A stretch of 64,000 nt of DNA from Breznakiella homolactica. GTDB lineage: Bacteria > Spirochaetota > Spirochaetia > Treponematales > Breznakiellaceae. The notes below the pieces were generated by a model. The model did not search any database. It worked only from the letters and a program-made list of their open reading frames with translations, and was not told the origin of the DNA. The stretch spans positions 806,001 to 870,000 of the forward strand of contig NZ_CP067089.2 in assembly GCF_016616095.2 (NCBI RefSeq), written 5' to 3'. This document shows, in pieces, positions 1 to 64,000 of the stretch (the first letter of the stretch is position 1; each line of letters opens with the position of its first letter). Position numbers and translations under genes: made by a program.

Positions 1-285
1 GATCTGTCCGCCCAGGGCGATAAAATCGGGGTTCCGGGCGACAAAATCCGTTTCCGAGGCAAGTTCCACCAGAACGGCGGTATTGTCCTTGATTTTAATG
101 AAAATTTTCCCTTCGTTCGTTGCCCGGTCGGCCCGTTTTTCAACCGCCGCGAGGCCTTTTTCCTTCAAAAATTTTTCAGCCGCCGCAAAATCACCTTCGC
201 TGGCAACCAGGGCATTTTTGCATTCCATCATTCCTGCTCCGGTTTTTTCCCGGAGATTTTTTACATCGGATGCTTTTATTTCCAC
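1..285 (-). CDS. tsf: Elongation factor Ts, N-terminal part (cut by window edge)
   Basis: EF-Ts is the guanine-nucleotide exchange factor that recycles EF-Tu during translation. The minus-strand frame reads from a GTG at 285-283 and is open to base 1, giving 95 residues. The start MEIKASDVKNLREKTGAGMM and the segment ETDFVARNPDF are hallmarks of the family: the N-terminal UBA-like helices and the TDFV motif that contacts EF-Tu. The GTG is chosen because AAGGAG lies 6 nt upstream and no ATG fits the family N-terminus. It follows rpsB by about 54 bp, the usual rpsB-tsf order, so the two are probably cotranscribed. The C-terminal part lies outside the window. Confidence 0.96.
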   Translation of the reverse strand, partial: MEIKASDVKNLREKTGAGMMECKNALVASEGDFAAAEKFLKEKGLAAVEKRADRATNEGKIFIKIKDNTAVLVELASETDFVARNPDFIALGGQI

Positions 286-339
286 AGCAGAACTCCTTAC
301 AAATCAGATTAATCGTTACAAGCCATCGGGTTACGGGGA

Positions 340-1230
340 TCAGTCCTCGCCGTAAACCTTATCCACATCCACCGGCAGTTCGTCTTCCTCGTCGGCGGCG
401 GGTTCTTCGGTGACGGCAGCGGGCACGGCGTCGGCGGAATAGGAAGCGATGTCTATTTCCTCATCCTCTTCCTTAACCGAAGCGTCGGTCACGACTTCTT
501 CAGTTTCTTCGTCCTCATCGCCGAGGGTTTCGATGATTTTGAGGCCCGCCTCGTTATCGGCTTCGACCACCGCGTTGGCTATGATCTGCGTAAAGAGGGT
601 GATCGCCCGGATAGCGTCATCATTGCCCGGAATGGGGTAGTCTATCCCTTCGGGATTGCAGTTGGTGTCCACCACGGCAACAATGGGAATCCCCATGCGC
701 TGGGCTTCGGCCACGGCGATACCTTCTTTTCTGGTATCAATGATGAAGAGAATCCCGGGAAGTTCCTTCATTTCCTTAATGCCGCCCAGGTTTTTCTGCA
801 GTTTAGCCCGTTCTTTGCCCAGGGACGCAATTTCTTTCTTGGTAAGGTTTTCGAAGGTTCCGTCCACTTCCATCTTTTCGAGTTTCTTGAGACGGAGCAG
901 AGATTTTTTTATGGTAACGAAGTTGGTAAGCATACCGCCGAGCCAGCGGTTATTTATGTAGTACATACCGCAGCGTTCGGCTTCCTTCTGGATCGCCTGC
1001 TGGGCCTGTTTTTTGGTTCCCACAAAAAGAACCGTTTTGCCGGAAGCTACGGTTTTGCGTACCGCTTCGTAGGCATCCTTGATCGCCTGGATGGTTTTCT
1101 GAAGATCGATGATATGGATACCATTCCGTTCCGCGAAGATATACTTCTTCATCCGCGGATCCCAGCGTTTTACCTGGTGGCCGAAATGCACCCCCGATTC
1201 GAGCAGGCTTTTCATTGTAACAACAGCCAA
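340..1230 (-). CDS. rpsB: 30S ribosomal protein S2
   Basis: S2 is a late-assembling protein of the small ribosomal subunit. The core ([14 protein letters not shown], then [31 protein letters not shown] and [19 protein letters not shown]) matches the family over about 240 residues. The start is placed at a TTG (1230-1228) because GGGAGGAAA sits just upstream and bacterial S2 begins close to this point. An upstream ATG at 1260 would add ten residues without family support. The protein is 296 residues. Its last 60 or so residues are very acidic (many Glu/Asp), a tail much longer than in Escherichia coli S2 and probably disordered. It is first in the rpsB-tsf pair. Confidence 0.96.
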
Positions 1231-1381
1231 AATTTCCTCCCGCGTTTGCAGACTATTCACTCAAAAACAAACCCCAGACACAGAGGATGATTCCTAGGAG
1301 TGGGGGATTGTCAGCTGGAGCGCCGTCTGCGACGCCTTCCCTGTATCTCACCGCCCGGAGGCGGCGGAAAATATGAACGGT

Positions 1382-1969
1382 TCAGGCCCCGTAGGGATAA
1401 CCATTCTCTCTTAGCATGACATAAAAATCGTGAATTGGCAACCCCACCACGGAACTGTAGGATCCCCGGATCTCGGAAATGAAACACGCTCCCATTCCCT
1501 GGATTTTATACGCCCCGGCCACTCCCTGCCATTCTCCGGTATTGAGGTACCATTCGATTTCATCGTCGGATATCCGGGAAAAAACCACCGCTGTTTCCTG
1601 GGACCGGATATCCGTAGTCCTGGTCTGGCCGTTGAACAGGGCCGCGGCGGTCACCACCGTATGCTCTCGGCCGCGGAAACGGCTGAGCATGGCTTTTGCG
1701 TCTTCACGGTCCTTGGGTTTGCCGAAAATTTCTCCGTCCAGGGTGACCACCGTGTCCGCGCCGACTATCCACGGCGGCAGCCGCCCTTTAAGAACGTCGA
1801 TTACTTCATTTACCTTTTTCTCGGCCAGCTGTTCCGCCTGCTCCCGTGGGCTCAAGCCCGGTGTGAGGGTTTCTTCGCCCCTGGCTACCATGATACTGAA
1901 GGGTATCCCCAGAAGCCGCAGATATTCCTGTCTGCGCAAAGACCCGGAAGCTAAAATAAGAGGATCCAT
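1382..1969 (-). CDS. maf: Maf-family nucleotide pyrophosphatase
   Basis: Maf proteins hydrolyse non-canonical or pyrimidine nucleoside triphosphates (dTTP/UTP or modified bases) to monophosphates in the cytoplasm, as house-cleaning enzymes. The 195-residue product begins MDPLILASGSLRRQEYLRLLG, the signature nucleotide-binding loop. It continues with GADTVVTLDGEIFGKPKD and the LSRFRGREHTVVTA strand, both typical. The ATG at 1969 is chosen over one 60 bp upstream because it gives the standard Maf N-terminus. The possible ribosome site (GGGGTG) is weak. It lies between the AAA-ATPase gene and rpsB on the same strand, with 116 bp and 151 bp gaps, so it may have its own promoter. Length is normal for the family. 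Confidence 0.93.
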   Translation of the reverse strand: MDPLILASGSLRRQEYLRLLGIPFSIMVARGEETLTPGLSPREQAEQLAEKKVNEVIDVLKGRLPPWIVGADTVVTLDGEIFGKPKDREDAKAMLSRFRGREHTVVTAAALFNGQTRTTDIRSQETAVVFSRISDDEIEWYLNTGEWQGVAGAYKIQGMGACFISEIRGSYSSVVGLPIHDFYVMLRENGYPYGA

Positions 1970-2085
1970 CTGAAAACACCCCTGTATTAAAAGTATGGGA
2001 TAAAACTTGCCCCATTTAGTTAGGTTCATTGTAACGTAACTTTCCGGATACCTCTATACCTTTACATGCTTTTCAGCGTTTCCGG

Positions 2086-5000
2086 TTATACGCCGCTGTC
2101 TTCCGGGGTTTTATCCCTCGTCACCGCACCGGCAATTGCCGAAAGCGACGACGCCATGCTCCGCTGCAGTTCCAGACCTTTGCCGGCGTTGGTCCTTACA
2201 AACTCTTCTACAATGAATTTCCACCGGGTCTTTTCTTCTTCCGTGGGTGTACCAAGGATCTGCGCAAGCTTGAGCAGGTTCTCTTCGGCTCCGGTGGTGA
2301 GCGTCTGGGCTTCGCCGCGGTAATGGTCCCGCAGCAGGTTGTCCAGTTCTTCACCGTTCATCTGGGGAGTGACCCTGGCGGCCAGTTTATTCATGTTGCG
2401 GTAGCTGCCCTGGAGCTTAAAAGCCGGTTCGGTCCGGTAATCATCCTTCTGGGCCGCCGACAATATGTAGGAACGGTTGATAAGCAGCAGTGTGTCCCGG
2501 ATTCTGAAAAGCCGCTTCAGGACGGCGCTGATGTCCGCCAGTTCATTCTGGGTATACGCGTGGGACAGGCCGCTGGCCGGCACGTCTTCGCCTTCGGCCA
2601 TCCGCACCAGAAGAACGATATCCTTCGGGTCCCGGGAAGCCAGCGGCGCCAGCACGGGATTGGAACTGAGGCCGTTTTCGATATAGGACAACGCAAACGC
2701 GTCTTCATGGCCCGAAAGCATGTCCCCCAGGTTGTATATGTCTGCCCGGTTCGCCAGCATGTCCGGAATTTTGAAAATATCCCCGGACTCGGTATAGGGG
2801 TTTCCCGCCATGACCAGGGCGAAGCGTTTGCCCCGCATGTCCCAGGTGACGGGCTTTCCTTTCCAGACACCTTCGGCCCGCCTGGTACCGTCCGCCAATG
2901 CAATAAATTTCTGGAGGAATTCGGGACCGGTGTGCTGGATATCGTCAAGGTAGAGCATCACGTTGCTGCCCATGGCAAGGCCCAGGTTGAGTTTCTCCAG
3001 TTCCTGTTTTGCCGCGCTGCTCCGGGCGTTTGCCGGGTCCAGGTCGGCTATGCTGTGGCCCAGGACGGTACAGTTGATGCGGACAAAGATCATCCCCAGC
3101 CGGTCGGCGATATATTCCATTAAGGTGGTTTTACCGTAACCCGGAGGGGAAATAAGAAGAAGCATTCCCATGCGGTCGCTGCGGTTGTCCGGTCCGGCGG
3201 TGCCGACCTGTTTGGCGAAGTTGTCACCGATGACCGGAAGGTAAATTTCATTGATAAGCCGGTTCCGCATAAATGTGGAAAGCGGTTTTGCCCGGTACTG
3301 CTGCAGATCGAGTTCCTGCCGTTCCTTTTCAACCAATTCGGATTTTAATGACCGGACCCGCTGTATCATCGGCATGGCTTCGCTGCTGTGGAAGCGGAAC
3401 CGTCTCCTGAAATCGTTGAGGGCCAGTTTTATAACCCCATCCTGAATACGCGGATGCTCACCCAGAAGACCTTCGGCCTTGCCGCTCAGTGAAGTATGTA
3501 CCGTGTTGCGCTCAGCTGCGGGTGTCAGAAGAATGAGTGATGCATCATCAACCCAAGCACCCAGTTCCGGTGCCTGGGTTGCGCTGAACGCCGCAACCCA
3601 GTCCCGGACCATGAGCCAGTTTTCCGCGGGGCCCGCGTCTTCCCGGTTCCATTGTTCCATGGCGTTGGTTCGTTTCGCTTTTTTTAGGAAGGCGTCCGCA
3701 AGATCCGCCGCGCCGCCGGGAACGGTCCATCCGGCAGTCTCGCTGCCCAATTCCAGGACCAGGTACGATGCCGCTTCGCGGATCAGCGCTTCAAGGCTGC
3801 TTTCTTCGTTAGCCGCCAGCAGCGCCGTTCCTTCAGTACTGAAATCCGCCGAAAAAGCATGCAGCATTTCAATAAGATTGGTGGTAAGCCGTTTTTCAGC
3901 TTCATTGGAACTGAAGAGTTTTTTCTGTGCCGCCGCGGCTTCCGCGCGGGCGGTCAGCAGCTGGCGGGTATCATCATCAATCCCATACTGCCAGAAAAGG
4001 AATGCCAGAGAACGCTGGGCGGGGCTGTAGCGGAGCAGTCCCGCGTCGGAATACATTGCTCCCAGTTCCTTAATGATGATAAGGCAGTCATGGTCATGCA
4101 CACCTTTCTGGTAGCCTTCGGTATAACGTCCCGCCATTTCTTTCCTGATAATGGAAAGCAGGGCACTGTCATTTTTTGTTCCCTTGGTGCAGAGTGAAAA
4201 CAGTTTATCAATCTTGGTTTCCGATGTTCCTTCCAGCGATTTTTCAATAATGCTTCCCGCCAGATATTCCGCGCGGTAAATGCCGGGACTTTCAGACGTA
4301 AGCGGATAATCCTGGTAGGCGGCATATGAATCGAGTTCGACGTTTTGAACCGGATAAAAATAATCGGTGCCGCTCAGATGGAAGGAGAGTTTTCCGTTGT
4401 GGGGAATCAGGGTCACATCCAGATCCTGCCGGCTGATGGTAAAGTAATGCTTGCCCAGTTTCAGCGTGTTGTCCATGCTGCCGGCCAGTTCGGTTTTATC
4501 CCGGACAGCCCGGAGGGCACTGTCCCTGGCTGTCTTAAGCTGTGTTTCCAGCTGGTCCGCCAAAGTGCCCGCCTGGATTGATCTGAGTTCTTCACAGAGG
4601 TTTCTGATCTTTGCAAGGAGGATGTCCCCGGCAAAGTAGGCGTGGACTTCATCGGCTGATGACATCTGCGCGGTTTTCCTTGGAACATGCTCAAGGATTT
4701 TCTGGCCGCTTTCAAGCAGGCGGCGGCTTTTTTTCTGCCGGGCGTCCACAAGGGACTGGCGTTTTGTTTCAAAGGCTTCGTACACCGAATCGCGTTTGGC
4801 GGAAATATCCGCCGCGAATTCCTCGTATTCGGCAAACCTGCCATCCAGTTCTTCAAGCTGGGACAGCAGCTGGGTCAGGGATTCTTCACATTTTTCCGGC
4901 GTATCCGCCAGCTCAAGGGAACTTTCAATACTCTGCTCAAACAGCCTGAACCGGGCGCCGAATTCCGCGGCGTTCTCGCGGCTTCCCGCCTCGCTGCGGA

Positions 5001-7074
5001 TTTTATGGATCTGCGCCCGCAGCCGGTTGATATCGGCATAGAGCGCCGAGATACGGTCAATGATTCCCGTCCGCAGTTCCGCATCCCCCTCGGAAACGGA
5101 ATTGAGCTGGTCGATTAAAATATCCAGCCCTTCGGCCTGTTTATCAACAGCAGATATCATGGTATCAAGGGATGCGGTGTTTTCTGTTTCGGGGATTTTC
5201 CGTTCCAGGCTTTCAAGCTCACTCCGGTAACTGTCAAAGGCATGGTCGCCGGAAAGAAAACGGATCACCGCTTCACCGGTTTTTTTCCGTTCATCCTCAA
5301 GCTCTTTCTTCATGTCATCTATGCGGCTTGTGTCCACATAACGGAGTTCCCTGAGCGATTCAAGCCTTCCCTGGCCTTCCCGGATATCCTTGAGGACTTT
5401 TATAAAATCATCCGGGGTCTGCCAGAGGTTTGCCGCAATACCCGAGATCATGGTCCGGTGGGCCTGCTCGGCATTTTCAAGGGTCCGGGCATTATCTTCC
5501 CGGAGGGCATCAATCTTTTCAAATTCCGCCAAAGCGGAGCGGGCGTTTTCCGCAATGGCTTTTATGTCGGTATCGATGTGTCCCGTTTCATCGGCGTCCA
5601 GCCAGAAGTAATTATCGAGAACCCGGGAGCACTGCTGGATCATATCGTTGTACAGACCACGTCCGGCGTTTTCTTCCCGGGCGGATCGGCAGATGGTAAG
5701 CATCTCCGATATTCCCCTGACCAGTGACGCGTTGCCCACCCGGCCGAAGAATCCCTTTCCTTTTTGGACAGCCCGGGCTTCATCGGTGTACGGGGTTTCC
5801 CAAAGCTGCATAGGATGGAGCCGCTGGGGTTCGGTTCCCGCGGTCTGGAAAACCAGCATGTGCCCGTCGGGAAAAAGGGCGTAGCCGTTTGATATGATGG
5901 GGACAGACAGTTTCTTCTCTATTACATTGTACGAGAAAAGAACGTACTGGGCGGTTTCGCTTTGGTAGAAAATATACAGTACATCCTCTCCGTTGGGAGA
6001 GCGGACCTTGCGGGCAAACCGCAGTTTTCCGGTGTCAACTCCGGGGAGTTCGAAGGTTTTGTACTCTCCGGTCCGCAGGTAATATCCGCCGGAAAAAATG
6101 ATGCCGTGGTCTTCCGGAAGTTCGGCGCAGGAAACGCCGATCATATCCATCCGCTGGACATGCTGCGTCTTTATATTAAACACAAAATAGCGGAACAGTT
6201 TTTCCCGGTACGGTTTTATTTTGAGGATGATGATGTCCGATATTTTTGCGTAGCTGATATCGGCGTCCGCCAAAGACTGGTTTTTATCTTCCACTTCTTC
6301 GCTGTAAATCCCCAGTCCCGTTTCGGTGTTGTTTTCAACCTTGATGGTCAGATCCCCGCCGATGGTTTCGACAAAAACCGTATCAAGGATATTGATATGC
6401 GGAAACTTTCCGCCCACCTGGTTTTCGCGGACGCACTGGGTCCATTCAAACGAGTGGGACGGGGGCAGGGCAATGTCCCGCTCGCCGCGGTTGTCTATAT
6501 ATTGCAGTTTATTGCGCTTATCAATCTGCCATCTGAAAACCCGCACGTCGGAAGCTTTCTGGCCTATCCGGAATGACGCAAACAGTTTGTCCTGGATAAC
6601 CGCAAGCTGGTCGAGGGATGCCTGACTGTAGTACGTGTACAGTTCCCTGAAATCGGAAACGAAATCCTCCGCTTCAAGAAAGGTTCCGGCGGCGGGCAGG
6701 GAAACGAGTTCGGAAGATTCGTTTTCGTCATCAATGCTGTAAAGGGAAAATACATCACTGACCGCGGTTTCCTTTTTCAGGCCGATGAACACATTGTAGC
6801 CGAACAGCAGTTTATTTCCGATCCGGACAATATCCCGGGCCAAACACTTGTTTTCCGTGGTGGCGCTCAAACGCCGGATAAGCCTCTGCTCGGTGCGTCC
6901 GAATTCCGCTTCCCGCGCTTCATTGAGGGAGTTAATCTTTTTCAGCAATGATTCACCGGAACGGTTCAGCCGCTGCCGCAACAGTTCGTAGCTGCGGCTT
7001 TCGGCAAGGATCGATCCGGTGTCATCGGCGGCGGAGCTGTCAATAGGATTCTTTTCTTCCATACTTCCGGTCAC
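2086..7074 (-). CDS. Giant AAA ATPase of the DUF3686 / DNA repair ATPase type
   Basis: The product has 1662 residues. The N-terminal segment (YELLRQRLNRSGE, then LARDIVRIGNKLLFGYNVFIG) matches what I recall of bacterial proteins called DNA repair ATPase (DUF3686 plus AAA). Residues about 520-860 are rich in charged helices and likely form coiled coils. The ATPase domain is near the C-terminus: Walker A PPGYGKTT with Lys1315, Walker B VMLYLDDIQ with Asp1377-Asp1378, and a VMAGNP sensor-like strand. No membrane segment or signal peptide is evident. Its GTG start overlaps the flotillin stop by 4 bp (GTGA), indicating translational coupling; an ATG four codons later is an alternative. Repair is only the family label: position after a flotillin and an OB-fold membrane protein suggests a membrane-linked remodelling ATPase (inference). 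Confidence 0.85.
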   Translation of the reverse strand: MTGSMEEKNPIDSSAADDTGSILAESRSYELLRQRLNRSGESLLKKINSLNEAREAEFGRTEQRLIRRLSATTENKCLARDIVRIGNKLLFGYNVFIGLKKETAVSDVFSLYSIDDENESSELVSLPAAGTFLEAEDFVSDFRELYTYYSQASLDQLAVIQDKLFASFRIGQKASDVRVFRWQIDKRNKLQYIDNRGERDIALPPSHSFEWTQCVRENQVGGKFPHINILDTVFVETIGGDLTIKVENNTETGLGIYSEEVEDKNQSLADADISYAKISDIIILKIKPYREKLFRYFVFNIKTQHVQRMDMIGVSCAELPEDHGIIFSGGYYLRTGEYKTFELPGVDTGKLRFARKVRSPNGEDVLYIFYQSETAQYVLFSYNVIEKKLSVPIISNGYALFPDGHMLVFQTAGTEPQRLHPMQLWETPYTDEARAVQKGKGFFGRVGNASLVRGISEMLTICRSAREENAGRGLYNDMIQQCSRVLDNYFWLDADETGHIDTDIKAIAENARSALAEFEKIDALREDNARTLENAEQAHRTMISGIAANLWQTPDDFIKVLKDIREGQGRLESLRELRYVDTSRIDDMKKELEDERKKTGEAVIRFLSGDHAFDSYRSELESLERKIPETENTASLDTMISAVDKQAEGLDILIDQLNSVSEGDAELRTGIIDRISALYADINRLRAQIHKIRSEAGSRENAAEFGARFRLFEQSIESSLELADTPEKCEESLTQLLSQLEELDGRFAEYEEFAADISAKRDSVYEAFETKRQSLVDARQKKSRRLLESGQKILEHVPRKTAQMSSADEVHAYFAGDILLAKIRNLCEELRSIQAGTLADQLETQLKTARDSALRAVRDKTELAGSMDNTLKLGKHYFTISRQDLDVTLIPHNGKLSFHLSGTDYFYPVQNVELDSYAAYQDYPLTSESPGIYRAEYLAGSIIEKSLEGTSETKIDKLFSLCTKGTKNDSALLSIIRKEMAGRYTEGYQKGVHDHDCLIIIKELGAMYSDAGLLRYSPAQRSLAFLFWQYGIDDDTRQLLTARAEAAAAQKKLFSSNEAEKRLTTNLIEMLHAFSADFSTEGTALLAANEESSLEALIREAASYLVLELGSETAGWTVPGGAADLADAFLKKAKRTNAMEQWNREDAGPAENWLMVRDWVAAFSATQAPELGAWVDDASLILLTPAAERNTVHTSLSGKAEGLLGEHPRIQDGVIKLALNDFRRRFRFHSSEAMPMIQRVRSLKSELVEKERQELDLQQYRAKPLSTFMRNRLINEIYLPVIGDNFAKQVGTAGPDNRSDRMGMLLLISPPGYGKTTLMEYIADRLGMIFVRINCTVLGHSIADLDPANARSSAAKQELEKLNLGLAMGSNVMLYLDDIQHTGPEFLQKFIALADGTRRAEGVWKGKPVTWDMRGKRFALVMAGNPYTESGDIFKIPDMLANRADIYNLGDMLSGHEDAFALSYIENGLSSNPVLAPLASRDPKDIVLLVRMAEGEDVPASGLSHAYTQNELADISAVLKRLFRIRDTLLLINRSYILSAAQKDDYRTEPAFKLQGSYRNMNKLAARVTPQMNGEELDNLLRDHYRGEAQTLTTGAEENLLKLAQILGTPTEEEKTRWKFIVEEFVRTNAGKGLELQRSMASSLSAIAGAVTRDKTPEDSGV

Positions 7075-9179
7075 GGGAGCTTCTTAAAGCCCTTAAGCAG
7101 TGTACTCAGCGCTGCGCGTTCATCATCGCTGCCGTCCTGCATAATCTTGTGGAACAGGGCTGCCACGGAAAGGTTCTGCAGATCCCCCGACGCGTTGCCC
7201 AATGCTCCGATAATTTCTTTTATATCTTCCACCGTATCGCGGGATCCGTCGAGGTTTCCCTTGAAGAGGGTTTTCAGGGTCTGGCTTTCGGAAACCAACC
7301 CGTCAATACCCTTGCCTACGGACAGGGCCTGCACGAACCGTTCGAAGTATTCACCGTTGCCGCCCACGATATCAATCTTAGCGTTGCCCAGCGCCTGGCC
7401 CAGCAGTTCAGCCTGTTCCTTCGCAATATTGGTCTGGGCATCGATAGCCTTAAGCGTGGCGGTCTGTGCCGTCTCGAGCTTCATGCGGTATTCCTCGTGG
7501 GACCGGGCGTTGTCGCTCATGGTCGTCATGGCGTCGAACTTCTCGCGCATTCCCTTGGCTTCCGCCAGGAACCGGGCTTCGATGGCGTCGGCTTCCGCTT
7601 TGCCGGCCTTTGCGGTGGCTTCCGCTTCCGCCAGCCGGATATTAACCGCGGCGAGTCCCAGCTGTTCATTGCCCTGGGCTTCGGCTGAGAGTTTAGCCTT
7701 CAGCGAATCGGCCTCTGCTATGCCCTGTTTTACACTTGCTTCCGCTCCGGCAATGGTTACCTTCGCGTCGATCAAACCCTGTTTTTCCTTTGCGTCGGCG
7801 GTGGCAAGCATGACCTTGACGTCCGCCAGTCCCCGTGCGGCTGCCAGCGCTTCGGTTCCTTCGGCTTCGCGTTTCTTAGCTTCCGCGTCCTTTTCAGCCA
7901 CCTTCAGCCGGGAGTCCGCCAGGGTAAGTTCCTCGGCTGCCTTGAACTGGGCGCGTTTCTCCATGGCTTCAGCGGCTTTAATTTCGGCCAGCTGCTTTTC
8001 TTCCGCCTGTCCTTCAGCGAGGATGATTGCGGATTTCTTGGTCCGTTCCGCATCGGATAAAATCCTCACTTCCTTGATCGCCTCTTCCTGTTCAGCCACG
8101 GTGCGTTCAACGATGATACGTTCCCGGACCACATCGGCAATCGCCTTCTTCTGGATTTCGACTTCCCGTTCTTTGTCTATCTGCTGCAGGGTCACTTCTT
8201 TTTCGCGGTCCACCGTTTCCAGTTCCCTGGCCCGTATAACCTTCTGTTCCTCAATGACCACCGCCCGTTTCCGGTTGTTCTCCGCTACTTCCTTTTCACG
8301 CAGCACATTTTCCTGCTGGATTGCGATGGTTTGTTCCGCCTGGAGTCTGGCCAGTTCCGCCCGGGCGTGTTCTTCCGATTGGATCTTGGCGGTCTCGGCG
8401 GCTTCCCTGGCCCTTACGGACGCGATCTCCCGCTGCTGCCGCGACTCCGCGTCGGTTTGCTGCCGTTCCAGTTCAAGCAGCGCCTCTTTGGTTTCAACAT
8501 TTTTTTTGGTGATCCGCATTTCCTCATCGCGGCGCAGGTTGTTGGTATTTACATTTTCAATGGCGGTAAGTTCCGTAATTTTCTTGATACCCTGGGCGTC
8601 AAGGATGTTGTTCGGATCAAGTTTATCGATAGGAGTTTGCTCAAGGTAGTCGATGGCCGCATCCTCAAGGACATACCCAGAAAGGTCGTTTCCTATCTGC
8701 CGGATAATCTCATCCCGGAACCGGTCCCGGGCCTGGTACAGATCAACGAAGTCCATGGACTTTCCGACGGTTTTAAGCGCCTCGGAAAACTTTGCCTGGA
8801 ACAGGCCTTCGAGAGTTTCGTGGTCCGACGCCCGGGAACAGCCGATACTCTGGGCTACTTTCAGCACGTCGTCAGCTGTTTTGTTAACCCGGATAAAAAA
8901 CTTAACCTTTATATCCGCCCGGATATTGTCCCGGCAGATAAGGCCGTCATTCCCGGTCCGGTCAAGGTCGATAGTCTTAAGGGATATTTCCATAAGCTCG
9001 GCTTTATGGATAACCGGAAGCACCAGCCGTCCGGTGAACGTAACCTCAGGTTCCGCTTTAAGGGTATTGATGATCATCGCATAGCCCTGTTCTACCTTAT
9101 GGTAGAATTTGGCGAACATGCTGAGCGCGATGATAAGTATAAATGCCAGAACACCGATTGCAACAAATACGGGAATCAT
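7071..9179 (-). CDS. Flotillin (SPFH-domain) family protein, YqiK-like
   Basis: Flotillins are membrane-anchored scaffold proteins that oligomerise and organise membrane microdomains. This 702-residue protein starts with one hydrophobic segment (about residues 2-24), then an SPFH/band-7 domain (about 25-200, including LKTIDLDRTGNDGLICRDN). A very long Ala/Glu/Arg-rich coiled coil follows to about residue 560, then a C-terminal tail with GNAKIDIVGGNGEYFERFV, typical of flotillins. The ATG at 9179 is preceded by GGAGGATGTTCT; the longer frame from 9248 lacks such support. The gene overlaps the AAA ATPase gene by 4 bp and lies 181 bp downstream of the OB-fold gene, matching the YqiJ-YqiK pairing known in other bacteria. 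The ATPase partner probably acts with it. Confidence 0.92.
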   Translation of the reverse strand: MIPVFVAIGVLAFILIIALSMFAKFYHKVEQGYAMIINTLKAEPEVTFTGRLVLPVIHKAELMEISLKTIDLDRTGNDGLICRDNIRADIKVKFFIRVNKTADDVLKVAQSIGCSRASDHETLEGLFQAKFSEALKTVGKSMDFVDLYQARDRFRDEIIRQIGNDLSGYVLEDAAIDYLEQTPIDKLDPNNILDAQGIKKITELTAIENVNTNNLRRDEEMRITKKNVETKEALLELERQQTDAESRQQREIASVRAREAAETAKIQSEEHARAELARLQAEQTIAIQQENVLREKEVAENNRKRAVVIEEQKVIRARELETVDREKEVTLQQIDKEREVEIQKKAIADVVRERIIVERTVAEQEEAIKEVRILSDAERTKKSAIILAEGQAEEKQLAEIKAAEAMEKRAQFKAAEELTLADSRLKVAEKDAEAKKREAEGTEALAAARGLADVKVMLATADAKEKQGLIDAKVTIAGAEASVKQGIAEADSLKAKLSAEAQGNEQLGLAAVNIRLAEAEATAKAGKAEADAIEARFLAEAKGMREKFDAMTTMSDNARSHEEYRMKLETAQTATLKAIDAQTNIAKEQAELLGQALGNAKIDIVGGNGEYFERFVQALSVGKGIDGLVSESQTLKTLFKGNLDGSRDTVEDIKEIIGALGNASGDLQNLSVAALFHKIMQDGSDDERAALSTLLKGFKKLP

Positions 9180-9335
9180 AGAACATCCTCCATCCGCATT
9201 AATTATCTGTCCAAAAAGAACCATCTTCAGGACAAACATAATGAACACCTGAAACTATATTTTAGGTGTCCGGTGAAATCTCATTGTACTGCCGCAGCCG
9301 CGGTTCATTTCTAATTGATTTTTTTAATTTGAAAA

Positions 9336-9357
9336 TCCCGGTATTGTACCCGGGACA
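9336..9357 (-). terminator. Weak hairpin between OB-fold and flotillin genes
   Basis: On the minus strand TCCCGG and CCGGGA pair around an 8-nt loop, followed by a short TTTT run. The stem is only 6 bp, so this is at best a partial terminator or processing site between two genes that should work together. Confidence 0.3.
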
Positions 9358-9360
9358 GAA

Positions 9361-10053
9361 TCAATCCTCGTCGGGTACTACAAAATACCGGTCGTGCTTC
9401 TGGTCATATTCAATGATGATTGCCCGGCTGCCCCTGGCAAGTGTATTCGGCGTTTCGGCCCTGACGTTTACGTTTATTGATGTTCCCCTGGTTTCAATGT
9501 CGGCCCGGCCGAACTGTTCATCCACCGAACCGGTGGTAACTGTGCAGAGTGAGCCTACCAGGGTTTTCTTTGAAGCGGCGGCGTGGGACCTGAACAGTCC
9601 CCGCAGGGGCCGCAGGATGACGGAACTGACAAGAAAAGAAACAAACCCGCTGGCCGCCAGGATAGCCGCTCCGGCGATCCAATACAGAAGGGAGGGCCGC
9701 AGGGGTTCAAGCAGCCACATATTTGAAAGACAGCAAATCGTCCAGGAACTGAGGATAACCACCGAAAGGACAATGGTGATGGGAATGTCCTTCAATCCAA
9801 GGGCGGCCAGGAGCCCGCCGAGGCCGCCGCCGTGGCTCTGTGCCCCGGCATCGGCGTCGATATCAATTTCGCCTTCGGCGGAAACATCGCCGCCTGCGTC
9901 AGCCCCTGCATCCCCGATGTCGGTGTCAATATCGGATGAATCGGTATCCACCAGTCCCACCGCCGCCAGCAGCCAATAGATGATCACCACCGCCAGAAGG
10001 ACGGTGTAGACCACGGTGGGGAAACTGATCAGGGAACTTAAAAAAAGCTGCAT
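9361..10053 (-). CDS. OB-fold / NfeD-like membrane protein, YqiJ-like
   Basis: NfeD-like proteins pair with flotillins and carry a C-terminal OB-fold exposed to the cytoplasm. The 230-residue product has one hydrophobic stretch at about residues 12-35, then an acidic linker of Asp/Ala/Gly (about 36-75). Two or more further membrane segments follow (about 90-145). The C-terminal soluble part of about 80 residues (LVGSLCTVTTGSVDEQFGRAD and RAIIIEYDQKHDRYFVV) has the beta-rich look of the OB-fold. The ATG at 10053 is preferred over the one at 10071 because AGGGG lies 8 nt before it. It heads the cluster with the flotillin and AAA genes, and a weak hairpin lies in the gap to the flotillin gene. 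Confidence 0.82.
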   Translation of the reverse strand: MQLFLSSLISFPTVVYTVLLAVVIIYWLLAAVGLVDTDSSDIDTDIGDAGADAGGDVSAEGEIDIDADAGAQSHGGGLGGLLAALGLKDIPITIVLSVVILSSWTICCLSNMWLLEPLRPSLLYWIAGAAILAASGFVSFLVSSVILRPLRGLFRSHAAASKKTLVGSLCTVTTGSVDEQFGRADIETRGTSINVNVRAETPNTLARGSRAIIIEYDQKHDRYFVVPDED

Positions 10054-10187
10054 GGCCGTGCCCCTTTTCATTGGTTAAAACGCCGGCATAACACCGGGTT
10101 TATAGTATTGCAGGATAGTGAAATTGTACAGGGCACCGGGTTGTTTTTTACTTGTTATCGCAGCAAACAGAGTCTATGTTTTAGGAC

Positions 10188-10213
10188 AAAAAAAAGACCC
10201 TTTCGGGTCTTTT
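10188..10213 (-). terminator. Rho-independent terminator after tRNA-Arg
   Basis: Read on the minus strand: AAAAGACCC, loop GAAA, GGGTC, then a run of eight T. The hairpin starts immediately after the tRNA 3' end and ends its transcript. The A-run on the other side would let it act bidirectionally, but no plus-strand gene approaches it. Confidence 0.88.
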
Positions 10214-10214
10214 C

Positions 10215-10288
10215 TGAGAGATGCGGGACTCGAACCCACCACCTTTAGCTCCGGAGGCTAACGCTCTATCCAGATGAGCTAATCTCTC
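10215..10288 (-). tRNA. tRNA-Arg (anticodon CCG)
   Basis: A 74-nt cloverleaf can be folded by eye. Acceptor arms are GAGAGAT and ATCTCTC with discriminator A. The D stem is GCTC/GAGC. The anticodon stem TTAGC/GCTAA holds the 7-nt loop CTCCGGA, so the anticodon is CCG, reading CGG (arginine). A 5-nt variable loop follows, and the T stem GTGGG/CCCGC closes the loop TTCGAGT. CCA is not encoded: the next bases lead straight into the terminator. CGG codons are frequent in the genes of this window, consistent with a dedicated tRNA. A possible promoter lies upstream at 10325-10354. Confidence 0.95.
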
Positions 10289-10324
10289 ATTTCAATAATC
10301 AACAAATAATTGACTACCGGAAAT

Positions 10325-10354
10325 AACTTATCCGATTTAAACCGGCCATGTCAA
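10325..10354 (-). promoter_or_regulatory. Possible promoter of tRNA-Arg
   Basis: On the minus strand a perfect TTGACA (10354-10349) is followed after 18 nt by TAAGTT (10330-10325), which is a weak -10. It sits about 37 nt before the tRNA 5' end and after the stop of the outer-membrane-type gene, the expected place for a tRNA promoter. Confidence 0.45.
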
Positions 10355-10413
10355 GACTCATGCCTGCACAAAAGAAGTAACTGTCCATGAACATCCTCCG
10401 CCCAGAGGCGGTA

Positions 10414-11013
10414 TTATAACATCCATCCGATACCGATAAACGGACGCAGGATAAAACCTTTGTAGTCACTGATCCACGCTTTTTCGTCAAAATCATAGCA
10501 GAAAAAGTCATAGCCCATCGAAATTCCCGCATCCACACTCATGGAATTTATAATAATTCTGAATGCCGCGGTTCCGCCGACACCCAATCCGGAATAGCAG
10601 TAATTCAGATCCTTGCTTCCCTCCGGTTCGCCGTTGAAATACGTTATCTGGGCATGGGCTCCAATACCCGCGATAAATTGTATGGCTTCCGTAAATATGG
10701 GAACCCGGAAAGCGGGCCCCAGCATCAGTTCGCTCTGTATACCGAAATCGGGTTTATACTGGGTCTTGAGATACCGTGTGTTCAATGGGTATGCGACACT
10801 TAAATCATAAAAATAACCGAAATACCCTTTATTAAGAAAACCGAACCCGTTAAGGCTTACCCCGTCATTTTTTTGGATCAGGTTCTCTCCGTAATATTTC
10901 TCCCAGGAGATACCATACTGTACCCTCAATGCCATCCAATTTTCGGTTTTGCCAAAAACAGGTATGCCGCATACGAGCAGAGAACATAATGCCAATATCA
11001 GTTTCTTATTCAT
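10414..11013 (-). CDS. Small outer-membrane beta-barrel-like protein, function unknown
   Basis: The product has 199 residues. It starts MNKKLILALCSLLVCGIPVFG, a clear signal peptide with cleavage expected after about residue 21. The rest is rich in aromatic residues and Gly, with alternating polar/hydrophobic strands (for example YFGYFYDLSVAYPLN and GLGVGGTAAFRIIINS). It ends with an amphipathic strand, GFILRPFIGIGWML. This pattern fits a small outer-membrane beta-barrel, but no family is recognised with certainty. The ATG at 11013 is chosen because it begins the signal peptide; an upstream frame extension to 11055 has no support. It is a single gene between the tRNA and an importer operon. 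Confidence 0.75.
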   Translation of the reverse strand: MNKKLILALCSLLVCGIPVFGKTENWMALRVQYGISWEKYYGENLIQKNDGVSLNGFGFLNKGYFGYFYDLSVAYPLNTRYLKTQYKPDFGIQSELMLGPAFRVPIFTEAIQFIAGIGAHAQITYFNGEPEGSKDLNYCYSGLGVGGTAAFRIIINSMSVDAGISMGYDFFCYDFDEKAWISDYKGFILRPFIGIGWML

Positions 11014-11129
11014 AAGATTTTCCCAGATGGTTTGCCGGTCAGAGAAACAACACATTTTTATTCAAAAAGCTGAATAAATATATTATATAACCAGTTTTGA
11101 ATTTTTTCTAAAATTATTGGAATTTCAAT

Positions 11130-11163
11130 AAAAAAAAGCCGGACCGAAGTATTCCGGCCCGGC
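11130..11163 (-). terminator. Rho-independent terminator of the minus-arm sugar operon
   Basis: On the minus strand GCCGGGCCGG pairs with an imperfect CCGGTCCGGC-like arm (one or two mismatches) around ATACTT, followed by eight T. It lies about 67 bp after the last permease stop (11230), so it ends the operon that starts near 17600. Confidence 0.85.
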
Positions 11164-11229
11164 ATAAAAATTGTCAGCGTTCCATGGCAGAGAATAATTA
11201 AAGTCAATCTATGCAAAACAGCCGTCTTT

Positions 11230-12063
11230 TTACCCCTTTACGGAGCCCGACATCATACCGGAGACGAATTGCTTCTGGAAAAGCGTAAAGACGATGACTG
11301 CGGGGATACTCATCAGCACCGATCCAGCCATCAGATTTCCCCAGCTGATGCCGAACTCGAGTTTGTAATAGGCAAGGCCAATGGAAATAGGCTGGGTTGA
11401 AATATCCGTCGTCAGCGCGAGGGCGAGAAGAAATTCGTTCCAGGAAAGGATGAACGCATACATACCTACCGCCCCGATCGCCGGAGCGGCTATGGGAACG
11501 ATCAGTTTAAAAAGGATCGTCAGCGGTCCGCATCCGTCGAGGACCGCCGATTCTTCAATTTCAATGGGGATGTTGTCAAAGAAGCCCTTGGTAAGCCAGA
11601 TTGTTATGGGCATCCCGATTATGAGATATACCATTACGATCCCGGGATAGGTATTCAGAAGGTTAAGACGCCTCAGGATAATAAAAAAAGGTATGATCAG
11701 CGCGACTCTTGGCAGAACACGGCTGAATAGGATCGCCCCCAGGATCAGTTTTTTCCCTTTAAATCTGAACCGTGAAAAACCATAGGCGGCCAGAACCGCG
11801 ATTATCAAAGCTAAAACCGTCGACGCGGTGGAAATTATCACGGTATTCAGAAAATAGCGCATCATGGACGAATTGTTCAGTACGGAAATATAGTGTTCCA
11901 GAGTGGGGGAACGGGGAATCCACTGCGGCGGGAACGCGTAAATATCCTCGCTTTTTTTGAATGATGTGCTGATTATCCAGAGGATAGGCATAAGACTGAA
12001 AACCGAAATGACTAACGAACCTAAAAAGAAATATATTTTCTGCGGTATGGTATGGCGTCTCAT
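11230..12063 (-). CDS. CUT1 sugar ABC importer permease, MalG type
   Basis: This is the second inner-membrane permease subunit of a binding-protein-dependent carbohydrate importer. The 277-residue protein has six predicted membrane segments. It carries the cytoplasmic EAA-type loop (EIEESAVLDGCGPLTILFKL, then IVP) that docks the ATPase, and ends FVSGMMSGSVKG, the standard MalG-type C-terminus. Its ATG overlaps the stop of the MalF-type gene by 4 bp (12060-12063). It is the last gene of the minus-arm operon, before a strong terminator. No ATP-binding subunit is encoded nearby, so a shared MsmK/UgpC-like ATPase is presumably used. Confidence 0.94.
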   Translation of the reverse strand: MRRHTIPQKIYFFLGSLVISVFSLMPILWIISTSFKKSEDIYAFPPQWIPRSPTLEHYISVLNNSSMMRYFLNTVIISTASTVLALIIAVLAAYGFSRFRFKGKKLILGAILFSRVLPRVALIIPFFIILRRLNLLNTYPGIVMVYLIIGMPITIWLTKGFFDNIPIEIEESAVLDGCGPLTILFKLIVPIAAPAIGAVGMYAFILSWNEFLLALALTTDISTQPISIGLAYYKLEFGISWGNLMAGSVLMSIPAVIVFTLFQKQFVSGMMSGSVKG

Positions 12064-12944
12064 TTGATTTTTTCTCCCCGGGTTAATAAGTTTCTGATCA
12101 GCATTGTCAGAAGGACAAACCCGATCAGCATCACACTGACGGCTGAGGACTGCGAGAAATTGAATTCATTGAGTCCAAGCCGGTAAATAAACAACCCTAA
12201 TATTTCAGTGGCTCCGCCGGGTCCGCCGCCGGTCATAACGAAGATAAGGTCAAAAGCGTTCCACGCGTATACAATCTGGAGCATTACCACAATCACAATT
12301 ATATTTTTCAGATTCGGAATTGTTATCGAAATAAGCCGCTGGAACGCATTGGCTCCGTCCACTTCAGCGGCTTCATACTGTTCCTGCGGAATGGCTTTCA
12401 TGCCGGCGAGCAGCATTACCATAAGAAACGGATATCCCTGCCAAATGGTCGCGAACAGTACCGAACCAAGAGCAAGGCTGGGATCCGTCAGCCAAGGCCG
12501 GGCAAGGGATGCAAGCCCCAGCTGTTTCAGCATCGCGTTAAGCAGTCCGAAGTCGGTCTGCATGATCCATTTCCAGGTGTTTCCCGCCACGATCGAAGGG
12601 ATTGCCCATGGCAGAAGGGCAATGGTCTGGATGATGATTCTTCCTTTAAAATTGTTATTGAGAAAAAGGGCCACCGCAAAGGCAAAGGTGAACTGAAATA
12701 GTACACTGCCGAAAACCCAAATCAATGTGTTAAGGATTATCCTGGGAAATTCATACCGCTGAACAGTGGCAATAAAATGTTTTAATCCGACAAATTTAGT
12801 TTCAAAATAGGGAAGGCTGACGTCGGAAAAAGAAAACAGAACCGTCTGCCATAACGGATATACCATTAATACCAGCAAAAGAATTAATGCGGGCAATACA
12901 AAAAGAAATCCCGGAAGCTGTTTTCTCAATTTAATTCTCCCCAA
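12060..12944 (-). CDS. CUT1 sugar ABC importer permease, MalF type
   Basis: First permease of the importer, 294 residues, with about six membrane helices. The cytoplasmic coupling loop EQYEAAEVDGANAFQRLISI with the following TIPNL is the canonical EAA motif. The N-terminus (LPGFLFVLPALILLLVLMVYPL) is a typical first helix. It is separated from the upstream binding-protein gene by 78 bp, which hold an inverted repeat able to form a stem-loop (12956-12997), and it overlaps the MalG-type gene by 4 bp. The substrate cannot be read from the sequence. The linked dehydratase, reductase and oxidoreductase suggest a sugar, sugar acid or glycoside. Confidence 0.94.
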   Translation of the reverse strand: MGRIKLRKQLPGFLFVLPALILLLVLMVYPLWQTVLFSFSDVSLPYFETKFVGLKHFIATVQRYEFPRIILNTLIWVFGSVLFQFTFAFAVALFLNNNFKGRIIIQTIALLPWAIPSIVAGNTWKWIMQTDFGLLNAMLKQLGLASLARPWLTDPSLALGSVLFATIWQGYPFLMVMLLAGMKAIPQEQYEAAEVDGANAFQRLISITIPNLKNIIVIVVMLQIVYAWNAFDLIFVMTGGGPGGATEILGLFIYRLGLNEFNFSQSSAVSVMLIGFVLLTMLIRNLLTRGEKIK

Positions 12945-12955
12945 AAATTACAGAA

Positions 12956-12997
12956 TCCGTTTTTCCGGGAAGTGTAAAAACTCCCCTGAAAAACGGA
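12956..12997 (-). other. Intercistronic stem-loop between binding-protein and permease genes
   Basis: Perfect 10-bp arms TCCGTTTTTC (12956-12965) and GAAAAACGGA (12988-12997), with a further partial GGGA/TCCC pairing inside. There is no T-run after the stem, so it is more likely to protect the 3' end of the binding-protein mRNA or set a processing point than to terminate fully. Confidence 0.6.
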
Positions 12998-13022
12998 CCA
13001 ATACACAACAGCACCTAATCTG

Positions 13023-14252
13023 CTATTTTACCCCCAAAATAGCGTTCGCTGAGTCGGTCATAATCCGTGCCGCTTCCTTTACGGTTGCTTCTCCGGTCAT
13101 GGCGCGCTGAAGCTGCCGGATAATAACTGTCCGGATTTCCACCCATTCAGGAATAATAGGTTGGTTTCTCGTTGTTTCAGTTGCCTTAAGTATTTTCTTG
13201 TAAATAGGTTCATTCCATGGAGCGGAGGTTGTGGCCGAAGAGCGTCCGGGCATACGGATGGTAAGCCGCGACAGATTGTCGGGCTGGGTAAACCATTCAA
13301 TAAACTCCCGAGCCCCATCAGAATTTTTAGCGCCGACAGGAACGGCAAAACTGTAGCCGCTGCTCCGTGCGAAATTCCCGCCCGGATTCGAGGCAAAATC
13401 CCAGCGGATGTTTTTTGCGTTCTCCTTAAAAGTAGGAACAAGATTCGATGCGCCTTCAATCATGGCAAGACGGCCGCTGATAAAGAATTCAATATAATCC
13501 TTGGTATCGTAATTTACGCTTCCCTGGGGGGACACACCGTGGACCCGAACCAAGTCAATCCAAAATTGAATAGCCGCGATAGCTTCCGGTTCATCCAGGA
13601 CACAACGGCCGTCCCGGATAACTTCTCCGCCGTAGGACCAGATAATCGGCAGCAGCTGGTCAATCCCGTCAGAGGCCGCAGCGGCACTTCCCGCGACACC
13701 GTATCCGTACCGTTCTCCCGGAATTGTCACGGCCTTTGCCATTTGAAGAAACTCGTCCCATGTCCAGTCATTGGTAGGATAGGGGATACCCGCCGCGTCG
13801 AAAATATCCATATTGTAGAATATCCCCGTCGCGTCTGACCGGTAGGGAATACCATACTGTTTTCCCTGATACATACCGGCATCCCACATTCCCGAGGAAA
13901 AGTCCGCCCGCGCAACACCGGGAAACGGCTGCAGCAGGTTTTTCCCGGCCAGAGGATTGAGCATACCATCATCGAGAGCTACCGCATCGGGCGGTACATT
14001 GCCGACAATCGCAGTGGTGATTTTTTCGATGTAACCGTCATAGGGGTAGGTCTCAATTTTAAGAATAGTATCATGGGTTTCGGCGTAGGCTTTTTCTATG
14101 ACCGGCGCCTGATCCTTCCACCACGCACCCATCCAGACAGTGACAGTTTTCGGTCCCTTGCCGCTGCCGTCCGAAGATCCTCCGGAGAAAACACTCGCCG
14201 CGGGAACCAGCATTCCCGCGATCAACAAAATCCAAAGTTTTTTGGCCATCAT
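13023..14252 (-). CDS. Extracellular sugar-binding protein (family 1)
   Basis: Periplasmic solute-binding subunit that delivers substrate to the permeases downstream. The 409-residue product has a signal peptide (KKLWILLIAGMLVPAASVFS) followed by a Gly/Ser-rich linker (GGSSDGSGKG). No lipobox Cys is present, so it looks soluble or otherwise retained rather than lipidated. The mature part has family-1 features such as TVTVWMGAWWKDQAPVIEKA and YGIPYRSDATGIFYNMDIFD. GGAGG lies 5-8 nt before two adjacent ATG codons, either of which could be the start. It lies between the Gfo/Idh gene and the two permeases, all in one operon. Confidence 0.93.
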   Translation of the reverse strand: MMAKKLWILLIAGMLVPAASVFSGGSSDGSGKGPKTVTVWMGAWWKDQAPVIEKAYAETHDTILKIETYPYDGYIEKITTAIVGNVPPDAVALDDGMLNPLAGKNLLQPFPGVARADFSSGMWDAGMYQGKQYGIPYRSDATGIFYNMDIFDAAGIPYPTNDWTWDEFLQMAKAVTIPGERYGYGVAGSAAAASDGIDQLLPIIWSYGGEVIRDGRCVLDEPEAIAAIQFWIDLVRVHGVSPQGSVNYDTKDYIEFFISGRLAMIEGASNLVPTFKENAKNIRWDFASNPGGNFARSSGYSFAVPVGAKNSDGAREFIEWFTQPDNLSRLTIRMPGRSSATTSAPWNEPIYKKILKATETTRNQPIIPEWVEIRTVIIRQLQRAMTGEATVKEAARIMTDSANAILGVK

Positions 14253-14277
14253 TCATTCCTCCATTAAAATGTTGAAT

Positions 14278-15282
14278 TTATTGTACGTCCGCCCAACCGT
14301 GCACGGTTATTGACCGGACGACAGCCTCATAAACCCGCGCCATTGCCAGCGCGTTTTCCAGGGGTACCGTTTCTTTCGTATCCTCAAGAATCGCTTTGCT
14401 GAACTCATCGCCCTGCAGTGTATAATGGTCACAGGGCGGGATTACGATTTCTGAAGTTTCTTCATATCCCAAGGCACCCTCGGTGACGAAGATTCGGGTT
14501 TTCTCATCCGACGGCGGGTTAAAAGGCTGCGGAATGTCGATGACCCGTTCCGTTCCGATAAAGCTCATGTGCTGGAACGGTGCCATCTGTGTGGATGTGA
14601 CATACGAAAGGGTGCATGACGGGAACTCAACTATCAGAGACGCGCTGCGGTCGGTTCCGAACCGCGGATCGATATCGGCATTTACCAGCAGCCGGACCGG
14701 TTCCTCTCCCAGAATCATCCTGGATACCATCAGGGGATAGCATCCAACATCGAAAATTGCTCCGCCGCCGAATTCCTTTATGTTTCTGATATTCGCAGGA
14801 TCATCCGTATAGAAACAAAAACCGCCCTGAATTGTCCGCAGGGTTCCGATGGTTCCATCCTTGAATAAGCGTTTCACTCCGGACCACTGAGGATGGCTGG
14901 CCACCATAAACGCTTCCCCAGCCTTGACGCCGCAGGAATCCCGCAGGGCGATCAGTTTCTCCGCTTCCTTTACGGAAAGTACCAGTGGTTTTTCACACAG
15001 AACATGTTTGCCCGCCTTCATCGCTTTAACCGTCCATTCATAATGGAGATGGTTCGGAAGGGGGATGTATACGGCCTGTATATCATCATCCTCAAGAAGT
15101 TCCTCATAGGAACCGTATGCTTTTGGTATCCCGAACTGTTCCGCTGCAGCACGCGCTTTTTTTAGATCACGGGAACAAATAGCGTATACGTTGGAATACT
15201 TTCCTTTCTGCATCGCGGGTATTATTTTGTTTAAGCCGATCTGCGCGGTGCTCAGAATACCCCAGTTAATCTTTTTCTCCAT
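14278..15282 (-). CDS. Gfo/Idh/MocA-family NAD(P)-dependent oxidoreductase
   Basis: Members oxidise or reduce hydroxyl groups of sugars, inositols or glycosides with NAD(P). The 334-residue product has the N-terminal Rossmann segment INWGILSTAQIGLNKIIPAM. The Gly-rich loop is modified (G-I-L-S-T-A), as in the dehydrogenase branch close to xylose and dihydrodiol dehydrogenases. The catalytic CEKPL motif is present at about residue 93 with Lys intact, and a C-terminal alpha/beta substrate domain follows. GGAGCGA lies 8-9 nt before the ATG at 15282, favoured over the ATG two codons upstream. The gene is between the aldo/keto reductase and the binding protein in the same operon, so it probably acts on the imported sugar. 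Confidence 0.92.
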   Translation of the reverse strand: MEKKINWGILSTAQIGLNKIIPAMQKGKYSNVYAICSRDLKKARAAAEQFGIPKAYGSYEELLEDDDIQAVYIPLPNHLHYEWTVKAMKAGKHVLCEKPLVLSVKEAEKLIALRDSCGVKAGEAFMVASHPQWSGVKRLFKDGTIGTLRTIQGGFCFYTDDPANIRNIKEFGGGAIFDVGCYPLMVSRMILGEEPVRLLVNADIDPRFGTDRSASLIVEFPSCTLSYVTSTQMAPFQHMSFIGTERVIDIPQPFNPPSDEKTRIFVTEGALGYEETSEIVIPPCDHYTLQGDEFSKAILEDTKETVPLENALAMARVYEAVVRSITVHGWADVQ

Positions 15283-15302
15283 AACCATTCGCTCCTTTTT
15301 CT

Positions 15303-16295
15303 TCAGACTGTTGAATTTGTAGGTACCATTTTCATAAAAAAATGGAGATATACCGGAAGGCTGTCGGTGACTTCCCGTGACAGATCGTCAAGCATCCGCA
15401 TGTCTTCTGAATCGATACTCCAGCCGGCGGCGCCGATGTTTTCAGAAAGCTGGCCCGCCGATTTTGCACCGGTGATTACAGAACAGACACCTTCCCGGGA
15501 CTTTGCCCAATTAAGGGCAAGCTGCACCATGGTCTTTCCGTACCGAAGGGCTATCGGTTTCATGGCGTTTACCGTTTCGACACAGGATGCGAACCATTCT
15601 TTCTGGAAAAGCAGTATCCCATTATTCGCGGGCCGTCCCCGCTGGTCCTCTGAATCAAAACTCCAGTCCGGAGTAAATTTCCCTGAGAGAAGCCCCACCG
15701 CAAGCGGGCTGTAGGGAATAATGCCGATCCCGTTTTCCCGGCAGAATGGCTGTATCTCCGCTTCCATGTATTTCCGCCATAACAGGCTGTAGCATTGCTG
15801 TACCGCGTCAATCTGTCCGTGTTTTACGGACTCTTCGAGCTGATTCCGGCTGAAGTTGCATACCCCCAGAGCCCGGATTTTTCCTTCCTGTTTCAGTTCC
15901 GTCATAGTTCCGATAACTTCGGAAAGCGGAACCGAATCGTTCGGATAATGTATAAAGTAGATATCAAGGTAATCGGTACCGATCCGCCGCAGGCTGTTTT
16001 CGCAGGAACTCCGGATATTCTCCGGCGCCGTATGTTCGTATGAAACTTTGCTGGCAATCTGAATCCGGCTCCGTTCCTTACCCAGGGCTTTTCCCAGCAG
16101 CGTTTCCGAGCGGCCGCCGCCGTAGGATTCGGCATTATCAAAAAAGGTTATTCCGCTGCCGAAAGCGGCCCGGTATATCTCAAGGAAATCACGGTCGAGG
16201 ATACCGGAGGAGAATTCCGATACCCGGGGAACACTGCCTCCCATACAAAGCTCTGAAACCAGTATGCCGCTCTTTCCCAGCCGGTTATAGTTCAC
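15303..16295 (-). CDS. Aldo/keto reductase
   Basis: NAD(P)H-dependent aldo/keto reductase of about standard length (330 residues). The catalytic tetrad is visible: Asp and Tyr in FFDNAESYGGGRSE, Lys in QIASKVSYEH, and His in IYFIHYPND. The C-terminal cofactor-binding part (SVITGAKSAGQLSENIGAAG) is typical of the voltage-gated-channel-beta-like AKR branch. The start is a GTG preceded by GAGGAG; an overlapping ATG is out of frame. It lies 20 bp upstream of the Gfo/Idh gene and 54 bp downstream of the enolase-superfamily gene. It probably reduces or oxidises a sugar or keto-sugar intermediate, but the exact step is unknown. Confidence 0.93.
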   Translation of the reverse strand: MNYNRLGKSGILVSELCMGGSVPRVSEFSSGILDRDFLEIYRAAFGSGITFFDNAESYGGGRSETLLGKALGKERSRIQIASKVSYEHTAPENIRSSCENSLRRIGTDYLDIYFIHYPNDSVPLSEVIGTMTELKQEGKIRALGVCNFSRNQLEESVKHGQIDAVQQCYSLLWRKYMEAEIQPFCRENGIGIIPYSPLAVGLLSGKFTPDWSFDSEDQRGRPANNGILLFQKEWFASCVETVNAMKPIALRYGKTMVQLALNWAKSREGVCSVITGAKSAGQLSENIGAAGWSIDSEDMRMLDDLSREVTDSLPVYLHFFMKMVPTNSTV

Positions 16296-16349
16296 ATCAG
16301 CTCCTCTTCCGTTTTTTCAGCAGCGGTTTCCCGTGATACCCCGCTGCCG

Positions 16350-17534
16350 TTACAGCAGCGCGTTCTTCTCCTCGTATGCTTCCACCGAATGCTTATCCAC
16401 CTGTTCTTGATTTATCGTGATTCCGAGTCCCGGTTCCTTTGAGGGAATAATATATCCGTCTTCCCAGACGAAAGGTTTTTCCAGCAGCGTATCAAGACCG
16501 TATCGGTCCATCTTTTCAATACATTCCTGTATAAGGAAATTCGGTGTGCATACATCAAGCTGAATCTCCGCGGCGAACATCACCGGACCAGCCCAGAAAT
16601 GGGGAGTCACCTGCATATGAAACGCGTCGGCCTTGGCAGCGATTTTTTTTGCTTCCAGAATCCCGCCGACCCCGCCGAGGTCAAGCTGTACTATATCCAC
16701 ACAGCCGCTTGCGATCATGGGAGCCATTTCGTATTTAGTGGCAAGCCGTTCCCCGGACGCGATCGGAATCGATGTTCTGCGGGAAACCCGCTTCATAACC
16801 GATAAATTCTCCGGCGGGGTAGGCTCCTCAAGCCACAGGGGATCGTATTTTTCAAGGGACTTGGCGACCCTGACGGCACCGGCCGGGGTAAACTGGGCGT
16901 GGGTTCCGATGATAATATCGCATTTATCGCCCACCGCTTCCCTGATACGCCGTACTGTCCGTTCCGAGCGGGACATCATTTCCAGGGGTGGCTGGGAAAC
17001 CGAAAGGCTCCCCACATAGGGTGAATAGGGATCAAACTTAATCGCGGTAAATCCCATTTCAGCGTATTCAACAGCCCGCTGTACACAGGCGTCTTCCATC
17101 TGCCAGAAATCCTCACACCAGAACTTGTCATTTTCTTCCATCAGGTACGTATATGTCCTGATCCGTTCGTTCATTACGCCGCCGAGGAGTTCATAGATTG
17201 GTTTTCCCGTTTCTTTGCCGATAATATCCCAGCAAGCCATCTCAAGACCGCTGGCGATTCCCATGGTGGAAAGGTCTGCGCGGGAAAAAGAATGGCCCGT
17301 GAAAATCCGGCGAAGGAGTTTTTCTACATCAAAGGGGCTTTCACCTATAAGATATTTTTCCGCTATGTGGGAAACCATGTTTTTGTAAACCGCCGGAGGA
17401 TAGGCGTTCCAGTAGATCTCGCCCCAACCGGTAATATTTGAATCAGTGGTGACCCGTACGAGGAACCAGTACACGCCGCCCTTGGCGTTTTTCCGCATCT
17501 TAACAACGTACGGTTTAACATCGGTTATCTTCAT
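16350..17534 (-). CDS. Enolase-superfamily (mandelate racemase/MLE) sugar-acid dehydratase
   Basis: The 394-residue protein has the capping domain (residues 1-125) and the TIM-barrel part of the mandelate racemase/muconate-lactonizing subgroup. Visible motifs are AIKFDPYSPY with the catalytic Lys region, IIIGTHAQFTPAGA, DPLWLEEPTPPEN with a metal-ligand Glu, IASGERLATKYE and MQVTPHFWAGP with a barrel-end His. The KFDP/GTH signature recalls sugar-acid dehydratases of the gluconate/galactonate type, which make 2-keto-3-deoxy acids; assignment within the family is by eye. It is first in the minus-arm operon, behind a promoter carrying a GTATATAC operator. A 2-keto-3-deoxy product would suit the kinase and aldolases of the divergent arm. 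Confidence 0.88.
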   Translation of the reverse strand: MKITDVKPYVVKMRKNAKGGVYWFLVRVTTDSNITGWGEIYWNAYPPAVYKNMVSHIAEKYLIGESPFDVEKLLRRIFTGHSFSRADLSTMGIASGLEMACWDIIGKETGKPIYELLGGVMNERIRTYTYLMEENDKFWCEDFWQMEDACVQRAVEYAEMGFTAIKFDPYSPYVGSLSVSQPPLEMMSRSERTVRRIREAVGDKCDIIIGTHAQFTPAGAVRVAKSLEKYDPLWLEEPTPPENLSVMKRVSRRTSIPIASGERLATKYEMAPMIASGCVDIVQLDLGGVGGILEAKKIAAKADAFHMQVTPHFWAGPVMFAAEIQLDVCTPNFLIQECIEKMDRYGLDTLLEKPFVWEDGYIIPSKEPGLGITINQEQVDKHSVEAYEEKNALL

Positions 17535-17591
17535 TTTTCACCCCATACCATATCTTGTAGATTTGATTGTACTGCTTAAGTTGTAAATACG

Positions 17592-17621
17592 AGTATATAC
17601 TTAGAAATTCCAGGCTGTCAA
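17592..17621 (-). promoter_or_regulatory. Promoter and GntR-type operator of the minus arm
   Basis: On the minus strand TTGACA (17621-17616) is followed after 18 nt by TATACT (17597-17592). The 8-bp palindrome GTATATAC (17593-17600) overlaps the -10. HutC-subfamily GntR regulators recognise GT-N-TA-N-AC boxes, and a HutC-type regulator is encoded at 19488. Repression by occlusion of the -10 is inferred. Confidence 0.7.
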
Positions 17622-17708
17622 ATAAATTATTTTTTAAAATAACACCTTCTTTTCGAAGAAAAAATAATCTTATTGGATATAATTGTGTAAATTACCGGAC
17701 AAAAATCC

Positions 17709-17737
17709 TTGTCAAACCTTAAAAATGCCCGTATACT
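17709..17737 (+). promoter_or_regulatory. Upstream promoter of the plus-arm operon
   Basis: TTGTCA (17709-17714), a 17-nt spacer and TATACT (17732-17737) match sigma-70 consensus well. It lies upstream of a second promoter and of the operator at 17769, so transcription from it would cross the operator. Confidence 0.55.
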
Positions 17738-17744
17738 AAATCAG

Positions 17745-17777
17745 TTGACACTAATAATATAAATACATGTATATACA
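17745..17777 (+). promoter_or_regulatory. Promoter and GntR-type operator of the plus arm
   Basis: A perfect TTGACA (17745-17750) is followed 17-18 nt later by TGTATA/GTATAT, inside the perfect 10-bp palindrome TGTATATACA (17768-17777). The operator core GTATATAC (17769-17776) is identical to the one on the minus arm and again covers the -10. The aldolase start lies 21 bp further on. Confidence 0.7.
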
Positions 17778-17797
17778 ATTAACTGCAGGAGATATAA

Positions 17798-18652
17798 ATG
17801 GCTAGATTGAATCTTAAGGAACAACTTACCGATGCGAAACGGAACGGCTACGCAATCGGGGCCTTTAATATATTTGACTGCCCTTCGGCACGGGCCGCCG
17901 TTGACGCGGCGGACAGCCTCAAAACTCCTATCCTGCTGCAGACTTCCGTAGGAACGGTAAAGAAATTCGGCCCGGAAGAGCTTTTCGGGATGATGGATCT
18001 TATGCGGAAAAGAACCGCCGTTCCGGTGCTTTTCCACCTGGATCACTGCACAGAACCGGAACTCGCGAAGGTGTGTATCGATACCGGGTGGGATTCAGTT
18101 ATGATTGACCTTTCCGCCCGGCCGCTGGATGAAAATATCAGAATCACCGGGGAAATCAAAAAGTACGCTGCAGTAAAGGGTGTCTGTGTCGAAGGTGAAC
18201 TGGGTGTTATTTCCGGGGTAGAGGAAGAAATAAACGCTGAGGAAGGGGAACTTGCGGATTATGAAACCTCCCTTGTGTTTCTTGAGGGAACCGGAATAGA
18301 CGCATTCGCGCCCGCCGTTGGTACTGCCCACGGTGTGTATAAAAAAGAAGTAAAACTCAATTACGATCTCGTACGGAAACTTTCGGAAACCACCGCTGTT
18401 CCCGTGGTTATCCACGGCGGAACAGGCCTTTCGGACGAACAATTCGCACGGCTCATCGCGTGCGGAGCCTCTAAAATAAATGTCTCCACAGCGCTTAAGT
18501 ACGCCTACATCAACGGACTGAAAGAATATCTCCATGGTCACCCTGAAGAGTACGATCCGATCAAACTAAACAGCGCGGCGGAAAAGTCGGTCAGAGAAAC
18601 TGTGGCGAACCATATCATACGGTTTAAACCGAAAAGCGGCGGACGGATCTGA
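17798..18652 (+). CDS. Class II fructose-bisphosphate-type aldolase
   Basis: Zinc-dependent class II aldolase of the Fba/GatY/KbaY family, cleaving or forming a ketose 1-phosphate or 1,6-bisphosphate. The 284-residue length is typical. Motifs: FHLDHC (catalytic Asp and zinc His near residue 84), EGELG (zinc-ligand Glu region), TAHGVYK (second zinc His), VIHGGTGLSDEQ (third zinc His and phosphate loop), and KINVSTAL. GCAGGAG lies just before the ATG. It heads the plus arm of the divergent locus, directly under the operator-bearing promoter. Whether the substrate is fructose, tagatose or another ketose phosphate cannot be decided, but its setting with FGGY kinase and DHDPS-type aldolase suggests a peripheral sugar pathway. 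Confidence 0.93.
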   Translation: MARLNLKEQLTDAKRNGYAIGAFNIFDCPSARAAVDAADSLKTPILLQTSVGTVKKFGPEELFGMMDLMRKRTAVPVLFHLDHCTEPELAKVCIDTGWDSVMIDLSARPLDENIRITGEIKKYAAVKGVCVEGELGVISGVEEEINAEEGELADYETSLVFLEGTGIDAFAPAVGTAHGVYKKEVKLNYDLVRKLSETTAVPVVIHGGTGLSDEQFARLIACGASKINVSTALKYAYINGLKEYLHGHPEEYDPIKLNSAAEKSVRETVANHIIRFKPKSGGRI

Positions 18653-18684
18653 ATGCCGGATAGTATCACGTGTATGGAGGAATG

Positions 18685-19446
18685 ATGAAACTGCAGGCGC
18701 TTTTATTTGACTGCGACGGTGTCCTGGCTGAAACCGAACGGGACGGTCATAGGGTTGCCTATAACCGCGCGATGCAGGATGCCGGTATCAGTGAGCAATG
18801 GTCCCCGGAAGAGTATGCGGAACTGGTCCGCATATCAGGCGGCAAAGAACGCCTCAGGTTTTTTTTTGAGAAAAACCCGGAGAAATTCCCCCCGGATATA
18901 TTCGGCAGGGATATGATTGAGAATATTTACTCAAGCAAGACCGTCATCTTTAAGGAAATGGTACAGGAGGGCCTTCTCCTCCCGCGGACGGGAATACTGC
19001 GGCTTATTACAGAAGCCCACGAGAAGAATGTTCTTCTGTTTGTCTGTTCCACATCGCACAGAGAAAGTGTTGAAACGCTGATCCGGAAGAATTACGGTGA
19101 TACCTGTTTCGGCTGGTTTGCGGGGGTTTTCTGCGGGGATATTGTTGCGAGGAAGAAACCGGCTCCTGATATTTATATCCTGGCGGCGGAAAAACACTCA
19201 CTCCAGCCGGACCGCTGCTGTGTCATTGAGGACAGCCGGAATGGACTGCTGGCGGCAAAAAACGCGGGAATGCACTGTGTCATAACCCGGAGTTACTATA
19301 CCGCCGGGGAAGATTTCTCCGAAGCTGATCTGGTGGTTTCTTCTCTGGGTGATCCCGGCGGAGAACGGAGTGAGATATCCGCGGATAGTCCGGCGGCAGC
19401 CGGCCAGGGGTACATTTCAATTGCGGATATTGATATATTACTGTAA
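18685..19446 (+). CDS. HAD-superfamily hydrolase, CbbY/beta-phosphoglucomutase-like
   Basis: HAD phosphatase or phosphomutase of subclass I, 253 residues. Motif 1 is LLFDCDGVLAETE (nucleophile and acid/base Asp), followed by a helical cap with SGGKERLRFFF. Motif 2 is VCSTSHRESV, motif 3 Lys is in ARKKPAPDIY, and motif 4 is VIEDSRNGLLAAKNAGM. CbbY-like proteins with this SGGKER cap are often found with sugar-phosphate operons. The start is the ATG at 18685, about 5 nt after GGAGG; ATG codons at 18670 and 18682 overlap or abut that site. It follows the aldolase gene by 32 bp and precedes the regulator gene. Confidence 0.92.
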   Translation: MKLQALLFDCDGVLAETERDGHRVAYNRAMQDAGISEQWSPEEYAELVRISGGKERLRFFFEKNPEKFPPDIFGRDMIENIYSSKTVIFKEMVQEGLLLPRTGILRLITEAHEKNVLLFVCSTSHRESVETLIRKNYGDTCFGWFAGVFCGDIVARKKPAPDIYILAAEKHSLQPDRCCVIEDSRNGLLAAKNAGMHCVITRSYYTAGEDFSEADLVVSSLGDPGGERSEISADSPAAAGQGYISIADIDILL

Positions 19447-19487
19447 AATTTTATTGATTTCTTTACATGAAAACGGAGATTTGAATT

Positions 19488-20216
19488 ATGTTGGACCGGC
19501 AAAGTGCGCTTCCGCTGCATACACAGTTTGAGACGATAATGCGGCAAAAGATCGAAGATGAGGAATGGCCGATTAACGCGTGCATTCCTTCTGAAAATGA
19601 GTTTAGTAAAATATACGGTATCAGCCGGATGACCGTGAGGGCCGTCCTCAACCGACTCGTAGATGCGGGTCTTCTTTTCCGTGCCCAGGGGAAAGGGACT
19701 TTCGTGGCGGAGCCGAAGATTATAAGCAAGCCTCTCGTCCGGTATGGAATAAGAGAGCAGCTTGAGCAGATGGGATATGAAACTTCGACAAAGATGATTT
19801 CCATTGAGAAGATCCCCGCGACAGCGAAGGTTTCGAGAATTCTCAGCATTGAGCGGGGCCTTGATATTTTCGCGGTCAAACGTATCCGGTTTATTAAGGA
19901 AATCCCCCTTAGTTACCATATTTCGTACGTTCCCGCCCGGCATTTTCCCGGTCTTGAGGAACAGGATCTCGAAAACAATCAAATGTGTAATGTCATCGAA
20001 AAGAATTACAATTACCCGATTCAGCACAGAATCGAAACACTGGAAGCCACTACCGCAACCACCGAAGAAGCCTGGCTTCTTTCGGTAAAGCCGGATTTTC
20101 CCTTGCTGCTGCTCGAAAATATCGTATATACCGACCGGGAACTTCCTCTTGAGTATTCGAGAATTATCTTCCGGGGAGACCGGATCAAAATAAAAATGGA
20201 ATACAAACGGTCCTGA
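19488..20216 (+). CDS. GntR-family transcriptional regulator, HutC (UTRA) type
   Basis: The 242-residue protein has the GntR winged helix-turn-helix (PLHTQFETIMRQKIEDEEW, then IPSENEFSKIYGISRMTVRA and GKGTFVA). After it comes a C-terminal UTRA effector domain (about 85-240), in which ENNQMCNVIEKNYNYPIQHR and LLLENIVYTDRELPLEYSR fit HutC/FarR members. These bind small sugar or amino-acid ligands and GT-N-TA-N-AC operators. Two identical GTATATAC boxes sit over the divergent promoters at 17593 and 17769, making this the probable local repressor of both arms. The start has GGAGA about 9 nt upstream. It is in the middle of the operon it probably controls. Confidence 0.94.
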   Translation: MLDRQSALPLHTQFETIMRQKIEDEEWPINACIPSENEFSKIYGISRMTVRAVLNRLVDAGLLFRAQGKGTFVAEPKIISKPLVRYGIREQLEQMGYETSTKMISIEKIPATAKVSRILSIERGLDIFAVKRIRFIKEIPLSYHISYVPARHFPGLEEQDLENNQMCNVIEKNYNYPIQHRIETLEATTATTEEAWLLSVKPDFPLLLLENIVYTDRELPLEYSRIIFRGDRIKIKMEYKRS

Positions 20217-20258
20217 TAACTGAAACAAATTTTTGCTTAATAGCATGAGGGTTTCTTT

Positions 20259-21587
20259 ATGAAGATTTTAGCCATGGATTTTGGGACGTCATCAATAAAA
20301 TTTTCTATTCTTGATGAAACATATACCACACTGAGGACGGCGAAGGTATCCTACCAAATCAGAGTATACAACGGTGACTGGGTCGAACTGGACGGTACTG
20401 TAATTCTCGACGCTATGACCGAGGGCATCCGCAGTTTCGGTGCGGACGCGCGTGATGTTGAACTGATCGGCTTCGATGCTTTTTCACCCTCCATGACTTT
20501 TATGGATGAACAAGGCGATCCGGTATATCCAGTCTTTACCCATCTCGATCGGCGCAGTAAAAAACAAACCCGGGATATTCTTGACAATATGGGAAAGGAA
20601 CGGTTCCAGGCTATTACCGGAATACAGCCTTTCACCGGCGGGGCGTCGGTTACGTCTGTTTTATGGACAAAGGAAAACGAACCGGCTCTGTTTGACAGAA
20701 CATACAAGCTTGGGCATCTCAATACGTATATTTACAAGAAACTCACCGGCCGCTGGTGTTCGGATCCGGTCAATGCGTCCATGATGGGAATGTATGAGAC
20801 CGTTACGGGTGCGGGATGGTCAAAAGAAATCTGCGATACCTTTGGGATACCGGAACGCTTTTTGCCGGAAATCTTAGAACCCGGAACCATTGCCGGAACG
20901 CTCACAAAGGAAATGGCGTCCCGCTGCGGACTTACACCGGGTATTCCGGTTGCCCTTGGTACGAACGACGCTGCAACAGCCCAGATCGGCGCGGGAAATT
21001 CCTGTGCCGGCGATATACTCAACATATCCGGATCGAGTGAGATGGTTTCCGTGCTTACCGACATTCCGCGGATCGATGATCGGTATTATCTCCGCTGTTC
21101 CGCTTCCGCCGGACTCTGGCAGATTTACGCGACCACCGCCAGCGGCTTTGCCGTTGATTGGTTCAGAAATGAATTCTACCGTGACATGGATGAAAAAGAA
21201 TTTTTCGGCACTGAATTCCCATCAGTGGTTGATACCCGTCTAGAAAAAACTGAAGTGGTTTTCCTGCCCTATCTTGCCGGGGACCGGCAGAGCCTTGAGC
21301 CCAAGAAAGGTGCGTTTACCGGTCTGACCCTGGATTCGAAAAGAGAGGATTTTCTCGCGGCGATTCTTTTGGGCATCCATGAACCTATTAAAAACGTAAT
21401 CGATATCTGTGATACCTTTATGGAACTGAACGGGACAATAAAATTAACAGGCGGTATGATCAATCCCGCATTTATCCGGGTGAAAGAGAAACTCTTCGGC
21501 AAATACCATTTCGAGATAATCGATGACTGTCCGATTATCGGCAGCGCCCGGCTGGCCGTCAGCGGCCTCGGCAGGGGGAATGTCTGA
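20259..21587 (+). CDS. FGGY-family carbohydrate kinase
   Basis: ATP-dependent kinase of sugars or sugar acids, in the family of xylulose, gluconate and glycerol kinases. The 442 residues show the two actin-like domains: LAMDFGTSSIKFSILDE (phosphate 1 loop), HLDRRSKKQT, VALGTNDAATAQIGAGN with the catalytic Asp, and the ADENOSINE-site segment IKLTGGMINPAFIRVK. It is slightly shorter than most members (about 480-510), mainly in the C-terminal part. Its stop overlaps the start of the next gene at 21587, indicating coupling. In this operon it may phosphorylate the product of the dehydratase or the sugar itself; the substrate cannot be told from sequence. Confidence 0.93.
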   Translation: MKILAMDFGTSSIKFSILDETYTTLRTAKVSYQIRVYNGDWVELDGTVILDAMTEGIRSFGADARDVELIGFDAFSPSMTFMDEQGDPVYPVFTHLDRRSKKQTRDILDNMGKERFQAITGIQPFTGGASVTSVLWTKENEPALFDRTYKLGHLNTYIYKKLTGRWCSDPVNASMMGMYETVTGAGWSKEICDTFGIPERFLPEILEPGTIAGTLTKEMASRCGLTPGIPVALGTNDAATAQIGAGNSCAGDILNISGSSEMVSVLTDIPRIDDRYYLRCSASAGLWQIYATTASGFAVDWFRNEFYRDMDEKEFFGTEFPSVVDTRLEKTEVVFLPYLAGDRQSLEPKKGAFTGLTLDSKREDFLAAILLGIHEPIKNVIDICDTFMELNGTIKLTGGMINPAFIRVKEKLFGKYHFEIIDDCPIIGSARLAVSGLGRGNV

Positions 21588-22471
21588 TGAAACAAAAATT
21601 ACTCCGCGGAATATTCGCGCCTTTGACGACACCTTTTTCAGAAACCGGGGATGTTCGGTATGATCATCTCGAGTATAACATGGAAAAATACGCTGCCAGC
21701 GGGATACAGGGATATCTCGTTTTTGGTTCCAACGGAGAGAATAAATCCCTTTTAAATTCCGAGAAGGAAAAGATCCTTGCCTCAGTGATCCGCAATAAAG
21801 CGCCCGGGCAGATTGTTATGGCGGGAAGCATCTATGAATCAACCATGGAAACTATCGAATTTGCTCTGCTGACCGCGGAAGCGGGGGCTGACTATATAAC
21901 ACTGCTGGCGCCTTCGTATTTTAAAAGTGAGATGAAAGATTCCGTCCTGGTAAAGTACTTCACCGATGTGGCCTCCGCGGTTGGAATTCCCTGTCTTCTC
22001 TACCGGGCACCTCAGTTTTCAGGCGGTATCGATCTTTCGCCCCGTTTGGTGCGGGAATGCGCGGAACATCCGAATATTGCCGGGATAAAAGATTCTTCCT
22101 CCGGGGGGATTGAAAAAATACTCCACGCGGTCCCGGAATCTTTTTCCGTATTGTCAGGGAGCGCCAATACGTTTTTCCCCGCCATGCTGAACGGCGCTGC
22201 CGGCGGTGTGTTGTCCCTGGCTGATTATCTGCCGGGAAAAGCGGTGGAATTGTACGACGCGATTGCCGGCGGCAGCCTCGGAAAAGCTTCTGAACTTAAC
22301 AGAAAGATTATCGCCCTTAACATAGAAATTTCCGGCACTTACGGCGTGGCGGGTGTTAAATCCGCAATGGATTCAGCGGGTTTCCGCGGCGGTGTTCCGC
22401 GGCTTCCGCTCCTTCCTATCCCGCCTGAAGGGGCGGAAAAGATAAAAAAGATCCTGAATACTTATCCCTGA
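21587..22471 (+). CDS. Dihydrodipicolinate synthase family aldolase
   Basis: DHDPS/N-acetylneuraminate-lyase superfamily protein of 294 residues, a class I TIM-barrel aldolase. It shows GIFAPLTTPFSETGDV at the start and VFGSNGENKSL, the GTTGE-like loop, here altered to GSNGE. The tyrosine motif is LLYRAPQFSGG (usually YN-P) and the Schiff-base Lys is in NIAGIKDSSSG. The altered loop argues against lysine biosynthesis and for a catabolic aldolase such as 2-keto-3-deoxy-sugar-acid aldolase (inference). Its ATG overlaps the kinase stop (ATGA). It is the last gene of the plus arm and would cleave the 2-keto-3-deoxy acid made by the enolase-superfamily enzyme. Confidence 0.92.
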   Translation: MKQKLLRGIFAPLTTPFSETGDVRYDHLEYNMEKYAASGIQGYLVFGSNGENKSLLNSEKEKILASVIRNKAPGQIVMAGSIYESTMETIEFALLTAEAGADYITLLAPSYFKSEMKDSVLVKYFTDVASAVGIPCLLYRAPQFSGGIDLSPRLVRECAEHPNIAGIKDSSSGGIEKILHAVPESFSVLSGSANTFFPAMLNGAAGGVLSLADYLPGKAVELYDAIAGGSLGKASELNRKIIALNIEISGTYGVAGVKSAMDSAGFRGGVPRLPLLPIPPEGAEKIKKILNTYP

Positions 22472-22639
22472 TTCACAAATCACGGCAGCTTAACGGACAA
22501 TACCTATATTCCGCGGCGGCCAATGAAAACGGGACCAGCGGCAATTAGGTGGAGCTTATTCATTTCTTTCGTTAATAATGTTATACTATATTTACTTTAC
22601 GTCACGCGCATGTCCCGGCCGGGAGGAGGGTGTGTTTTT

Positions 22640-23539
22640 TTGAGCGAATATCAAATGACCAGTCTCACACAGGAATTCGAGATTGAAAGCATTGTTTCAG
22701 TTCATTATTTCGAATATTCGAAGGATTACCTTTTTCTTGGGGAACGCCACGATTTTTGGGAAATTCTTTACGTGGACAAGGGTGAAGTAACGGTCCGCGC
22801 CGATGACAACTATATTGTGCTGAGCCGCGGGGAAATGATTTTCCACAAACCGAATGAATTCCATATGGTGATTGCCAACGGTATCGTCGCGCCGAACCTG
22901 GTGGTGGCATCCTTTGTGTGCCGGAATCCGGCGATGGAATCCTTCCGCGACCGGATTGTTATACTGGATGAACAGTGCAAAAAATACATGGGCCAGATCG
23001 TCGCGGAGGCGAAAAACGCCTTTTCCAGCCCCCTGGGCGACCCGTACCTAAAGGCGCTGGAAAAACGGCGCGATTCCAAATTCGGCTGTGAACAGCTTAT
23101 TTCCGTGTATCTGCAGCTTCTGCTGATCAGCATTATGCGCATGGACGGCGCTCCCGCGATCACATCGGCCAACCGGCAACACTATAACGAAGAAATTTAC
23201 AAAAAAATAACCGTGTATCTTGAGGAAAATCTCGATAAGAACCTGAGTATAAACCATATCGCGACCCATTTTTCCCTCAGCAAAACGAGCCTGAAATCCC
23301 TGTTCCGGGAAAACAACAGTCTCGGCGTTATGGAATACCTCAGGAACCTGCGCATCGAGCGGGCAAAACAAATGATCCGTGAGGAAACAATGAATTTCAC
23401 CCGCATCAGCGAAACCCTCGGCTTTTCTTCAATTCATTATTTTTCCCGGGTTTTCCGGAAAAACGTCGGAATGTCCCCGTCGGAGTACGCGACCTCGGTA
23501 AAGGTACTCGTGGACCGGAATACTCCGGAGGACATATAA
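22640..23539 (+). CDS. AraC-family transcriptional regulator
   Basis: The 299-residue protein has an N-terminal cupin-like sensor (HDFWEILYVDKGEVTVRADD, then LSRGEMIFHKPNEFH, about residues 30-90). The C-terminal AraC DNA-binding domain of two helix-turn-helices includes INHIATHFSLSKTSLKSLF and ISETLGFSSIHYFSRVFRK, ending GMSPSEYATS. The start is taken as a TTG at 22640 because GGAGGAGGG lies about 10 nt upstream; the longer frame from 22523 would add an unrelated hydrophobic segment. TATACT at about 22581 could be its -10. It faces the sulfatase gene convergently and probably controls that gene and the importer operon at 25377 (inference). Confidence 0.9.
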   Translation: MSEYQMTSLTQEFEIESIVSVHYFEYSKDYLFLGERHDFWEILYVDKGEVTVRADDNYIVLSRGEMIFHKPNEFHMVIANGIVAPNLVVASFVCRNPAMESFRDRIVILDEQCKKYMGQIVAEAKNAFSSPLGDPYLKALEKRRDSKFGCEQLISVYLQLLLISIMRMDGAPAITSANRQHYNEEIYKKITVYLEENLDKNLSINHIATHFSLSKTSLKSLFRENNSLGVMEYLRNLRIERAKQMIREETMNFTRISETLGFSSIHYFSRVFRKNVGMSPSEYATSVKVLVDRNTPEDI

Positions 23540-23545
23540 CCGGGA

Positions 23546-25021
23546 CTACAGGTTTTTGACGCCGTTAAAACTGTGGTCTTCGGACCGGACCGATGTGACC
23601 TGGTCGGGGTAATGCGCATACTGGTATCGGAACCACGCATCCAGCTCGGAGACGAGCATAGCCCGAATCTTTGAATACGCGGGATCCTCAAATACATCAT
23701 GGGACTCATCGGGATCGGCCTCAAGGTCGAACAATTCGTAAAGGGCCTTTTGAGGTCCGCCGTCGGCCAGACGGCCCAGCTTGTAGGGCCCCCGGCGCAC
23801 CATCGAAAGCGCTTCGTCGCGGTTGCCGCCAATAATGGAAAATGTCACATCGTCCCAGAGGAATGTATCATTGCGGAGCATCGGCTGGAGTGTCCGGGCC
23901 TCAATACCAGGACGGCGCCATGTCGCGTCGCCGGCGAGATCCAGGATCGTACCGTAGAGGTCAATGGTGCTGACGACACTCGGCTCCCGGACGCCCGCTT
24001 TCCCGTCCGCGGGCTTGATAACCAGCGGAACCTTGCAGCAGGAATCGTACATCTGCCCTTTGAAAAAGAGGCCGTAGGATCCCATGTGGTCGCCGTGATC
24101 CGAAGTGAAGATAATCGTCGTGTTATCGTATTCGCCGGATTCCTCAAGCTGCCGGATAACCCGGCCCACGTAATCGTCGACCATTTTAACCTGACCCAGG
24201 TACGCCGCAATGATCTGCCTGCAGTCATCCTCCGTCAGTTCCGAGAGAATCCGCTCACGGAGGGGCGAACAAAGCCGTTTAAAGATGGGGCTGTCCGCGA
24301 GATAGTCCTTGTAATATGAATCAGGCAGCTTAATGCTCCGCCAGTCGTACATTGAACCGTAGGGCGCCGGCGGATCGTAGGGCATGTGGGGACCAAAAAA
24401 CGAAAGGAACAGGAAAAACGGGCGGTCCCTGCCGCGGTTTTGTAAAAATTCGACTCCCTCCCGCCCGGTCCAGGCGACATCGTGCTCTTCTTCGGTGCGG
24501 AAGGCGCTGCCCATCATAAATTTTCTGATATCGGTATTAAAGGCAAGTTCATCCTCGTCGAAACGCTTCACGGGATCAAACCTTCCGGCGAAGGGGCCCT
24601 TCTGGAGCCATTGTATATACGCGGATTCCTTGTCGTCATTGGCATAGATGGAGTAAGGGGCGTCATGCAGGCGCTTATACTCAAAACCGAAATCGTCTTG
24701 GGACGGAACAAAATGCAGTTTGCCGATTGCCGCGGTCTCGTAGCCGCAGGTTTTGAGGCGTTCCGTCATCAGGCTGACTTCGCCGGAAAAAGGTGACCAG
24801 TTTTTCGCAACGCCGCAGGACGGCGGAAACATTCCGCTCATAATCGCCGCCCGGGCGGGCCCGCAGACCGGTGACGGCGTGTAAGCGTTGGTAAAGCACA
24901 CACCTTCCTTCGCAAGCCGGTCAAAATTCGGTGTAAGATCACTAATACCGGAAAGCCCGGAAACCGCGCTGAATTTCTGCTCATCGGTCATAATAAAAAG
25001 AATATTGCTGCGTTCTGCCAT
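23546..25021 (-). CDS. Sulfatase (formylglycine-dependent type)
   Basis: Alkaline-phosphatase-superfamily sulfatase, 491 residues, hydrolysing sulfate esters. The active-site motif is CGPAR at residues 53-57, a C-x-P-x-R sequence whose Cys must be converted to formylglycine by an FGE or anaerobic maturase. Metal ligands are visible in FIMTDEQ, and in IIFTSDHGDHMGSYG near residue 300. KGQMYDSCCKVPLVIKP and ELFDLEADPDE complete the family pattern. The ATG at 25021 has GGAGTGA upstream and begins MAERSNILF with no signal peptide, so the enzyme should be cytoplasmic, unlike most glycan sulfatases. Its gene diverges from the CUT1 operon, which suggests desulfation of an imported sulfated sugar. 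Confidence 0.93.
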   Translation of the reverse strand: MAERSNILFIMTDEQKFSAVSGLSGISDLTPNFDRLAKEGVCFTNAYTPSPVCGPARAAIMSGMFPPSCGVAKNWSPFSGEVSLMTERLKTCGYETAAIGKLHFVPSQDDFGFEYKRLHDAPYSIYANDDKESAYIQWLQKGPFAGRFDPVKRFDEDELAFNTDIRKFMMGSAFRTEEEHDVAWTGREGVEFLQNRGRDRPFFLFLSFFGPHMPYDPPAPYGSMYDWRSIKLPDSYYKDYLADSPIFKRLCSPLRERILSELTEDDCRQIIAAYLGQVKMVDDYVGRVIRQLEESGEYDNTTIIFTSDHGDHMGSYGLFFKGQMYDSCCKVPLVIKPADGKAGVREPSVVSTIDLYGTILDLAGDATWRRPGIEARTLQPMLRNDTFLWDDVTFSIIGGNRDEALSMVRRGPYKLGRLADGGPQKALYELFDLEADPDESHDVFEDPAYSKIRAMLVSELDAWFRYQYAHYPDQVTSVRSEDHSFNGVKNL

Positions 25022-25376
25022 TAGAATCACTCCATTCATTGCTTTATCTGCAATTTTAACACAAATACTATGGTTTTGATTTAGCCAAACAGCCATAGAA
25101 TTTGCACAAACTATTAAAAAAGTGATTCCCCATGCAAAAAGTGCAAATTTAATGACCAAATATCTAAATCGCCATTCGAGAAAATCGTGATATTATACAT
25201 GCAGTTAATGCCCTGAATAAATGATTCACGGCATTAAAAAAATCATGTCATTTATTTAAAAATTTTATGGTTGATTGAATTCAAAGTATGTCTGAAATTT
25301 AGTATTTATGGAATGGCTTCCGGAAATATTTTCGGCTGCTGCTGATTGCGATTATTGTATTTAGGAGGAACCCTGC
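25022..25376. promoter_or_regulatory. 355-bp divergent regulatory region between sulfatase and importer operons
   Basis: This AT-rich gap holds no credible gene. It contains an exact 9-bp inverted repeat, AATTTGCAC at 25099-25107 and GTGCAAATT at 25141-25149, with a third related half-site TGCAAAAAG at 25133. Half-sites spaced like this are plausible AraC-family targets, and an AraC regulator is encoded next to the sulfatase. AGGAGG before the ATG at 25377 is the ribosome site. No promoter is clear enough to place. Confidence 0.45.
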
Positions 25377-26654
25377 ATGAAAAAGAGTAAACTTCTGGGA
25401 ATTTTCTGTCTGAGTCTGTCGTTTTTTATGGCTGTAACCGCATGCAACAAAAGCTCCGGAGGCGCTTCTTCCGGCTCGGGGACAACGGTAGAACTTGTCT
25501 ATTGGTCAAACTGGAACAATACCGAGTCCCAGGGCAGGGTGATGCGGGACGCTATCAAGGAATTTGAGCAGCAGAACCCCGGTGTCAAGATCAGCATTGT
25601 CAACAACGGACGGGAGAACAGAAAAGTCGTTCTTCCCGCATTGGAAGCGGGCCAGCAGGTGGATCTGATGGACCAGAATATCGATTTTGCCATCAGGACC
25701 TGGAAGGACTATCTGCTGAATATGGACGATTATTATACACGGACCTTCCCCTCCACCGGCGGAAAAGCCCTGGGCGAGGCTCTGCTGCCGATGTATGTGG
25801 ATCTTACCCGGTCCAAAGACGCGAACGGCAGTCTGTATGGAATCCCGTACCAGCCGAATGTCTGGGGGGTGATGTACAACAAGGACCATTTCGCCAAGGC
25901 CGGCATTACTAAGGCGCCGGAAACCTGGGCGGAATTCCTGGATGTCTGCGCGAAGCTCAAGGCCGCCGGATTTATACCGATCACCACCGACGACGCGTAC
26001 GCCGACATCTGGTTTGGTTTCCATCTGTGCCGCTATAAGGGTTCAGACTGGGTGGACGGTCTGGTTAACGGCCGCAACAGCTGGAACGATCCCCAGGTTC
26101 TCCAGGCCGCCAAGGATTTTGAGGAACTCGCGGCCAAGGGTTATATGCCTTCTACGGTTTCCGCCAATATCTGGCCCGCGGGTCAGCAGGAAATTGCATT
26201 GGGTGAAGTCACCATGTACCTGAACGGTTCATGGCTTCCGAATGAAGTGATGGCCACCGCCGGCCCTGATTTCCCCTGGGGTATGTTTGCCTATCCCGAG
26301 GTACCCGGCGGTGCCGACGATAAGGGCGCGACCGTTGTCGGTTCACAGATAATGTGTGTAAACAAAAACACCAAGTACCCCGATGAGGCAATGGCCTTCG
26401 CGGCGTTTATTTCCACCGGCAAGTACGATCAGCTGCTCAGTGCCCAGACCTATGGAATCCCCATGGATCAGTCAAACCAGTGGCCGAAGCAGCTGGAGGA
26501 TGCCAAGGGTATTTTTGAAGGCTTTACCAAGCGGTATCCCGCCAGCACCACAATCCGCAACAACGCGGATAAGAACTCCCTTATTAAGGAAGAGTTTGTC
26601 AAACTGATCGGCGGCAAAGTCTCCGCCGCCAGATTTATCGAAGCTATGAAATAA
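25377..26654 (+). CDS. Extracellular sugar-binding lipoprotein (family 1)
   Basis: Solute-binding subunit of a CUT1 importer, 425 residues. The lipoprotein signal peptide ends AVTACNKSS, giving a lipidated Cys near residue 23 and anchoring in the outer face of the inner membrane. The mature part has ELVYWSNWNNTESQGRVMRD and YGIPYQPNVWGVMYNKDHF, typical of family-1 sugar-binding proteins. AGGAGG sits 8-9 nt before the ATG. A terminator-like hairpin with a T-run follows the stop (26674-26710), so more binding protein than permease is probably made. The gene heads an operon with two permeases, DUF5107 protein and 5'-nucleotidase. Confidence 0.95.
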   Translation: MKKSKLLGIFCLSLSFFMAVTACNKSSGGASSGSGTTVELVYWSNWNNTESQGRVMRDAIKEFEQQNPGVKISIVNNGRENRKVVLPALEAGQQVDLMDQNIDFAIRTWKDYLLNMDDYYTRTFPSTGGKALGEALLPMYVDLTRSKDANGSLYGIPYQPNVWGVMYNKDHFAKAGITKAPETWAEFLDVCAKLKAAGFIPITTDDAYADIWFGFHLCRYKGSDWVDGLVNGRNSWNDPQVLQAAKDFEELAAKGYMPSTVSANIWPAGQQEIALGEVTMYLNGSWLPNEVMATAGPDFPWGMFAYPEVPGGADDKGATVVGSQIMCVNKNTKYPDEAMAFAAFISTGKYDQLLSAQTYGIPMDQSNQWPKQLEDAKGIFEGFTKRYPASTTIRNNADKNSLIKEEFVKLIGGKVSAARFIEAMK

Positions 26655-26673
26655 GATTTTTAAAGCTATCCAG

Positions 26674-26710
26674 TGGCAGGGCGGCAAAGCCGTTCTGCCA
26701 TTATTTTTTT
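26674..26710 (+). terminator. Attenuating terminator between binding-protein and permease genes
   Basis: TGGCAG, GG, CGGC, loop AAA, GCCG, TT, CTGCCA forms a stem with one internal bulge pair, followed by TTATTTTTTT. The structure is that of a Rho-independent terminator but lies inside an operon, so it is probably partial. Confidence 0.75.
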
Positions 26711-26748
26711 CATTAATTCGGAACTCCGGCAGAGAAGGAGATATGCCT

Positions 26749-27654
26749 ATGAAACGCAGCAAATTGGCCCTGCTCATTTTTATCGGCCCCGCGGTGCTGC
26801 TGTACCTGCTGATATATCTTTATCCAACGGTCCGCACCACGGTTATGAGTTTTTTCACAACCCCCACCGTTACATCCCCGGTGTCCCAGTGGTCTTTTTT
26901 CGGGTTCGGAAATTACCGTACCCTGATCGACTCCAATATGTTCCAGGCGGCAATGGTCAACCTGGTGAAGATCCTGGTGTACGGTGGCGTTATAACATTG
27001 TTCATCGCCATGGTGTTCGCCGTGATACTGACATCGGGGGTGAAGTTCAAGTCATTTTTCCGGGCGGTCATCTATCTGCCGAATGTCATCGCGGCGGTCG
27101 CCCTGGGCACGATGTGGCTGCAATACGTCTATAACGCCAAATACGGATTGCTTAAGACGGTTTTTGAAACCCTGGGACTCAAAACCCTCGCCGCGGTCCA
27201 GTGGACTTCGCCGGAACATATTTTCGGTTCGATGCTGGTGGCCTACTGTTTCGGTATGGTGGGTTACTTTATGACAACATACATGGCCGGTATTGAACGT
27301 ATTCCCCGGGACTGCTACGAGGCGGCCACCATTGAGGGGGCCAATGTTTTCCAGCAGTTTTTCAGGATCACCCTGCCGCTGCTGAAGGGCGTTTTCCGTA
27401 CGACCGTTGTGCTCTGGGGCGTACGTTCGGTGGGTTTCTTTGTCTGGTCCCAGGTATTCACACCACTGATTCCCATGCGGGCCACCATCACGCCGGCGGT
27501 CTATATGTACCGCAATGTCTTCGGCGTTGACGAGAACACCCTGGTGGATGTAGGCGCCGGCGCCGCTGTGGGCGTTATAATGACCATCACCGTTATTGTG
27601 ATGTTCCTGGTAATAAATCTTATCCTCCGCGATAAGGATGATCTTGAATTCTAG
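26749..27654 (+). CDS. CUT1 sugar ABC importer permease, MalF type
   Basis: Inner-membrane permease of 301 residues with about six helices. The coupling loop is RDCYEAATIEGANVFQQFFR followed by ITLPLL, a clear EAA motif. The N-terminal helix is LALLIFIGPAVLLYLLIYLYP. AAGGAG lies 8 nt before the ATG at 26749, making it the better start than the ATG two codons earlier, which nearly abuts the site. It follows the binding-protein gene and its attenuating hairpin and precedes the MalG-type gene by 15 bp. No ATPase subunit is encoded in the operon. Confidence 0.94.
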   Translation: MKRSKLALLIFIGPAVLLYLLIYLYPTVRTTVMSFFTTPTVTSPVSQWSFFGFGNYRTLIDSNMFQAAMVNLVKILVYGGVITLFIAMVFAVILTSGVKFKSFFRAVIYLPNVIAAVALGTMWLQYVYNAKYGLLKTVFETLGLKTLAAVQWTSPEHIFGSMLVAYCFGMVGYFMTTYMAGIERIPRDCYEAATIEGANVFQQFFRITLPLLKGVFRTTVVLWGVRSVGFFVWSQVFTPLIPMRATITPAVYMYRNVFGVDENTLVDVGAGAAVGVIMTITVIVMFLVINLILRDKDDLEF

Positions 27655-27669
27655 GGGGAGGATTAGCGT

Positions 27670-28512
27670 ATGAAAAACTCCGGACTGAAAAAACAGGCGA
27701 AACTGATTCCCGGCTATATTCTGGTCTGCGCCTGGGTGCTTTTTACCTTTGTCCTTATCGGCTGGATATTCCGGGCGTCGCTTTCGACCACGGCGGCCAT
27801 ATTTTCGAACACCATGTCCACATCGGGGATCCACTTTGTAAACTACTGGAATGCCCTGTTTCACCATAACATAGCGGGCTATTTCGTCAATTCGATCATA
27901 TATACGTTTTCTTCGGTATTTCTCGCGGTCTGCATCTGCGCCCCCGCCGCCTACGGCCTTTCGCGGTTCCGGTTCCGGGGGAACAAGCTGCTCCAGAGTA
28001 TGTTTATTGCCGGACTCGGCATCCCGACCATCATGATCATCATGCCGCTGTTTTCACTGATCGCGTCCATGAAGCTTACCAACAACCGGTTTGTGCTTAT
28101 TCTGCTGTACATCGGTGTGGTTCTGCCCTTTACGACCTACTACCTGATGACCTTCTTCCGGAATCTTTCCCATGAATACGAAGACGCCGCCGCCATCGAC
28201 GGCTGCGGCCAGGTGGCGACTTTCTGGCGGATCATGCTGCCCCTGGCGCAACCGGGCATAGTCACGGTGGTGGTTTTTAACTTCATCACCATCTGGAATG
28301 AGTTCTTTATTTCCCTGATCTTCGCCAACGATACGGCCCTGCGTCCGGTTTCGGTGGGACTCTATTCCATGGTCAACTCCATGCGGTATGTCGGCGACTG
28401 GGCGGGCATGTTCGCGGTGGTGGTCATTGTATTCCTGCCGACCTTTATTCTCTATATCGCGCTTTCGGAAAAAATTGTCAGCGGTGTCACCTCCGGCGGG
28501 TTAAAGGGGTGA
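27670..28512 (+). CDS. CUT1 sugar ABC importer permease, MalG type
   Basis: Partner permease of 280 residues. About six membrane helices are visible. The EAA loop is HEYEDAAAIDGCGQVATFWR followed by IMLPLA, and the protein ends SEKIVSGVTSGGLKG, the usual MalG-type terminus. GGGGAGGATTAGC precedes the ATG. The stop is 30 bp before the DUF5107 gene. Together with the preceding gene it forms the membrane channel for the substrate bound by the 25377 lipoprotein; sulfated or phosphorylated sugar is possible from the neighbouring sulfatase and nucleotidase but not shown. Confidence 0.94.
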   Translation: MKNSGLKKQAKLIPGYILVCAWVLFTFVLIGWIFRASLSTTAAIFSNTMSTSGIHFVNYWNALFHHNIAGYFVNSIIYTFSSVFLAVCICAPAAYGLSRFRFRGNKLLQSMFIAGLGIPTIMIIMPLFSLIASMKLTNNRFVLILLYIGVVLPFTTYYLMTFFRNLSHEYEDAAAIDGCGQVATFWRIMLPLAQPGIVTVVVFNFITIWNEFFISLIFANDTALRPVSVGLYSMVNSMRYVGDWAGMFAVVVIVFLPTFILYIALSEKIVSGVTSGGLKG

Positions 28513-28542
28513 CCTAAAAAAAGCTGATCAGGAGATTGTCTC

Positions 28543-30639
28543 ATGGCTGCCTACGTCTCGGCCCTTACCATCCCCGGCGCTCCCCTGGAGGGCGAAAACC
28601 CGCTCCCGGTTTTCCGGGAGCTCAGCCATGCATCCAATGTACAGGATGACGGTACCCTGGAGCCCGATGAGCTGGAAGGTTTCGGAAGAGAGACAGCGGC
28701 CCGGGTGCTGCCGTATACGATGCAGGACCGCTACACCCGGTCCCGCAGGATGCTTACCCTGAAGACCATTGTGCTGGAAAACGGCCTGCTCCGGGCGGTT
28801 TTTCTGCCGGAGTACGGGGGACGGCTGTATTCACTGACCGAGGTGAAAACCGGCCGGGAGCTTTTGTTTACCAACCCGGTGTTCCAGCCCGCCAACCTGG
28901 CCCTGCGGAACGCCTGGTTTTCCGGCGGAATCGAATGGAACATTTCCCAGAAAGGCCATACCTTTACCACCTGTGATTCCGTTTTTTTCGCTCTATTAAA
29001 AGATGAAACCGGAACGGATTTTCTCCGCATGTACGAGTATGAGCGCCAGAAAAAACTGTTCTGGCAGATTGACTTTCATCTGCCGGAAGGCAGCGCGTAT
29101 CTGCAGGCCCACGTCAGAATCGTGAACGACCGGGACACGGCCACACCGATGTACTGGTGGACCAATATCGCCGTCCCGGAAACCGAACGTACCAGGGTGT
29201 TTTCGGCCTCCGCAGAGACGGTCTTCCAGAACAAGGAAGCGTCCTTCCGCTGGATGACGGAGCATAATATCGAAATGAACAGCGCGAATTTCCGTGCCGC
29301 CCCGGTTTTCTTCGGCCACGCAGAACTGCCGTACCTTACGAACGGGCAGGGGCGGCACGCGGATTTCGATGTTTCCTATCCGATGCGGTATAACCGTTCC
29401 AACGAGTATTTTTTCAAGAACCCCGCCGGACTTGCCTCTCCCTGGGAAGCCGCGGTGCAGGATGATGGGTTTGTCTTTTTCGAACGCTCAACCCAGCCGC
29501 TGCGGTACCGCAAGATGTTCTGCTGGGGCGCGCACCGGGGAGGCCGCCGGTGGGAGGATTACCTCGCGCGGCCCGGGGAGGGCGCCTACGTTGAAATCCA
29601 GGCGGGGCTCGCGCCAACCCAGGTCCATGGCATGGTGATGCCGGAGAACAGTGTTATTGAATTCACGCAAATTTTCGGCGGATTCACCTGCGCCGATCCG
29701 GACCGCTGCCATGATGAATGGACTAAGTCAAAAGTTTTTATTGAAAGTGAGATCGATGAACGGCTTCCGGCACGGGAGGTCCTCGCCGCGGACAGCCGCC
29801 TCCGTTCGATGGCCGAACTGCCGGCGGAACGGCTGCTGCATCACGGCTCCGGCTGGGGCGCCCTGGAGGAAAACCGCCGCCGCTATGCCGGTGACAAAGC
29901 TATTCCAAAGGGGTTTGTTTTTCCGGAAACGACCCTTGGAGAACGGCAGATGCCCTGGCTGCTCCTGCTGCGGGAAGGACGGCTGCCGGATCTTGACGCC
30001 AATACACTTCCGTCGTCATGGATGGTGGATAACGCCTGGCAGCAGCTGCTGGAAGCGGCGGCGGATACGGGAAGTCCCGCCGCGCTGCTGCATCTTGGGG
30101 TAATGCAGTATGAAAACGGCGCCCACGAACACGGAAAAAACCTTTGGCTTAAAGCTGCCGATCTTTTTCCCCATCCGGTGATATACCGTAATCTCGCCTG
30201 CGTATGTCTGCAGCACGGCGATCCGGGCCGGGCCGCCGAATGGATGGGCAGATCCTCAGCGGCGGAACAGGGCCGTCTGGACAGAGCCTTTGCAGAGGAA
30301 TACCTCATGCTTTTGATTGAAGCAGGGCGTTTCGGTGAAGCCTGGCACTTCTATGAAGATCTGCCGGAAACCCTCCGCGGCCATGAATACATCCGGATCC
30401 TGGCGGGGCAGGCGGCCATTGAAGTTGGAGCTTATGATTATCTGCGGACCCTGTTCAGCCATGAGTTTGCCGCCATCCGTGAAGGGGAGAGTATTCTGAC
30501 GGATTTATGGTTCCGCTGGCAGGCGGTTGAACTGGCGGGGCAGCGCGGTGTGCCATACGACGCCGCGCTGCTGGAGGAAGTCCGGCGCACCCTGAAGCCG
30601 CCGGAAATTATTGATCTTCGGATGAATACAAACATCTAA
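28543..30639 (+). CDS. DUF5107 / TPR-containing protein, possible glycoside-acting enzyme
   Basis: The 698-residue product has an N-terminal region of about 350 residues resembling DUF5107. It is beta-rich, with VLENGLLRAVFLPEYGGRLY and FSGGIEWNISQKGH, a galactose-mutarotase-like sandwich pattern. The remainder (about 470-698) is helical and looks like tetratricopeptide repeats (NAWQQLLEAAADTGSPAALL, then EHGKNLWLKAADLFPHP). No signal peptide is seen, so it is probably cytoplasmic. AGGAGA lies 8 nt before the ATG. DUF5107 proteins commonly accompany sugar importers; the reaction is unknown. It lies in the operon after the permeases, and probably acts on the imported sugar. Confidence 0.8.
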   Translation: MAAYVSALTIPGAPLEGENPLPVFRELSHASNVQDDGTLEPDELEGFGRETAARVLPYTMQDRYTRSRRMLTLKTIVLENGLLRAVFLPEYGGRLYSLTEVKTGRELLFTNPVFQPANLALRNAWFSGGIEWNISQKGHTFTTCDSVFFALLKDETGTDFLRMYEYERQKKLFWQIDFHLPEGSAYLQAHVRIVNDRDTATPMYWWTNIAVPETERTRVFSASAETVFQNKEASFRWMTEHNIEMNSANFRAAPVFFGHAELPYLTNGQGRHADFDVSYPMRYNRSNEYFFKNPAGLASPWEAAVQDDGFVFFERSTQPLRYRKMFCWGAHRGGRRWEDYLARPGEGAYVEIQAGLAPTQVHGMVMPENSVIEFTQIFGGFTCADPDRCHDEWTKSKVFIESEIDERLPAREVLAADSRLRSMAELPAERLLHHGSGWGALEENRRRYAGDKAIPKGFVFPETTLGERQMPWLLLLREGRLPDLDANTLPSSWMVDNAWQQLLEAAADTGSPAALLHLGVMQYENGAHEHGKNLWLKAADLFPHPVIYRNLACVCLQHGDPGRAAEWMGRSSAAEQGRLDRAFAEEYLMLLIEAGRFGEAWHFYEDLPETLRGHEYIRILAGQAAIEVGAYDYLRTLFSHEFAAIREGESILTDLWFRWQAVELAGQRGVPYDAALLEEVRRTLKPPEIIDLRMNTNI

Positions 30640-30710
30640 TATTTTCTTGCTAAACCAAAAGAGTCATGAGAAAATTATTCTTCGGAAAAAAAAATCAAAA
30701 GGAGAATTAT

Positions 30711-32627
30711 ATGATTCAAGGAATTAAAAAATACGTTGCCCTGTCTGCGATTCTGGGAGCGGTATTTTTCGTAGCCGCCTGCAGCACCGCACAGGGAGCC
30801 GCGGATATCCCCGAAGGAACCAAGGTCTCGTTTCAGATCCTGTTTACCAGTGATACCCACGGCAGTTTTACGAATTACAATTACGCCACCGGCAGGGAAA
30901 CCGTCGGCGGCCTTACCAAAGCAGCGTCCATTATCAGCCGGGAAAAAGCCGGTTTCCCCGGACCTACCCTGGTGATTGACGTGGGTGATACGATTCAGGG
31001 AAACGGGACAAGCTATTTTATAAACAACAAGGATTTTATACCCTATCCCAATGTGGCGGCTTTTGAAGTGATCGGCTATGACGCGGCCACCCTGGGCAAC
31101 CATGAATTCAACTTCGGTATTGAGGCAATGTACCAGGCCTTTGACGGGTTTACCGGTGAGAAACTCATGGCCAACGTGACCTACAATGACGGCAGTTACC
31201 TAAAGGGATTCCAGCCGTACCATGTGTTCACCATGCCCCAGGGACTCCGGGTCGCGGTGATAGGCGTCGTAACCCCCAACATTGAACGCTGGGATCAGGG
31301 GAACATGCGGAAGGACGGCCTCAGGGCGGAAAGCGCTTCCCAGGCGGTACGGCGGACCATTGACGAGATCAAGCGCAAAAACCTGGCGGATATCTTTGTC
31401 CTGGCGGCCCATATGAGCACTGAAAATGAATACGGCACCGAAGGCTCCGGCGCCTTGGATGTGGCAAATATGAACCCCGAACTGGCGGTCATCATGGGCG
31501 CCCATTTCCACACGATCAGGGGAACCCAGGATAAGCAGGTCGTCCTGGGAAATCCCGGGGTCAAATACGCTGAAAACAAGAACGCCGCCGCGTCGGTGGG
31601 CAAGGTGATCATCACCGCGGTTTATGAGAACGGCCAGTGGGTGATCCCCAACAAGACCGGCGATTACGCCGGTTCCGGGGTCCAGACGGATATTATTTCT
31701 GTCACTGCGGATACACCCCAGGATCCCCAGGTAGCTGCGGCGGTTGCCAAAGCCCATGAGACGGTGCGGCGCTACGTCAGCGAAACCGTGGTGGGATACC
31801 TGACGGGCGGACCGCTCGTGCCGGAACCGGAAATCAAAGGTTCCTATGAAGGCTACCTCCGGGACACCGCCCTGGCGGACCTGGTTAACAAGGTAATGAT
31901 GCACTTCACCGGCGCGGAAATCGCCGGCGGCGCTCCGCTGGATACGAACTCAAATCACCAGCCCGGGCAGATCACCATCGCCGGGGTTGCCACGATTTAC
32001 AAGTACGACAACAATACCCTGTACAAACTCCGGATGACCGGCGATCAGGTAATAAAGTGGATGGAATACAGCTACAGCTATTTCACGCCCACTGTCAACG
32101 GTACGGCGGACCATACAAAACCCGCCTTTAATCCCGCTACGGACCTGACCATTTCCACCGGGGCAATCCGGGATTACAACCAGGACCAATTCTCGGGGAT
32201 TAAGTATGAAGTGGACCTGACCAAACCCGTGGGGCAGCGTATCAGGGTCCTCAGCATGGCCGACGGCAGCCCCTTCTCCCTGACAAAGGAATACATCATC
32301 GCCTGCAACGATTACCGGGCATCAACCCAGCTTCTGAATACCTCCGAAACCGGGGTGTTCAAACCCGGCGAAAAGATCGCCCAGCTGATCGAGGCGGATG
32401 TCCAGTCGCCTTCGGGGCTCACCAGCATGCCCGACCTGATCATCGAATACATCCGGATGCAGCCCAACCAGACCATCACCAACGACTGCGATAACAACTG
32501 GCGGTTCGTCAACCTAAACTGGGACCCGGCTCTGCGGGCCAAGGCCGTGGAGGCGATCAACAGCGGCCGGATTACCACGGACTTCAAGTCCCCGGTAACC
32601 AAGGCCCAGGTAGAAGCCCTGCGGTAA
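30711..32627 (+). CDS. 5'-nucleotidase / 2',3'-cyclic phosphodiesterase family lipoprotein
   Basis: UshA/CpdB-type enzyme of 638 residues that removes phosphate from nucleotides or related esters outside the cytoplasm. The signal peptide ends VFFVAACSTAQG, a lipobox with Cys near residue 24. The metallophosphoesterase domain shows LFTSDTHGS (Asp-x-His), DVGDTIQGNG, TLGNHEFNFG and MGAHFHT. The C-terminal 5'-nucleotidase domain (about 350-600) has the IAGGAPLDTNSN and IYKYDNNTLYKLRMTG strands. The start at 30711 follows AAAAGGAG by 7 nt; an upstream in-frame ATG would bury the signal peptide. It is the last gene of the importer operon, followed by a strong terminator. Confidence 0.93.
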   Translation: MIQGIKKYVALSAILGAVFFVAACSTAQGAADIPEGTKVSFQILFTSDTHGSFTNYNYATGRETVGGLTKAASIISREKAGFPGPTLVIDVGDTIQGNGTSYFINNKDFIPYPNVAAFEVIGYDAATLGNHEFNFGIEAMYQAFDGFTGEKLMANVTYNDGSYLKGFQPYHVFTMPQGLRVAVIGVVTPNIERWDQGNMRKDGLRAESASQAVRRTIDEIKRKNLADIFVLAAHMSTENEYGTEGSGALDVANMNPELAVIMGAHFHTIRGTQDKQVVLGNPGVKYAENKNAAASVGKVIITAVYENGQWVIPNKTGDYAGSGVQTDIISVTADTPQDPQVAAAVAKAHETVRRYVSETVVGYLTGGPLVPEPEIKGSYEGYLRDTALADLVNKVMMHFTGAEIAGGAPLDTNSNHQPGQITIAGVATIYKYDNNTLYKLRMTGDQVIKWMEYSYSYFTPTVNGTADHTKPAFNPATDLTISTGAIRDYNQDQFSGIKYEVDLTKPVGQRIRVLSMADGSPFSLTKEYIIACNDYRASTQLLNTSETGVFKPGEKIAQLIEADVQSPSGLTSMPDLIIEYIRMQPNQTITNDCDNNWRFVNLNWDPALRAKAVEAINSGRITTDFKSPVTKAQVEALR

Positions 32628-32642
32628 ATCAATCCGGCAGAC

Positions 32643-32675
32643 AGCCCCTAAAGTTTTTTAGGGGCTGATTTTTTA
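32643..32675 (+). terminator. Rho-independent terminator of the sugar/nucleotidase operon
   Basis: AGCCCCTAAA and TTTAGGGGCT form a perfect 10-bp stem around GTTT, followed by a T-run (GATTTTTT). It lies 16 bp after the nucleotidase stop and separates this operon from the regulator at 32737. Confidence 0.92.
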
Positions 32676-32720
32676 TGCCTGATTCCGCAATAAATAACCG
32701 TATAAAAAAATACGCGGAAC

Positions 32721-32729
32721 TGTTATAAT
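32721..32729 (+). promoter_or_regulatory. Extended -10 promoter, possibly giving a leaderless mRNA
   Basis: TGTTATAAT is an extended -10 (TGn plus perfect TATAAT). The -35 is not evident. The -10 ends only 7 nt before the ATG at 32737 and there is no Shine-Dalgarno sequence, so transcription would begin at or next to the start codon. Confidence 0.6.
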
Positions 32730-32736
32730 TGATCTA

Positions 32737-34698
32737 ATGCAGATTTTGTCAGCCAACGGAGAGATCATCCTAAAACAGCTTCTGGAATCACGGGGAACAG
32801 TTTCCATCAGCAAACTGCAGGAATACTGCAACTTGTCCCGGAAACACGTTGCCTACGAATTGCAGTTAATCGATGATCTCCTCAGAGAAAACGGCGCCCG
32901 CATCCATGGGACCAAGGGAAAGGGATTTGAAATCAAAATCCTTTTCCCGGAAGAATTTGCCGGGTTCAGCAATGATTTTCTCCATGATAAACAGCGCAAT
33001 CAGTATCTTCATTTTTCGCGGAACTTCCTGGCGTATAAAATACTTTTTGATCTGGTTCTCAATGAGCGGTTTTTCAGCATCGATGAATTAACCCAGATGT
33101 ATTTCTATTCCCGGGGCACTATTTCAAAAAGCATTAAAACCGTAAAAACCCTGCTGAACAAATACGGATGCACCCTGATCTCCAGGCCGAACTACGGCAT
33201 GAAATTTGTGGGAACCGAATGGAATACCCGGATCTGTCTTATTTACACGGATAAAATCGCATTCCGGATGAGCTCGGTGATAAAGGATTCAACCGATGAA
33301 GGATTCGGTAAATTCATCGACAAGGACCGGTACCAGCTTCGGGACATTGAACGTATTATCCAGGAAGTTTTTAACCAGTACAATCTTAAAATTCCCTATA
33401 TTTACCTGACGAAACTGAAACTCTATGTGGTTATATCCCAGACCAGGGCTGACCAGTACGATCTCCTGGATTTTAATGAGACACAGAAAAGCGAAATCCT
33501 GGAAAGTCCCTATGCGGTTCCCGCGGAGGCCATCGCCGAACGGCTCAACTCCCTGGGCTATACCATCCGCCGGAAAGATATTGACGCGATCACCGTTTTC
33601 CTGCTCTGTTTCTGTTCAAGAATCAGCGGCGGTGACTATGACCGTCCGGAAACAGCGGAGCAGTGCAGAAATGATACCCTTGATTTAATCGGCTATATCA
33701 GAGATTTGTACTTCGGTGTGGATAACTACCTGGATAATGAGTTTATCCGTGAATTTTCCTGCTTCCTTCTGGGGCTTAAAGCCCGCACTGTATTTCAGCT
33801 GCCCGTGGATGAAGAAAGTGTATACCAGGTAAAACAGGATGGTTCGTTTATATCGGATATATGCCGGGATTTTGCCGTTTTGTATTACCGGAAATACGGC
33901 ATCAAACTGCCGGAGCCGGAAATACTTTCAGTATATTTTATTATCCATAATTCCTTTTCCCGGTACACCCAGCGGGAGGCTAATTACAGAATCATCCTGG
34001 TTTCCCGTTACGGGATTCATTTTTCCAGGAACGTGGCAAACCGGATATTGGAAGAATACCCCTCCAAGATTATTTCCATTGATGTGGCGGAGTTTACCGA
34101 TGTCGCGTATATGGATATGCAGCCCTATACGTTTCTGCTTACCGATATTGAACAGGACCGGTACAATTTTATTGAGCTGCCCATTATCAGGCTCGATTTT
34201 TTCCGGTTTCCCGGACAGTCCCTTTCCCTGAATAAATACCTCTCCATTCTGCTCCGGTCGGAACTGCAGGGCCTTATTAAGGACGGCAATGTAATCAAAA
34301 ACAGGATTTTTAAAACTAAGCTGGAAGTCTACGGGTACCTGGCGGACCATTATATCAGCGCCGGCCGGCGGGAAGAATTTATCCGGGAATGTTCCGACAA
34401 CAATACTTTTCTCAGTGACGAACGCGGCAACCGGATCGCTCTGGTATCAGCGGACAGCCGTTTTTACGGCAAAAAGGAAATTGTCCTTATCACCGGAAAA
34501 ACAGCCTTTCTCTGGGATAACGAACCGGTGCAGATGATTGTTTTTTTCAACAGAAAAAACAGACCTTATGTCGAGATAAAGACACTGAATTCGATGCTGA
34601 TAACATTTATGCACGCCAGTGCGGGGCTTGTCGAACAGATATCCGCCAGCAATGCCGATGAAATCATAGAATTTATTGTCGGCAGTATTTACCCTTAA
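32737..34698 (+). CDS. MtlR/LicR-type PRD regulator lacking the PTS phosphorylation residues
   Basis: The 653-residue protein resembles MtlR/LicR transcription regulators. It has an N-terminal winged-helix pair (KLQEYCNLSRKHVAYELQLI; FSIDELTQMYFYSRGTISKS), two PRD-like helical regions (about 195-300 and 310-410), an EIIB-Gat-like domain (about 417-475) and an EIIA-like domain (about 518-652). The expected phospho-residues appear replaced. The EIIB loop reads ILVSRYGIHFS, with Ser423 where Cys is expected; the EIIA strand reads IALVSADS, with Ser571 where His is expected. The first His of each PRD is Tyr230 and Phe343 by my alignment; His404 may be a retained PRD histidine. It seems leaderless. 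It precedes an EIIB-like gene and a peptide-type importer, and is their likely regulator. Confidence 0.82.
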   Translation: MQILSANGEIILKQLLESRGTVSISKLQEYCNLSRKHVAYELQLIDDLLRENGARIHGTKGKGFEIKILFPEEFAGFSNDFLHDKQRNQYLHFSRNFLAYKILFDLVLNERFFSIDELTQMYFYSRGTISKSIKTVKTLLNKYGCTLISRPNYGMKFVGTEWNTRICLIYTDKIAFRMSSVIKDSTDEGFGKFIDKDRYQLRDIERIIQEVFNQYNLKIPYIYLTKLKLYVVISQTRADQYDLLDFNETQKSEILESPYAVPAEAIAERLNSLGYTIRRKDIDAITVFLLCFCSRISGGDYDRPETAEQCRNDTLDLIGYIRDLYFGVDNYLDNEFIREFSCFLLGLKARTVFQLPVDEESVYQVKQDGSFISDICRDFAVLYYRKYGIKLPEPEILSVYFIIHNSFSRYTQREANYRIILVSRYGIHFSRNVANRILEEYPSKIISIDVAEFTDVAYMDMQPYTFLLTDIEQDRYNFIELPIIRLDFFRFPGQSLSLNKYLSILLRSELQGLIKDGNVIKNRIFKTKLEVYGYLADHYISAGRREEFIRECSDNNTFLSDERGNRIALVSADSRFYGKKEIVLITGKTAFLWDNEPVQMIVFFNRKNRPYVEIKTLNSMLITFMHASAGLVEQISASNADEIIEFIVGSIYP

Positions 34699-34755
34699 AG
34701 ACCACAGACCGCGAGTATTCAAAAAAACAGGCACCTACCTGGGAAATTATTTGTA

Positions 34756-34784
34756 TTGAGTTCTCCAAATTCCAATTTTACACT
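34756..34784 (+). promoter_or_regulatory. Possible promoter of the EIIB-like/peptide importer operon
   Basis: TTGAGT (34756-34761), a 17-nt spacer and TACACT (34779-34784), each 4/6 to consensus. It would give a leader of about 78 nt to the ATG at 34869. Placement between the regulator and the operon supports it. Confidence 0.4.
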
Positions 34785-34868
34785 GAATCATCAGGAATGA
34801 CCCGGATAGCTGCCGGTTCTGCGGAGGGCTGCGTAACCTGCGGCGTAACTTTGTTTTTGGAGGATCCT

Positions 34869-35369
34869 ATGATCATGGCACTGCGGCTTGATGAAGATTT
34901 AATCAACAGCCAGTCGATTAACGGCTGGTGTGAATCATTAGCCGCAGACAGCATCATCATTGCCAATGACCAGCTGGTTACGGATGGGGTCTCTTCCATG
35001 GTTCAGAAAATGGCGGTACCAAGAAACATTAAAGTCGCGATCAAGGAACTGCAGAGCGCCCTGGTACTGCTGCAGGACCCGTCCTTCGGCGATCTGAAAA
35101 TTCTGATTATTGTTGATACCCCCGGGGATCTTTTACTGATCCTTGAACAGCTGCCCGCCGGTATTCCTGTGTATGTGGGAACCTACGGGAGAAACAACGC
35201 CGGGCATTCTGACGCGGTCCAGCTGGCACCGGGTTTCAGGGTTACAGCGGACGAAATAAAACTTTTCCAGAAGGTCTTTGCCTTGCAGGAACATACGGTT
35301 TTCCAGCGGACAGCCGCGGAGGAACCGGTCCCCTTGGGGAACTTACTGCAAGAAAATAATATTTTTTAA
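34869..35369 (+). CDS. PTS mannose/sorbose-type EIIB-like protein without the phospho-histidine
   Basis: The 166-residue product matches the mannose/fructose/sorbose EIIB fold across its length: ALRLDEDLINSQSINGW at the start, then DSIIIANDQLVTD, RNIKVAIKELQSAL and KILIIVDTPGDLLLILEQ. Active EIIB proteins carry R-I-D-D-R-L-I-H-G-Q, where His accepts phosphate. Here Asn13 replaces the His and Ser14 the Gly, so phosphotransfer should be impossible. No EIIA, EIIC or EIID is encoded nearby. The ATG at 34869 is preceded by GGAGGA at proper spacing; the longer frame from 34797 has none. It sits 13 bp before a dipeptide-type binding-protein gene, so it is presumably a ligand or regulatory subunit rather than a transporter part (inference). 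Confidence 0.85.
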   Translation: MIMALRLDEDLINSQSINGWCESLAADSIIIANDQLVTDGVSSMVQKMAVPRNIKVAIKELQSALVLLQDPSFGDLKILIIVDTPGDLLLILEQLPAGIPVYVGTYGRNNAGHSDAVQLAPGFRVTADEIKLFQKVFALQEHTVFQRTAAEEPVPLGNLLQENNIF

Positions 35370-35382
35370 AGGAGACACAAAA

Positions 35383-36972
35383 ATGAAAAGGTCTGTATGG
35401 TTTTTCCCGGCGGTTATTCTGGCGGGAATGCTGCTTGCCGGATGCGGTTCCGGTGAAAAATCGGGTACCGCCGCGGGTACATCAGGTGCGGCGAAACGGG
35501 ATGTCATATCCCATCTGCGGGTCGGGATCAACGCCGATGTGGCTGACCTGGCTCCGTATTCCGCCGGCGGAAACGGCCGCAACAGTATTATGTTTGCCCT
35601 CTATGAGTACCTCGGTTCACTGGAAAGCGTGGGCGGTGAGCTGAAAGGGCAGATCATGAAGGATTACGTTACCAAGGACGGTTCGGTTTACGATATCACA
35701 ATATACGACTACGTGAAGGACACCGCGGGCAACCATCTTACGGCGGATGATATTATCTTCAGTTTTAATAAAGCAAAGGAAAAGGGAAACAATACCAATA
35801 CCCGGCGCATTGTACGCATTGAAAAAACCGGCGACTATTCCGTCCGTTTGGAAATTGACGCGAATTATGTAGGAGGGTTTACCGCGGTTCTCGGAGCGGT
35901 TCCGATAGTTTCCCGGAAAGCGTATGAAGCGAGTTCCAATGAAATGGCCGCAAATCCCGTGGGAACCTCGCCGTACCGGGTAAGCAGCTTTATCCCCGGA
36001 TCCAGTGTGACCCTGGAACGGACCGACAGCTACTGGCAGACCGATGAGTCACTCCGGACAGTGTACGCCACCGCCAATCCCGTGAAGATAACCTATACCA
36101 CCATCAAGGAAGCGGCCCAGATGGCAATCGCCCTGGAAACCGGAAACATTGACCTCGGCCTCTCCCTGGACGCCATGGAGGCAACCCGGTTCATGGCCGG
36201 CGGGAACAGCTCAAAGGGTTTCACCGTATTCCAGGAAATAACCAATATCGGAAACCAGGTATATCTTTCCGGTGATCCCAAGGGACCGTTCTACAGCAAC
36301 CCCGATCTTCGCCGGGCCGTGCTCTACGCCATCGATAAGCAGGGGATTGTTGACGCGGTACTCAGAGGCTATGGGGTAATTGAGTATACCTTCGGGGCTG
36401 AATCATTCGGTGATTTCCAGCCGCAGTGGAAGAACGAGGATTATTTTAACTACAATCCCGAAAAAGCAAAGCAGTTCCTTGCGTCGGCCGGCTACAGCGG
36501 AAATTCCCTCAGGATCATGACCGACAATACGGCTCAGCGGAACAGGGTTGCGCAGATCATCCAGGGATACCTCCAACAGGTAGGTATCAAGTCGGAAATC
36601 CTGCAGTACGACAGCGCGCTCTTTAATTCATACAAGACCAAACCCAGTGAATGGGATCTCTGCCTCGACAATACCGGCGCGTCCGATTATGTGGTGAGTG
36701 TGTGGCGCAGCAAATTCGATGCCCGGCAGTACCAGCTCGGCTCCACCAACGGCTGGAAGGATGATACCATGCAGCGGCTCCTGGAGACGGCTCTTTCCTT
36801 TGACGGGCATACCCCCGCGAACGTAAATGCCTTCCATCAGTATTTTAAGGAACAGGCCTACGCCATGGGTCTTTTCAACCATACTTTCTTTACCGTTGCG
36901 GTTGACAATATTTCCGGCGTCAAGTTTGACAGCAAGATGTTCGTAATATGTCCGGCTATTGAGGTATTTTAA
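35383..36972 (+). CDS. Dipeptide/oligopeptide-type solute-binding lipoprotein (family 5)
   Basis: Family-5 binding protein of 529 residues for the importer encoded downstream. The lipoprotein signal is ILAGMLLAGCGSGEK with a lipidated Cys near residue 21. The mature part shows YDITIYDYVKDTAGNHLTADD, VGTSPYRVSSFIPGSSV and PDLRRAVLYAIDKQGIVDAV, all typical of DppA/OppA. AAAGGAG precedes the ATG by about 9 nt, so the longer frame starting at 35278 is rejected. Family-5 proteins also carry nickel, opines or oligosaccharides, so the ligand is open. A perfect 11-bp inverted repeat follows the stop, before the permease gene. Confidence 0.93.
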   Translation: MKRSVWFFPAVILAGMLLAGCGSGEKSGTAAGTSGAAKRDVISHLRVGINADVADLAPYSAGGNGRNSIMFALYEYLGSLESVGGELKGQIMKDYVTKDGSVYDITIYDYVKDTAGNHLTADDIIFSFNKAKEKGNNTNTRRIVRIEKTGDYSVRLEIDANYVGGFTAVLGAVPIVSRKAYEASSNEMAANPVGTSPYRVSSFIPGSSVTLERTDSYWQTDESLRTVYATANPVKITYTTIKEAAQMAIALETGNIDLGLSLDAMEATRFMAGGNSSKGFTVFQEITNIGNQVYLSGDPKGPFYSNPDLRRAVLYAIDKQGIVDAVLRGYGVIEYTFGAESFGDFQPQWKNEDYFNYNPEKAKQFLASAGYSGNSLRIMTDNTAQRNRVAQIIQGYLQQVGIKSEILQYDSALFNSYKTKPSEWDLCLDNTGASDYVVSVWRSKFDARQYQLGSTNGWKDDTMQRLLETALSFDGHTPANVNAFHQYFKEQAYAMGLFNHTFFTVAVDNISGVKFDSKMFVICPAIEVF

Positions 36973-36988
36973 TTCGAATATTCAGGAT

Positions 36989-37026
36989 CGGAATTCCCGT
37001 TAAAATCAGAATCAGCGGGAATTCCG
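36989..37026 (+). other. Intercistronic stem-loop after the family-5 binding-protein gene
   Basis: CGGAATTCCCG (36989-36999) and CGGGAATTCCG (37016-37026) form a perfect 11-bp stem around a 16-nt loop, without a T-run. The ribosome site of the next gene lies beyond it. It probably stabilises the upstream message. Confidence 0.65.
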
Positions 37027-37045
37027 AAATGAAGGATGGAGCACT

Positions 37046-38005
37046 ATGGTTAAATTTATCCTCAAACGATTGATCTGGATGGTGCCGGTAGTTCTTGGGG
37101 TGACGGTTTTTCTTTTTACACTTCTTTATTTTGTGCCGGGCGACCCGGCGGTGGTTATCCTGGGCGCCAACGCTACCCAGGCCGAACTTGAGTCGAAAAG
37201 AGAAGACCTGGGGCTGAATGATCCGTACCTGGTACGGCTCAGCCGATATATGGTTGACGCGTTCCTGTATTTCGATTTCGGCAAATCCTACATTACCAAC
37301 ACCAGCATTACTTCGGACTTGTTAATCCGTTTTCCCAGGACCTTCCTGCTGGCTTTCAGCTGTATTCTCCTATCCATCGTTGTGGGGGTGCCCCTCGGGG
37401 TCAACGCAGCGGTTCACCAGAACGGGTTCGCGGACAGGGCCTGCATGTTCCTGGCGCTGCTGGGAGTTTCCATGCCGGCTTTCTGGGTCGGCTTGATGCT
37501 GGTCCTGGTATTTTCCCTGCGGCTGGGATGGCTGCCCCCTTCGGGCATCGGCGGTCTTCAGTATTATATACTGCCCGCTATTGCAAACTCCTTCGGGGGT
37601 ATCGCGAACCAGGCCCGGCAGACCCGTTCCAGCATGCTGGAGGTTATCCGTTCCGATTATATTACCACCGCCCGGTCAAAGGGGCTTTCGGAGCGGAAGG
37701 TCATTTATTCCCATGCCCTGCCCAACGCCCTTATCCCGGTCATAACCATTGCGGGCTCATCCTTCGGCCGTATGCTGGGGGGTACCCTGGTAATCGAAAC
37801 GGTCTTTTCCATTCCCGGAATCGGCAGTTACATGATCGGCGCCGTGAACAACCGGGATTATCCGGTTGTAATGGGCTCGGTTATTTTCCTGGCGATTTCC
37901 TTCAGTATGGTCATGCTGCTGGTGGATCTTATCTATGCCTATGTTGATCCCCGTATCAAAGCCCAGTACATGAGCGGCTCAAAAAGGAGGCGGCACCATG
38001 CCTAA
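37046..38005 (+). CDS. Dipeptide-type ABC importer permease, DppB type
   Basis: First permease of the PepT-family importer, 319 residues. It begins MVKFILKRLIWMVPVVLGVT and contains the DppB-type segment FTLLYFVPGDPAVVILG. The loop EVIRSDYITTARSKGLSERK, with HALPNALIPVIT next, is the ATPase-coupling EAA motif. Five or six membrane helices are visible. The stop lies inside the next gene: the two coding regions overlap by 8 bp (37998-38005), indicating coupled translation. It is the third gene of the operon after the EIIB-like and binding-protein genes. Confidence 0.95.
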   Translation: MVKFILKRLIWMVPVVLGVTVFLFTLLYFVPGDPAVVILGANATQAELESKREDLGLNDPYLVRLSRYMVDAFLYFDFGKSYITNTSITSDLLIRFPRTFLLAFSCILLSIVVGVPLGVNAAVHQNGFADRACMFLALLGVSMPAFWVGLMLVLVFSLRLGWLPPSGIGGLQYYILPAIANSFGGIANQARQTRSSMLEVIRSDYITTARSKGLSERKVIYSHALPNALIPVITIAGSSFGRMLGGTLVIETVFSIPGIGSYMIGAVNNRDYPVVMGSVIFLAISFSMVMLLVDLIYAYVDPRIKAQYMSGSKRRRHHA

Positions 38006-38888
38006 TAATCAGCTTGCTGCCATGGCAGCGGATCCAGAAATCCGTAAGCACAGTAATTTTGCGGCCCTCATGGGCCGGCTCCGGAAAAACAACGCCGCGA
38101 TGCTGGGACTTATTATTTTCCTTGTCCTTGTGCTCATTGCGGTTTTTTCTCCCCTGATCATGCCGTATCCCTATGATCACATGGATTTAATCAACGCCTA
38201 TTCCCCTCCGTCGGCGGAACATTGGTTCGGTACGGATGATCTTGGCCGGGATGTTCTGAGCCGGATTATGTACGGCGGACGCTATTCCCTGAGCATCGGC
38301 ATTATTGCCACCGGTTTTTCCGTTTTGATCGGGATGGCCATCGGCGCCGTGGCGGGATACTTCGGCGGCAGGGTAGACAACCTGATCATGCGTTTTATGG
38401 ATATTATACAGGCGGTTCCCGGTCTTCTTCTGACCATCGCGATTTCCGCGGTCCTGGGGTCCGGCTTTGATAAAACCATCATGGCCCTGGGCTTAAGCAA
38501 TATTCCGAACTACGTCCGGATCGTCAGGGCTTCCATCATGAGTATCCGGAAAATGGAATACCTCGAAGCGGCGGAATCCATCAACTGCAGGAACAGCCGG
38601 ATCATTCTGCACCATGCCCTGCCGAACGCGCTTTCTCCGGTTATCGTCCAGGCAACCATGGGTGTTGCCAATACGGTGCTGACCGCGGCGAGCCTCAGTT
38701 TCATCGGTCTCGGTGTTCAGCCTCCGACCCCTGAATGGGGGGCCATGCTTTCGGCGGGAAGGAATTTCATCCGTGATTATCCCCACATGGTCATTTTCCC
38801 GGGGGTTTTTATCATGATCTCGGTCCTTGCCCTTAATATGCTGGGGGACGGACTCAGGGACGCCCTCGATCCCAAGCTGAAAAATTAA
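37998..38888 (+). CDS. Dipeptide-type ABC importer permease, DppC type
   Basis: Second permease, 296 residues, with an N-terminal cytoplasmic stretch before the first helix (AMLGLIIFLVLVLIAVFSPL). It has the DppC hallmarks HWFGTDDLGRDVLSRIMYGG and SLSIGIIATGFSVLIG. The coupling loop is RKMEYLEAAESINCRNSRII, then LHHALPN. It ends GDGLRDALDPKLKN as usual. AAAGGAGG lies 10 nt upstream of the ATG. It overlaps the DppB-type gene by 8 bp and is 12 bp before the first ATPase gene. Confidence 0.95.
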   Translation: MPNNQLAAMAADPEIRKHSNFAALMGRLRKNNAAMLGLIIFLVLVLIAVFSPLIMPYPYDHMDLINAYSPPSAEHWFGTDDLGRDVLSRIMYGGRYSLSIGIIATGFSVLIGMAIGAVAGYFGGRVDNLIMRFMDIIQAVPGLLLTIAISAVLGSGFDKTIMALGLSNIPNYVRIVRASIMSIRKMEYLEAAESINCRNSRIILHHALPNALSPVIVQATMGVANTVLTAASLSFIGLGVQPPTPEWGAMLSAGRNFIRDYPHMVIFPGVFIMISVLALNMLGDGLRDALDPKLKN

Positions 38889-38900
38889 TGAGGTACAACC

Positions 38901-39896
38901 ATGGGAAATAATCCTTTTTTATCAGTTGATAATCTGGTGGTGGAGTATACCAGCGAAGGCCAGACAATTCACGCGGTCAATCATGTATCGTTCACCCTGG
39001 AACGGGGGAAAACACTGGGGCTCGTAGGAGAAACCGGAGCGGGAAAGACCACCATCGCAAAGTCTATCCTCCGTATCCTTCCCGATCCTCCCGCGAAAAT
39101 CAAAGACGGCGCCATCAGTCTGGAGGGTGTAAACCTCCTGGAGCTGCCCGAGACCGCCATGTACAAAATCCGGGGAAGCAGAGTATCCATGGTTTTCCAG
39201 GATCCCATGACCGCCCTCAACCCGGTCATGCGGGTAGGCAAGCAGATCGCCGAGGTTATCCAGCTTCATAACAATATTTCCAAGGCCGAAGCGGTAAAAC
39301 GCGCGGAGGCCATGCTGGAGATGGTAGGAATCCCAACTGAACGGTACAACGAATATCCCCACCAGTTTTCCGGGGGCATGAAACAGCGGGTGGTTATTGC
39401 CATCGCCCTGGCCTGCAGTCCTGAACTGCTGATTGCCGATGAACCCACCACGGCTTTGGACGTAACTATCCAGGCCCAGGTTCTGGAAATGATCAGCAAA
39501 CTGAAGCAGGAAAAAAACATGGCCCTGATCCTGATCACCCATGACCTTGGTGTGGTCGCTGAGGTATGTGATGAAGTCGCGGTGGTTTACGCCGGTGAAA
39601 TCGTGGAGTACGGAACAAAGGAAGATATTTTTGACCATCCGGCCCATCCCTATACCCGGGGACTTTTCGGAGCCCTGCCGGATATGGACAGCGATACGGA
39701 CCGGCTTTCTCCCATCACCGGACTTCCGCCGAACCCGTCGGATCTGCCGAAGGGCTGCTACTTCAGCCCCCGCTGTCCCCTGGCGGAGGAAAAATGCCTG
39801 TCCGCTCATTTTGACCTTACCGAATATCAGCCGGGCCATACGTACCGCTGCTGGAAGCAGGTAACCCAGGAGGCACCCCGTGGCACCGTTAATTGA
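38901..39896 (+). CDS. Dipeptide-type ABC importer ATPase, DppD type
   Basis: ATP-binding subunit of 331 residues. Walker A is GETGAGKTT (about residues 42-50), the Q-loop lies at MVFQDPMTALNP, the signature is FSGGMKQR, Walker B is LLIADEPTTALD, and the switch His is in LITHDLG. The C-terminal extension has four spaced Cys-containing elements (GCYFSPRCPLAEEKC) as in DppD/OppD. All catalytic residues look intact. It overlaps the next ATPase gene by 17 bp. With the DppF-type subunit it forms the ATPase heterodimer of this importer. Confidence 0.96.
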   Translation: MGNNPFLSVDNLVVEYTSEGQTIHAVNHVSFTLERGKTLGLVGETGAGKTTIAKSILRILPDPPAKIKDGAISLEGVNLLELPETAMYKIRGSRVSMVFQDPMTALNPVMRVGKQIAEVIQLHNNISKAEAVKRAEAMLEMVGIPTERYNEYPHQFSGGMKQRVVIAIALACSPELLIADEPTTALDVTIQAQVLEMISKLKQEKNMALILITHDLGVVAEVCDEVAVVYAGEIVEYGTKEDIFDHPAHPYTRGLFGALPDMDSDTDRLSPITGLPPNPSDLPKGCYFSPRCPLAEEKCLSAHFDLTEYQPGHTYRCWKQVTQEAPRGTVN

Positions 39897-40836
39897 AGTC
39901 AGGAATCTTAAAAAATACTTTGATACTCCCAAGGGTTCGCTCCACGCGGTGGATGGTGTCACCTTTACCATCGGCGCCGGCAGGACCATGGGGGTCGTGG
40001 GAGAATCGGGCTGCGGAAAATCAACCCTAGGCCGGGTTATCATTCATCTCCTGGACAATACCGGCGGAACGATTCTCTTTGACGGCGAAGATATAAGCAG
40101 GGTAACGAAGAAGACCCTCCGCCGTCTCCGGGAAGACATGCAGATCATTTTTCAGGATCCTTTTTCATCCCTCAATCCCCGGCTCACCGTGGAGGAAACA
40201 ATCAAGGAACCCCTCCTGCTGTCAAAAAAATATTCCAAGAAGGATCTCGAACTGGAAACTCTCCGGCTGATGGACATGGTGGGAATAGACCGCCGGCTCA
40301 TGCGTTCATATCCCCATGAACTGGACGGCGGACGGAGGCAGAGGGTAGGGATCGGACGGGCTTTGGCGCTCAACCCGAAATTCATTGTCTGTGACGAACC
40401 GGTTTCGGCTCTGGATGTTTCAATCCAAGCCCAGGTACTGAACCTGCTCCAGGATCTGCAGGATCAGTACGGACTGACCTACATGTTCGTCACCCACGAC
40501 CTGTCGGTGGTACGGCATATTTCCGACGACATCTGTGTAATGTATCTCGGGCAGCTGATCGAAACATGTCCCTCAAAGGAACTGTTCAGAAATCCCCTGC
40601 ATCCGTATACAAAAGCGCTGCTGTCGGCAATTCCCAAAACGGATATCCATAACAGGACCAAACGGATTCTCCTGAAAGGTGAAATTACCAGTCCCATAAA
40701 CCCGAAACCCGGATGCCGTTTTGCCGCCCGGTGTCCCCATGCCGCTGAACAGTGCAGGGAACCCCAGGTATTGGAAGAAATATCTCCCAGCCATTTTACC
40801 GCCTGCTGCCGGGTCCGTGAATTGTCAAAGCTATAA
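39880..40836 (+). CDS. Dipeptide-type ABC importer ATPase, DppF type, altered signature motif
   Basis: Second ATP-binding subunit, 318 residues, starting at a GTG after GGAGG. Walker A is GESGCGKST (41-49), Q-loop IIFQDPFSSLNP, Walker B FIVCDEPVSALD, switch His in FVTHDLS. The signature motif is LDGGRRQ instead of LSGGQRQ: Asp149 replaces the Ser that contacts ATP and Arg152 the Gln. I recall this variant from other DppF/OppF-like proteins, so it is a subfamily trait rather than damage. It implies one standard and one weakened ATP site in the DppD-DppF pair. The Cys-rich C-terminal extension (CRFAARCPHAAEQC) is present. Its start lies within the end of the DppD-type gene. Confidence 0.95.
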   Translation: MAPLIEVRNLKKYFDTPKGSLHAVDGVTFTIGAGRTMGVVGESGCGKSTLGRVIIHLLDNTGGTILFDGEDISRVTKKTLRRLREDMQIIFQDPFSSLNPRLTVEETIKEPLLLSKKYSKKDLELETLRLMDMVGIDRRLMRSYPHELDGGRRQRVGIGRALALNPKFIVCDEPVSALDVSIQAQVLNLLQDLQDQYGLTYMFVTHDLSVVRHISDDICVMYLGQLIETCPSKELFRNPLHPYTKALLSAIPKTDIHNRTKRILLKGEITSPINPKPGCRFAARCPHAAEQCREPQVLEEISPSHFTACCRVRELSKL

Positions 40837-40854
40837 AAGAGGAATTATTGAATC

Positions 40855-42084
40855 ATGAATGTACAGGCTAATCAAACAGAATTTCCCGGGGATAACCAGA
40901 ACGTACCCTGGTACCGGAACGGGCAATTCATTCTTATTTTTATCATCGCATTCCTGGTTTACAGTTCCAGCAATATGCTCAGTCTGACCCTGCCGAAATT
41001 CGCCAGTGAGATGGGCGCTACCAGCCAGATGGTCGGAACCTTAGCCGGGATTTTCGCGACCTGCGCGCTGCTGATGCGGCCTATCTCCGGGCAGGTCGTT
41101 GATAATGAGGATAAGAAAATCACCCTCCGGATTTGTCTCCTGGTTCTTCTGGTTTCGGTTTTCGGACTGACGCTGTCAACGAATTACTACATGCTGCTCA
41201 TCTTCCGCGGACTGAACGGCCTCGCGTGGGGGATTGGATCAACCCTGTGCATGACCATCGCCACAAGCTGCTTTTCCAGCAGCAATATGGCCGCCGGCAT
41301 CGGTATCTACGGATTGGGGCAAAGTCTGGCCCAGACCATTGCCCCAATGTTTGCCCTGCCCATTGCCGGGACCATCGGGTACAACGGCCTGTACTGGGTA
41401 AATGTCTGTCTCATGGTCATGTGTCTGCTGCTTACATTCCTGATGAAATTTCCCGCGAGAGAAAAGCATGAACGGCATTATTCATTGAATATAAGAAAGA
41501 TGATCTGTTTTCCCGCGTTTCTTCCGGCGGCGATGACCATGTGCAACAGCATCGCGAAATCCTCAATCACCGCGTTCCTGGTTATTTATACCGGAACCAT
41601 GGGCATTGAAAACATCGGCCTTTATTTTTCCGTACAGGCGGCGGTGATTTTTATAAGCCGGCCCCTGGTTTCGAAACTGGCGGATACGGTGGGAACCATG
41701 AAAATACTTATTCCCTGTGAAATGCTGACCATCGCGGGACTGATACTCATTTCCCGGTCGCAAAGTATCGGCGGGTTTATTCTCGCGGCGGTAATCATGG
41801 GCATCGCCGTGGGCGGCGAACAGCCGATCCTGATGGGCGAATGTGTCAAAAGCGTTCCGCCGGCCCAGCGGGGCAGTGCCAGCAATACAAGCTATATCGG
41901 CACCGACCTGGGAAATATTATCGGCAGCAACTTCGCGGGTTTCCTGGTCGCATCCGTGGGGTACAGCTTCATGTATATGTCCTATACCCTGCCGGTTTTA
42001 ATCTGCACCATCATATACGTCATTCTCTATTCAAGAAAACTGAAAACCATACCAATAGGAGATTTAAATGCAGAACCAGACTGA
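40855..42084 (+). CDS. Major facilitator superfamily transporter
   Basis: MFS secondary transporter, 409 residues, with twelve predicted membrane helices in two halves. The helix 2-3 loop reads GIFATCALLMRPISGQVVDNE, then DKKITLR, the MFS motif A region. The middle of the second half has MGIAVGGEQPILMGECVKSV, typical of drug/sugar-type members. The soluble N-terminus is short (about 25 residues). It lies 18 bp downstream of the DppF-type gene and overlaps the hydrolase gene by 17 bp, so it belongs to the same operon. Export of a product of the imported compound, or a second uptake route, is possible; the substrate is unknown. Confidence 0.93.
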   Translation: MNVQANQTEFPGDNQNVPWYRNGQFILIFIIAFLVYSSSNMLSLTLPKFASEMGATSQMVGTLAGIFATCALLMRPISGQVVDNEDKKITLRICLLVLLVSVFGLTLSTNYYMLLIFRGLNGLAWGIGSTLCMTIATSCFSSSNMAAGIGIYGLGQSLAQTIAPMFALPIAGTIGYNGLYWVNVCLMVMCLLLTFLMKFPAREKHERHYSLNIRKMICFPAFLPAAMTMCNSIAKSSITAFLVIYTGTMGIENIGLYFSVQAAVIFISRPLVSKLADTVGTMKILIPCEMLTIAGLILISRSQSIGGFILAAVIMGIAVGGEQPILMGECVKSVPPAQRGSASNTSYIGTDLGNIIGSNFAGFLVASVGYSFMYMSYTLPVLICTIIYVILYSRKLKTIPIGDLNAEPD

Positions 42085-42928
42085 ACAGACCTCTTTGTAT
42101 CCCATGGTGGAATTCAAGGAAAACACCTTTGAACTCGACGAATTTGACTGCGCCAGTATTTTTGTGCTGGTCGGCACGGAAAAAGCCCTGGTTATCGATA
42201 CCGGAATGGGCATAGGGAATTTACGCAGGGCAGTGGAACGGATAACAAAAAAACCGGTTACCGTGGTAATAACCCATGCCCACGTAGACCATATCCAGAA
42301 TACCCACCAATGGGGTGAATGCTACATCAATGAACTGGACATGCCCATGTTTGTGGATGATGTGGAACGGCGCAAATACGACGCCAAGCTGATCGCGAAA
42401 CGCCAGGGCGGTATCTACGCCTATGACCTTGACCGGGATATAACCCCCTGGACCTGCCAGCCGGTTCTGAACCCCCTCGTTGAAGGCCAGTCATTCGACC
42501 TCGGAGGAGGGCGTATCATCACAGCCTATTGGGTTCCGGGCCATTCAAAGGGCCACATGATGTTCCTGGACGAACAGTCCCGGAGCCTGTTTGCGGGGGA
42601 TTCCCTGAACAACAATCTGGGCGTCGCCGGAACCATGGATCCCTCAAAACCGAACTATGTCGGGATCAAAGGCGTCCTTGGGGGACTGGAAAAAATGAAA
42701 GCCCTGGAAGGTTCTTATGACGGAATCTACAATGGCCACCACGATTTCCGCGCCCTTGGGTTGCCCCTGGACCAGGAAGTGCTGCCCAATGCCATTGATA
42801 TCTGTCATCAGATCCTGGACGGTACCTGCACGGTACAGCAGAAGCCCAACCCCCTGCACAACGACCGTACCATGAATTATGTGCAGAAAGGAAATTCCTG
42901 GCTTTCTATTAATCCCGATTTTATATAG
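42068..42928 (+). CDS. Metallo-beta-lactamase-fold hydrolase
   Basis: MBL-superfamily hydrolase, 286 residues, probably cytoplasmic as no signal peptide is present. The metal motif is THAHVDH (His70, His72, Asp74, His75). Further ligands are likely in WVPGHSKGHMM (His), LFAGDSL (Asp) and YNGHHD (His). This set binds two metal ions in the glyoxalase-II/lactonase branch. AGGAG precedes the ATG, which lies 17 bp inside the MFS gene. As the last gene of the importer operon it may hydrolyse an ester, lactone or amide of the imported compound; a peptide or acyl-lactone cannot be told apart from sequence. Confidence 0.92.
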   Translation: MQNQTEQTSLYPMVEFKENTFELDEFDCASIFVLVGTEKALVIDTGMGIGNLRRAVERITKKPVTVVITHAHVDHIQNTHQWGECYINELDMPMFVDDVERRKYDAKLIAKRQGGIYAYDLDRDITPWTCQPVLNPLVEGQSFDLGGGRIITAYWVPGHSKGHMMFLDEQSRSLFAGDSLNNNLGVAGTMDPSKPNYVGIKGVLGGLEKMKALEGSYDGIYNGHHDFRALGLPLDQEVLPNAIDICHQILDGTCTVQQKPNPLHNDRTMNYVQKGNSWLSINPDFI

Positions 42929-43023
42929 ATACAATCCGGAAAAACCGCCGCAGCCAGCTGCCAGACAAACCGATCCTGACTGGCCCGCGGTTCCGTTTAG
43001 GCTATTTTGAAAACGGCTGTATT

Positions 43024-43368
43024 TTATTTAACAAGATATCTGGTGTTATTTTCCGGCTGGGATGACAATTCCAGAATACCATCATTCCTGATATTCCATG
43101 TATATAAAACCAGAGAATTAATAATTATCTTTTCTCCATCCGTAATTACGGAAAAGGAAGCCGCTTGCCCATAACCCCGGTCTATGGTCATACTGTAATC
43201 GGTAAATTCAACCCAATCATTTTCGTTTTTATTGGCCCCGTCCGAATCACAGGCATACCATTTTCCACGAAGTTCCGTTGGTATAGGATCGTCATCAACA
43301 TCTTCACATCCGGAAAAGGAAAAAACCAAAAGAACGGCCAATAAGATTAAACATGTTTTCTTTCTCAT
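43024..43368 (-). CDS. Small lipoprotein, function unknown
   Basis: The 114-residue product starts MRKKTCLILLAVLLVFSFSGCE, a lipoprotein signal with a spirochaete-style lipobox (FSGC), lipidated Cys near residue 21. The mature part, about 94 residues with many Asp and aromatic residues (LRGKWYACDSD, WVEFTDYSMTIDRGYG, IINSLVLYTWNI), suggests a small beta-sheet or lipocalin-like domain, but no family is recognised. The ATG at 43368 is chosen because it begins the signal; a start six codons earlier is possible. No strong ribosome site is seen. It points away from the 43617 operon and toward the MBL gene, as a single gene. Confidence 0.72.
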   Translation of the reverse strand: MRKKTCLILLAVLLVFSFSGCEDVDDDPIPTELRGKWYACDSDGANKNENDWVEFTDYSMTIDRGYGQAASFSVITDGEKIIINSLVLYTWNIRNDGILELSSQPENNTRYLVK

Positions 43369-43513
43369 TTTTAAAGTATCCGGCAATAATAATAAAATTC
43401 TTAACTTATTAATTTTAATACCATACTATTTTTTTACAAGAGAAATGGGATAATAACAGGGGATTTCCTATTCCCGGCTCAATCCATAATATCTCCAAAA
43501 TAAAAGATTTTGA

Positions 43514-43594
43514 TTGACAACTGGAAATTTCATAGTATACTATGAAGTATATTATGCCAATCATAGTATACTTTAAAGTATACTATGATTGGCA
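43514..43594 (+). promoter_or_regulatory. Promoter and palindromic operator array of the TIM-barrel/importer operon
   Basis: TTGACA (43514-43519), a 16-nt spacer and TATACT (43536-43541) form the promoter. Its -10 lies inside the 14-bp palindrome CATAGTATACTATG (43531-43544). A 40-bp perfect palindrome follows at 43555-43594. The core AGTATACT occurs at 43534, 43565 and 43577, with a one-mismatch copy AGTATATT at 43546; starts are 12, 19 and 12 bp apart. GTATAC cores are typical of FadR/UxuR-type GntR operators, and such a regulator is encoded at 49755 in the operon. Cooperative repression is inferred. The palindrome ends 23 bp before the TTG start at 43617, so it also falls in the mRNA leader. 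Confidence 0.75.
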
Positions 43595-43616
43595 ACTCAA
43601 CCGGAGGGTGCCCAAA

Positions 43617-44543
43617 TTGCATACTATTTCAGTTGAAAACGGGTCTGTTCTGCTGGACGGGGCGTATTTTCTGGCCAAAGGGCTGCGGTGTTCCAATGGG
43701 CTGTATTCTGATGCCGCTGCGGATGACCTTGTCAGCCAGCTTGGGGTATATACGGCCCACGGCCTCAATTGTATAAGCGTTTTTATAATGGGCAACCGTT
43801 TCGGCAATGTCATGGGGTATCACCCAGACGGGACCCTGAACCATACGTACACGCAGCGGCTGGAACGGATAATAGAGGCCGCTGACCGGCTGAAGATGAT
43901 GGTTATTGTTGGCTGCCTGTATTGGGGCGAGAGTGAAGCTAAATACGATTCCTGGACCCAGAAAGAGGCGGAACGGGCGGTATACGAAACGGCGCTCTGG
44001 CTCCGAACCAAAGGTTATACCAATGTCATCATAGATGTAGACAATGAAGGGATGGCCCTGGCCCAGAAGGGATTTGACAACCGGGCCCTGGTTGTTTCGG
44101 CAAAGTCGGCATATCCTTCGTGCCCCGTAGCGACAAACTTCATAGGCCTTCCGCCGGAAGAGGCTGATCTGGGACTGCACTTCAGCGATAAAGCCCCGGG
44201 AAAACCCTATATTGAATCCGAGGGTGTTCCCGAAAACGCCCCCGGCGGTTACTGGGTAAAATACTCCCGCTTTGAAGACCCCGGCAATACCTACCGGCGG
44301 GCGGACGTTTTAAATTACAACCACATCGGTATTTATACGGATGAGATGAAGACGGACCAGATAAACCGGACCATGGCGCATCTGGAACGGGGATACGGCT
44401 ACATGCTGGCTTCGACCTGGCTCCAGGCCGTGCCGCCCTTCGGGCCCAATCACACCCTGGGAGGCTACGGTACCGAAACCGACCCGGGAATACGCTGGTG
44501 GGCAGAGTTTATTCTCAACCGGTACGGGCCGTATTCAAAATGA
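43617..44543 (+). CDS. Glycoside-hydrolase-like TIM-barrel protein (GH5-like), cytoplasmic
   Basis: The 308-residue protein looks like a (beta/alpha)8 glycosidase of the GH5/clan A kind. It has YLKAADRL-type helices followed by MMVIVGCLYWGESEAKYDSW, a possible acid/base Glu in VIIDVDNEGMA, and a possible nucleophile Glu in KPYIESEGVPEN. C-terminal aromatic residues line a barrel end (LASTWLQAVPPFGP). No signal peptide is present, so it acts inside the cell. The start is a TTG at 43617, 8 nt after GGAGGG; the longer frame from 43542 runs through the operator palindrome and is rejected. The stop overlaps the next ATG. The exact GH family and substrate are unknown. Confidence 0.75.
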   Translation: MHTISVENGSVLLDGAYFLAKGLRCSNGLYSDAAADDLVSQLGVYTAHGLNCISVFIMGNRFGNVMGYHPDGTLNHTYTQRLERIIEAADRLKMMVIVGCLYWGESEAKYDSWTQKEAERAVYETALWLRTKGYTNVIIDVDNEGMALAQKGFDNRALVVSAKSAYPSCPVATNFIGLPPEEADLGLHFSDKAPGKPYIESEGVPENAPGGYWVKYSRFEDPGNTYRRADVLNYNHIGIYTDEMKTDQINRTMAHLERGYGYMLASTWLQAVPPFGPNHTLGGYGTETDPGIRWWAEFILNRYGPYSK

Positions 44544-45355
44544 AACAGCTGGCGGTCAGCAGTTTTGCCTACCGGTACAACATCGGCTTCGATGGTTTTG
44601 CGTCGCCGCGGCCGCTAACCGCGGAGAACTTTCTGCGGCGGGCAGGGGATTTAGGCTTTCAGGGTGTTCAGATCTGCGAAAATCTTGGCATTGCAAAAAT
44701 GTCCCGGGAAGAACTTCTCCGTATAAAGGAACTCGCCCGGGAACTGGGACTGTTTATCGAAGTCGGCATGAACGGGGCGGAAAAGGAAAACCTGCTTCTG
44801 CACCGTGAAATCGCGGAAACCCTGGGCTCAGATTTTGTCCGGGTTGTTCTCGGAGGAAAATCCCGCAAGACCGAAGCAGAAGCCGCCGAGGCGTCAAAAG
44901 GGTTCACCTATACAATTGGTTCGGTGCTGCCCCTTTTTAAGCAGAGTAAAATACGGATCGGCATGGAAAACCATTTCGATCTTCCCACCCGCTGGCTCAA
45001 AGCTATTGCGGATGCCGTCAATGATGAGTATCTGGGACTCATCCTGGATACCACCAACTGCATCCATTTTCTGGAACGCCCGGAGGAAGCCCTGGAAATA
45101 TGCAGGGGCCGTATCGTGTCGGTTCACCTGAAGGATTATTCCGTAAAAAAAATTGAAGCCGGCCATTGTATCAGCGGTACGGTTCTACTGGACGGGGAAC
45201 TGTCTGTTCAGCCGTTCCTGGATGCCTGTGACTCCATTGTGATGGAGATGACCATACGCCGCCCTGAGGGCTTTACGGCGGACCAGATACTTCAATGGGA
45301 AGATGAAGCCGTGGCCGTCAGCGCCGGCAGATTGATGGACTGTGTAAAACGGTAA
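44540..45355 (+). CDS. Sugar phosphate isomerase/epimerase-like TIM barrel (copy 1)
   Basis: AP-endonuclease-2/xylose-isomerase-like TIM barrel, 271 residues. It shows LAVSSFAYRYNIGFDG, GFQGVQICENLGIAKM, RIGMENHFDLPTRWL (metal-ligand Glu and His region), LGLILDTTNCIHFL (Asp) and SVHLKDYSVKK (His/Asp). Such enzymes isomerise or epimerise sugars or act on inositols. The ATG at 44540 overlaps the previous stop (ATGA), favoured over the frame start at 44498. It is the first of three related barrels in this operon, though the sequences are clearly divergent, so successive steps in one pathway are more likely than recent duplication. Confidence 0.88.
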   Translation: MKQLAVSSFAYRYNIGFDGFASPRPLTAENFLRRAGDLGFQGVQICENLGIAKMSREELLRIKELARELGLFIEVGMNGAEKENLLLHREIAETLGSDFVRVVLGGKSRKTEAEAAEASKGFTYTIGSVLPLFKQSKIRIGMENHFDLPTRWLKAIADAVNDEYLGLILDTTNCIHFLERPEEALEICRGRIVSVHLKDYSVKKIEAGHCISGTVLLDGELSVQPFLDACDSIVMEMTIRRPEGFTADQILQWEDEAVAVSAGRLMDCVKR

Positions 45356-45388
45356 GTCCGGAATTACGAAAATACGGAGGAAGCTGCG

Positions 45389-46360
45389 ATGAATAAAATT
45401 GCCATTATTTCAAGTTTTCTGGGGGCCATTAAAAACCGGTATATAAATTACCAGGAAGACAGATCCCTGGAGGAGAAGTTCAAAATCGCCTCAGCCGTTA
45501 CGGGATTATCCGGGTTTGAACTGTGCTACCCCCAGGATTTCGGTGACATTACACTTCTGCAGTCCCTGCTTAAGGAATATTCCCTGGGAGTGTCGGCGGT
45601 CAATTTCCGTTCACGGCGGACAGGGCAGTGGATGCGGGGGTCATTTTCCTCCGCCAGCAAGGATGAACGGGACGAAGTCGTGGAGGATCTTAAAAAGGCC
45701 ATGGATACCGCCGCGGCGATGGGCTGCGGCAGGATTACCACCTGTCCGCTCAATGAAGGACACGACTATATCTTCGAAATGGATTACACCAGGGCATACG
45801 ATTACTTTGAGGACAGTATCGCCCGGGCCGCCGGCCACAACCCCGGAATAAAAATCAGCATCGAATACAAATGGAACGATCCCCGGGCCCGGTGCTTTTT
45901 CGGAAACGCCGGCGAAACGCTGGCATTCTGCCAGCGGCTGGATCTGGACAATGTCGGTGTCACCCTGGATTTCGGCCACGCCATCCAAGCCGGAGAGCGG
46001 CCAGCCCAGTCGGCGGCCATGCTCGCGCGGGCCAATAAACTCTTCTACGTCCATATCAACGACAACGATAAAATCTGGGACTGGGACATGCTCCCGGGGG
46101 CGTACAACTTCTGGGATTTTATAGAGTTCTTCTATTACCTGAACAGACTGGGGTACAAGGATTGGTTTGCCATGGATATCTTCCCCAAGGAAGCCGACAT
46201 GGCCAGCCACTTCAGTACCGCGGTAAAGGTAACCGAAAAGCTGTTTGATTTTTCGCAGAAACTTGATGAAAAGGAAATATCCCGCTTGTTTGAAAAGAGA
46301 GATCCAACTTTATCCATGGAATACTTGTATTCCTTAATTAATATGGGCGCTGAAAAATAG
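45389..46360 (+). CDS. Sugar phosphate isomerase/epimerase-like TIM barrel (copy 2)
   Basis: Second xylose-isomerase-like barrel, 323 residues. Metal-site features: IKISIEYKWNDPRARC (Glu), VGVTLDFGHAIQAGERP (Asp and His), LFYVHINDNDKIWDWDML (His, Asp) and WFAMDIFPKE at the last strand. The pattern resembles rhamnose/erythrulose-type isomerases or inosose-isomerase relatives. AATACGGAGGAAGC precedes the ATG. It lies 33 bp after copy 1 and 12 bp before the binding-protein gene. The C-terminal 40 residues are an extra helical tail. Confidence 0.88.
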   Translation: MNKIAIISSFLGAIKNRYINYQEDRSLEEKFKIASAVTGLSGFELCYPQDFGDITLLQSLLKEYSLGVSAVNFRSRRTGQWMRGSFSSASKDERDEVVEDLKKAMDTAAAMGCGRITTCPLNEGHDYIFEMDYTRAYDYFEDSIARAAGHNPGIKISIEYKWNDPRARCFFGNAGETLAFCQRLDLDNVGVTLDFGHAIQAGERPAQSAAMLARANKLFYVHINDNDKIWDWDMLPGAYNFWDFIEFFYYLNRLGYKDWFAMDIFPKEADMASHFSTAVKVTEKLFDFSQKLDEKEISRLFEKRDPTLSMEYLYSLINMGAEK

Positions 46361-46372
46361 GAGGTACCTGTG

Positions 46373-47755
46373 ATGAAAAAAATAATTTCCGGCATAGTTA
46401 TTTTGACCGTGGTGCTGAGTCTGGGGTTAGCATCGTGTTCAAAATCATCGTCTTCAGAGACGTCGGAACCGCGCACACCCATTTCGATTGCGTGGCTTAA
46501 CATGAAACCCAACGATACCATCGATCCGGTTACGGGAATAACCTACAAAGGCAGTTACGCCTTTAAAGAATTGCTGGAAAAGAAAATTCCCGAGGTAAGC
46601 ATTTCTTTTGTGGCAATTCCCAACGAAAACTGGATACAGAAAATGGAAACCACCCTGACCACCGGGGAAGCCGATATCGGCTGGTACACCAACCAGATCC
46701 AGGCTTCGAAATGGTTTGTGGACAGCAGAACTATGATGGCCAATGACCCAGCGTTTACCGAAGCGGATTTTGAGAAAACCTTTACGGAGCCGGCAAAATT
46801 TTACACCCGGTATCATACCTTCGATGATCCCAAAAACACCGGGGCAATCTACGGGCTGCCCTACGATATCGGCGCGTATTATATAATGTACGATAAGAAG
46901 CTCCTTGAGGACTGGGGTATTACCCCGCCGAGCCAGACCGCTACATTTGACGAGCTCCTGGCCATCGCACAGAAAACCACCGGCATCAACCCGAAGACCG
47001 GCAAACAGAATTACGGTACCTATATCCAGCCCCGCTGGTCGGAATGGCTCGGAGTCGGCGCCGATATCTACCACGCAATATCTATTCCGGATATGGACAT
47101 AAATAAACTCGACATTGCCAAAGACGTTGAGTACATCAAGGACAGCCCGGAAGTTCTGAAGTATTTCACCATCCTGCAGGAACTCATTAAATGCGCTCCT
47201 CCCGGTGCCGTAACCCAGACCGGTGCTGAAAACTGGCTCACCCCGGACAATAACATCGCGGTTATGTTTGACACAAGCAAAACCCAGGCGTATTACAGCT
47301 ATGTTGTTGCCAATGACAAATCCGTGATGGACCGTTTCATTCCGATTTACCTGCCCAAGGGAAAACAGAACGTATCCGGATTCCCTGAGGTACACCACGT
47401 GGCAATAGCCCAGACATCAAAGAACCAGGAACTGGCCTGGAAGGTCATCAAGACGATTGCCACGGATAAGGATGTCCTGAACCTTATCTTTACGAACTAC
47501 GCCTTGGGAAATGTGCCGGCGCTGGCTGATACATCGGGACTTGAGATTATGAAGGACAAGTTTTCCAATGACCGGTACCAGGAACGCCTGACCAGCACCT
47601 TCATCACCGATGATTACTGGTACTGGCGGGGACCGATCCAAGGTGTGTTCAGCGATCTCTATGTGGGCAAACTGACACCGGAGCAGGCCCGGGCAAAATT
47701 TTACAACGATACAGTCAAGTGGATCAGTGACAAGAAACTGCAGTCCGGGAAATAA
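46373..47755 (+). CDS. Extracellular sugar-binding lipoprotein (family 1)
   Basis: Solute-binding subunit of the third CUT1 importer, 460 residues. The signal is a lipoprotein type, VLSLGLASCSKSS, with Cys near residue 23. The mature part contains ISIAWLNMKPNDTIDP, YGLPYDIGAYYIMYDKKLLE and SVMDRFIPIYLPKGK. AGGAGGT lies 8 nt before the ATG at 46373; a GTG one codon earlier is an alternative. An unusually long stem-loop follows the stop (47775-47829). The order downstream is MalG-type before MalF-type permease, the reverse of the other sugar operons here. Confidence 0.95.
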   Translation: MKKIISGIVILTVVLSLGLASCSKSSSSETSEPRTPISIAWLNMKPNDTIDPVTGITYKGSYAFKELLEKKIPEVSISFVAIPNENWIQKMETTLTTGEADIGWYTNQIQASKWFVDSRTMMANDPAFTEADFEKTFTEPAKFYTRYHTFDDPKNTGAIYGLPYDIGAYYIMYDKKLLEDWGITPPSQTATFDELLAIAQKTTGINPKTGKQNYGTYIQPRWSEWLGVGADIYHAISIPDMDINKLDIAKDVEYIKDSPEVLKYFTILQELIKCAPPGAVTQTGAENWLTPDNNIAVMFDTSKTQAYYSYVVANDKSVMDRFIPIYLPKGKQNVSGFPEVHHVAIAQTSKNQELAWKVIKTIATDKDVLNLIFTNYALGNVPALADTSGLEIMKDKFSNDRYQERLTSTFITDDYWYWRGPIQGVFSDLYVGKLTPEQARAKFYNDTVKWISDKKLQSGK

Positions 47756-47774
47756 TCCCGCCGGATAACCGGAT

Positions 47775-47829
47775 AATCTGCCGCTCGTACGGATCCGCTC
47801 CGAAGCGTCCGTACACGCGGCGGCAGATT
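47775..47829 (+). other. Intercistronic stem-loop between binding-protein and permease genes
   Basis: AATCTGCCGC (47775-47784) pairs with GCGGCAGATT (47820-47829); inside it GTACGGA pairs with TCCGTAC. No T-run follows. The structure can stabilise the upstream mRNA or slow ribosomes and polymerase. Confidence 0.65.
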
Positions 47830-47852
47830 CAGAATCTTATGGGGGTGACGGT

Positions 47853-48707
47853 ATGAAAAGAAAAAAAGCAATTCCGGTATATATGGTTGTGTACTATATT
47901 TTCCTGTGCCTTGCGGTGGTAATTGTACTTATTCCGTTTATCTGGATGCTGTCGGCAAGTTTTGACAGGATAAACAGTTATGAACTGCCGTACCCCCCGC
48001 GTTTTATTCCGGCAAACCCTTCGCTGTTCAATTACCAGCTGGTGATAAAGAACCTTAATATCATCCAGTATATGTTCAACACCGTTATTGTGGTAATCAT
48101 CAGCCTCGCGCTCCAGCTCATTCTGGCGCCCCTGGCGGGGTTCGCGTTTTCCAAGGGAACCTTTCCCCTTAAGATGCTCCTGCTGACACTGGTTCTGTCG
48201 AATATGATGGTACCCATCGAAACGAAAATACTGCCTATGTATCAGATGATAAAAGGCATGGGCCTTTCCAATACGTACCTGGGCATTGCCCTGCCGGCGG
48301 TTTTAACCAACGGTTTCTTTATCTTTCTGATGAAGAAATTCTGTGACGACCTTCCCAATGAACTGCTGGAATCCGGAACTCTGGACGGTGCCAGCCGGCT
48401 GCGGATTTACCTCCAGATTTACCTTCCCCTCATGGGACCCGGCCTGGCAACTTTGGCGGTACTGGATGTCATGAATGTCTGGAACGATCTGCTCTGGCCC
48501 ATGATTGTGGTCAATAAAATTGAGATGTTTACCATTCAAGCCGGTCTGGCTATGTTTTCCAGCGGCGGGGATGCCGTTGCCGTCAGCAAGCATGCCGGTA
48601 TGGCTACCGCAGCGTCGGTTCTATCGATAATACCGCTGGCTTTGGTTTTCATATTTCTGCAGAAGTACATTGTGCAGAGTATTGCCGTATCAGGGATTAA
48701 ACAGTAA
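47853..48707 (+). CDS. CUT1 sugar ABC importer permease, MalG type
   Basis: Permease of 284 residues with about six helices. The EAA-type loop is NELLESGTLDGASRLRIYLQ followed by IYLPLM, and the terminus QKYIVQSIAVSGIKQ is MalG-like. GGGGGTGACGGT precedes the ATG. It directly follows the binding-protein gene and its stem-loop and precedes the MalF-type permease by 27 bp. The order is inverted compared with the other three CUT1 operons in the window. Confidence 0.94.
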   Translation: MKRKKAIPVYMVVYYIFLCLAVVIVLIPFIWMLSASFDRINSYELPYPPRFIPANPSLFNYQLVIKNLNIIQYMFNTVIVVIISLALQLILAPLAGFAFSKGTFPLKMLLLTLVLSNMMVPIETKILPMYQMIKGMGLSNTYLGIALPAVLTNGFFIFLMKKFCDDLPNELLESGTLDGASRLRIYLQIYLPLMGPGLATLAVLDVMNVWNDLLWPMIVVNKIEMFTIQAGLAMFSSGGDAVAVSKHAGMATAASVLSIIPLALVFIFLQKYIVQSIAVSGIKQ

Positions 48708-48734
48708 TTCCGTTTTACTTTGGGAGTGTAATGT

Positions 48735-49628
48735 ATGATCACAGGTAAATCGAAAATAGCACGGACCCTGAGGGTGCAATGGAGCTGGTATGTGTTTATC
48801 CTGGTAGCCATACTGGGAACCATAGTTTTTAATTTCATTCCTATTATTGTTAATATCATTGAATCCCTGAAAAACAGCAGCGGCAGATATATAGGCCTGG
48901 TAAACTATAAAATACTTTTTATGGATCCTCTGTTCCGTATTTCCATTGTCAATGTTGTGTATATGGGGATACTCACCCTGATCCTGAATATTCCTCTGGC
49001 CTTTTTATTCGCGAATATGCTAAACCGGATTACCAAGGGCAAGAATATTTTTAAAGTTTCATTCCTGCTGCCAATGATCATGTCCATCGTTTCGGTGGCC
49101 TTGATATTCAAATTCATCTTCAGCGCCGACCCGAACGGCCTGATGAATATAGTACTCAGATCCCTGGGCTTCCAGCCCCTCAAGTGGTTTTCATCACCCC
49201 AGACCGCCAGGGAAACAGTGGTTATCATGAATACCTGGAAAAACCTGGGGTATAATGTCATTCTATTTTTCGCGGGGCTGCAGAATATCCCGGCGGAGCT
49301 GTACGAAGCGGCATCCATCGACGGGGGCAATGAATACCATAAGCTGCGGTACATAACACTTCCCAGTTCGCGGAATACCTTCATCTTCGTGTATATTACT
49401 ACCACTATTAATGTCCTGAAAAAGTTTTCCGATGTGTACGCCATTTCGGGACAGTACGGCGACCCCGGCAATTCGCTCCTGACGGTGATTCTGTATATTT
49501 ACCGTAAATCATTTGCAACTACCACCCATACCGATGTGGGTGTAGGGTCAGCCGCTTCCGTGGTTCTGCTGATAATAATCCTGATTATTACCGCAATAAA
49601 CTTACGGGTTTCAGAAAAAAAAGAATAA
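48735..49628 (+). CDS. CUT1 sugar ABC importer permease, MalF type
   Basis: Permease of 297 residues with six predicted helices. The coupling loop is AELYEAASIDGGNEYHKLRY followed by ITLPSS, the expected EAA motif. TTGGGAGTGTA precedes the ATG. With the preceding gene it makes the membrane part of the importer. The stop is 126 bp before the GntR-type regulator, the longest gap in the operon, but no operator-like palindrome or clear terminator is seen there, so read-through is likely. Confidence 0.94.
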   Translation: MITGKSKIARTLRVQWSWYVFILVAILGTIVFNFIPIIVNIIESLKNSSGRYIGLVNYKILFMDPLFRISIVNVVYMGILTLILNIPLAFLFANMLNRITKGKNIFKVSFLLPMIMSIVSVALIFKFIFSADPNGLMNIVLRSLGFQPLKWFSSPQTARETVVIMNTWKNLGYNVILFFAGLQNIPAELYEAASIDGGNEYHKLRYITLPSSRNTFIFVYITTTINVLKKFSDVYAISGQYGDPGNSLLTVILYIYRKSFATTTHTDVGVGSAASVVLLIIILIITAINLRVSEKKE

Positions 49629-49754
49629 TGGGAGACGTAATTCTATAAAACAAAGAATTGAATATTTTATCTGTTTTACTTATGGTAAACAGGAAAAAAT
49701 CTGAAATAATTCCGGTATCCGCTTTGCGGCGGTACCCAGGAAAAAGGTTATAGT

Positions 49755-50402
49755 ATGAAAAGCAGTATTTTAACACAGAAAGCATACGGACTCATAAAAG
49801 AAAAAATACTGACCCTGGAAATAAAACCGCACCAGCGTATTATGGAAAACGAACTGGCGGAAGATTTTGAAATCAGCCGTACACCGGTCAGGGAGGCTAT
49901 TAAGCAGCTTATGAGTGAAGGGTTTATCATCAATATCCCGCATCAGGGCTATTACTGCGTAGCCCTGTCCTTAAAGGAAATCGATGAAATTATCGATGTG
50001 CGGCTGTCCCTGGAAACCCTGGCGCTGAAAACTTCTCTGAAAAACGGGTTTACCCCGGAGCAGCTTGGGATTCTGCAGAATCTCACCAATGAGTTTGAAA
50101 ACAGTGTGGTCTCCGGGGACTCATCGAAAATAAATCTGCTGGACAGCGAGTTTCACCGCACACTGTATGAGTTTTCCGGAAACCAGATGCTGATTAAGTT
50201 TCTGCGGGACATCGAAGATTATATGACCATTGTTCGGAACATGGAGCTTTACGGCCTCGGGGTAGCCAAGGGCAACCTGGCGCTTCCGGACCATAAAAAC
50301 ATACTGAAAGCCTTGCAGGAAAACGATGAAGAAGAAGCCATACGCAGCCTTGAACACAATATTAACCAAATGAGGATAAACATATCCTCGTCAAGACTGT
50401 AA
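49755..50402 (+). CDS. GntR-family transcriptional regulator, FadR (FCD) type
   Basis: Regulator of 215 residues. The GntR winged helix is at residues 1-70 (MENELAEDFEISRTPVREAI, then LMSEGFIINIPHQG). A C-terminal all-helical FCD domain follows, with the metal/ligand residues expected in LLDSEFHRTLYEFSGNQ and LPDHKNILKALQENDEEEAI. FCD regulators sense organic or sugar acids and bind GTATAC-containing palindromes. Three AGTATACT cores lie at the operon promoter (43534-43584), making autoregulation of this operon likely. AGGAAAAAGG precedes the ATG. It sits in mid-operon between transport and catabolic genes. Confidence 0.94.
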   Translation: MKSSILTQKAYGLIKEKILTLEIKPHQRIMENELAEDFEISRTPVREAIKQLMSEGFIINIPHQGYYCVALSLKEIDEIIDVRLSLETLALKTSLKNGFTPEQLGILQNLTNEFENSVVSGDSSKINLLDSEFHRTLYEFSGNQMLIKFLRDIEDYMTIVRNMELYGLGVAKGNLALPDHKNILKALQENDEEEAIRSLEHNINQMRINISSSRL

Positions 50403-50419
50403 TAAATCCGGAGAGTACC

Positions 50420-51337
50420 ATGAAAGATTCAATCCATAAATATTTTAAAGTCGGCCTGATTGCGTTTATGGCATATCCGCGCTGTATTAAGGGAGACGAT
50501 CCCGATTATCTGGACATCATCAGGAAAATCGCCTATGACGATTATTTTGACGCCATCGAGGTTTCCTGGTGCAAGGATTCCGCAGCCAGGGCCGCTTCCG
50601 CGGGAATACTGGAGCAGGCCCACATGACGGTATGTTACGGTGCCCAGCCCCGGCTTCTTACCACGGGGATGAACGCCAATGCCATTGATGAAAAAGAAAG
50701 ACAAATGGCGGAGGCTACACTTATTGCGGCGGTTGACGAAGCGGAAGAAGTCGGCGCCCGGGGGATAGCTTTTCTGTCCGGCAAATGGCAGGAGGCAGCC
50801 AGGGACCAGGCCTACGCCCAGCTTTTAAAAACCACCCGGAACGTATGCGATTACGCAAAAAAGAAAAACATGTTCGTGGAACTTGAGGTTTTTGATTTCG
50901 ATATTGCCAAGGCATCCCTCATCGGCCCCGCGCCGTACGCCGCTCAGTTTGCCGCGGATATACGGACAACCCACAGTAACTTCGGTCTTCTCATCGACCT
51001 TTCCCATATTCCCATGACCTACGAAACCCCGGAATTTGTCGTCCGGACCCTCAGACCGTATCTTACCCATTTCCATATCGGAAATACGGTTATAAAAAGC
51101 AGGGACACCGAGGGATACGGCGATGAACACCAGCGGTTCGGGTTTCCCGGAAGCGAGAACGATACCGAACAGGTCCTGGATTTCCTCAGGGTTCTGCGGA
51201 ATGAGGGATTCTTCAATGCGAAAAACCCCTATGTTTTATCCTTTGAAGTAAAACCATGGAAAGATGAGGATCCCGACGCGGTGGTGGCCAATGCGAAACG
51301 GGTGCTGAACCGTGCCTGGGCCTTGCTGGAAGATTAG
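50420..51337 (+). CDS. Sugar phosphate isomerase/epimerase-like TIM barrel (copy 3)
   Basis: Third xylose-isomerase-like barrel, 305 residues. Notable segments: YDDYFDAIEVSWCKDSAAR, ARGIAFLSGKWQEAARDQ, KKNMFVELEVFDFDIAKA (Glu), FGLLIDLSHIPMTYETP (Asp, His), LTHFHIGNTVIKSRDTEGYG (His) and VLSFEVKPWKDEDP at the final strand (Glu). The Glu/His/Asp set for one or two metal ions is visible. GGAGAG precedes the ATG. It follows the regulator gene by 17 bp and precedes the dehydrogenase gene by 9 bp. The substrate is unknown; the neighbouring dehydrogenase and transketolase suggest an uncommon sugar or inositol-like compound. Confidence 0.87.
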   Translation: MKDSIHKYFKVGLIAFMAYPRCIKGDDPDYLDIIRKIAYDDYFDAIEVSWCKDSAARAASAGILEQAHMTVCYGAQPRLLTTGMNANAIDEKERQMAEATLIAAVDEAEEVGARGIAFLSGKWQEAARDQAYAQLLKTTRNVCDYAKKKNMFVELEVFDFDIAKASLIGPAPYAAQFAADIRTTHSNFGLLIDLSHIPMTYETPEFVVRTLRPYLTHFHIGNTVIKSRDTEGYGDEHQRFGFPGSENDTEQVLDFLRVLRNEGFFNAKNPYVLSFEVKPWKDEDPDAVVANAKRVLNRAWALLED

Positions 51338-51346
51338 GAGTGTATC

Positions 51347-52300
51347 ATGAAGATTGTTATTCTCGACGGCTATACGGAAAACCCCGGAGATTTAAGCTGG
51401 GACGGATTTACGTCATTGGGTGAATTAACGGTATACGACAGGACCCCGGCGGAAAAAATTGCTGAACGGATTGGGGACAGTGAGATTGTCATTCTCAATA
51501 AAACACCCATCACCCGGGAAATCCTCAGCTCCTGTCCGGGAATTAAATATATCGGCGTCCTGGCGACAGGGTACAATGTGGTCGATACTGCCGCGGCAAA
51601 AGAAAAAAATATTATTGTAAGCAACATTCCGACCTATGGAACAGCGGCGGTTGCCCAGATGGTGTTTGCCCTGCTTCTGGAAATCTGCCACCATGTGGGA
51701 GCCCATTCGGAGGCGGTTCACCGGGGAGACTGGACGAATAATCCCGATTGGTGTTTCTGGAATTACCCGCTGATCGAACTGGCCGGCAAAACCATGGGCA
51801 TCATCGGCTTCGGACGTATCGGGCAAAACACCGCAAAGATTGCCCGGGCATTGGGCATGAAAGTTATTGCCTATGACGCAAATATAATCGAATCCGCCAG
51901 GGAATACGGAGAATACGTGACCCTGGATGAGCTTTTCCGGCAGTCCGATGTACTATCCCTGCACTGTCCGCTGCTTCCCTCCACCGAGGGTATTATCAGC
52001 AGGGAAAGCATCGCAAAAATGAAGGACGGGGTAATCCTGATAAACACATCCCGGGGCCCCTTGATTGCAGAACAGGATTTGGCTGACGCGCTTGATTCCG
52101 GCAAGGTATACGCCGCCGCCGTGGATGTGGTCTCGAAGGAACCGATCAGCGCGGATAACCCTCTGCTGACCGCAAAGAACTGCTTTATTACCCCCCATAT
52201 TGCGTGGGCTCCAAAGGAAAGCCGTCAGAGGTTAATGGATATTGCCGTCGAAAACGTAAAGGCTTTTCTCGGCGGCAGCCCCGTCAATGTGGTAAACTGA
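51347..52300 (+). CDS. D-2-hydroxyacid dehydrogenase (glycerate/hydroxypyruvate type)
   Basis: NAD(P)-dependent D-isomer-specific dehydrogenase, 317 residues. Rossmann motif GIIGFGRIGQNTAK, then catalytic Arg in INTSRGPLI, Glu in VVSKEPISADN and His in ITPHIAWAPKES; the Ser/Gly loop HCPLLPSTEGII is also typical. The protein interconverts a 2-keto acid and D-hydroxy acid such as hydroxypyruvate/glycerate. TAGGAGTGTATC lies upstream of the ATG. It lies in a catabolic stretch between a TIM-barrel enzyme and split transketolase, and could reduce a two- or three-carbon keto acid released in the pathway. Confidence 0.95.
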   Translation: MKIVILDGYTENPGDLSWDGFTSLGELTVYDRTPAEKIAERIGDSEIVILNKTPITREILSSCPGIKYIGVLATGYNVVDTAAAKEKNIIVSNIPTYGTAAVAQMVFALLLEICHHVGAHSEAVHRGDWTNNPDWCFWNYPLIELAGKTMGIIGFGRIGQNTAKIARALGMKVIAYDANIIESAREYGEYVTLDELFRQSDVLSLHCPLLPSTEGIISRESIAKMKDGVILINTSRGPLIAEQDLADALDSGKVYAAAVDVVSKEPISADNPLLTAKNCFITPHIAWAPKESRQRLMDIAVENVKAFLGGSPVNVVN

Positions 52301-52323
52301 CGGGTTACGGGAGGATGGATTGT

Positions 52324-53157
52324 ATGGGAATTTCTGAAGAAAGGGCAGGGTACCTCGAAAATCTCTGCAGGCAATTCAGAATCGATGTTATTACACAGCT
52401 TTATGCCGTTCAGACGGGCCACCCCGGAGGGTCCCTGTCGGTCTGCGAAATCCTGACGGCCCTGTATTTTGAAAAGGCCCGGAACAATCCACAGAATCCG
52501 AATGATCCCGGACGGGATAGAATTATTTTGAGCAAAGGCCACGCCGCCCCGATGCTGTACCGTATTCTGGCCGAAAGAGGATATTTTCCCGCGGATGATT
52601 TAAAAACACTGCGCCAGTTCGGCAGCCACTTACAGGGCCACCCCTGTTCCCATGGAACCAAGGGTGTGGAAGTTCCCACCGGCCCCCTGGGGCTTGGCCT
52701 CGGTGTCGCTGTCGGAAAAGCCCTGTCGCTGCAGCTGGATAAAAACCCCGCCTATGTGTACTGCATCCTTGGAGACGGAGAGCTGAACGAGGGAACGATC
52801 TGGGAATCAGCCATGAGCGCCAGCAAATTCAAACTGGACAACCTCATTGTAATCGTTGACCGTAATCACGTTCAGCTCGACGGGACCGACGAGGAAATCA
52901 TGCCTCTCCTGGATCTTGGGAAAAAATTTGATGCCTTCGGGTTCAGAACATTTTCCTGCGAAGGACACAGTATCGCAGATATCTGCGATACCATCGACCG
53001 GGCTAAAGATGTCCGATCCATGCCCAGTGTCATTATTGCGGAAACGGTGAAAGGCAAGGGTGTATCGTACATGGAAGGACAAAACGCCTGGCACGGTAAT
53101 CCCATAAACAGCCAGTATTTTGAACGGGCAATCAAAGAGCTGGAGGCAACACACTGA
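52324..53157 (+). CDS. Transketolase, N-terminal (TPP pyrophosphate-binding) subunit
   Basis: Half-size transketolase subunit, 277 residues, that binds the diphosphate of thiamine. Motifs: TGHPGGSLSVCEILTALYFE, LSKGHAAPMLY, LGDGELNEGTIWESAM (metal-binding GDG...N), then VDRNHVQLDGTDEEI and the C-terminal HGNPINSQYFERA. GGAGG is followed 9 nt later by the ATG at 52324; an in-frame ATG at 52315 abuts the site, and the longer frame from 52204 overlaps the previous gene. Split transketolases are common in sugar operons. The stop overlaps the next start by 1 bp, so the two halves are translated as a pair. Confidence 0.95.
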   Translation: MGISEERAGYLENLCRQFRIDVITQLYAVQTGHPGGSLSVCEILTALYFEKARNNPQNPNDPGRDRIILSKGHAAPMLYRILAERGYFPADDLKTLRQFGSHLQGHPCSHGTKGVEVPTGPLGLGLGVAVGKALSLQLDKNPAYVYCILGDGELNEGTIWESAMSASKFKLDNLIVIVDRNHVQLDGTDEEIMPLLDLGKKFDAFGFRTFSCEGHSIADICDTIDRAKDVRSMPSVIIAETVKGKGVSYMEGQNAWHGNPINSQYFERAIKELEATH

Positions 53158-54086
53158 TGGCAGCCACAATCCGCGAAGTCTATGGAAATGCTTTGGTCAA
53201 ATACGGGAAAGACGATGACAGGGTCGTTGTCCTGGACGCCGATGTTTCATCCTCTACAAAATCAAATATCTTTGCCCAGACCTCCGGGGAACGGTTTTTT
53301 AATGTCGGCATCGCCGAAGCGAACATGGTAGCCATGGCCGCGGGTTTTGCGTCGGAAGGCAAGATTCCCTTTGTGAATACATTTGCGGTCTTTATATCAA
53401 CCCTGGGGACGCTTGGAGCGAGAACCTTCGCCGGATACGGCAGGGCTCCTATTAAGTTTATGGGAGCCTACGGCGGTATGTCCGACGCTTTTGACGGGGC
53501 AACCCACCACGCCATTGAGGATATTGCCATCATGCGGGCCATTCCCGGGATTACCGTTCTGGTCGCTTCCGACGCGGTTCTTACCGATTGGATCGTCAAA
53601 ACGGCAATTGAAACACCCGCGGCCATGTATGTGCGGCTTTCCCGGGACACCATGCCCGACCTGTACCGGCCTGATGAAAAATTCGAACTGGGCAAAGGAA
53701 AAATACTAAAAGAGGGCAGGGACGCGACAATCATCGCCTGCGGCATCATGAGCGGTTTTTCCCTTGAGGCAGCGTATATACTTGAAAAGGAAGGAATATC
53801 CGTCCGTGTGGTGGATATGTTCTCTATAAAACCTATTGATGAAGCGCTGATAAAACAATGCGCCAGGGAAACGAAAACTATTTTAACCGCCGAGGAGCAC
53901 AGCAAAATCGGCGGACTGGGCAGCGCGGTTGCTGAGGTTCTCGCCGGTAACGGGCTGGGCACCCCTCTGACCATGATCGGCATAAACGACTGCTATACCC
54001 AGTCCGGGCCTTATAAGGATCTCTTGAAAGCTTATGAACTCGATGTTAACAGTATTGCTGATAAAGTGAAAAGCTGTATTAGATGA
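53157..54086 (+). CDS. Transketolase, C-terminal (pyrimidine-binding) subunit
   Basis: Partner half of 309 residues with the pyrimidine-binding and C-terminal domains. The key Glu for cofactor activation is in FNVGIAEANMVAMAAGFA. AGYGRAPIKFMGAYGGMS, THHAIEDIAIMRAIPG and AEEHSKIGGLGSAV are standard. It forms a heterotetramer with the preceding subunit, transferring two-carbon ketol units between sugar phosphates. It starts in overlap with that gene and ends the operon; a small convergent gene lies 9 bp beyond. Confidence 0.95.
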   Translation: MAATIREVYGNALVKYGKDDDRVVVLDADVSSSTKSNIFAQTSGERFFNVGIAEANMVAMAAGFASEGKIPFVNTFAVFISTLGTLGARTFAGYGRAPIKFMGAYGGMSDAFDGATHHAIEDIAIMRAIPGITVLVASDAVLTDWIVKTAIETPAAMYVRLSRDTMPDLYRPDEKFELGKGKILKEGRDATIIACGIMSGFSLEAAYILEKEGISVRVVDMFSIKPIDEALIKQCARETKTILTAEEHSKIGGLGSAVAEVLAGNGLGTPLTMIGINDCYTQSGPYKDLLKAYELDVNSIADKVKSCIR

Positions 54087-54095
54087 GCCTATAGA

Positions 54096-54230
54096 CTAGT
54101 TTTTGTTTCTTTTTCGCAGTTCAGGGTATCCGAAATCATCCCGGTAGAAAAAACGTTTTATCACCCTGGAGAGCAGAAAAATTCCGACTACACCGCCTAA
54201 AAGTATCAGCATGGCATCCAGACCATTCAT
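54096..54230 (-). CDS. Small single-pass membrane protein (44 residues)
   Basis: A short minus-strand frame starts at ATG 54230 and ends at TAG 54098-54096. GAGGT lies 6 nt upstream of the ATG, a good ribosome site. The product starts MNGLDAMLILLGGVVGIFLL, a hydrophobic segment of about 17 residues, and continues as a very basic tail (SRVIKRFFYRDD, ELRKRNKN). This is the layout of small single-pass membrane proteins with a positive cytoplasmic side. It converges with the transketolase operon and diverges from the LacI regulator. No family is recognised. It could be missed by length-based gene callers. Confidence 0.6.
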   Translation of the reverse strand: MNGLDAMLILLGGVVGIFLLSRVIKRFFYRDDFGYPELRKRNKN

Positions 54231-54373
54231 TTTTTTACCTCATATTAAGTATAACAAAAGCATAACAAAACCGGCCGGATGAACCTGTACATTATGTCAA
54301 AAATATTATTTATGTAATAACTTTCTTAAGAAAATACCATAATCCAGCTTTATATTGGATTTACCCTAACTTA

Positions 54374-54382
54374 TGGTATAAT
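54374..54382 (+). promoter_or_regulatory. Extended -10 promoter of the LacI-type regulator, possibly leaderless
   Basis: TGGTATAAT is an extended -10 with a perfect TATAAT (54377-54382). Its end is 6 nt before the ATG at 54389 and no Shine-Dalgarno sequence exists, so the mRNA probably starts at the initiation codon. A weak TTGGAT lies 16 nt upstream as -35. Confidence 0.6.
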
Positions 54383-54388
54383 CAAGCT

Positions 54389-55441
54389 ATGGGTGTCACA
54401 ATTAAGGATATTGCTCAGATTCTCGGGGTTTCCCATACCACTGTGAGCAGAGCGCTTCTGGACCGGCCCGATATTTCCGAACCTATGAAGGAAAAGGTTC
54501 GTAAAGTCGCCCGGGAACTGAATTACCAGACCAATGACCTGGCCCGGAGTCTCGTCAAAAATAAATCCAACGCCATCGGGCTGATCATTCCCGATATTGA
54601 AGACCCCCATTACGCCTCAATCTGCAAACAGCTTTCCCTCCGCCTGGAGGAATCGGGGTACAGTCTCCTGATCTGCAATTCCGAGCGGGACCGGGAAAAG
54701 GACCGGAAATGCATTGAATACCTGATGCGCCAGCGGGTCGCGGGCTATATCATTTTTTCCGGTAACATCCGGGAGGACATTTTTTCTGATTTTTTTGAAC
54801 AGCACTTTCCCACGGTTTTAATCCACACCTACGGGGAACCCCTTGGGGTTGATTCGGTCATGGGCAATAACTTTCTCGGGGCATCCGCCGCGGTTCAGCA
54901 TCTTATTAATATCGGTTACCGCAGAATCGCCCATTTCCGGGGATACGACAACGGTATTCCGAGCCAGGAACGGTACCACGCTTTTCTGGAGACCCTGGAA
55001 GAAAACAAAATCCTCCGGGAGAAATGCCCGATCATCGGCAATGAAGCCTCCTACGAAGGAGGGCTGTGGTCCGCGGAACAGCTCCTGAAGCTTCCCGAGC
55101 GTCCGGAGGCTGTTTTTACGGTAAATGACGCGGTCGCCATCGGCGCTATGCAGTACTTCTACAAGGCAGGCGTCCGGGTGCCTGAGGATATCGCCGTTAT
55201 CGGTTTTGATGATGTCAGTGTGGCGAAAATGATGCCCGTTCCCCTCAGTACTGTCCGGCTTTCAGCCTATGAAATCGCAGATAACGCGTGGAAACAGCTC
55301 AGGGAACAGATTTCCGGGACCCGGCTTCCCGGGGACCACAAAAATACTCTGGTTGAGCCATCCCTGGTGATCAGGGATACCTGCGGGTATAAGCTCAAAC
55401 AAAGCGCCGCCAAAAGAAAAACACTCGAAAACAAGGCCTAG
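54389..55441 (+). CDS. LacI-family transcriptional regulator
   Basis: Regulator of 350 residues. The LacI helix-turn-helix is at 2-50 (TIKDIAQILGVSHTTVSRAL, then VRKVARELNYQTNDLARSL), followed by the hinge and a periplasmic-binding-protein-like sensor domain (IGLIIPDIEDPHYASICKQL; FTVNDAVAIGAMQYFYKAG; IAVIGFDDVSVAKMMPVPLS). The ligand should be a sugar or sugar derivative. It is followed by the Ugp-like importer operon on the same strand, with a candidate operator near 55521, so it is probably the regulator of that operon and perhaps of itself. Translation appears to be leaderless. Confidence 0.94.
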   Translation: MGVTIKDIAQILGVSHTTVSRALLDRPDISEPMKEKVRKVARELNYQTNDLARSLVKNKSNAIGLIIPDIEDPHYASICKQLSLRLEESGYSLLICNSERDREKDRKCIEYLMRQRVAGYIIFSGNIREDIFSDFFEQHFPTVLIHTYGEPLGVDSVMGNNFLGASAAVQHLINIGYRRIAHFRGYDNGIPSQERYHAFLETLEENKILREKCPIIGNEASYEGGLWSAEQLLKLPERPEAVFTVNDAVAIGAMQYFYKAGVRVPEDIAVIGFDDVSVAKMMPVPLSTVRLSAYEIADNAWKQLREQISGTRLPGDHKNTLVEPSLVIRDTCGYKLKQSAAKRKTLENKA

Positions 55442-55477
55442 ACCCTGGAACTGGTACATTTTTCACGCACAAAAAAT

Positions 55478-55537
55478 TTGACTTTTCCCATAACTATGAT
55501 ATTATAATAAATATCTCTACTTTAACGTGTGCGTAAA
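55478..55537 (+). promoter_or_regulatory. Possible promoter and LacI-type operator of the Ugp-like operon
   Basis: TTGACT (55478-55483) is followed after 19 nt by TATAAT (55503-55508), a long spacer. Downstream, TTTAACGTGTGCGTAAA (55521-55537) is an imperfect palindrome with ACG/CGT arms, as in many LacI-family operators. A related half-site ACGCACA lies at 55465-55471. A LacI-type regulator is the neighbouring gene; binding is inferred. Confidence 0.45.
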
Positions 55538-55596
55538 TAAGAAGCTTTTCCGTTTGTGGATTGGAGAGCACAGAAACAAACCATAGGGAGGAAACT

Positions 55597-56907
55597 ATGA
55601 AGAAACGTTTCGTTTCGGCGGCGGTATTGGTACTGGCTTGTATGCTGTTGGCTGTACCGGTAATGGCTGGAGGCCAGAATGACAAAGGCAGTGCTACCGG
55701 GGACGGTCCCATAGTTCTGCGTTTTTACTTTCCCGTCGGTGTCGCCGGACCGCTTGCAACCTACATGGGTGAAATGGCCGCGGAATTTACGAAAGCCCAT
55801 CCCAATATTATCGTTGAGCCTATCTATTCCGGGGGATACATCGAAACCATACAGCGGGCTCTGACTTCGAGCAAAGCCGGCAATCCTCCGGATGTAGCCT
55901 TGCTTACCGCGGCTGATATTTGGACCGGTGTGGATGAGAAAATCATCCTGCCTCTGGGGCCGTTTATCAAACAGGAAGGCGGCGATGCGTTCCTGTCCCG
56001 CTACTTTGAAGCCTTTCTCGATGACTGCGACGTAGCGGGGGAGTATTACGCCCTGCCGTTCCAGAAGAGCACCCCGATTTTCTATTACAACAAGGATATG
56101 TTCCGGGAAGCCGGGCTTGATCCGAATAAGCCGCCCGCGACCTGGACAGAAATGAAGGACATGGCGCAGAAACTCGTCCAAAAGGAACGGGGTGAAACCA
56201 CCCGCTGGGGCGTGGAAATTCCCATTGACCAGTGGCTGCTGTCGTGCTTCATTTTCCAGAACGGAGGCCAGATCAACAATCCCGAGGGAACAAAGACCTT
56301 CCTCAATTCCTCTGAGGCAATCGGCGCTCTGGAATTCCTGCAGTCCCTGTCAGCGGAAGGACTTATGCCCGCCCGCCGGCTTTTCGGCGATTCATCGGCG
56401 GATTTTGTGGCCGGCAAAACTGCTATGATGTACAATTCCACCGGAAGCATGGCCTTTGTCAAGGAAAGCGCCACCTTTGACTGGGGGGTCGCATTCCTCC
56501 CGGAAAACAAAAAGCGCATCGTCGCCACCGGCGGCGGCCAGCTGGTTATCATGTCCGGCATACCGGAAGCCCGTCAGAAGGCGGCGTGGGAATTCCTTAA
56601 ATGGATGACCGAGCCCGAACAGGCTGCCTACTGGAGCATGAAGACCGGCTACGTGGCGGTAAACAAAGGGGCCTTTGATGTTCCCGAGATGAAACAATAC
56701 GTGGAAGGTTTCCCGTATTCCATCGCTGCCCGGGACCAGCTCCAGTATGCGGTTGGGGAGCCTCCTTCAACCCACAATGCCCGCCAGATTTCCCGGTTCA
56801 TGACCGATGCCATTGAAGGAGCCCTGGCCGGCCGGGTAACACCTGCGGCGGCTCTTAACAGCGCCCAGGCAGAAGCGGAAAAAGTTCTCCAGGCGTACAA
56901 CAAGTAA
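55597..56907 (+). CDS. Extracellular sugar/glycerol-phosphate-type binding protein (family 1)
   Basis: Family-1 solute-binding protein, 436 residues, nearest by eye to UgpB-type proteins. The signal peptide ends CMLLAVPVMAGGQNDKG; cleavage after Ala is likely and no lipobox Cys follows, so the product should be a soluble periplasmic protein. The mature part has IVLRFYFPVGVAGPLATYMG, YYALPFQKSTPIFYYNKDMF and FLKWMTEPEQAAYWSMKTGY. AGGGAGGAAACT precedes the ATG. It is the first gene of the operon under the LacI-type regulator, and a strong stem-loop follows its stop. Confidence 0.93.
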   Translation: MKKRFVSAAVLVLACMLLAVPVMAGGQNDKGSATGDGPIVLRFYFPVGVAGPLATYMGEMAAEFTKAHPNIIVEPIYSGGYIETIQRALTSSKAGNPPDVALLTAADIWTGVDEKIILPLGPFIKQEGGDAFLSRYFEAFLDDCDVAGEYYALPFQKSTPIFYYNKDMFREAGLDPNKPPATWTEMKDMAQKLVQKERGETTRWGVEIPIDQWLLSCFIFQNGGQINNPEGTKTFLNSSEAIGALEFLQSLSAEGLMPARRLFGDSSADFVAGKTAMMYNSTGSMAFVKESATFDWGVAFLPENKKRIVATGGGQLVIMSGIPEARQKAAWEFLKWMTEPEQAAYWSMKTGYVAVNKGAFDVPEMKQYVEGFPYSIAARDQLQYAVGEPPSTHNARQISRFMTDAIEGALAGRVTPAAALNSAQAEAEKVLQAYNK

Positions 56908-56917
56908 TTCTGCGGAA

Positions 56918-56941
56918 GAGCCCCGGCTCCGGCCGGGGCTC
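56918..56941 (+). other. Intercistronic stem-loop between binding-protein and permease genes
   Basis: GAGCCCCGGC (56918-56927), loop TCCG, GCCGGGGCTC (56932-56941): a perfect 10-bp GC-rich stem, with no T-run after it. It probably protects the binding-protein message or causes partial termination. Confidence 0.7.
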
Positions 56942-57016
56942 GGGGAACCACCGCCGGAAGCTTCACGCGGCAGACCGAACATTAAGAAACATTAAGAAGA
57001 ATTGCTGAGGTAGTCC

Positions 57017-57904
57017 ATGAAATCCCATAGAAAACTGCGGACCTATATACTGGGATATGTACTCATTCTCCCGAGTATGCTCTTTCTTATTTCTTTTACC
57101 TATTACCCGGTGGTCCGGTCTTTTGTGCTGAGCCTGTTCCGGCAGGTGCCCGGCGCGGGCCAATCATTTATCGGTTTCGGGAATTACGCGGAAATGTTCG
57201 GTACGGAGCTTTTCCGCCAGGTTATGTGGAACAATCTCATATATTCCCTGGGAAGCACCATCCCGTCGATTATTCTCGGGCTGATTTTTGCCCTTCTCCT
57301 GAACGGAAAAATCAGGGGCAGGGGATTTTTCAGATTTTCATTCTTTTACCCGACCATGATCCCCATCGCGGCGGCATCCATGGTGTGGATTTTCCTCTTT
57401 ACCCAGTCCTACGGACTGGTCAACAAAATTCTCGGCATTCTCCATTTACCTTCAAACATTGACTGGCTTAATTCCACCCCTTACGCGATGGTCGCTATCA
57501 TCTGCGTATCAATATGGAAATTCGCCGGATATTACATGCTGCTTTTTCTTTCCGGACTCCAGTCCATTGATCCGAGCTACTATGAGGCGGCGCTTCTCGA
57601 GGGGGCATCAACCTGGCAGAAAACCTATAAGATAACCCTGCCGCTCCTGTCGCCGACCACTTTTTTTATCGTCCTTATGGCAATTATCAATTCGTTCCAG
57701 TCGGTGGATCAGATATACGTGATGACCCGGGGCGGCCCTTACAATACCACCAACGTCCTCCTGTATTACATATACCAGTACGGGTTTGTGTATTGGGATA
57801 CCGGAACCGCCAGCACCGCCTCTTCCGTGCTGTTCATAATCCTTTTGATCATAACGGTTATTTACTACCGCGGTCTCCAGCACTTTGTGAGTTACGAGAG
57901 GTAG
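57017..57904 (+). CDS. CUT1 ABC importer permease, UgpA/MalF type
   Basis: Permease of 295 residues with about six membrane helices. The coupling loop is PSYYEAALLEGASTWQKTYK followed by ITLPLL, the EAA motif. The N-terminus (ILGYVLILPSMLFLISFTYY) and the segment GFGNYAEMFGTELFRQVMWN match UgpA-like proteins. The possible ribosome site is weak (GCTGAGGTAG). It lies 109 bp after the binding-protein gene, a gap that holds a strong stem-loop, and is 3 bp before the second permease. The substrate could be a glycerophosphodiester or disaccharide. Confidence 0.93.
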   Translation: MKSHRKLRTYILGYVLILPSMLFLISFTYYPVVRSFVLSLFRQVPGAGQSFIGFGNYAEMFGTELFRQVMWNNLIYSLGSTIPSIILGLIFALLLNGKIRGRGFFRFSFFYPTMIPIAAASMVWIFLFTQSYGLVNKILGILHLPSNIDWLNSTPYAMVAIICVSIWKFAGYYMLLFLSGLQSIDPSYYEAALLEGASTWQKTYKITLPLLSPTTFFIVLMAIINSFQSVDQIYVMTRGGPYNTTNVLLYYIYQYGFVYWDTGTASTASSVLFIILLIITVIYYRGLQHFVSYER

Positions 57905-57907
57905 GCC

Positions 57908-58744
57908 ATGAAAAAAAACAGCATCACCCCCGCGGGGGTATTCAAATACCTGTTCCTGATTATCTCAGCGGCGATTATCCTGCTTCCGCTGGTATGGCTG
58001 GCCACCACGGCGTTTAAGACAAAGGCTGAAATTTTCTCAAACCCCTTTGCCTTGCTGCCGGAACAGTTCAGCATGAAGAATTTTACCGACGCGTGGGCGT
58101 ACGCTCCCTTCGGAAAATACTATATGAATACCATTGTCACTTCCCTGGGGCTTCTGATAGTCCAGCTCGTAACCGTCACCATGGCTGCCTTCGCCTTTGC
58201 CCGGCTGTCTTTTCCGGGAAGGGACCTGTTTTTTATGCTGTTTCTCACACAGCTCATGATAACACCCCAGAGCACCATTTTTCCGAATTACCTGACGGTA
58301 AGCCAGATGCGTCTCCTGGACACCCGGATCGGGGTAATGATTCCGTACTTCGCTTCGGCCATGGGGACGTTTCTCCTGAGGCAGTCCTTTAAAAGCATTC
58401 CCGACGCGCTGGAGGACGCCGGAAAACTCGACGGCTGCAACACTTTCCAGCTGATTTTCCATATCTTCATTCCCGAGGTAAAACCGGCAATGATCGCGTT
58501 TTCCATTCTGAGCGTCACCCACCACTGGAACGAATTTATGTGGCCGCTCCTGGTCACCGAAACCGCCCGGTCCAGAACCTTGACGGTGGGGCTTACGGTG
58601 TTTGCCCAGCAGGCCGAGGGCGGGGCTGAATGGGGGCTGCTCATGGCGGCGACGCTGATTGTCGTACTGCCGCTTCTCATAGCCTTTACGCTTTTCCAGC
58701 GGCTGTTTGTGCAGTCGTTTACCAGTTCAGGGATAAAGGGGTAG
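57908..58744 (+). CDS. CUT1 ABC importer permease, UgpE/MalG type
   Basis: Partner permease of 278 residues. EAA loop DALEDAGKLDGCNTFQLIFH followed by IFIPEV; the terminus FQRLFVQSFTSSGIKG is the usual MalG/UgpE type. Six helices are predicted. GAGAGGTAGGCC precedes the ATG, which follows the first permease stop by 3 bp. The stop is 5 bp before the phosphoesterase gene, so the operon continues. No ATPase gene is present in the operon. Confidence 0.93.
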   Translation: MKKNSITPAGVFKYLFLIISAAIILLPLVWLATTAFKTKAEIFSNPFALLPEQFSMKNFTDAWAYAPFGKYYMNTIVTSLGLLIVQLVTVTMAAFAFARLSFPGRDLFFMLFLTQLMITPQSTIFPNYLTVSQMRLLDTRIGVMIPYFASAMGTFLLRQSFKSIPDALEDAGKLDGCNTFQLIFHIFIPEVKPAMIAFSILSVTHHWNEFMWPLLVTETARSRTLTVGLTVFAQQAEGGAEWGLLMAATLIVVLPLLIAFTLFQRLFVQSFTSSGIKG

Positions 58745-58749
58745 CAAAC

Positions 58750-59553
58750 ATGGACGAATTACGGCTTGTTCTTTTCGGGGATACCCACATCGGTCCGAAT
58801 TCCGAATGCAGACCCGGGGATGAAGTTGAAGGATTAATGAGACAATTTACGGATATCGTTAATACCGAAATTAAACCCGACCTTGTAATTGACCTTGGGG
58901 ACCGGGTAAATAACCGGGACCATGATTCGGATAAAAAGAACCTGGAAATAATCGCCGCTGTACTTCGGAACCTGACAGTGCCCTGTGCCCATATTTTCGG
59001 CAACCACGATATCCATTACCTGACAAAAGAAGAGAACGAAAGCATCTTGAATTCCGAACTGAAATACCGGTCGAGCACCGTGAAGGGTTTCGAGCTTATT
59101 TTTCTCGATACCGCGGATCCGATCGTTGAGTTTATCGGCGGTGATGTGTCCGGCAGCCAGCTCCAGTGGCTTCGCGGAACCCTGCAGAAAAACGACAAGC
59201 CAAAGCTTGTATTCGGCCACCATCCCATAGAAACCCAGAATCTCGCCGGAAATCCCCATTTTACGGCTTTCCCCCATCTCGCGGCGCTCCGGGACGGCGG
59301 GAGAATTTCCGAGCTTCTGAAACAAACGAATTCGGTAATCGCCTATATCAGCGCCCATGTCCATTGGTTCTATTTTTTGACCCGGGGGCCGCTCCATTTT
59401 ATTTCTGTCCCGTCCTTTGTCGAAGCGTATCCCCTTAATAAAAACGCCCCCGGTATGTATGCGGAACTCACCGTAACCGGGGACGGAGCCGTAACAACCG
59501 TTGTCAAAAGCATCAATCCGAAACGGGTGCTGGGGTATTACGAAGCGAAGTAA
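58750..59553 (+). CDS. Calcineurin-like metallophosphoesterase
   Basis: Binuclear metallophosphoesterase, 267 residues, cytoplasmic. Motifs in order: VLFGDTHIGP (Asp, His), VIDLGDRVNNRD (Asp), IFGNHDIHY (Asn, His), LVFGHHPIE (His) and YISAHVHWFY, where the final GHxH motif is AHVH with both His kept. The order is that of class III phosphodiesterases such as GpdQ or cAMP/glycerophosphodiesterases. AAAGGGG precedes the ATG at 58750; the longer frame from 58630 overlaps the permease gene. Its place after a Ugp-like importer suggests that it hydrolyses an imported phosphodiester (inference). Confidence 0.9.
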   Translation: MDELRLVLFGDTHIGPNSECRPGDEVEGLMRQFTDIVNTEIKPDLVIDLGDRVNNRDHDSDKKNLEIIAAVLRNLTVPCAHIFGNHDIHYLTKEENESILNSELKYRSSTVKGFELIFLDTADPIVEFIGGDVSGSQLQWLRGTLQKNDKPKLVFGHHPIETQNLAGNPHFTAFPHLAALRDGGRISELLKQTNSVIAYISAHVHWFYFLTRGPLHFISVPSFVEAYPLNKNAPGMYAELTVTGDGAVTTVVKSINPKRVLGYYEAK

Positions 59554-59716
59554 CGGGGATTTGGTTTCCTTCTGAACCGGTTTGTCTGGGCGCCGGGGAT
59601 AGCCGCCCGGGGTATAAATTTGCATAACCCCGTAAAACCTATTAGACTTTTACCTGACATACAGGCCGTACAGTTTGTATGGCCGCCGAAAACCAGTTCA
59701 AAAGAGGAGTACAAGT

Positions 59717-60187
59717 ATGAAAGGAAATCCAAAACTCATCGATGCGTTGAATATGCTTCTGGCAGGGGAATTAACCGCAATCAACCAGTACATAGTACAT
59801 GCCGAAATGTGTGAAGACTGGGGTTATGGAAAACTCCATGAACATTTTGAGAAGCGGGCTATTTCTGAAATGAAGCACGCGGAAAAACTCATCGGGCGTA
59901 TTCTCTTTCTTGAGGGATCTCCGGTGGTTTCTACACTCAACAAGATTTCCATCGGAAAGGATGTGCCTGCGATGCTTGCCAATGACCACAAAGCCGAGGC
60001 TGATACCATAAAGGATTACAATGCCACCATTGCGCTGGCCGCGGAAGTAAAGGACCATGCCACCAGGGATTTCCTCCAGGAAATCCTTAATGATGAAGAC
60101 AAGCATATTGATGATATTGAAGCTCTCCAGGACCAGACGGAGCAGATGGGCATACAGATATTTCTTTCCACTCAGTCCGAAGAGTAA
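59717..60187 (+). CDS. bfr: Bacterioferritin
   Basis: Iron-storage protein that forms a 24-subunit haem-containing shell. All ferroxidase ligands are in standard numbering: Glu18 (LLAGELTAIN), Glu51 and His54 (SEMKHAEK), Glu94 (DHKAEADTI), Glu127 and His130 (NDEDKHIDD). Met52, the haem ligand, is present. Length 156 is typical. GAGGAGTAC lies about 8 nt before the ATG at 59717; the frame start at 59675 is less likely. It is preceded by 163 bp that contain imperfect GC-rich inverted repeats but no clear iron-box. Stored iron and protection from peroxide suit an anaerobe meeting oxygen. Confidence 0.96.
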   Translation: MKGNPKLIDALNMLLAGELTAINQYIVHAEMCEDWGYGKLHEHFEKRAISEMKHAEKLIGRILFLEGSPVVSTLNKISIGKDVPAMLANDHKAEADTIKDYNATIALAAEVKDHATRDFLQEILNDEDKHIDDIEALQDQTEQMGIQIFLSTQSEE

Positions 60188-60255
60188 CCGCTACACCGGG
60201 ACGGAAGCAATGGGAGGAGCTTTTGTCCCGGCCAATGTAAAAAAGAGACGTAAAA

Positions 60256-60930
60256 ATGGGATCCCGCATTATTATCTATTTCTTGTCGGAGCTGGAATAT
60301 AACAATTCAGTATTTTGGATGAATGAAAACAACGGGTTTTACCGGGATGCCAAAAACGAATTCCAAACATTAACTAAACGGATAGTCAGGCAGATTTCCT
60401 CCTTTGACGAATCCGTAGCCAATTTGCAGAAAAATGATGTCATCTTCGGATTGGACAGGGATACGAGATTCCGCAGGGAAAAGCGGCCCTACAGCACCTG
60501 TTTTTCCGCGGATATTCCTTCAAAAAACAACAAAATGCCGGTCTTCGCCGCGTACCGAATATACATCCGGCCCGCGTCTTCCGCGATTATGGGAGGAATT
60601 TTCGAAACCCGTTACCCGGAAATGGCGGACACTATCCGAAAATATATGATTGAACACTGCGATGAATTCCTGGAAATCATCGATGATTACATATTCAAGC
60701 ATACCTTTACCATATTCGGAGAGAAGCTGCGGCAGATACCCTGGTATATTGACACAAACCATCCCCTGACGGAATTGCTCATGAACAAATCCTGGATTGT
60801 TTCTTACCCAATAGACAATAGCCAGCTCGAGTTTCCCGACATCCTGATCGACTGCATTATCGAAAAGTTTAAAATCATGCAGCCCTTCATAAATTTTTTC
60901 AACAAGGCCCTGGAACCGGCCGCCATATAA
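60256..60930 (+). CDS. DUF2461 domain protein
   Basis: The 224-residue protein matches DUF2461 (TIGR02453) by pattern: FLSELEYNNSVFWMNENNGF at the start, VRQISSFDESVANLQ, then VIFGLDRDTRFRREKRPYST and IYIRPASSAIMGGIFE. In the family the Arg-Asp...Arg-Phe...Asp-Lys-x-Pro-Tyr segment is the best conserved; here it is RDTRFRREKRPY. The function is unknown in all members. AAGAGACG precedes the ATG weakly. It lies 68 bp after bacterioferritin on the same strand and ends before a bidirectional terminator. Confidence 0.85.
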   Translation: MGSRIIIYFLSELEYNNSVFWMNENNGFYRDAKNEFQTLTKRIVRQISSFDESVANLQKNDVIFGLDRDTRFRREKRPYSTCFSADIPSKNNKMPVFAAYRIYIRPASSAIMGGIFETRYPEMADTIRKYMIEHCDEFLEIIDDYIFKHTFTIFGEKLRQIPWYIDTNHPLTELLMNKSWIVSYPIDNSQLEFPDILIDCIIEKFKIMQPFINFFNKALEPAAI

Positions 60931-60985
60931 CCTGCCGCGGCTGTAAAGCGTTTTGTTGCGGCGTTAGGTTTACCTTCCGGAAATA

Positions 60986-61014
60986 AAAAGCCCCTTCAAT
61001 GAAGGGGCTTTTTT
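60986..61014. terminator. Bidirectional Rho-independent terminator
   Basis: AAAAGCCCCTTC, loop AAT, GAAGGGGCTTTT forms a perfect 12-bp stem with A- and T-runs on opposite sides. It lies between the DUF2461 gene (plus) and the HEAT-repeat gene (minus), so it can serve both. Confidence 0.93.
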
Positions 61015-61046
61015 CAGAAAAACCCGGGAGATCCGGGTTCAGGCGT

Positions 61047-61799
61047 TTACTGGCGGGCGCTGTTTTGGGAATTCTGGCTGTTGCTGTCACTGCTGCCGGA
61101 ATACTGGCGCAGATCCCCCAGAAGGGCTCTGGCGCGCTGCTGCACCGGCCGGATATAGGGACCGTCGGCTATCCTGATGATTGTGCGGATCGCCGAGGGA
61201 TCCTTAAGGCCGCCGTTTTTCTCGGCGAGGATTTCAAACGCCTCAAGGGCGGAAAGGGCGAGCAGGTTATCGGGGTTGAGCACATCGAAACGGGTAACCA
61301 CCCACGAAATAGCATTGACGGTTTCGTCGTTATCATTTAACCCGATTTTTGCCAGGGATTTGACCGCCTCTGTCAGAACCATGGGCTCAGGGTCGGCGAG
61401 AACGACCTTGATCAGGGCATCCTTCGCCTCAACGGTTCCGAGTTCACCGAGGTACATGGCGGCTTTGGCCCGAACATCGGGGTAGTTGTTCACCACGCGG
61501 CCGTTCTCCCGGGCTTTGTTCATGACCCCTTCCAGGGCCATGTATTCCAGGGCTTCCTTGACTTCCGTCCCGGTATTGCCTCTGCCGATAGCGTCGCCGA
61601 TATATTCCAAAGCGATCATTTTCATATCCCTGCTTTCAGCCCGGCTCTGCTCACGGATAACCATAAGTTCCACCGACTGCTGCAGATACGATTCTTCAAC
61701 GGACATTTCCCGCTGATTATTGGAACTCTGGGCCATCACTGCGGATATGCCGGTCAACAGAATCACAGTCACTGCAATACAGCGTTTTACTATGACCAT
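61047..61799 (-). CDS. Exported HEAT-repeat protein
   Basis: The 250-residue product starts with a signal peptide (RCIAVTVILLTGISAVMA, cleavage near residue 23). After that it is all-helical with about four HEAT repeats: PDVRAKAAMYLGELGTVEAKD, PEPMVLTEAVKSLAKIG, LNPDNLLALSALEAFEILAE and IRPVQQRARALLGDLRQ. It ends in a Ser/Asn/Gln-rich tail. HEAT arrays make protein-protein interaction surfaces; no catalytic motif is seen. GGAGGAGACACG precedes the ATG. It is in the same orientation as the lipoprotein gene upstream, with 79 bp between, and is followed by the shared terminator. Confidence 0.87.
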   Translation of the reverse strand: MVIVKRCIAVTVILLTGISAVMAQSSNNQREMSVEESYLQQSVELMVIREQSRAESRDMKMIALEYIGDAIGRGNTGTEVKEALEYMALEGVMNKARENGRVVNNYPDVRAKAAMYLGELGTVEAKDALIKVVLADPEPMVLTEAVKSLAKIGLNDNDETVNAISWVVTRFDVLNPDNLLALSALEAFEILAEKNGGLKDPSAIRTIIRIADGPYIRPVQQRARALLGDLRQYSGSSDSNSQNSQNSARQ

Positions 61800-61878
61800 C
61801 GTGTCTCCTCCAAATCTTCAAACTCCGCAGGAATCAGTCCGGCGGTAACGGTTACTTTTATAATTTCGGCTTAATTCC

Positions 61879-62460
61879 TCAATTTATTATCTTCCATCCA
61901 TCCGCGTTTTTTTCCAGGTTGTAGAGGCGCAGGCGCTGGCCGTTGGGCGTTATGGTATACGCCTTTACCCGGTTCTGACCGATGAACTCTATGTCGTCCA
62001 CCCGGTCGTTTGCCCTGGAAGGAACCACGACATACTGAAAATAATCCTGGGGCGTCCGGAGCACGATCCGCTGGGTTTTAAGCCGGGCGGATTCGGAAAT
62101 CTGAGCCAGGTAATCCGGGGAACTGATGGCGGCAAAATAATCTTTGCCGAGATAAGAAACCCAGGTATCGTAATCCCGGGACCGGATAATGCTGTTCAAA
62201 TTCTGGATCAATTCCTGTACGTCTATTTTTGTTGAATCAAATACTTCCTGCGGAATGGTGCTGGGATCGAATTCCTCTTCCGCATCCGGTTCTTCAGGCA
62301 GAACAACATCGGGAATATCCTCCAGCACCGGTTCATCGGGCTGGACCGGAATTTCCTGCACCGGATCACCGGGTGCATCCGGAACACTCCGGCAGGCGGA
62401 AACTGCCAGTATTAAAAAAATGCTGCCCAAAATAAAAAAAGCTGTAATTATTTTCTTCAT
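61879..62460 (-). CDS. Lipoprotein with acidic linker, function unknown
   Basis: The 193-residue product begins MKKIITAFFILGSIFLILAV and reads on to SACRSVPD: a lipoprotein signal with Cys at residue 23. A Pro/Glu/Asp-rich linker (about 24-70) follows, then a C-terminal domain (about 80-193) with QELIQNLNSIIRSRDYDTWV, LGKDYFAAISSPDYL and NGQRLRLYNLEKNADGW. That domain resembles the SnoaL/NTF2-like or DUF4440-like lipoproteins of treponemes by length and pattern, but I do not assign a family. The ATG at 62460 is chosen for the signal; an upstream in-frame ATG at 62472 is possible. It probably is cotranscribed with the HEAT-repeat gene. Confidence 0.78.
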   Translation of the reverse strand: MKKIITAFFILGSIFLILAVSACRSVPDAPGDPVQEIPVQPDEPVLEDIPDVVLPEEPDAEEEFDPSTIPQEVFDSTKIDVQELIQNLNSIIRSRDYDTWVSYLGKDYFAAISSPDYLAQISESARLKTQRIVLRTPQDYFQYVVVPSRANDRVDDIEFIGQNRVKAYTITPNGQRLRLYNLEKNADGWKIIN

Positions 62461-62641
62461 ACCGGTTCCCATTCTACCTGAGGATTCCCGCTCAGTCAAA
62501 TAGCTTACGGTAAAATTATACAATACTGAGCAATAAAAAACCAGGGCGCCCGCAGTAAACTAGCGCTCCAGCCCCGCAGCATGGAACTGCCGGTACCAGG
62601 GGGCGCTTTCCGGATTGAAAGACCCGGTGTTTCCCGCCACC

Positions 62642-62671
62642 TTGACCATGCAGGGGCGCCGGGTTTATGCT
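62642..62671 (+). promoter_or_regulatory. Promoter of coaD, possibly giving a leaderless mRNA
   Basis: TTGACC (62642-62647), an 18-nt spacer and TATGCT (62666-62671). The -10 ends 6 nt before the ATG at 62678, and there is no Shine-Dalgarno sequence, so the transcript should begin at about the start codon. Confidence 0.55.
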
Positions 62672-62677
62672 TTGGAT

Positions 62678-63154
62678 ATGCTTAAAGCAGCGTTTCCCGG
62701 ATCATTCGATCCGCCTACATTCGGCCACATGAATATCATCCAGCGGGCCCGGGGTATTTTCGATGAACTCATTATCGTGATCGCCGAAAACCGCCAGAAA
62801 AAGTACCTTTTTTCCGCGGAAGAACGGATAGACATGATGCAGGATCTGGTCAAACCCTGGGATAATGTATCCGTGGAAATCTGTGATTCCCTTATTGTGG
62901 ATTTTCTCCGGAAAAAAAAGATTCCCGTCCAAATCCGCGGCGTTCGGGGGGTGTCGGATTTTTCATACGAATTCGAACTTTCCATGATGAACAAAGGCCT
63001 CGACCCCAGTATCGAAACTATATTTATGACCACGGATCCCGAGTATTTTGTGCTCCGGTCTTCCAGCATTAAGGAACTGGCGTCCTTCCACGGGGATGTT
63101 TCAAGCATGGTTCCCCGGAGTGTTGCAGAGGCTCTTAAAAAAAAGTATACTTAG
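62678..63154 (+). CDS. coaD: Phosphopantetheine adenylyltransferase
   Basis: CoaD transfers AMP from ATP to 4'-phosphopantetheine, the penultimate step of coenzyme A synthesis. The 158-residue length is standard. The nucleotidyltransferase motif is [10 protein letters not shown] (T-x-G-H at residues 14-17). The second motif RSSSIKEL matches I-S-S-T-x-I-R-E, and the interior [20 protein letters not shown] is highly conserved. The start at 62678 gives the usual N-terminus; the longer frame from 62615 has no support. It lies just before rpmF, acpP and rnc, the usual lipid/translation neighbourhood of treponemes. Confidence 0.96.
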
Positions 63155-63173
63155 AACAATAATCCGATCAATC

Positions 63174-63202
63174 TTGACACTTTTCATTGTTTTTGTTATG
63201 TT
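63174..63202 (+). promoter_or_regulatory. Promoter of rpmF-acpP-rnc
   Basis: Perfect TTGACA (63174-63179), 17-nt spacer and TATGTT (63197-63202). It lies 43 bp before the rpmF start and is well placed to drive rpmF, acpP and rnc together. Confidence 0.75.
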
Positions 63203-63244
63203 GAGTCCGATTTTGAAGGGATAACCACAGAAGAGAGGTTTATA

Positions 63245-63433
63245 ATGGCAGTACCTAGATCGAAAACATCTAAGGCAAGAACCCGCCGGCGGCAGTCAAT
63301 AAACATGAAGCTGACGGCCCCGACCATGGTTGAATGCAGTACCTGCGGAAATCAGGTGTTGCTGCACCGGGTATGTCCTAAATGCGGTTTTTACCGGGGC
63401 AAGCAGGTAATTGTTCCCGAATCCAAAGCATAA
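63245..63433 (+). CDS. rpmF: 50S ribosomal protein L32
   Basis: L32, 62 residues, of the large ribosomal subunit. The start MAVPRSKTSKARTRRRQSIN is the family hallmark. The zinc-ribbon is complete, with CSTCG and CPKCG as C-x2-C pairs about 15 residues apart, so this is the zinc-bound form. AGAGAGG precedes the ATG. rpmF next to acpP and rnc is a common bacterial arrangement, coupling ribosome and fatty-acid genes; plsX and fabH, which often follow, are absent here. Confidence 0.97.
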   Translation: MAVPRSKTSKARTRRRQSINMKLTAPTMVECSTCGNQVLLHRVCPKCGFYRGKQVIVPESKA

Positions 63434-63467
63434 TTCTACAGAGGATTTAAGTAAGGAGAAATAGAAA

Positions 63468-63704
63468 ATGGATGAATTATTCGAAAAAATGAAGAAACTG
63501 ATCGCAGATAAGCTGGAAATTGACCCGGCGAAAATTACCCTGGATGCTTCGTTCCGCCAGGATCTCGGCGCGGACAGCCTCGACACCTACGAACTGGTAT
63601 ATGCCATTGAGGAAGAAATGGGTATTTCCATCCCCGATGAGAAGGCCAATGAGTTTGAAACCGTCCGGGATGCCTACGAATACATCAAATCCCAGCAGAA
63701 ATAA
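63468..63704 (+). CDS. acpP: Acyl carrier protein
   Basis: Acyl carrier of type II fatty-acid synthesis, 78 residues, acidic. The phosphopantetheine attachment site is DSLD with Ser37 (LGADSLDTYELVYAIEEEMG). The 4-helix pattern is complete: MDELFEKMKKLIADKLEIDP, then EEMGISIPDEKANEFETV and VRDAYEYIKSQ. AAGGAG lies 8-9 nt before the ATG. It lies 34 bp after rpmF and 3 bp before rnc, so it is cotranscribed with both. Confidence 0.97.
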   Translation: MDELFEKMKKLIADKLEIDPAKITLDASFRQDLGADSLDTYELVYAIEEEMGISIPDEKANEFETVRDAYEYIKSQQK

Positions 63705-63707
63705 CCC

Positions 63708-64000
63708 ATGGCGGATCGCTTTCAGAATGCGGTCTGCGAACTTCCGGCGCTGAGCCCCGGAAGAAAGAAAGAACTGGCGGCTTTTCAGAAGACCGCGGCG
63801 ATAAGGTTCAAAAGCCCGGAGCTTTTGAACCTTTCTTTCATGCACCGGTCCGTATCCAATGAGACAAACCTAAAAATAAACAATGAACGGCTTGAATTCC
63901 TCGGCGACGCCATTCTGGGGGCGGTAACGGCCACCCTTCTGTACGAACGGCTCCGGGACAGGGCCGAGGGCGATCTTGCCAAAATCAAATCAGTGGTTGT
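63708..64000 (+). CDS. rnc: Ribonuclease III, N-terminal part (cut by window edge)
   Basis: Double-strand-specific ribonuclease that processes rRNA and mRNA precursors. The frame opens at ATG 63708 and is open to the end of the window (97 codons). The catalytic signature NERLEFLGDAILG, with Glu and Asp metal ligands, is near residue 60. SFMHRSVSNE and AEGDLAKIKSVV are also typical. The C-terminal double-strand-binding domain lies outside the window. No strong ribosome site precedes the ATG, but the acpP stop is 3 bp away, so translation is probably coupled. Confidence 0.95.
   Translation, partial: MADRFQNAVCELPALSPGRKKELAAFQKTAAIRFKSPELLNLSFMHRSVSNETNLKINNERLEFLGDAILGAVTATLLYERLRDRAEGDLAKIKSVV

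Follow-up and report, generated by a model that had tools for sequence, protein, structure and literature searches.

Relay chemistry appears to be absent from both a PTS regulator and the neighbouring EIIB in Breznakiella homolactica, although their folds are kept and PTS genes are present in the host. The pair lies in a 64 000-nucleotide window (positions 806 001 to 870 000 of contig NZ_CP067089.2) and consists of a regulator of the MtlR/LicR type and a mannose/sorbose-type EIIB-like protein, the latter encoded by the first gene of an operon for an ABC importer. The initial annotation of this DNA had proposed that both proteins had lost their phosphorylation sites and kept their folds, and sequence profiles bore this out. 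The losses in the two proteins far exceed chance.

Table 1. Features of the regulator/EIIB-like locus (positions are those of the window; SBP, solute-binding lipoprotein)
Feature	Position	Strand	Remark
Intrinsic terminator	32642..32667	+	11-bp stem and T tail; between upstream phosphoesterase gene and regulator
Regulator, 653 aa	32737..34698	+	HTH_11, Mga-type HTH, PRD1, PRD2, EIIB(Gat)-like, EIIA(Mtl)-like
Tyr230 codon	33424..33426	+	first His of PRD1
Phe288 codon	33598..33600	+	second His of PRD1
Phe343 codon	33763..33765	+	first His of PRD2
Ile402 codon	33940..33942	+	second His of PRD2; His404 two residues on
Ser423 codon	34003..34005	+	EIIB Cys
Ser571 codon	34447..34449	+	EIIA His
Gap of 170 bp	34699..34868	+	likely operon control region
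Mannose/sorbose-type EIIB-like protein, 166 aa	34869..35369	+	PF03830
Family 5 SBP of ABC importer	35383..36972	+	AGGAG at 35370
ABC permease, Opp2B/NikB-like	37046..38005	+	under family cut-off
ABC permease, DppC type	37998..38888	+	overlaps preceding permease gene
ABC ATPase, OppD/DppD type	38901..39896	+	
ABC ATPase, OppF/DppF type	39880..40836	+	overlaps OppD/DppD-type gene
MFS carrier	40855..42084	+	top NCBIfam match CntE staphylopine exporter (1.6e-19), far under cut-off
MBL-fold hydrolase	42068..42928	+	overlaps MFS gene; final gene of operon

Pfam searches placed HTH_11 (6.8e-11) and Mga (1.1e-9) domains of the regulator above cut-off and PRD (4e-4) just under it. The C-terminal half, with the EIIB and EIIA domains, was too diverged for Pfam and was assigned by profile alignment. 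Full-length comparison with a Peribacillus BglG/MtlR-type regulator using hhalign gave a probability of 99.9 (E 6.5e-31); the profile alignment to relatives spanned residues 4–647, and the C-terminal half alone gave 96 %. A family profile that included the regulator matched solved structures of the LicT PRDs, the MtlA EIIA domain and the galactitol EIIB. The full-length profile alignment and these structure matches indicate that the MtlR/LicR layout is real, and the gene boundaries and layout first assigned to the regulator thus held, the former by the reading frame. The order of domains in MtlR/LicR activators (HTH_11, Mga HTH, two PRDs, EIIB(Gat) and EIIA) was present, with the EIIA-like region at residues 510–653. 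This region sets the regulator outside the HTH-HTH-PRD-PRD-EIIB type of the PCVR (AtxA/Mga/MafR), and the AcpB/EbpR/MafR family model covered residues 11–151 only (28.1 bits; cut-off 130). Single-sequence AlphaFold models had mean pLDDT values of 46.5 and 34.5, and a fold search with these poor models found nothing significant.

The phosphorylation sites of the regulator were placed by both MAFFT and hhalign, which were concordant on all six substitutions (Table 1). In sequence order, the residues paired by hhalign in the Peribacillus relative were H224, H283, H340, H399, C420 and H566, in agreement with the phosphosites of Bacillus subtilis MtlR (H230, H289, H342, H399, C419 and H599; PMC8560693). 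The serines predicted at the EIIB Cys and EIIA His positions were thereby confirmed, as were the Tyr and Phe predicted at the first His of each PRD, and F288 and I402 mark the loss of the second His as well. His404, which had been thought a possible survivor in PRD2, was aligned with a Gly by contrast, the site itself being occupied by I402, and was rejected as the PRD2 site. The EIIB Cys and EIIA His were kept in all 18 aligned relatives, each of which possessed at least three of the six phosphosites. Judged from the alignments, all six canonical phosphosites of the regulator are absent, and the loss is complete rather than partial.

PRD1 of the regulator contains no His at all; PRD2 still has His404, and another histidine, His428, is present in the loop of the EIIB domain. 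Since these two remain and AtxA takes phosphate at non-canonical positions (PMC8560693), the regulator might be phosphorylated at another residue. PTS signals would then enter through His404 or His428, much as AtxA relies on histidines at positions not common to MtlR (PMC8560693); His404 is in the right stretch of PRD2, displaced from the site by two residues, and PTS genes exist in the host. Such a route is nevertheless distinctly improbable given a PRD1 devoid of His, the joint loss of the EIIB Cys and the EIIA His, and an EIIB-like protein that is blocked too, its R10D substitution reversing the charge of the loop. The regulator probably functions without phosphorylation.

The EIIB-like protein matched the SorB, LevE and ManX structures (PDB 1nrz, 1ble and 1vsq) over its whole length and belongs to their family. 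Its PF03830 match (70.1 bits, 3.3e-19, cut-off 27) was the lowest found in the phylum, where others scored 127–169 bits. The initial annotation was right that this EIIB homologue carries Asn in place of the phospho-His, a residue that is His in 44 of 44 homologues, but the frame listed for it (34797–35369) begins too early: the true start, closely preceded by a GGAGG ribosome site, is at 34869, and it is from this start that the phospho-site residue is numbered 13 (N13 codon at 34905–34907). The homologues all carry the loop R-x-D-x-R-x-x-H-G-Q (44/44), whereas the EIIB-like protein reads R-L-D-E-D-L-I-N-S-Q. It therefore differs from SorB, LevE and ManX by R10D, H13N and G14S, each at a position invariant in the 44 homologues, with a charge reversal in the active loop at the first of these. 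R6, D8, Q15 and W20 were retained. In a phylogenetic tree the protein grouped loosely with the host's own EIIB and with LevE-type EIIBs from Firmicutes, on a branch of 2.08. No EIIA, EIIC or EIID genes adjoin its gene.

The long branch and low PF03830 score would also be expected if both genes were drifting relics of a PTS regulator module that had been acquired and had lost its permease, and the absence of detected orthologues of either gene and the low GC content of the regulator gene (45 %, compared with 51–59 % in most adjoining genes) point the same way. Such decay is improbable, however, as frames of 653 and 166 codons are free of stops and the ribosome site is proper, the EIIB-like gene leads a tight operon, and invariant structural residues stand beside replaced catalytic ones. 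Despite the length of the branch, a pseudo-enzyme accounts for this pattern of catalytic loss and structural retention better than random decay does.

Three HPr genes were found in the host genome, together with a full mannose-type PTS at 1.363–1.371 Mb (EIIA, EIIB with its His, EIIC, EIID and enzyme I) and a second enzyme I at 4.2 Mb; enzyme I, EIIA and EIID were identified by eye from translations. The host's His-bearing EIIB is encoded with EIIC and EIID, away from the EIIB-like gene. The presence of HPr, enzyme I and mannose PTS genes rules out a missing host PTS as the cause of the phosphosite loss, which is thus local to the regulator/EIIB-like module. The second PTS locus (L090, G000:C1:4190000-4209900) combines a DUF4311-like membrane protein, stand-alone PRD domains, enzyme I and HPr, and a similar cluster of DUF4310-4312, aldolase, BglG and ptsP genes was seen on a Bartonella plasmid (L083).

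The regulator gene has the terminator, a strong one, on its 5' side and the operon, in the same orientation, on its 3' side. No PTS permease was found beside the regulator; ABC, MFS and hydrolase genes adjoin instead, as noted at the outset, in a compact operon of eight genes headed by the EIIB-like gene; the SBP gene begins 13 bp beyond its stop, and four further ABC genes and the MFS and MBL genes follow. A weak sigma-70-like sequence (TTGAGT-17-TACACT) lies near 34758–34786 in the gap between regulator and operon, under the scan threshold. Searches of this gap (34699–34868) gave no Rfam match and its RNA fold was insignificant (z −0.73), on which grounds RNA control of the operon leader was ruled out.

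The cnt operon has the gene order cntABCDFE, an opine/oligopeptide ABC importer with an MFS carrier, and operons of this type share with the present one the order SBP, B, C, D, F, MFS and the top match of the MFS carrier to CntE. They differ from it in that its CntE and CntA scores are far under the cut-offs, no opine biosynthesis genes adjoin, and an MBL hydrolase takes their place. By its matches the importer belongs to the Opp/Nik type, and no substrate is named for it because the CntE, Nik and Opp matches were all under their family cut-offs.

Several other features of the locus and window were recorded. The low GC content of the regulator gene (32737–34698) could signal horizontal acquisition. 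The unit preceding the regulator contains a 698-aa DUF5107 protein (28543–30639) directly 3' of a sugar ABC importer (25377–28512), and an AT-rich stretch (GC 0.42) that separates the ABC operon from the one after it holds a short lipoprotein-like frame on the minus strand (43024–43386). Further upstream, a 1658-aa protein with DUF3686, DUF7902 and AAA domains (2089–7062) is adjoined by two proteins without a Pfam match (7074–9239 and 9364–10071).

No orthologue of the regulator was found among 200 genomes of the family or 393 of the phylum, where the best matches had 20–30 % identity and mostly covered part of the protein only. No His-less EIIB occurred among the matches from 249 relatives and the 393 phylum genomes. 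Plasmid matches to the regulator reached ~20–27 % identity at best, and those examined were ordinary regulators with phosphosites; the plasmid EIIB matches examined had all kept the His. A scan of viral contigs was empty, and two pattern scans of ~85 000 species genomes, in which only near-identical peptides are detectable, returned no close relative. The suggestion that the pair might co-occur with peptide ABC genes in other spirochaetes was therefore not upheld in these sets (200 family genomes, 393 phylum genomes and 249 relatives), and the lack of a detected orthologue of either gene counts against the model preferred below.

The nearest ABC operons, in genomes G062 and G006 of the same family, contain neither the regulator nor an EIIB and have a LysR-like or GntR-like gene nearby (by eye). 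In G006 (L070, 1732–11350) an Opp/Nik-type importer is again accompanied by an MFS carrier and by MBL-fold hydrolases, of which such sets have one to three, with a GntR-like regulator near. The order there is SBP-B-C-D-F-MBL-MBL-MFS-MBL, which suggests that the importer, MFS and MBL genes form an established cassette and that its regulator varies among genomes.

Related operons without an EIIB are what would be seen if the regulator were phosphorylation-blind and acted alone, through ligand, dimerization or abundance, with the EIIB-like protein binding the host EIIA or EIIC-EIID or being inessential. The adjacency and the total loss of sites are solid, and position is the sole link between the two proteins. 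Action of the regulator alone is nonetheless rather unlikely, since it would require that an EIIB-like gene came to lead the operon beside a PTS-derived regulator, both phosphosite-dead, by coincidence.

A precedent for the pair is known from Enterococcus faecalis, where MafR has no PRD His in common with MtlR, AtxA or Mga, as is likewise true of AcpA (PMC8560693). The direct target of activation by MafR is OG1RF_10478, whose product has an EIIB fold but neither Cys nor His, and for which the authors proposed protein–protein action; control by contact is also mentioned there for unphosphorylated EIIB (PMC10773906). Both systems thus combine a PRD regulator with an EIIB-fold protein lacking the phosphorylation Cys or His, and the same idea being embodied in MafR/OG1RF_10478, the pair in B. 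homolactica is a variant and not a new category; to call it a new way to control an ABC system, as in the initial annotation, was too strong (PMC10773906; PMC8560693). The two systems also differ: MafR is a global regulator of 482 aa without an EIIA domain, OG1RF_10478 (111 aa) is closest to the Cys-type (Lac/Chb) EIIBs whereas the EIIB-like protein is of the mannose type, and no ABC operon target is described for MafR in the consulted passages of PMC10773906, whereas such an operon adjoins the regulator. AtxA, Mga and AcpA/B resemble the regulator in their HTH-PRD-EIIB order, and their PRD His residues are often displaced or absent (PMC8560693), but they lack the EIIA domain that it retains. 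With the MtlR/LicR/ManR activators, on the other hand, it shares the domain set over its full length, and it differs from them in having none of the six phosphosites and no PTS permease operon. The new elements are an EIIA domain kept despite the loss of all six sites, a mannose-type pseudo-EIIB, and an apparent target that is an ABC operon.

Phosphate on the EIIB Cys and EIIA His turns MtlR-type regulators off, contact with an EIIB protein can turn them on, and the active state of MtlR is that with dephospho EIIB and EIIA domains. Against this background, the best explanation overall, held with a little less than even confidence, is an activator that is blind to phosphorylation and acts on the adjoining operon, possibly with a pseudo-EIIB partner. 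The regulator would be a descendant of MtlR/LicR activators that no longer receives PTS phosphate, locked in one signalling state by non-phosphorylatable residues at the six sites: the serines at the EIIB Cys and EIIA His positions would impose a fixed dephospho-like state, and the loss of the PRD His residues would remove HPr control at the canonical sites. It may then be constitutively competent for DNA binding and tuned through contact, binding at 34699–34868 to govern the eight-gene operon; that it controls this operon is likely.

The EIIB-like protein would be a pseudo-phosphocarrier, unable to take phosphate and most likely acting by contact, in the way that EIIBs engage PRD regulators. 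As the first product of the controlled operon it is a natural candidate partner, and it might feed back on the regulator or report the state of ligand or transporter. That it binds the regulator is possible but somewhat doubtful. More tentative again is the fuller proposal that the two form a phosphate-free complex in which a former phosphocarrier senses a ligand or partner and switches a former PTS regulator, so that a peptide-type ABC importer is controlled.

If this explanation is true, the contact-only action of PTS regulators would become directly testable, a PTS-type switch would be tied to an ABC importer and not to a PTS permease, and the scheme proposed for MafR and OG1RF_10478 would gain a second example from another phylum.
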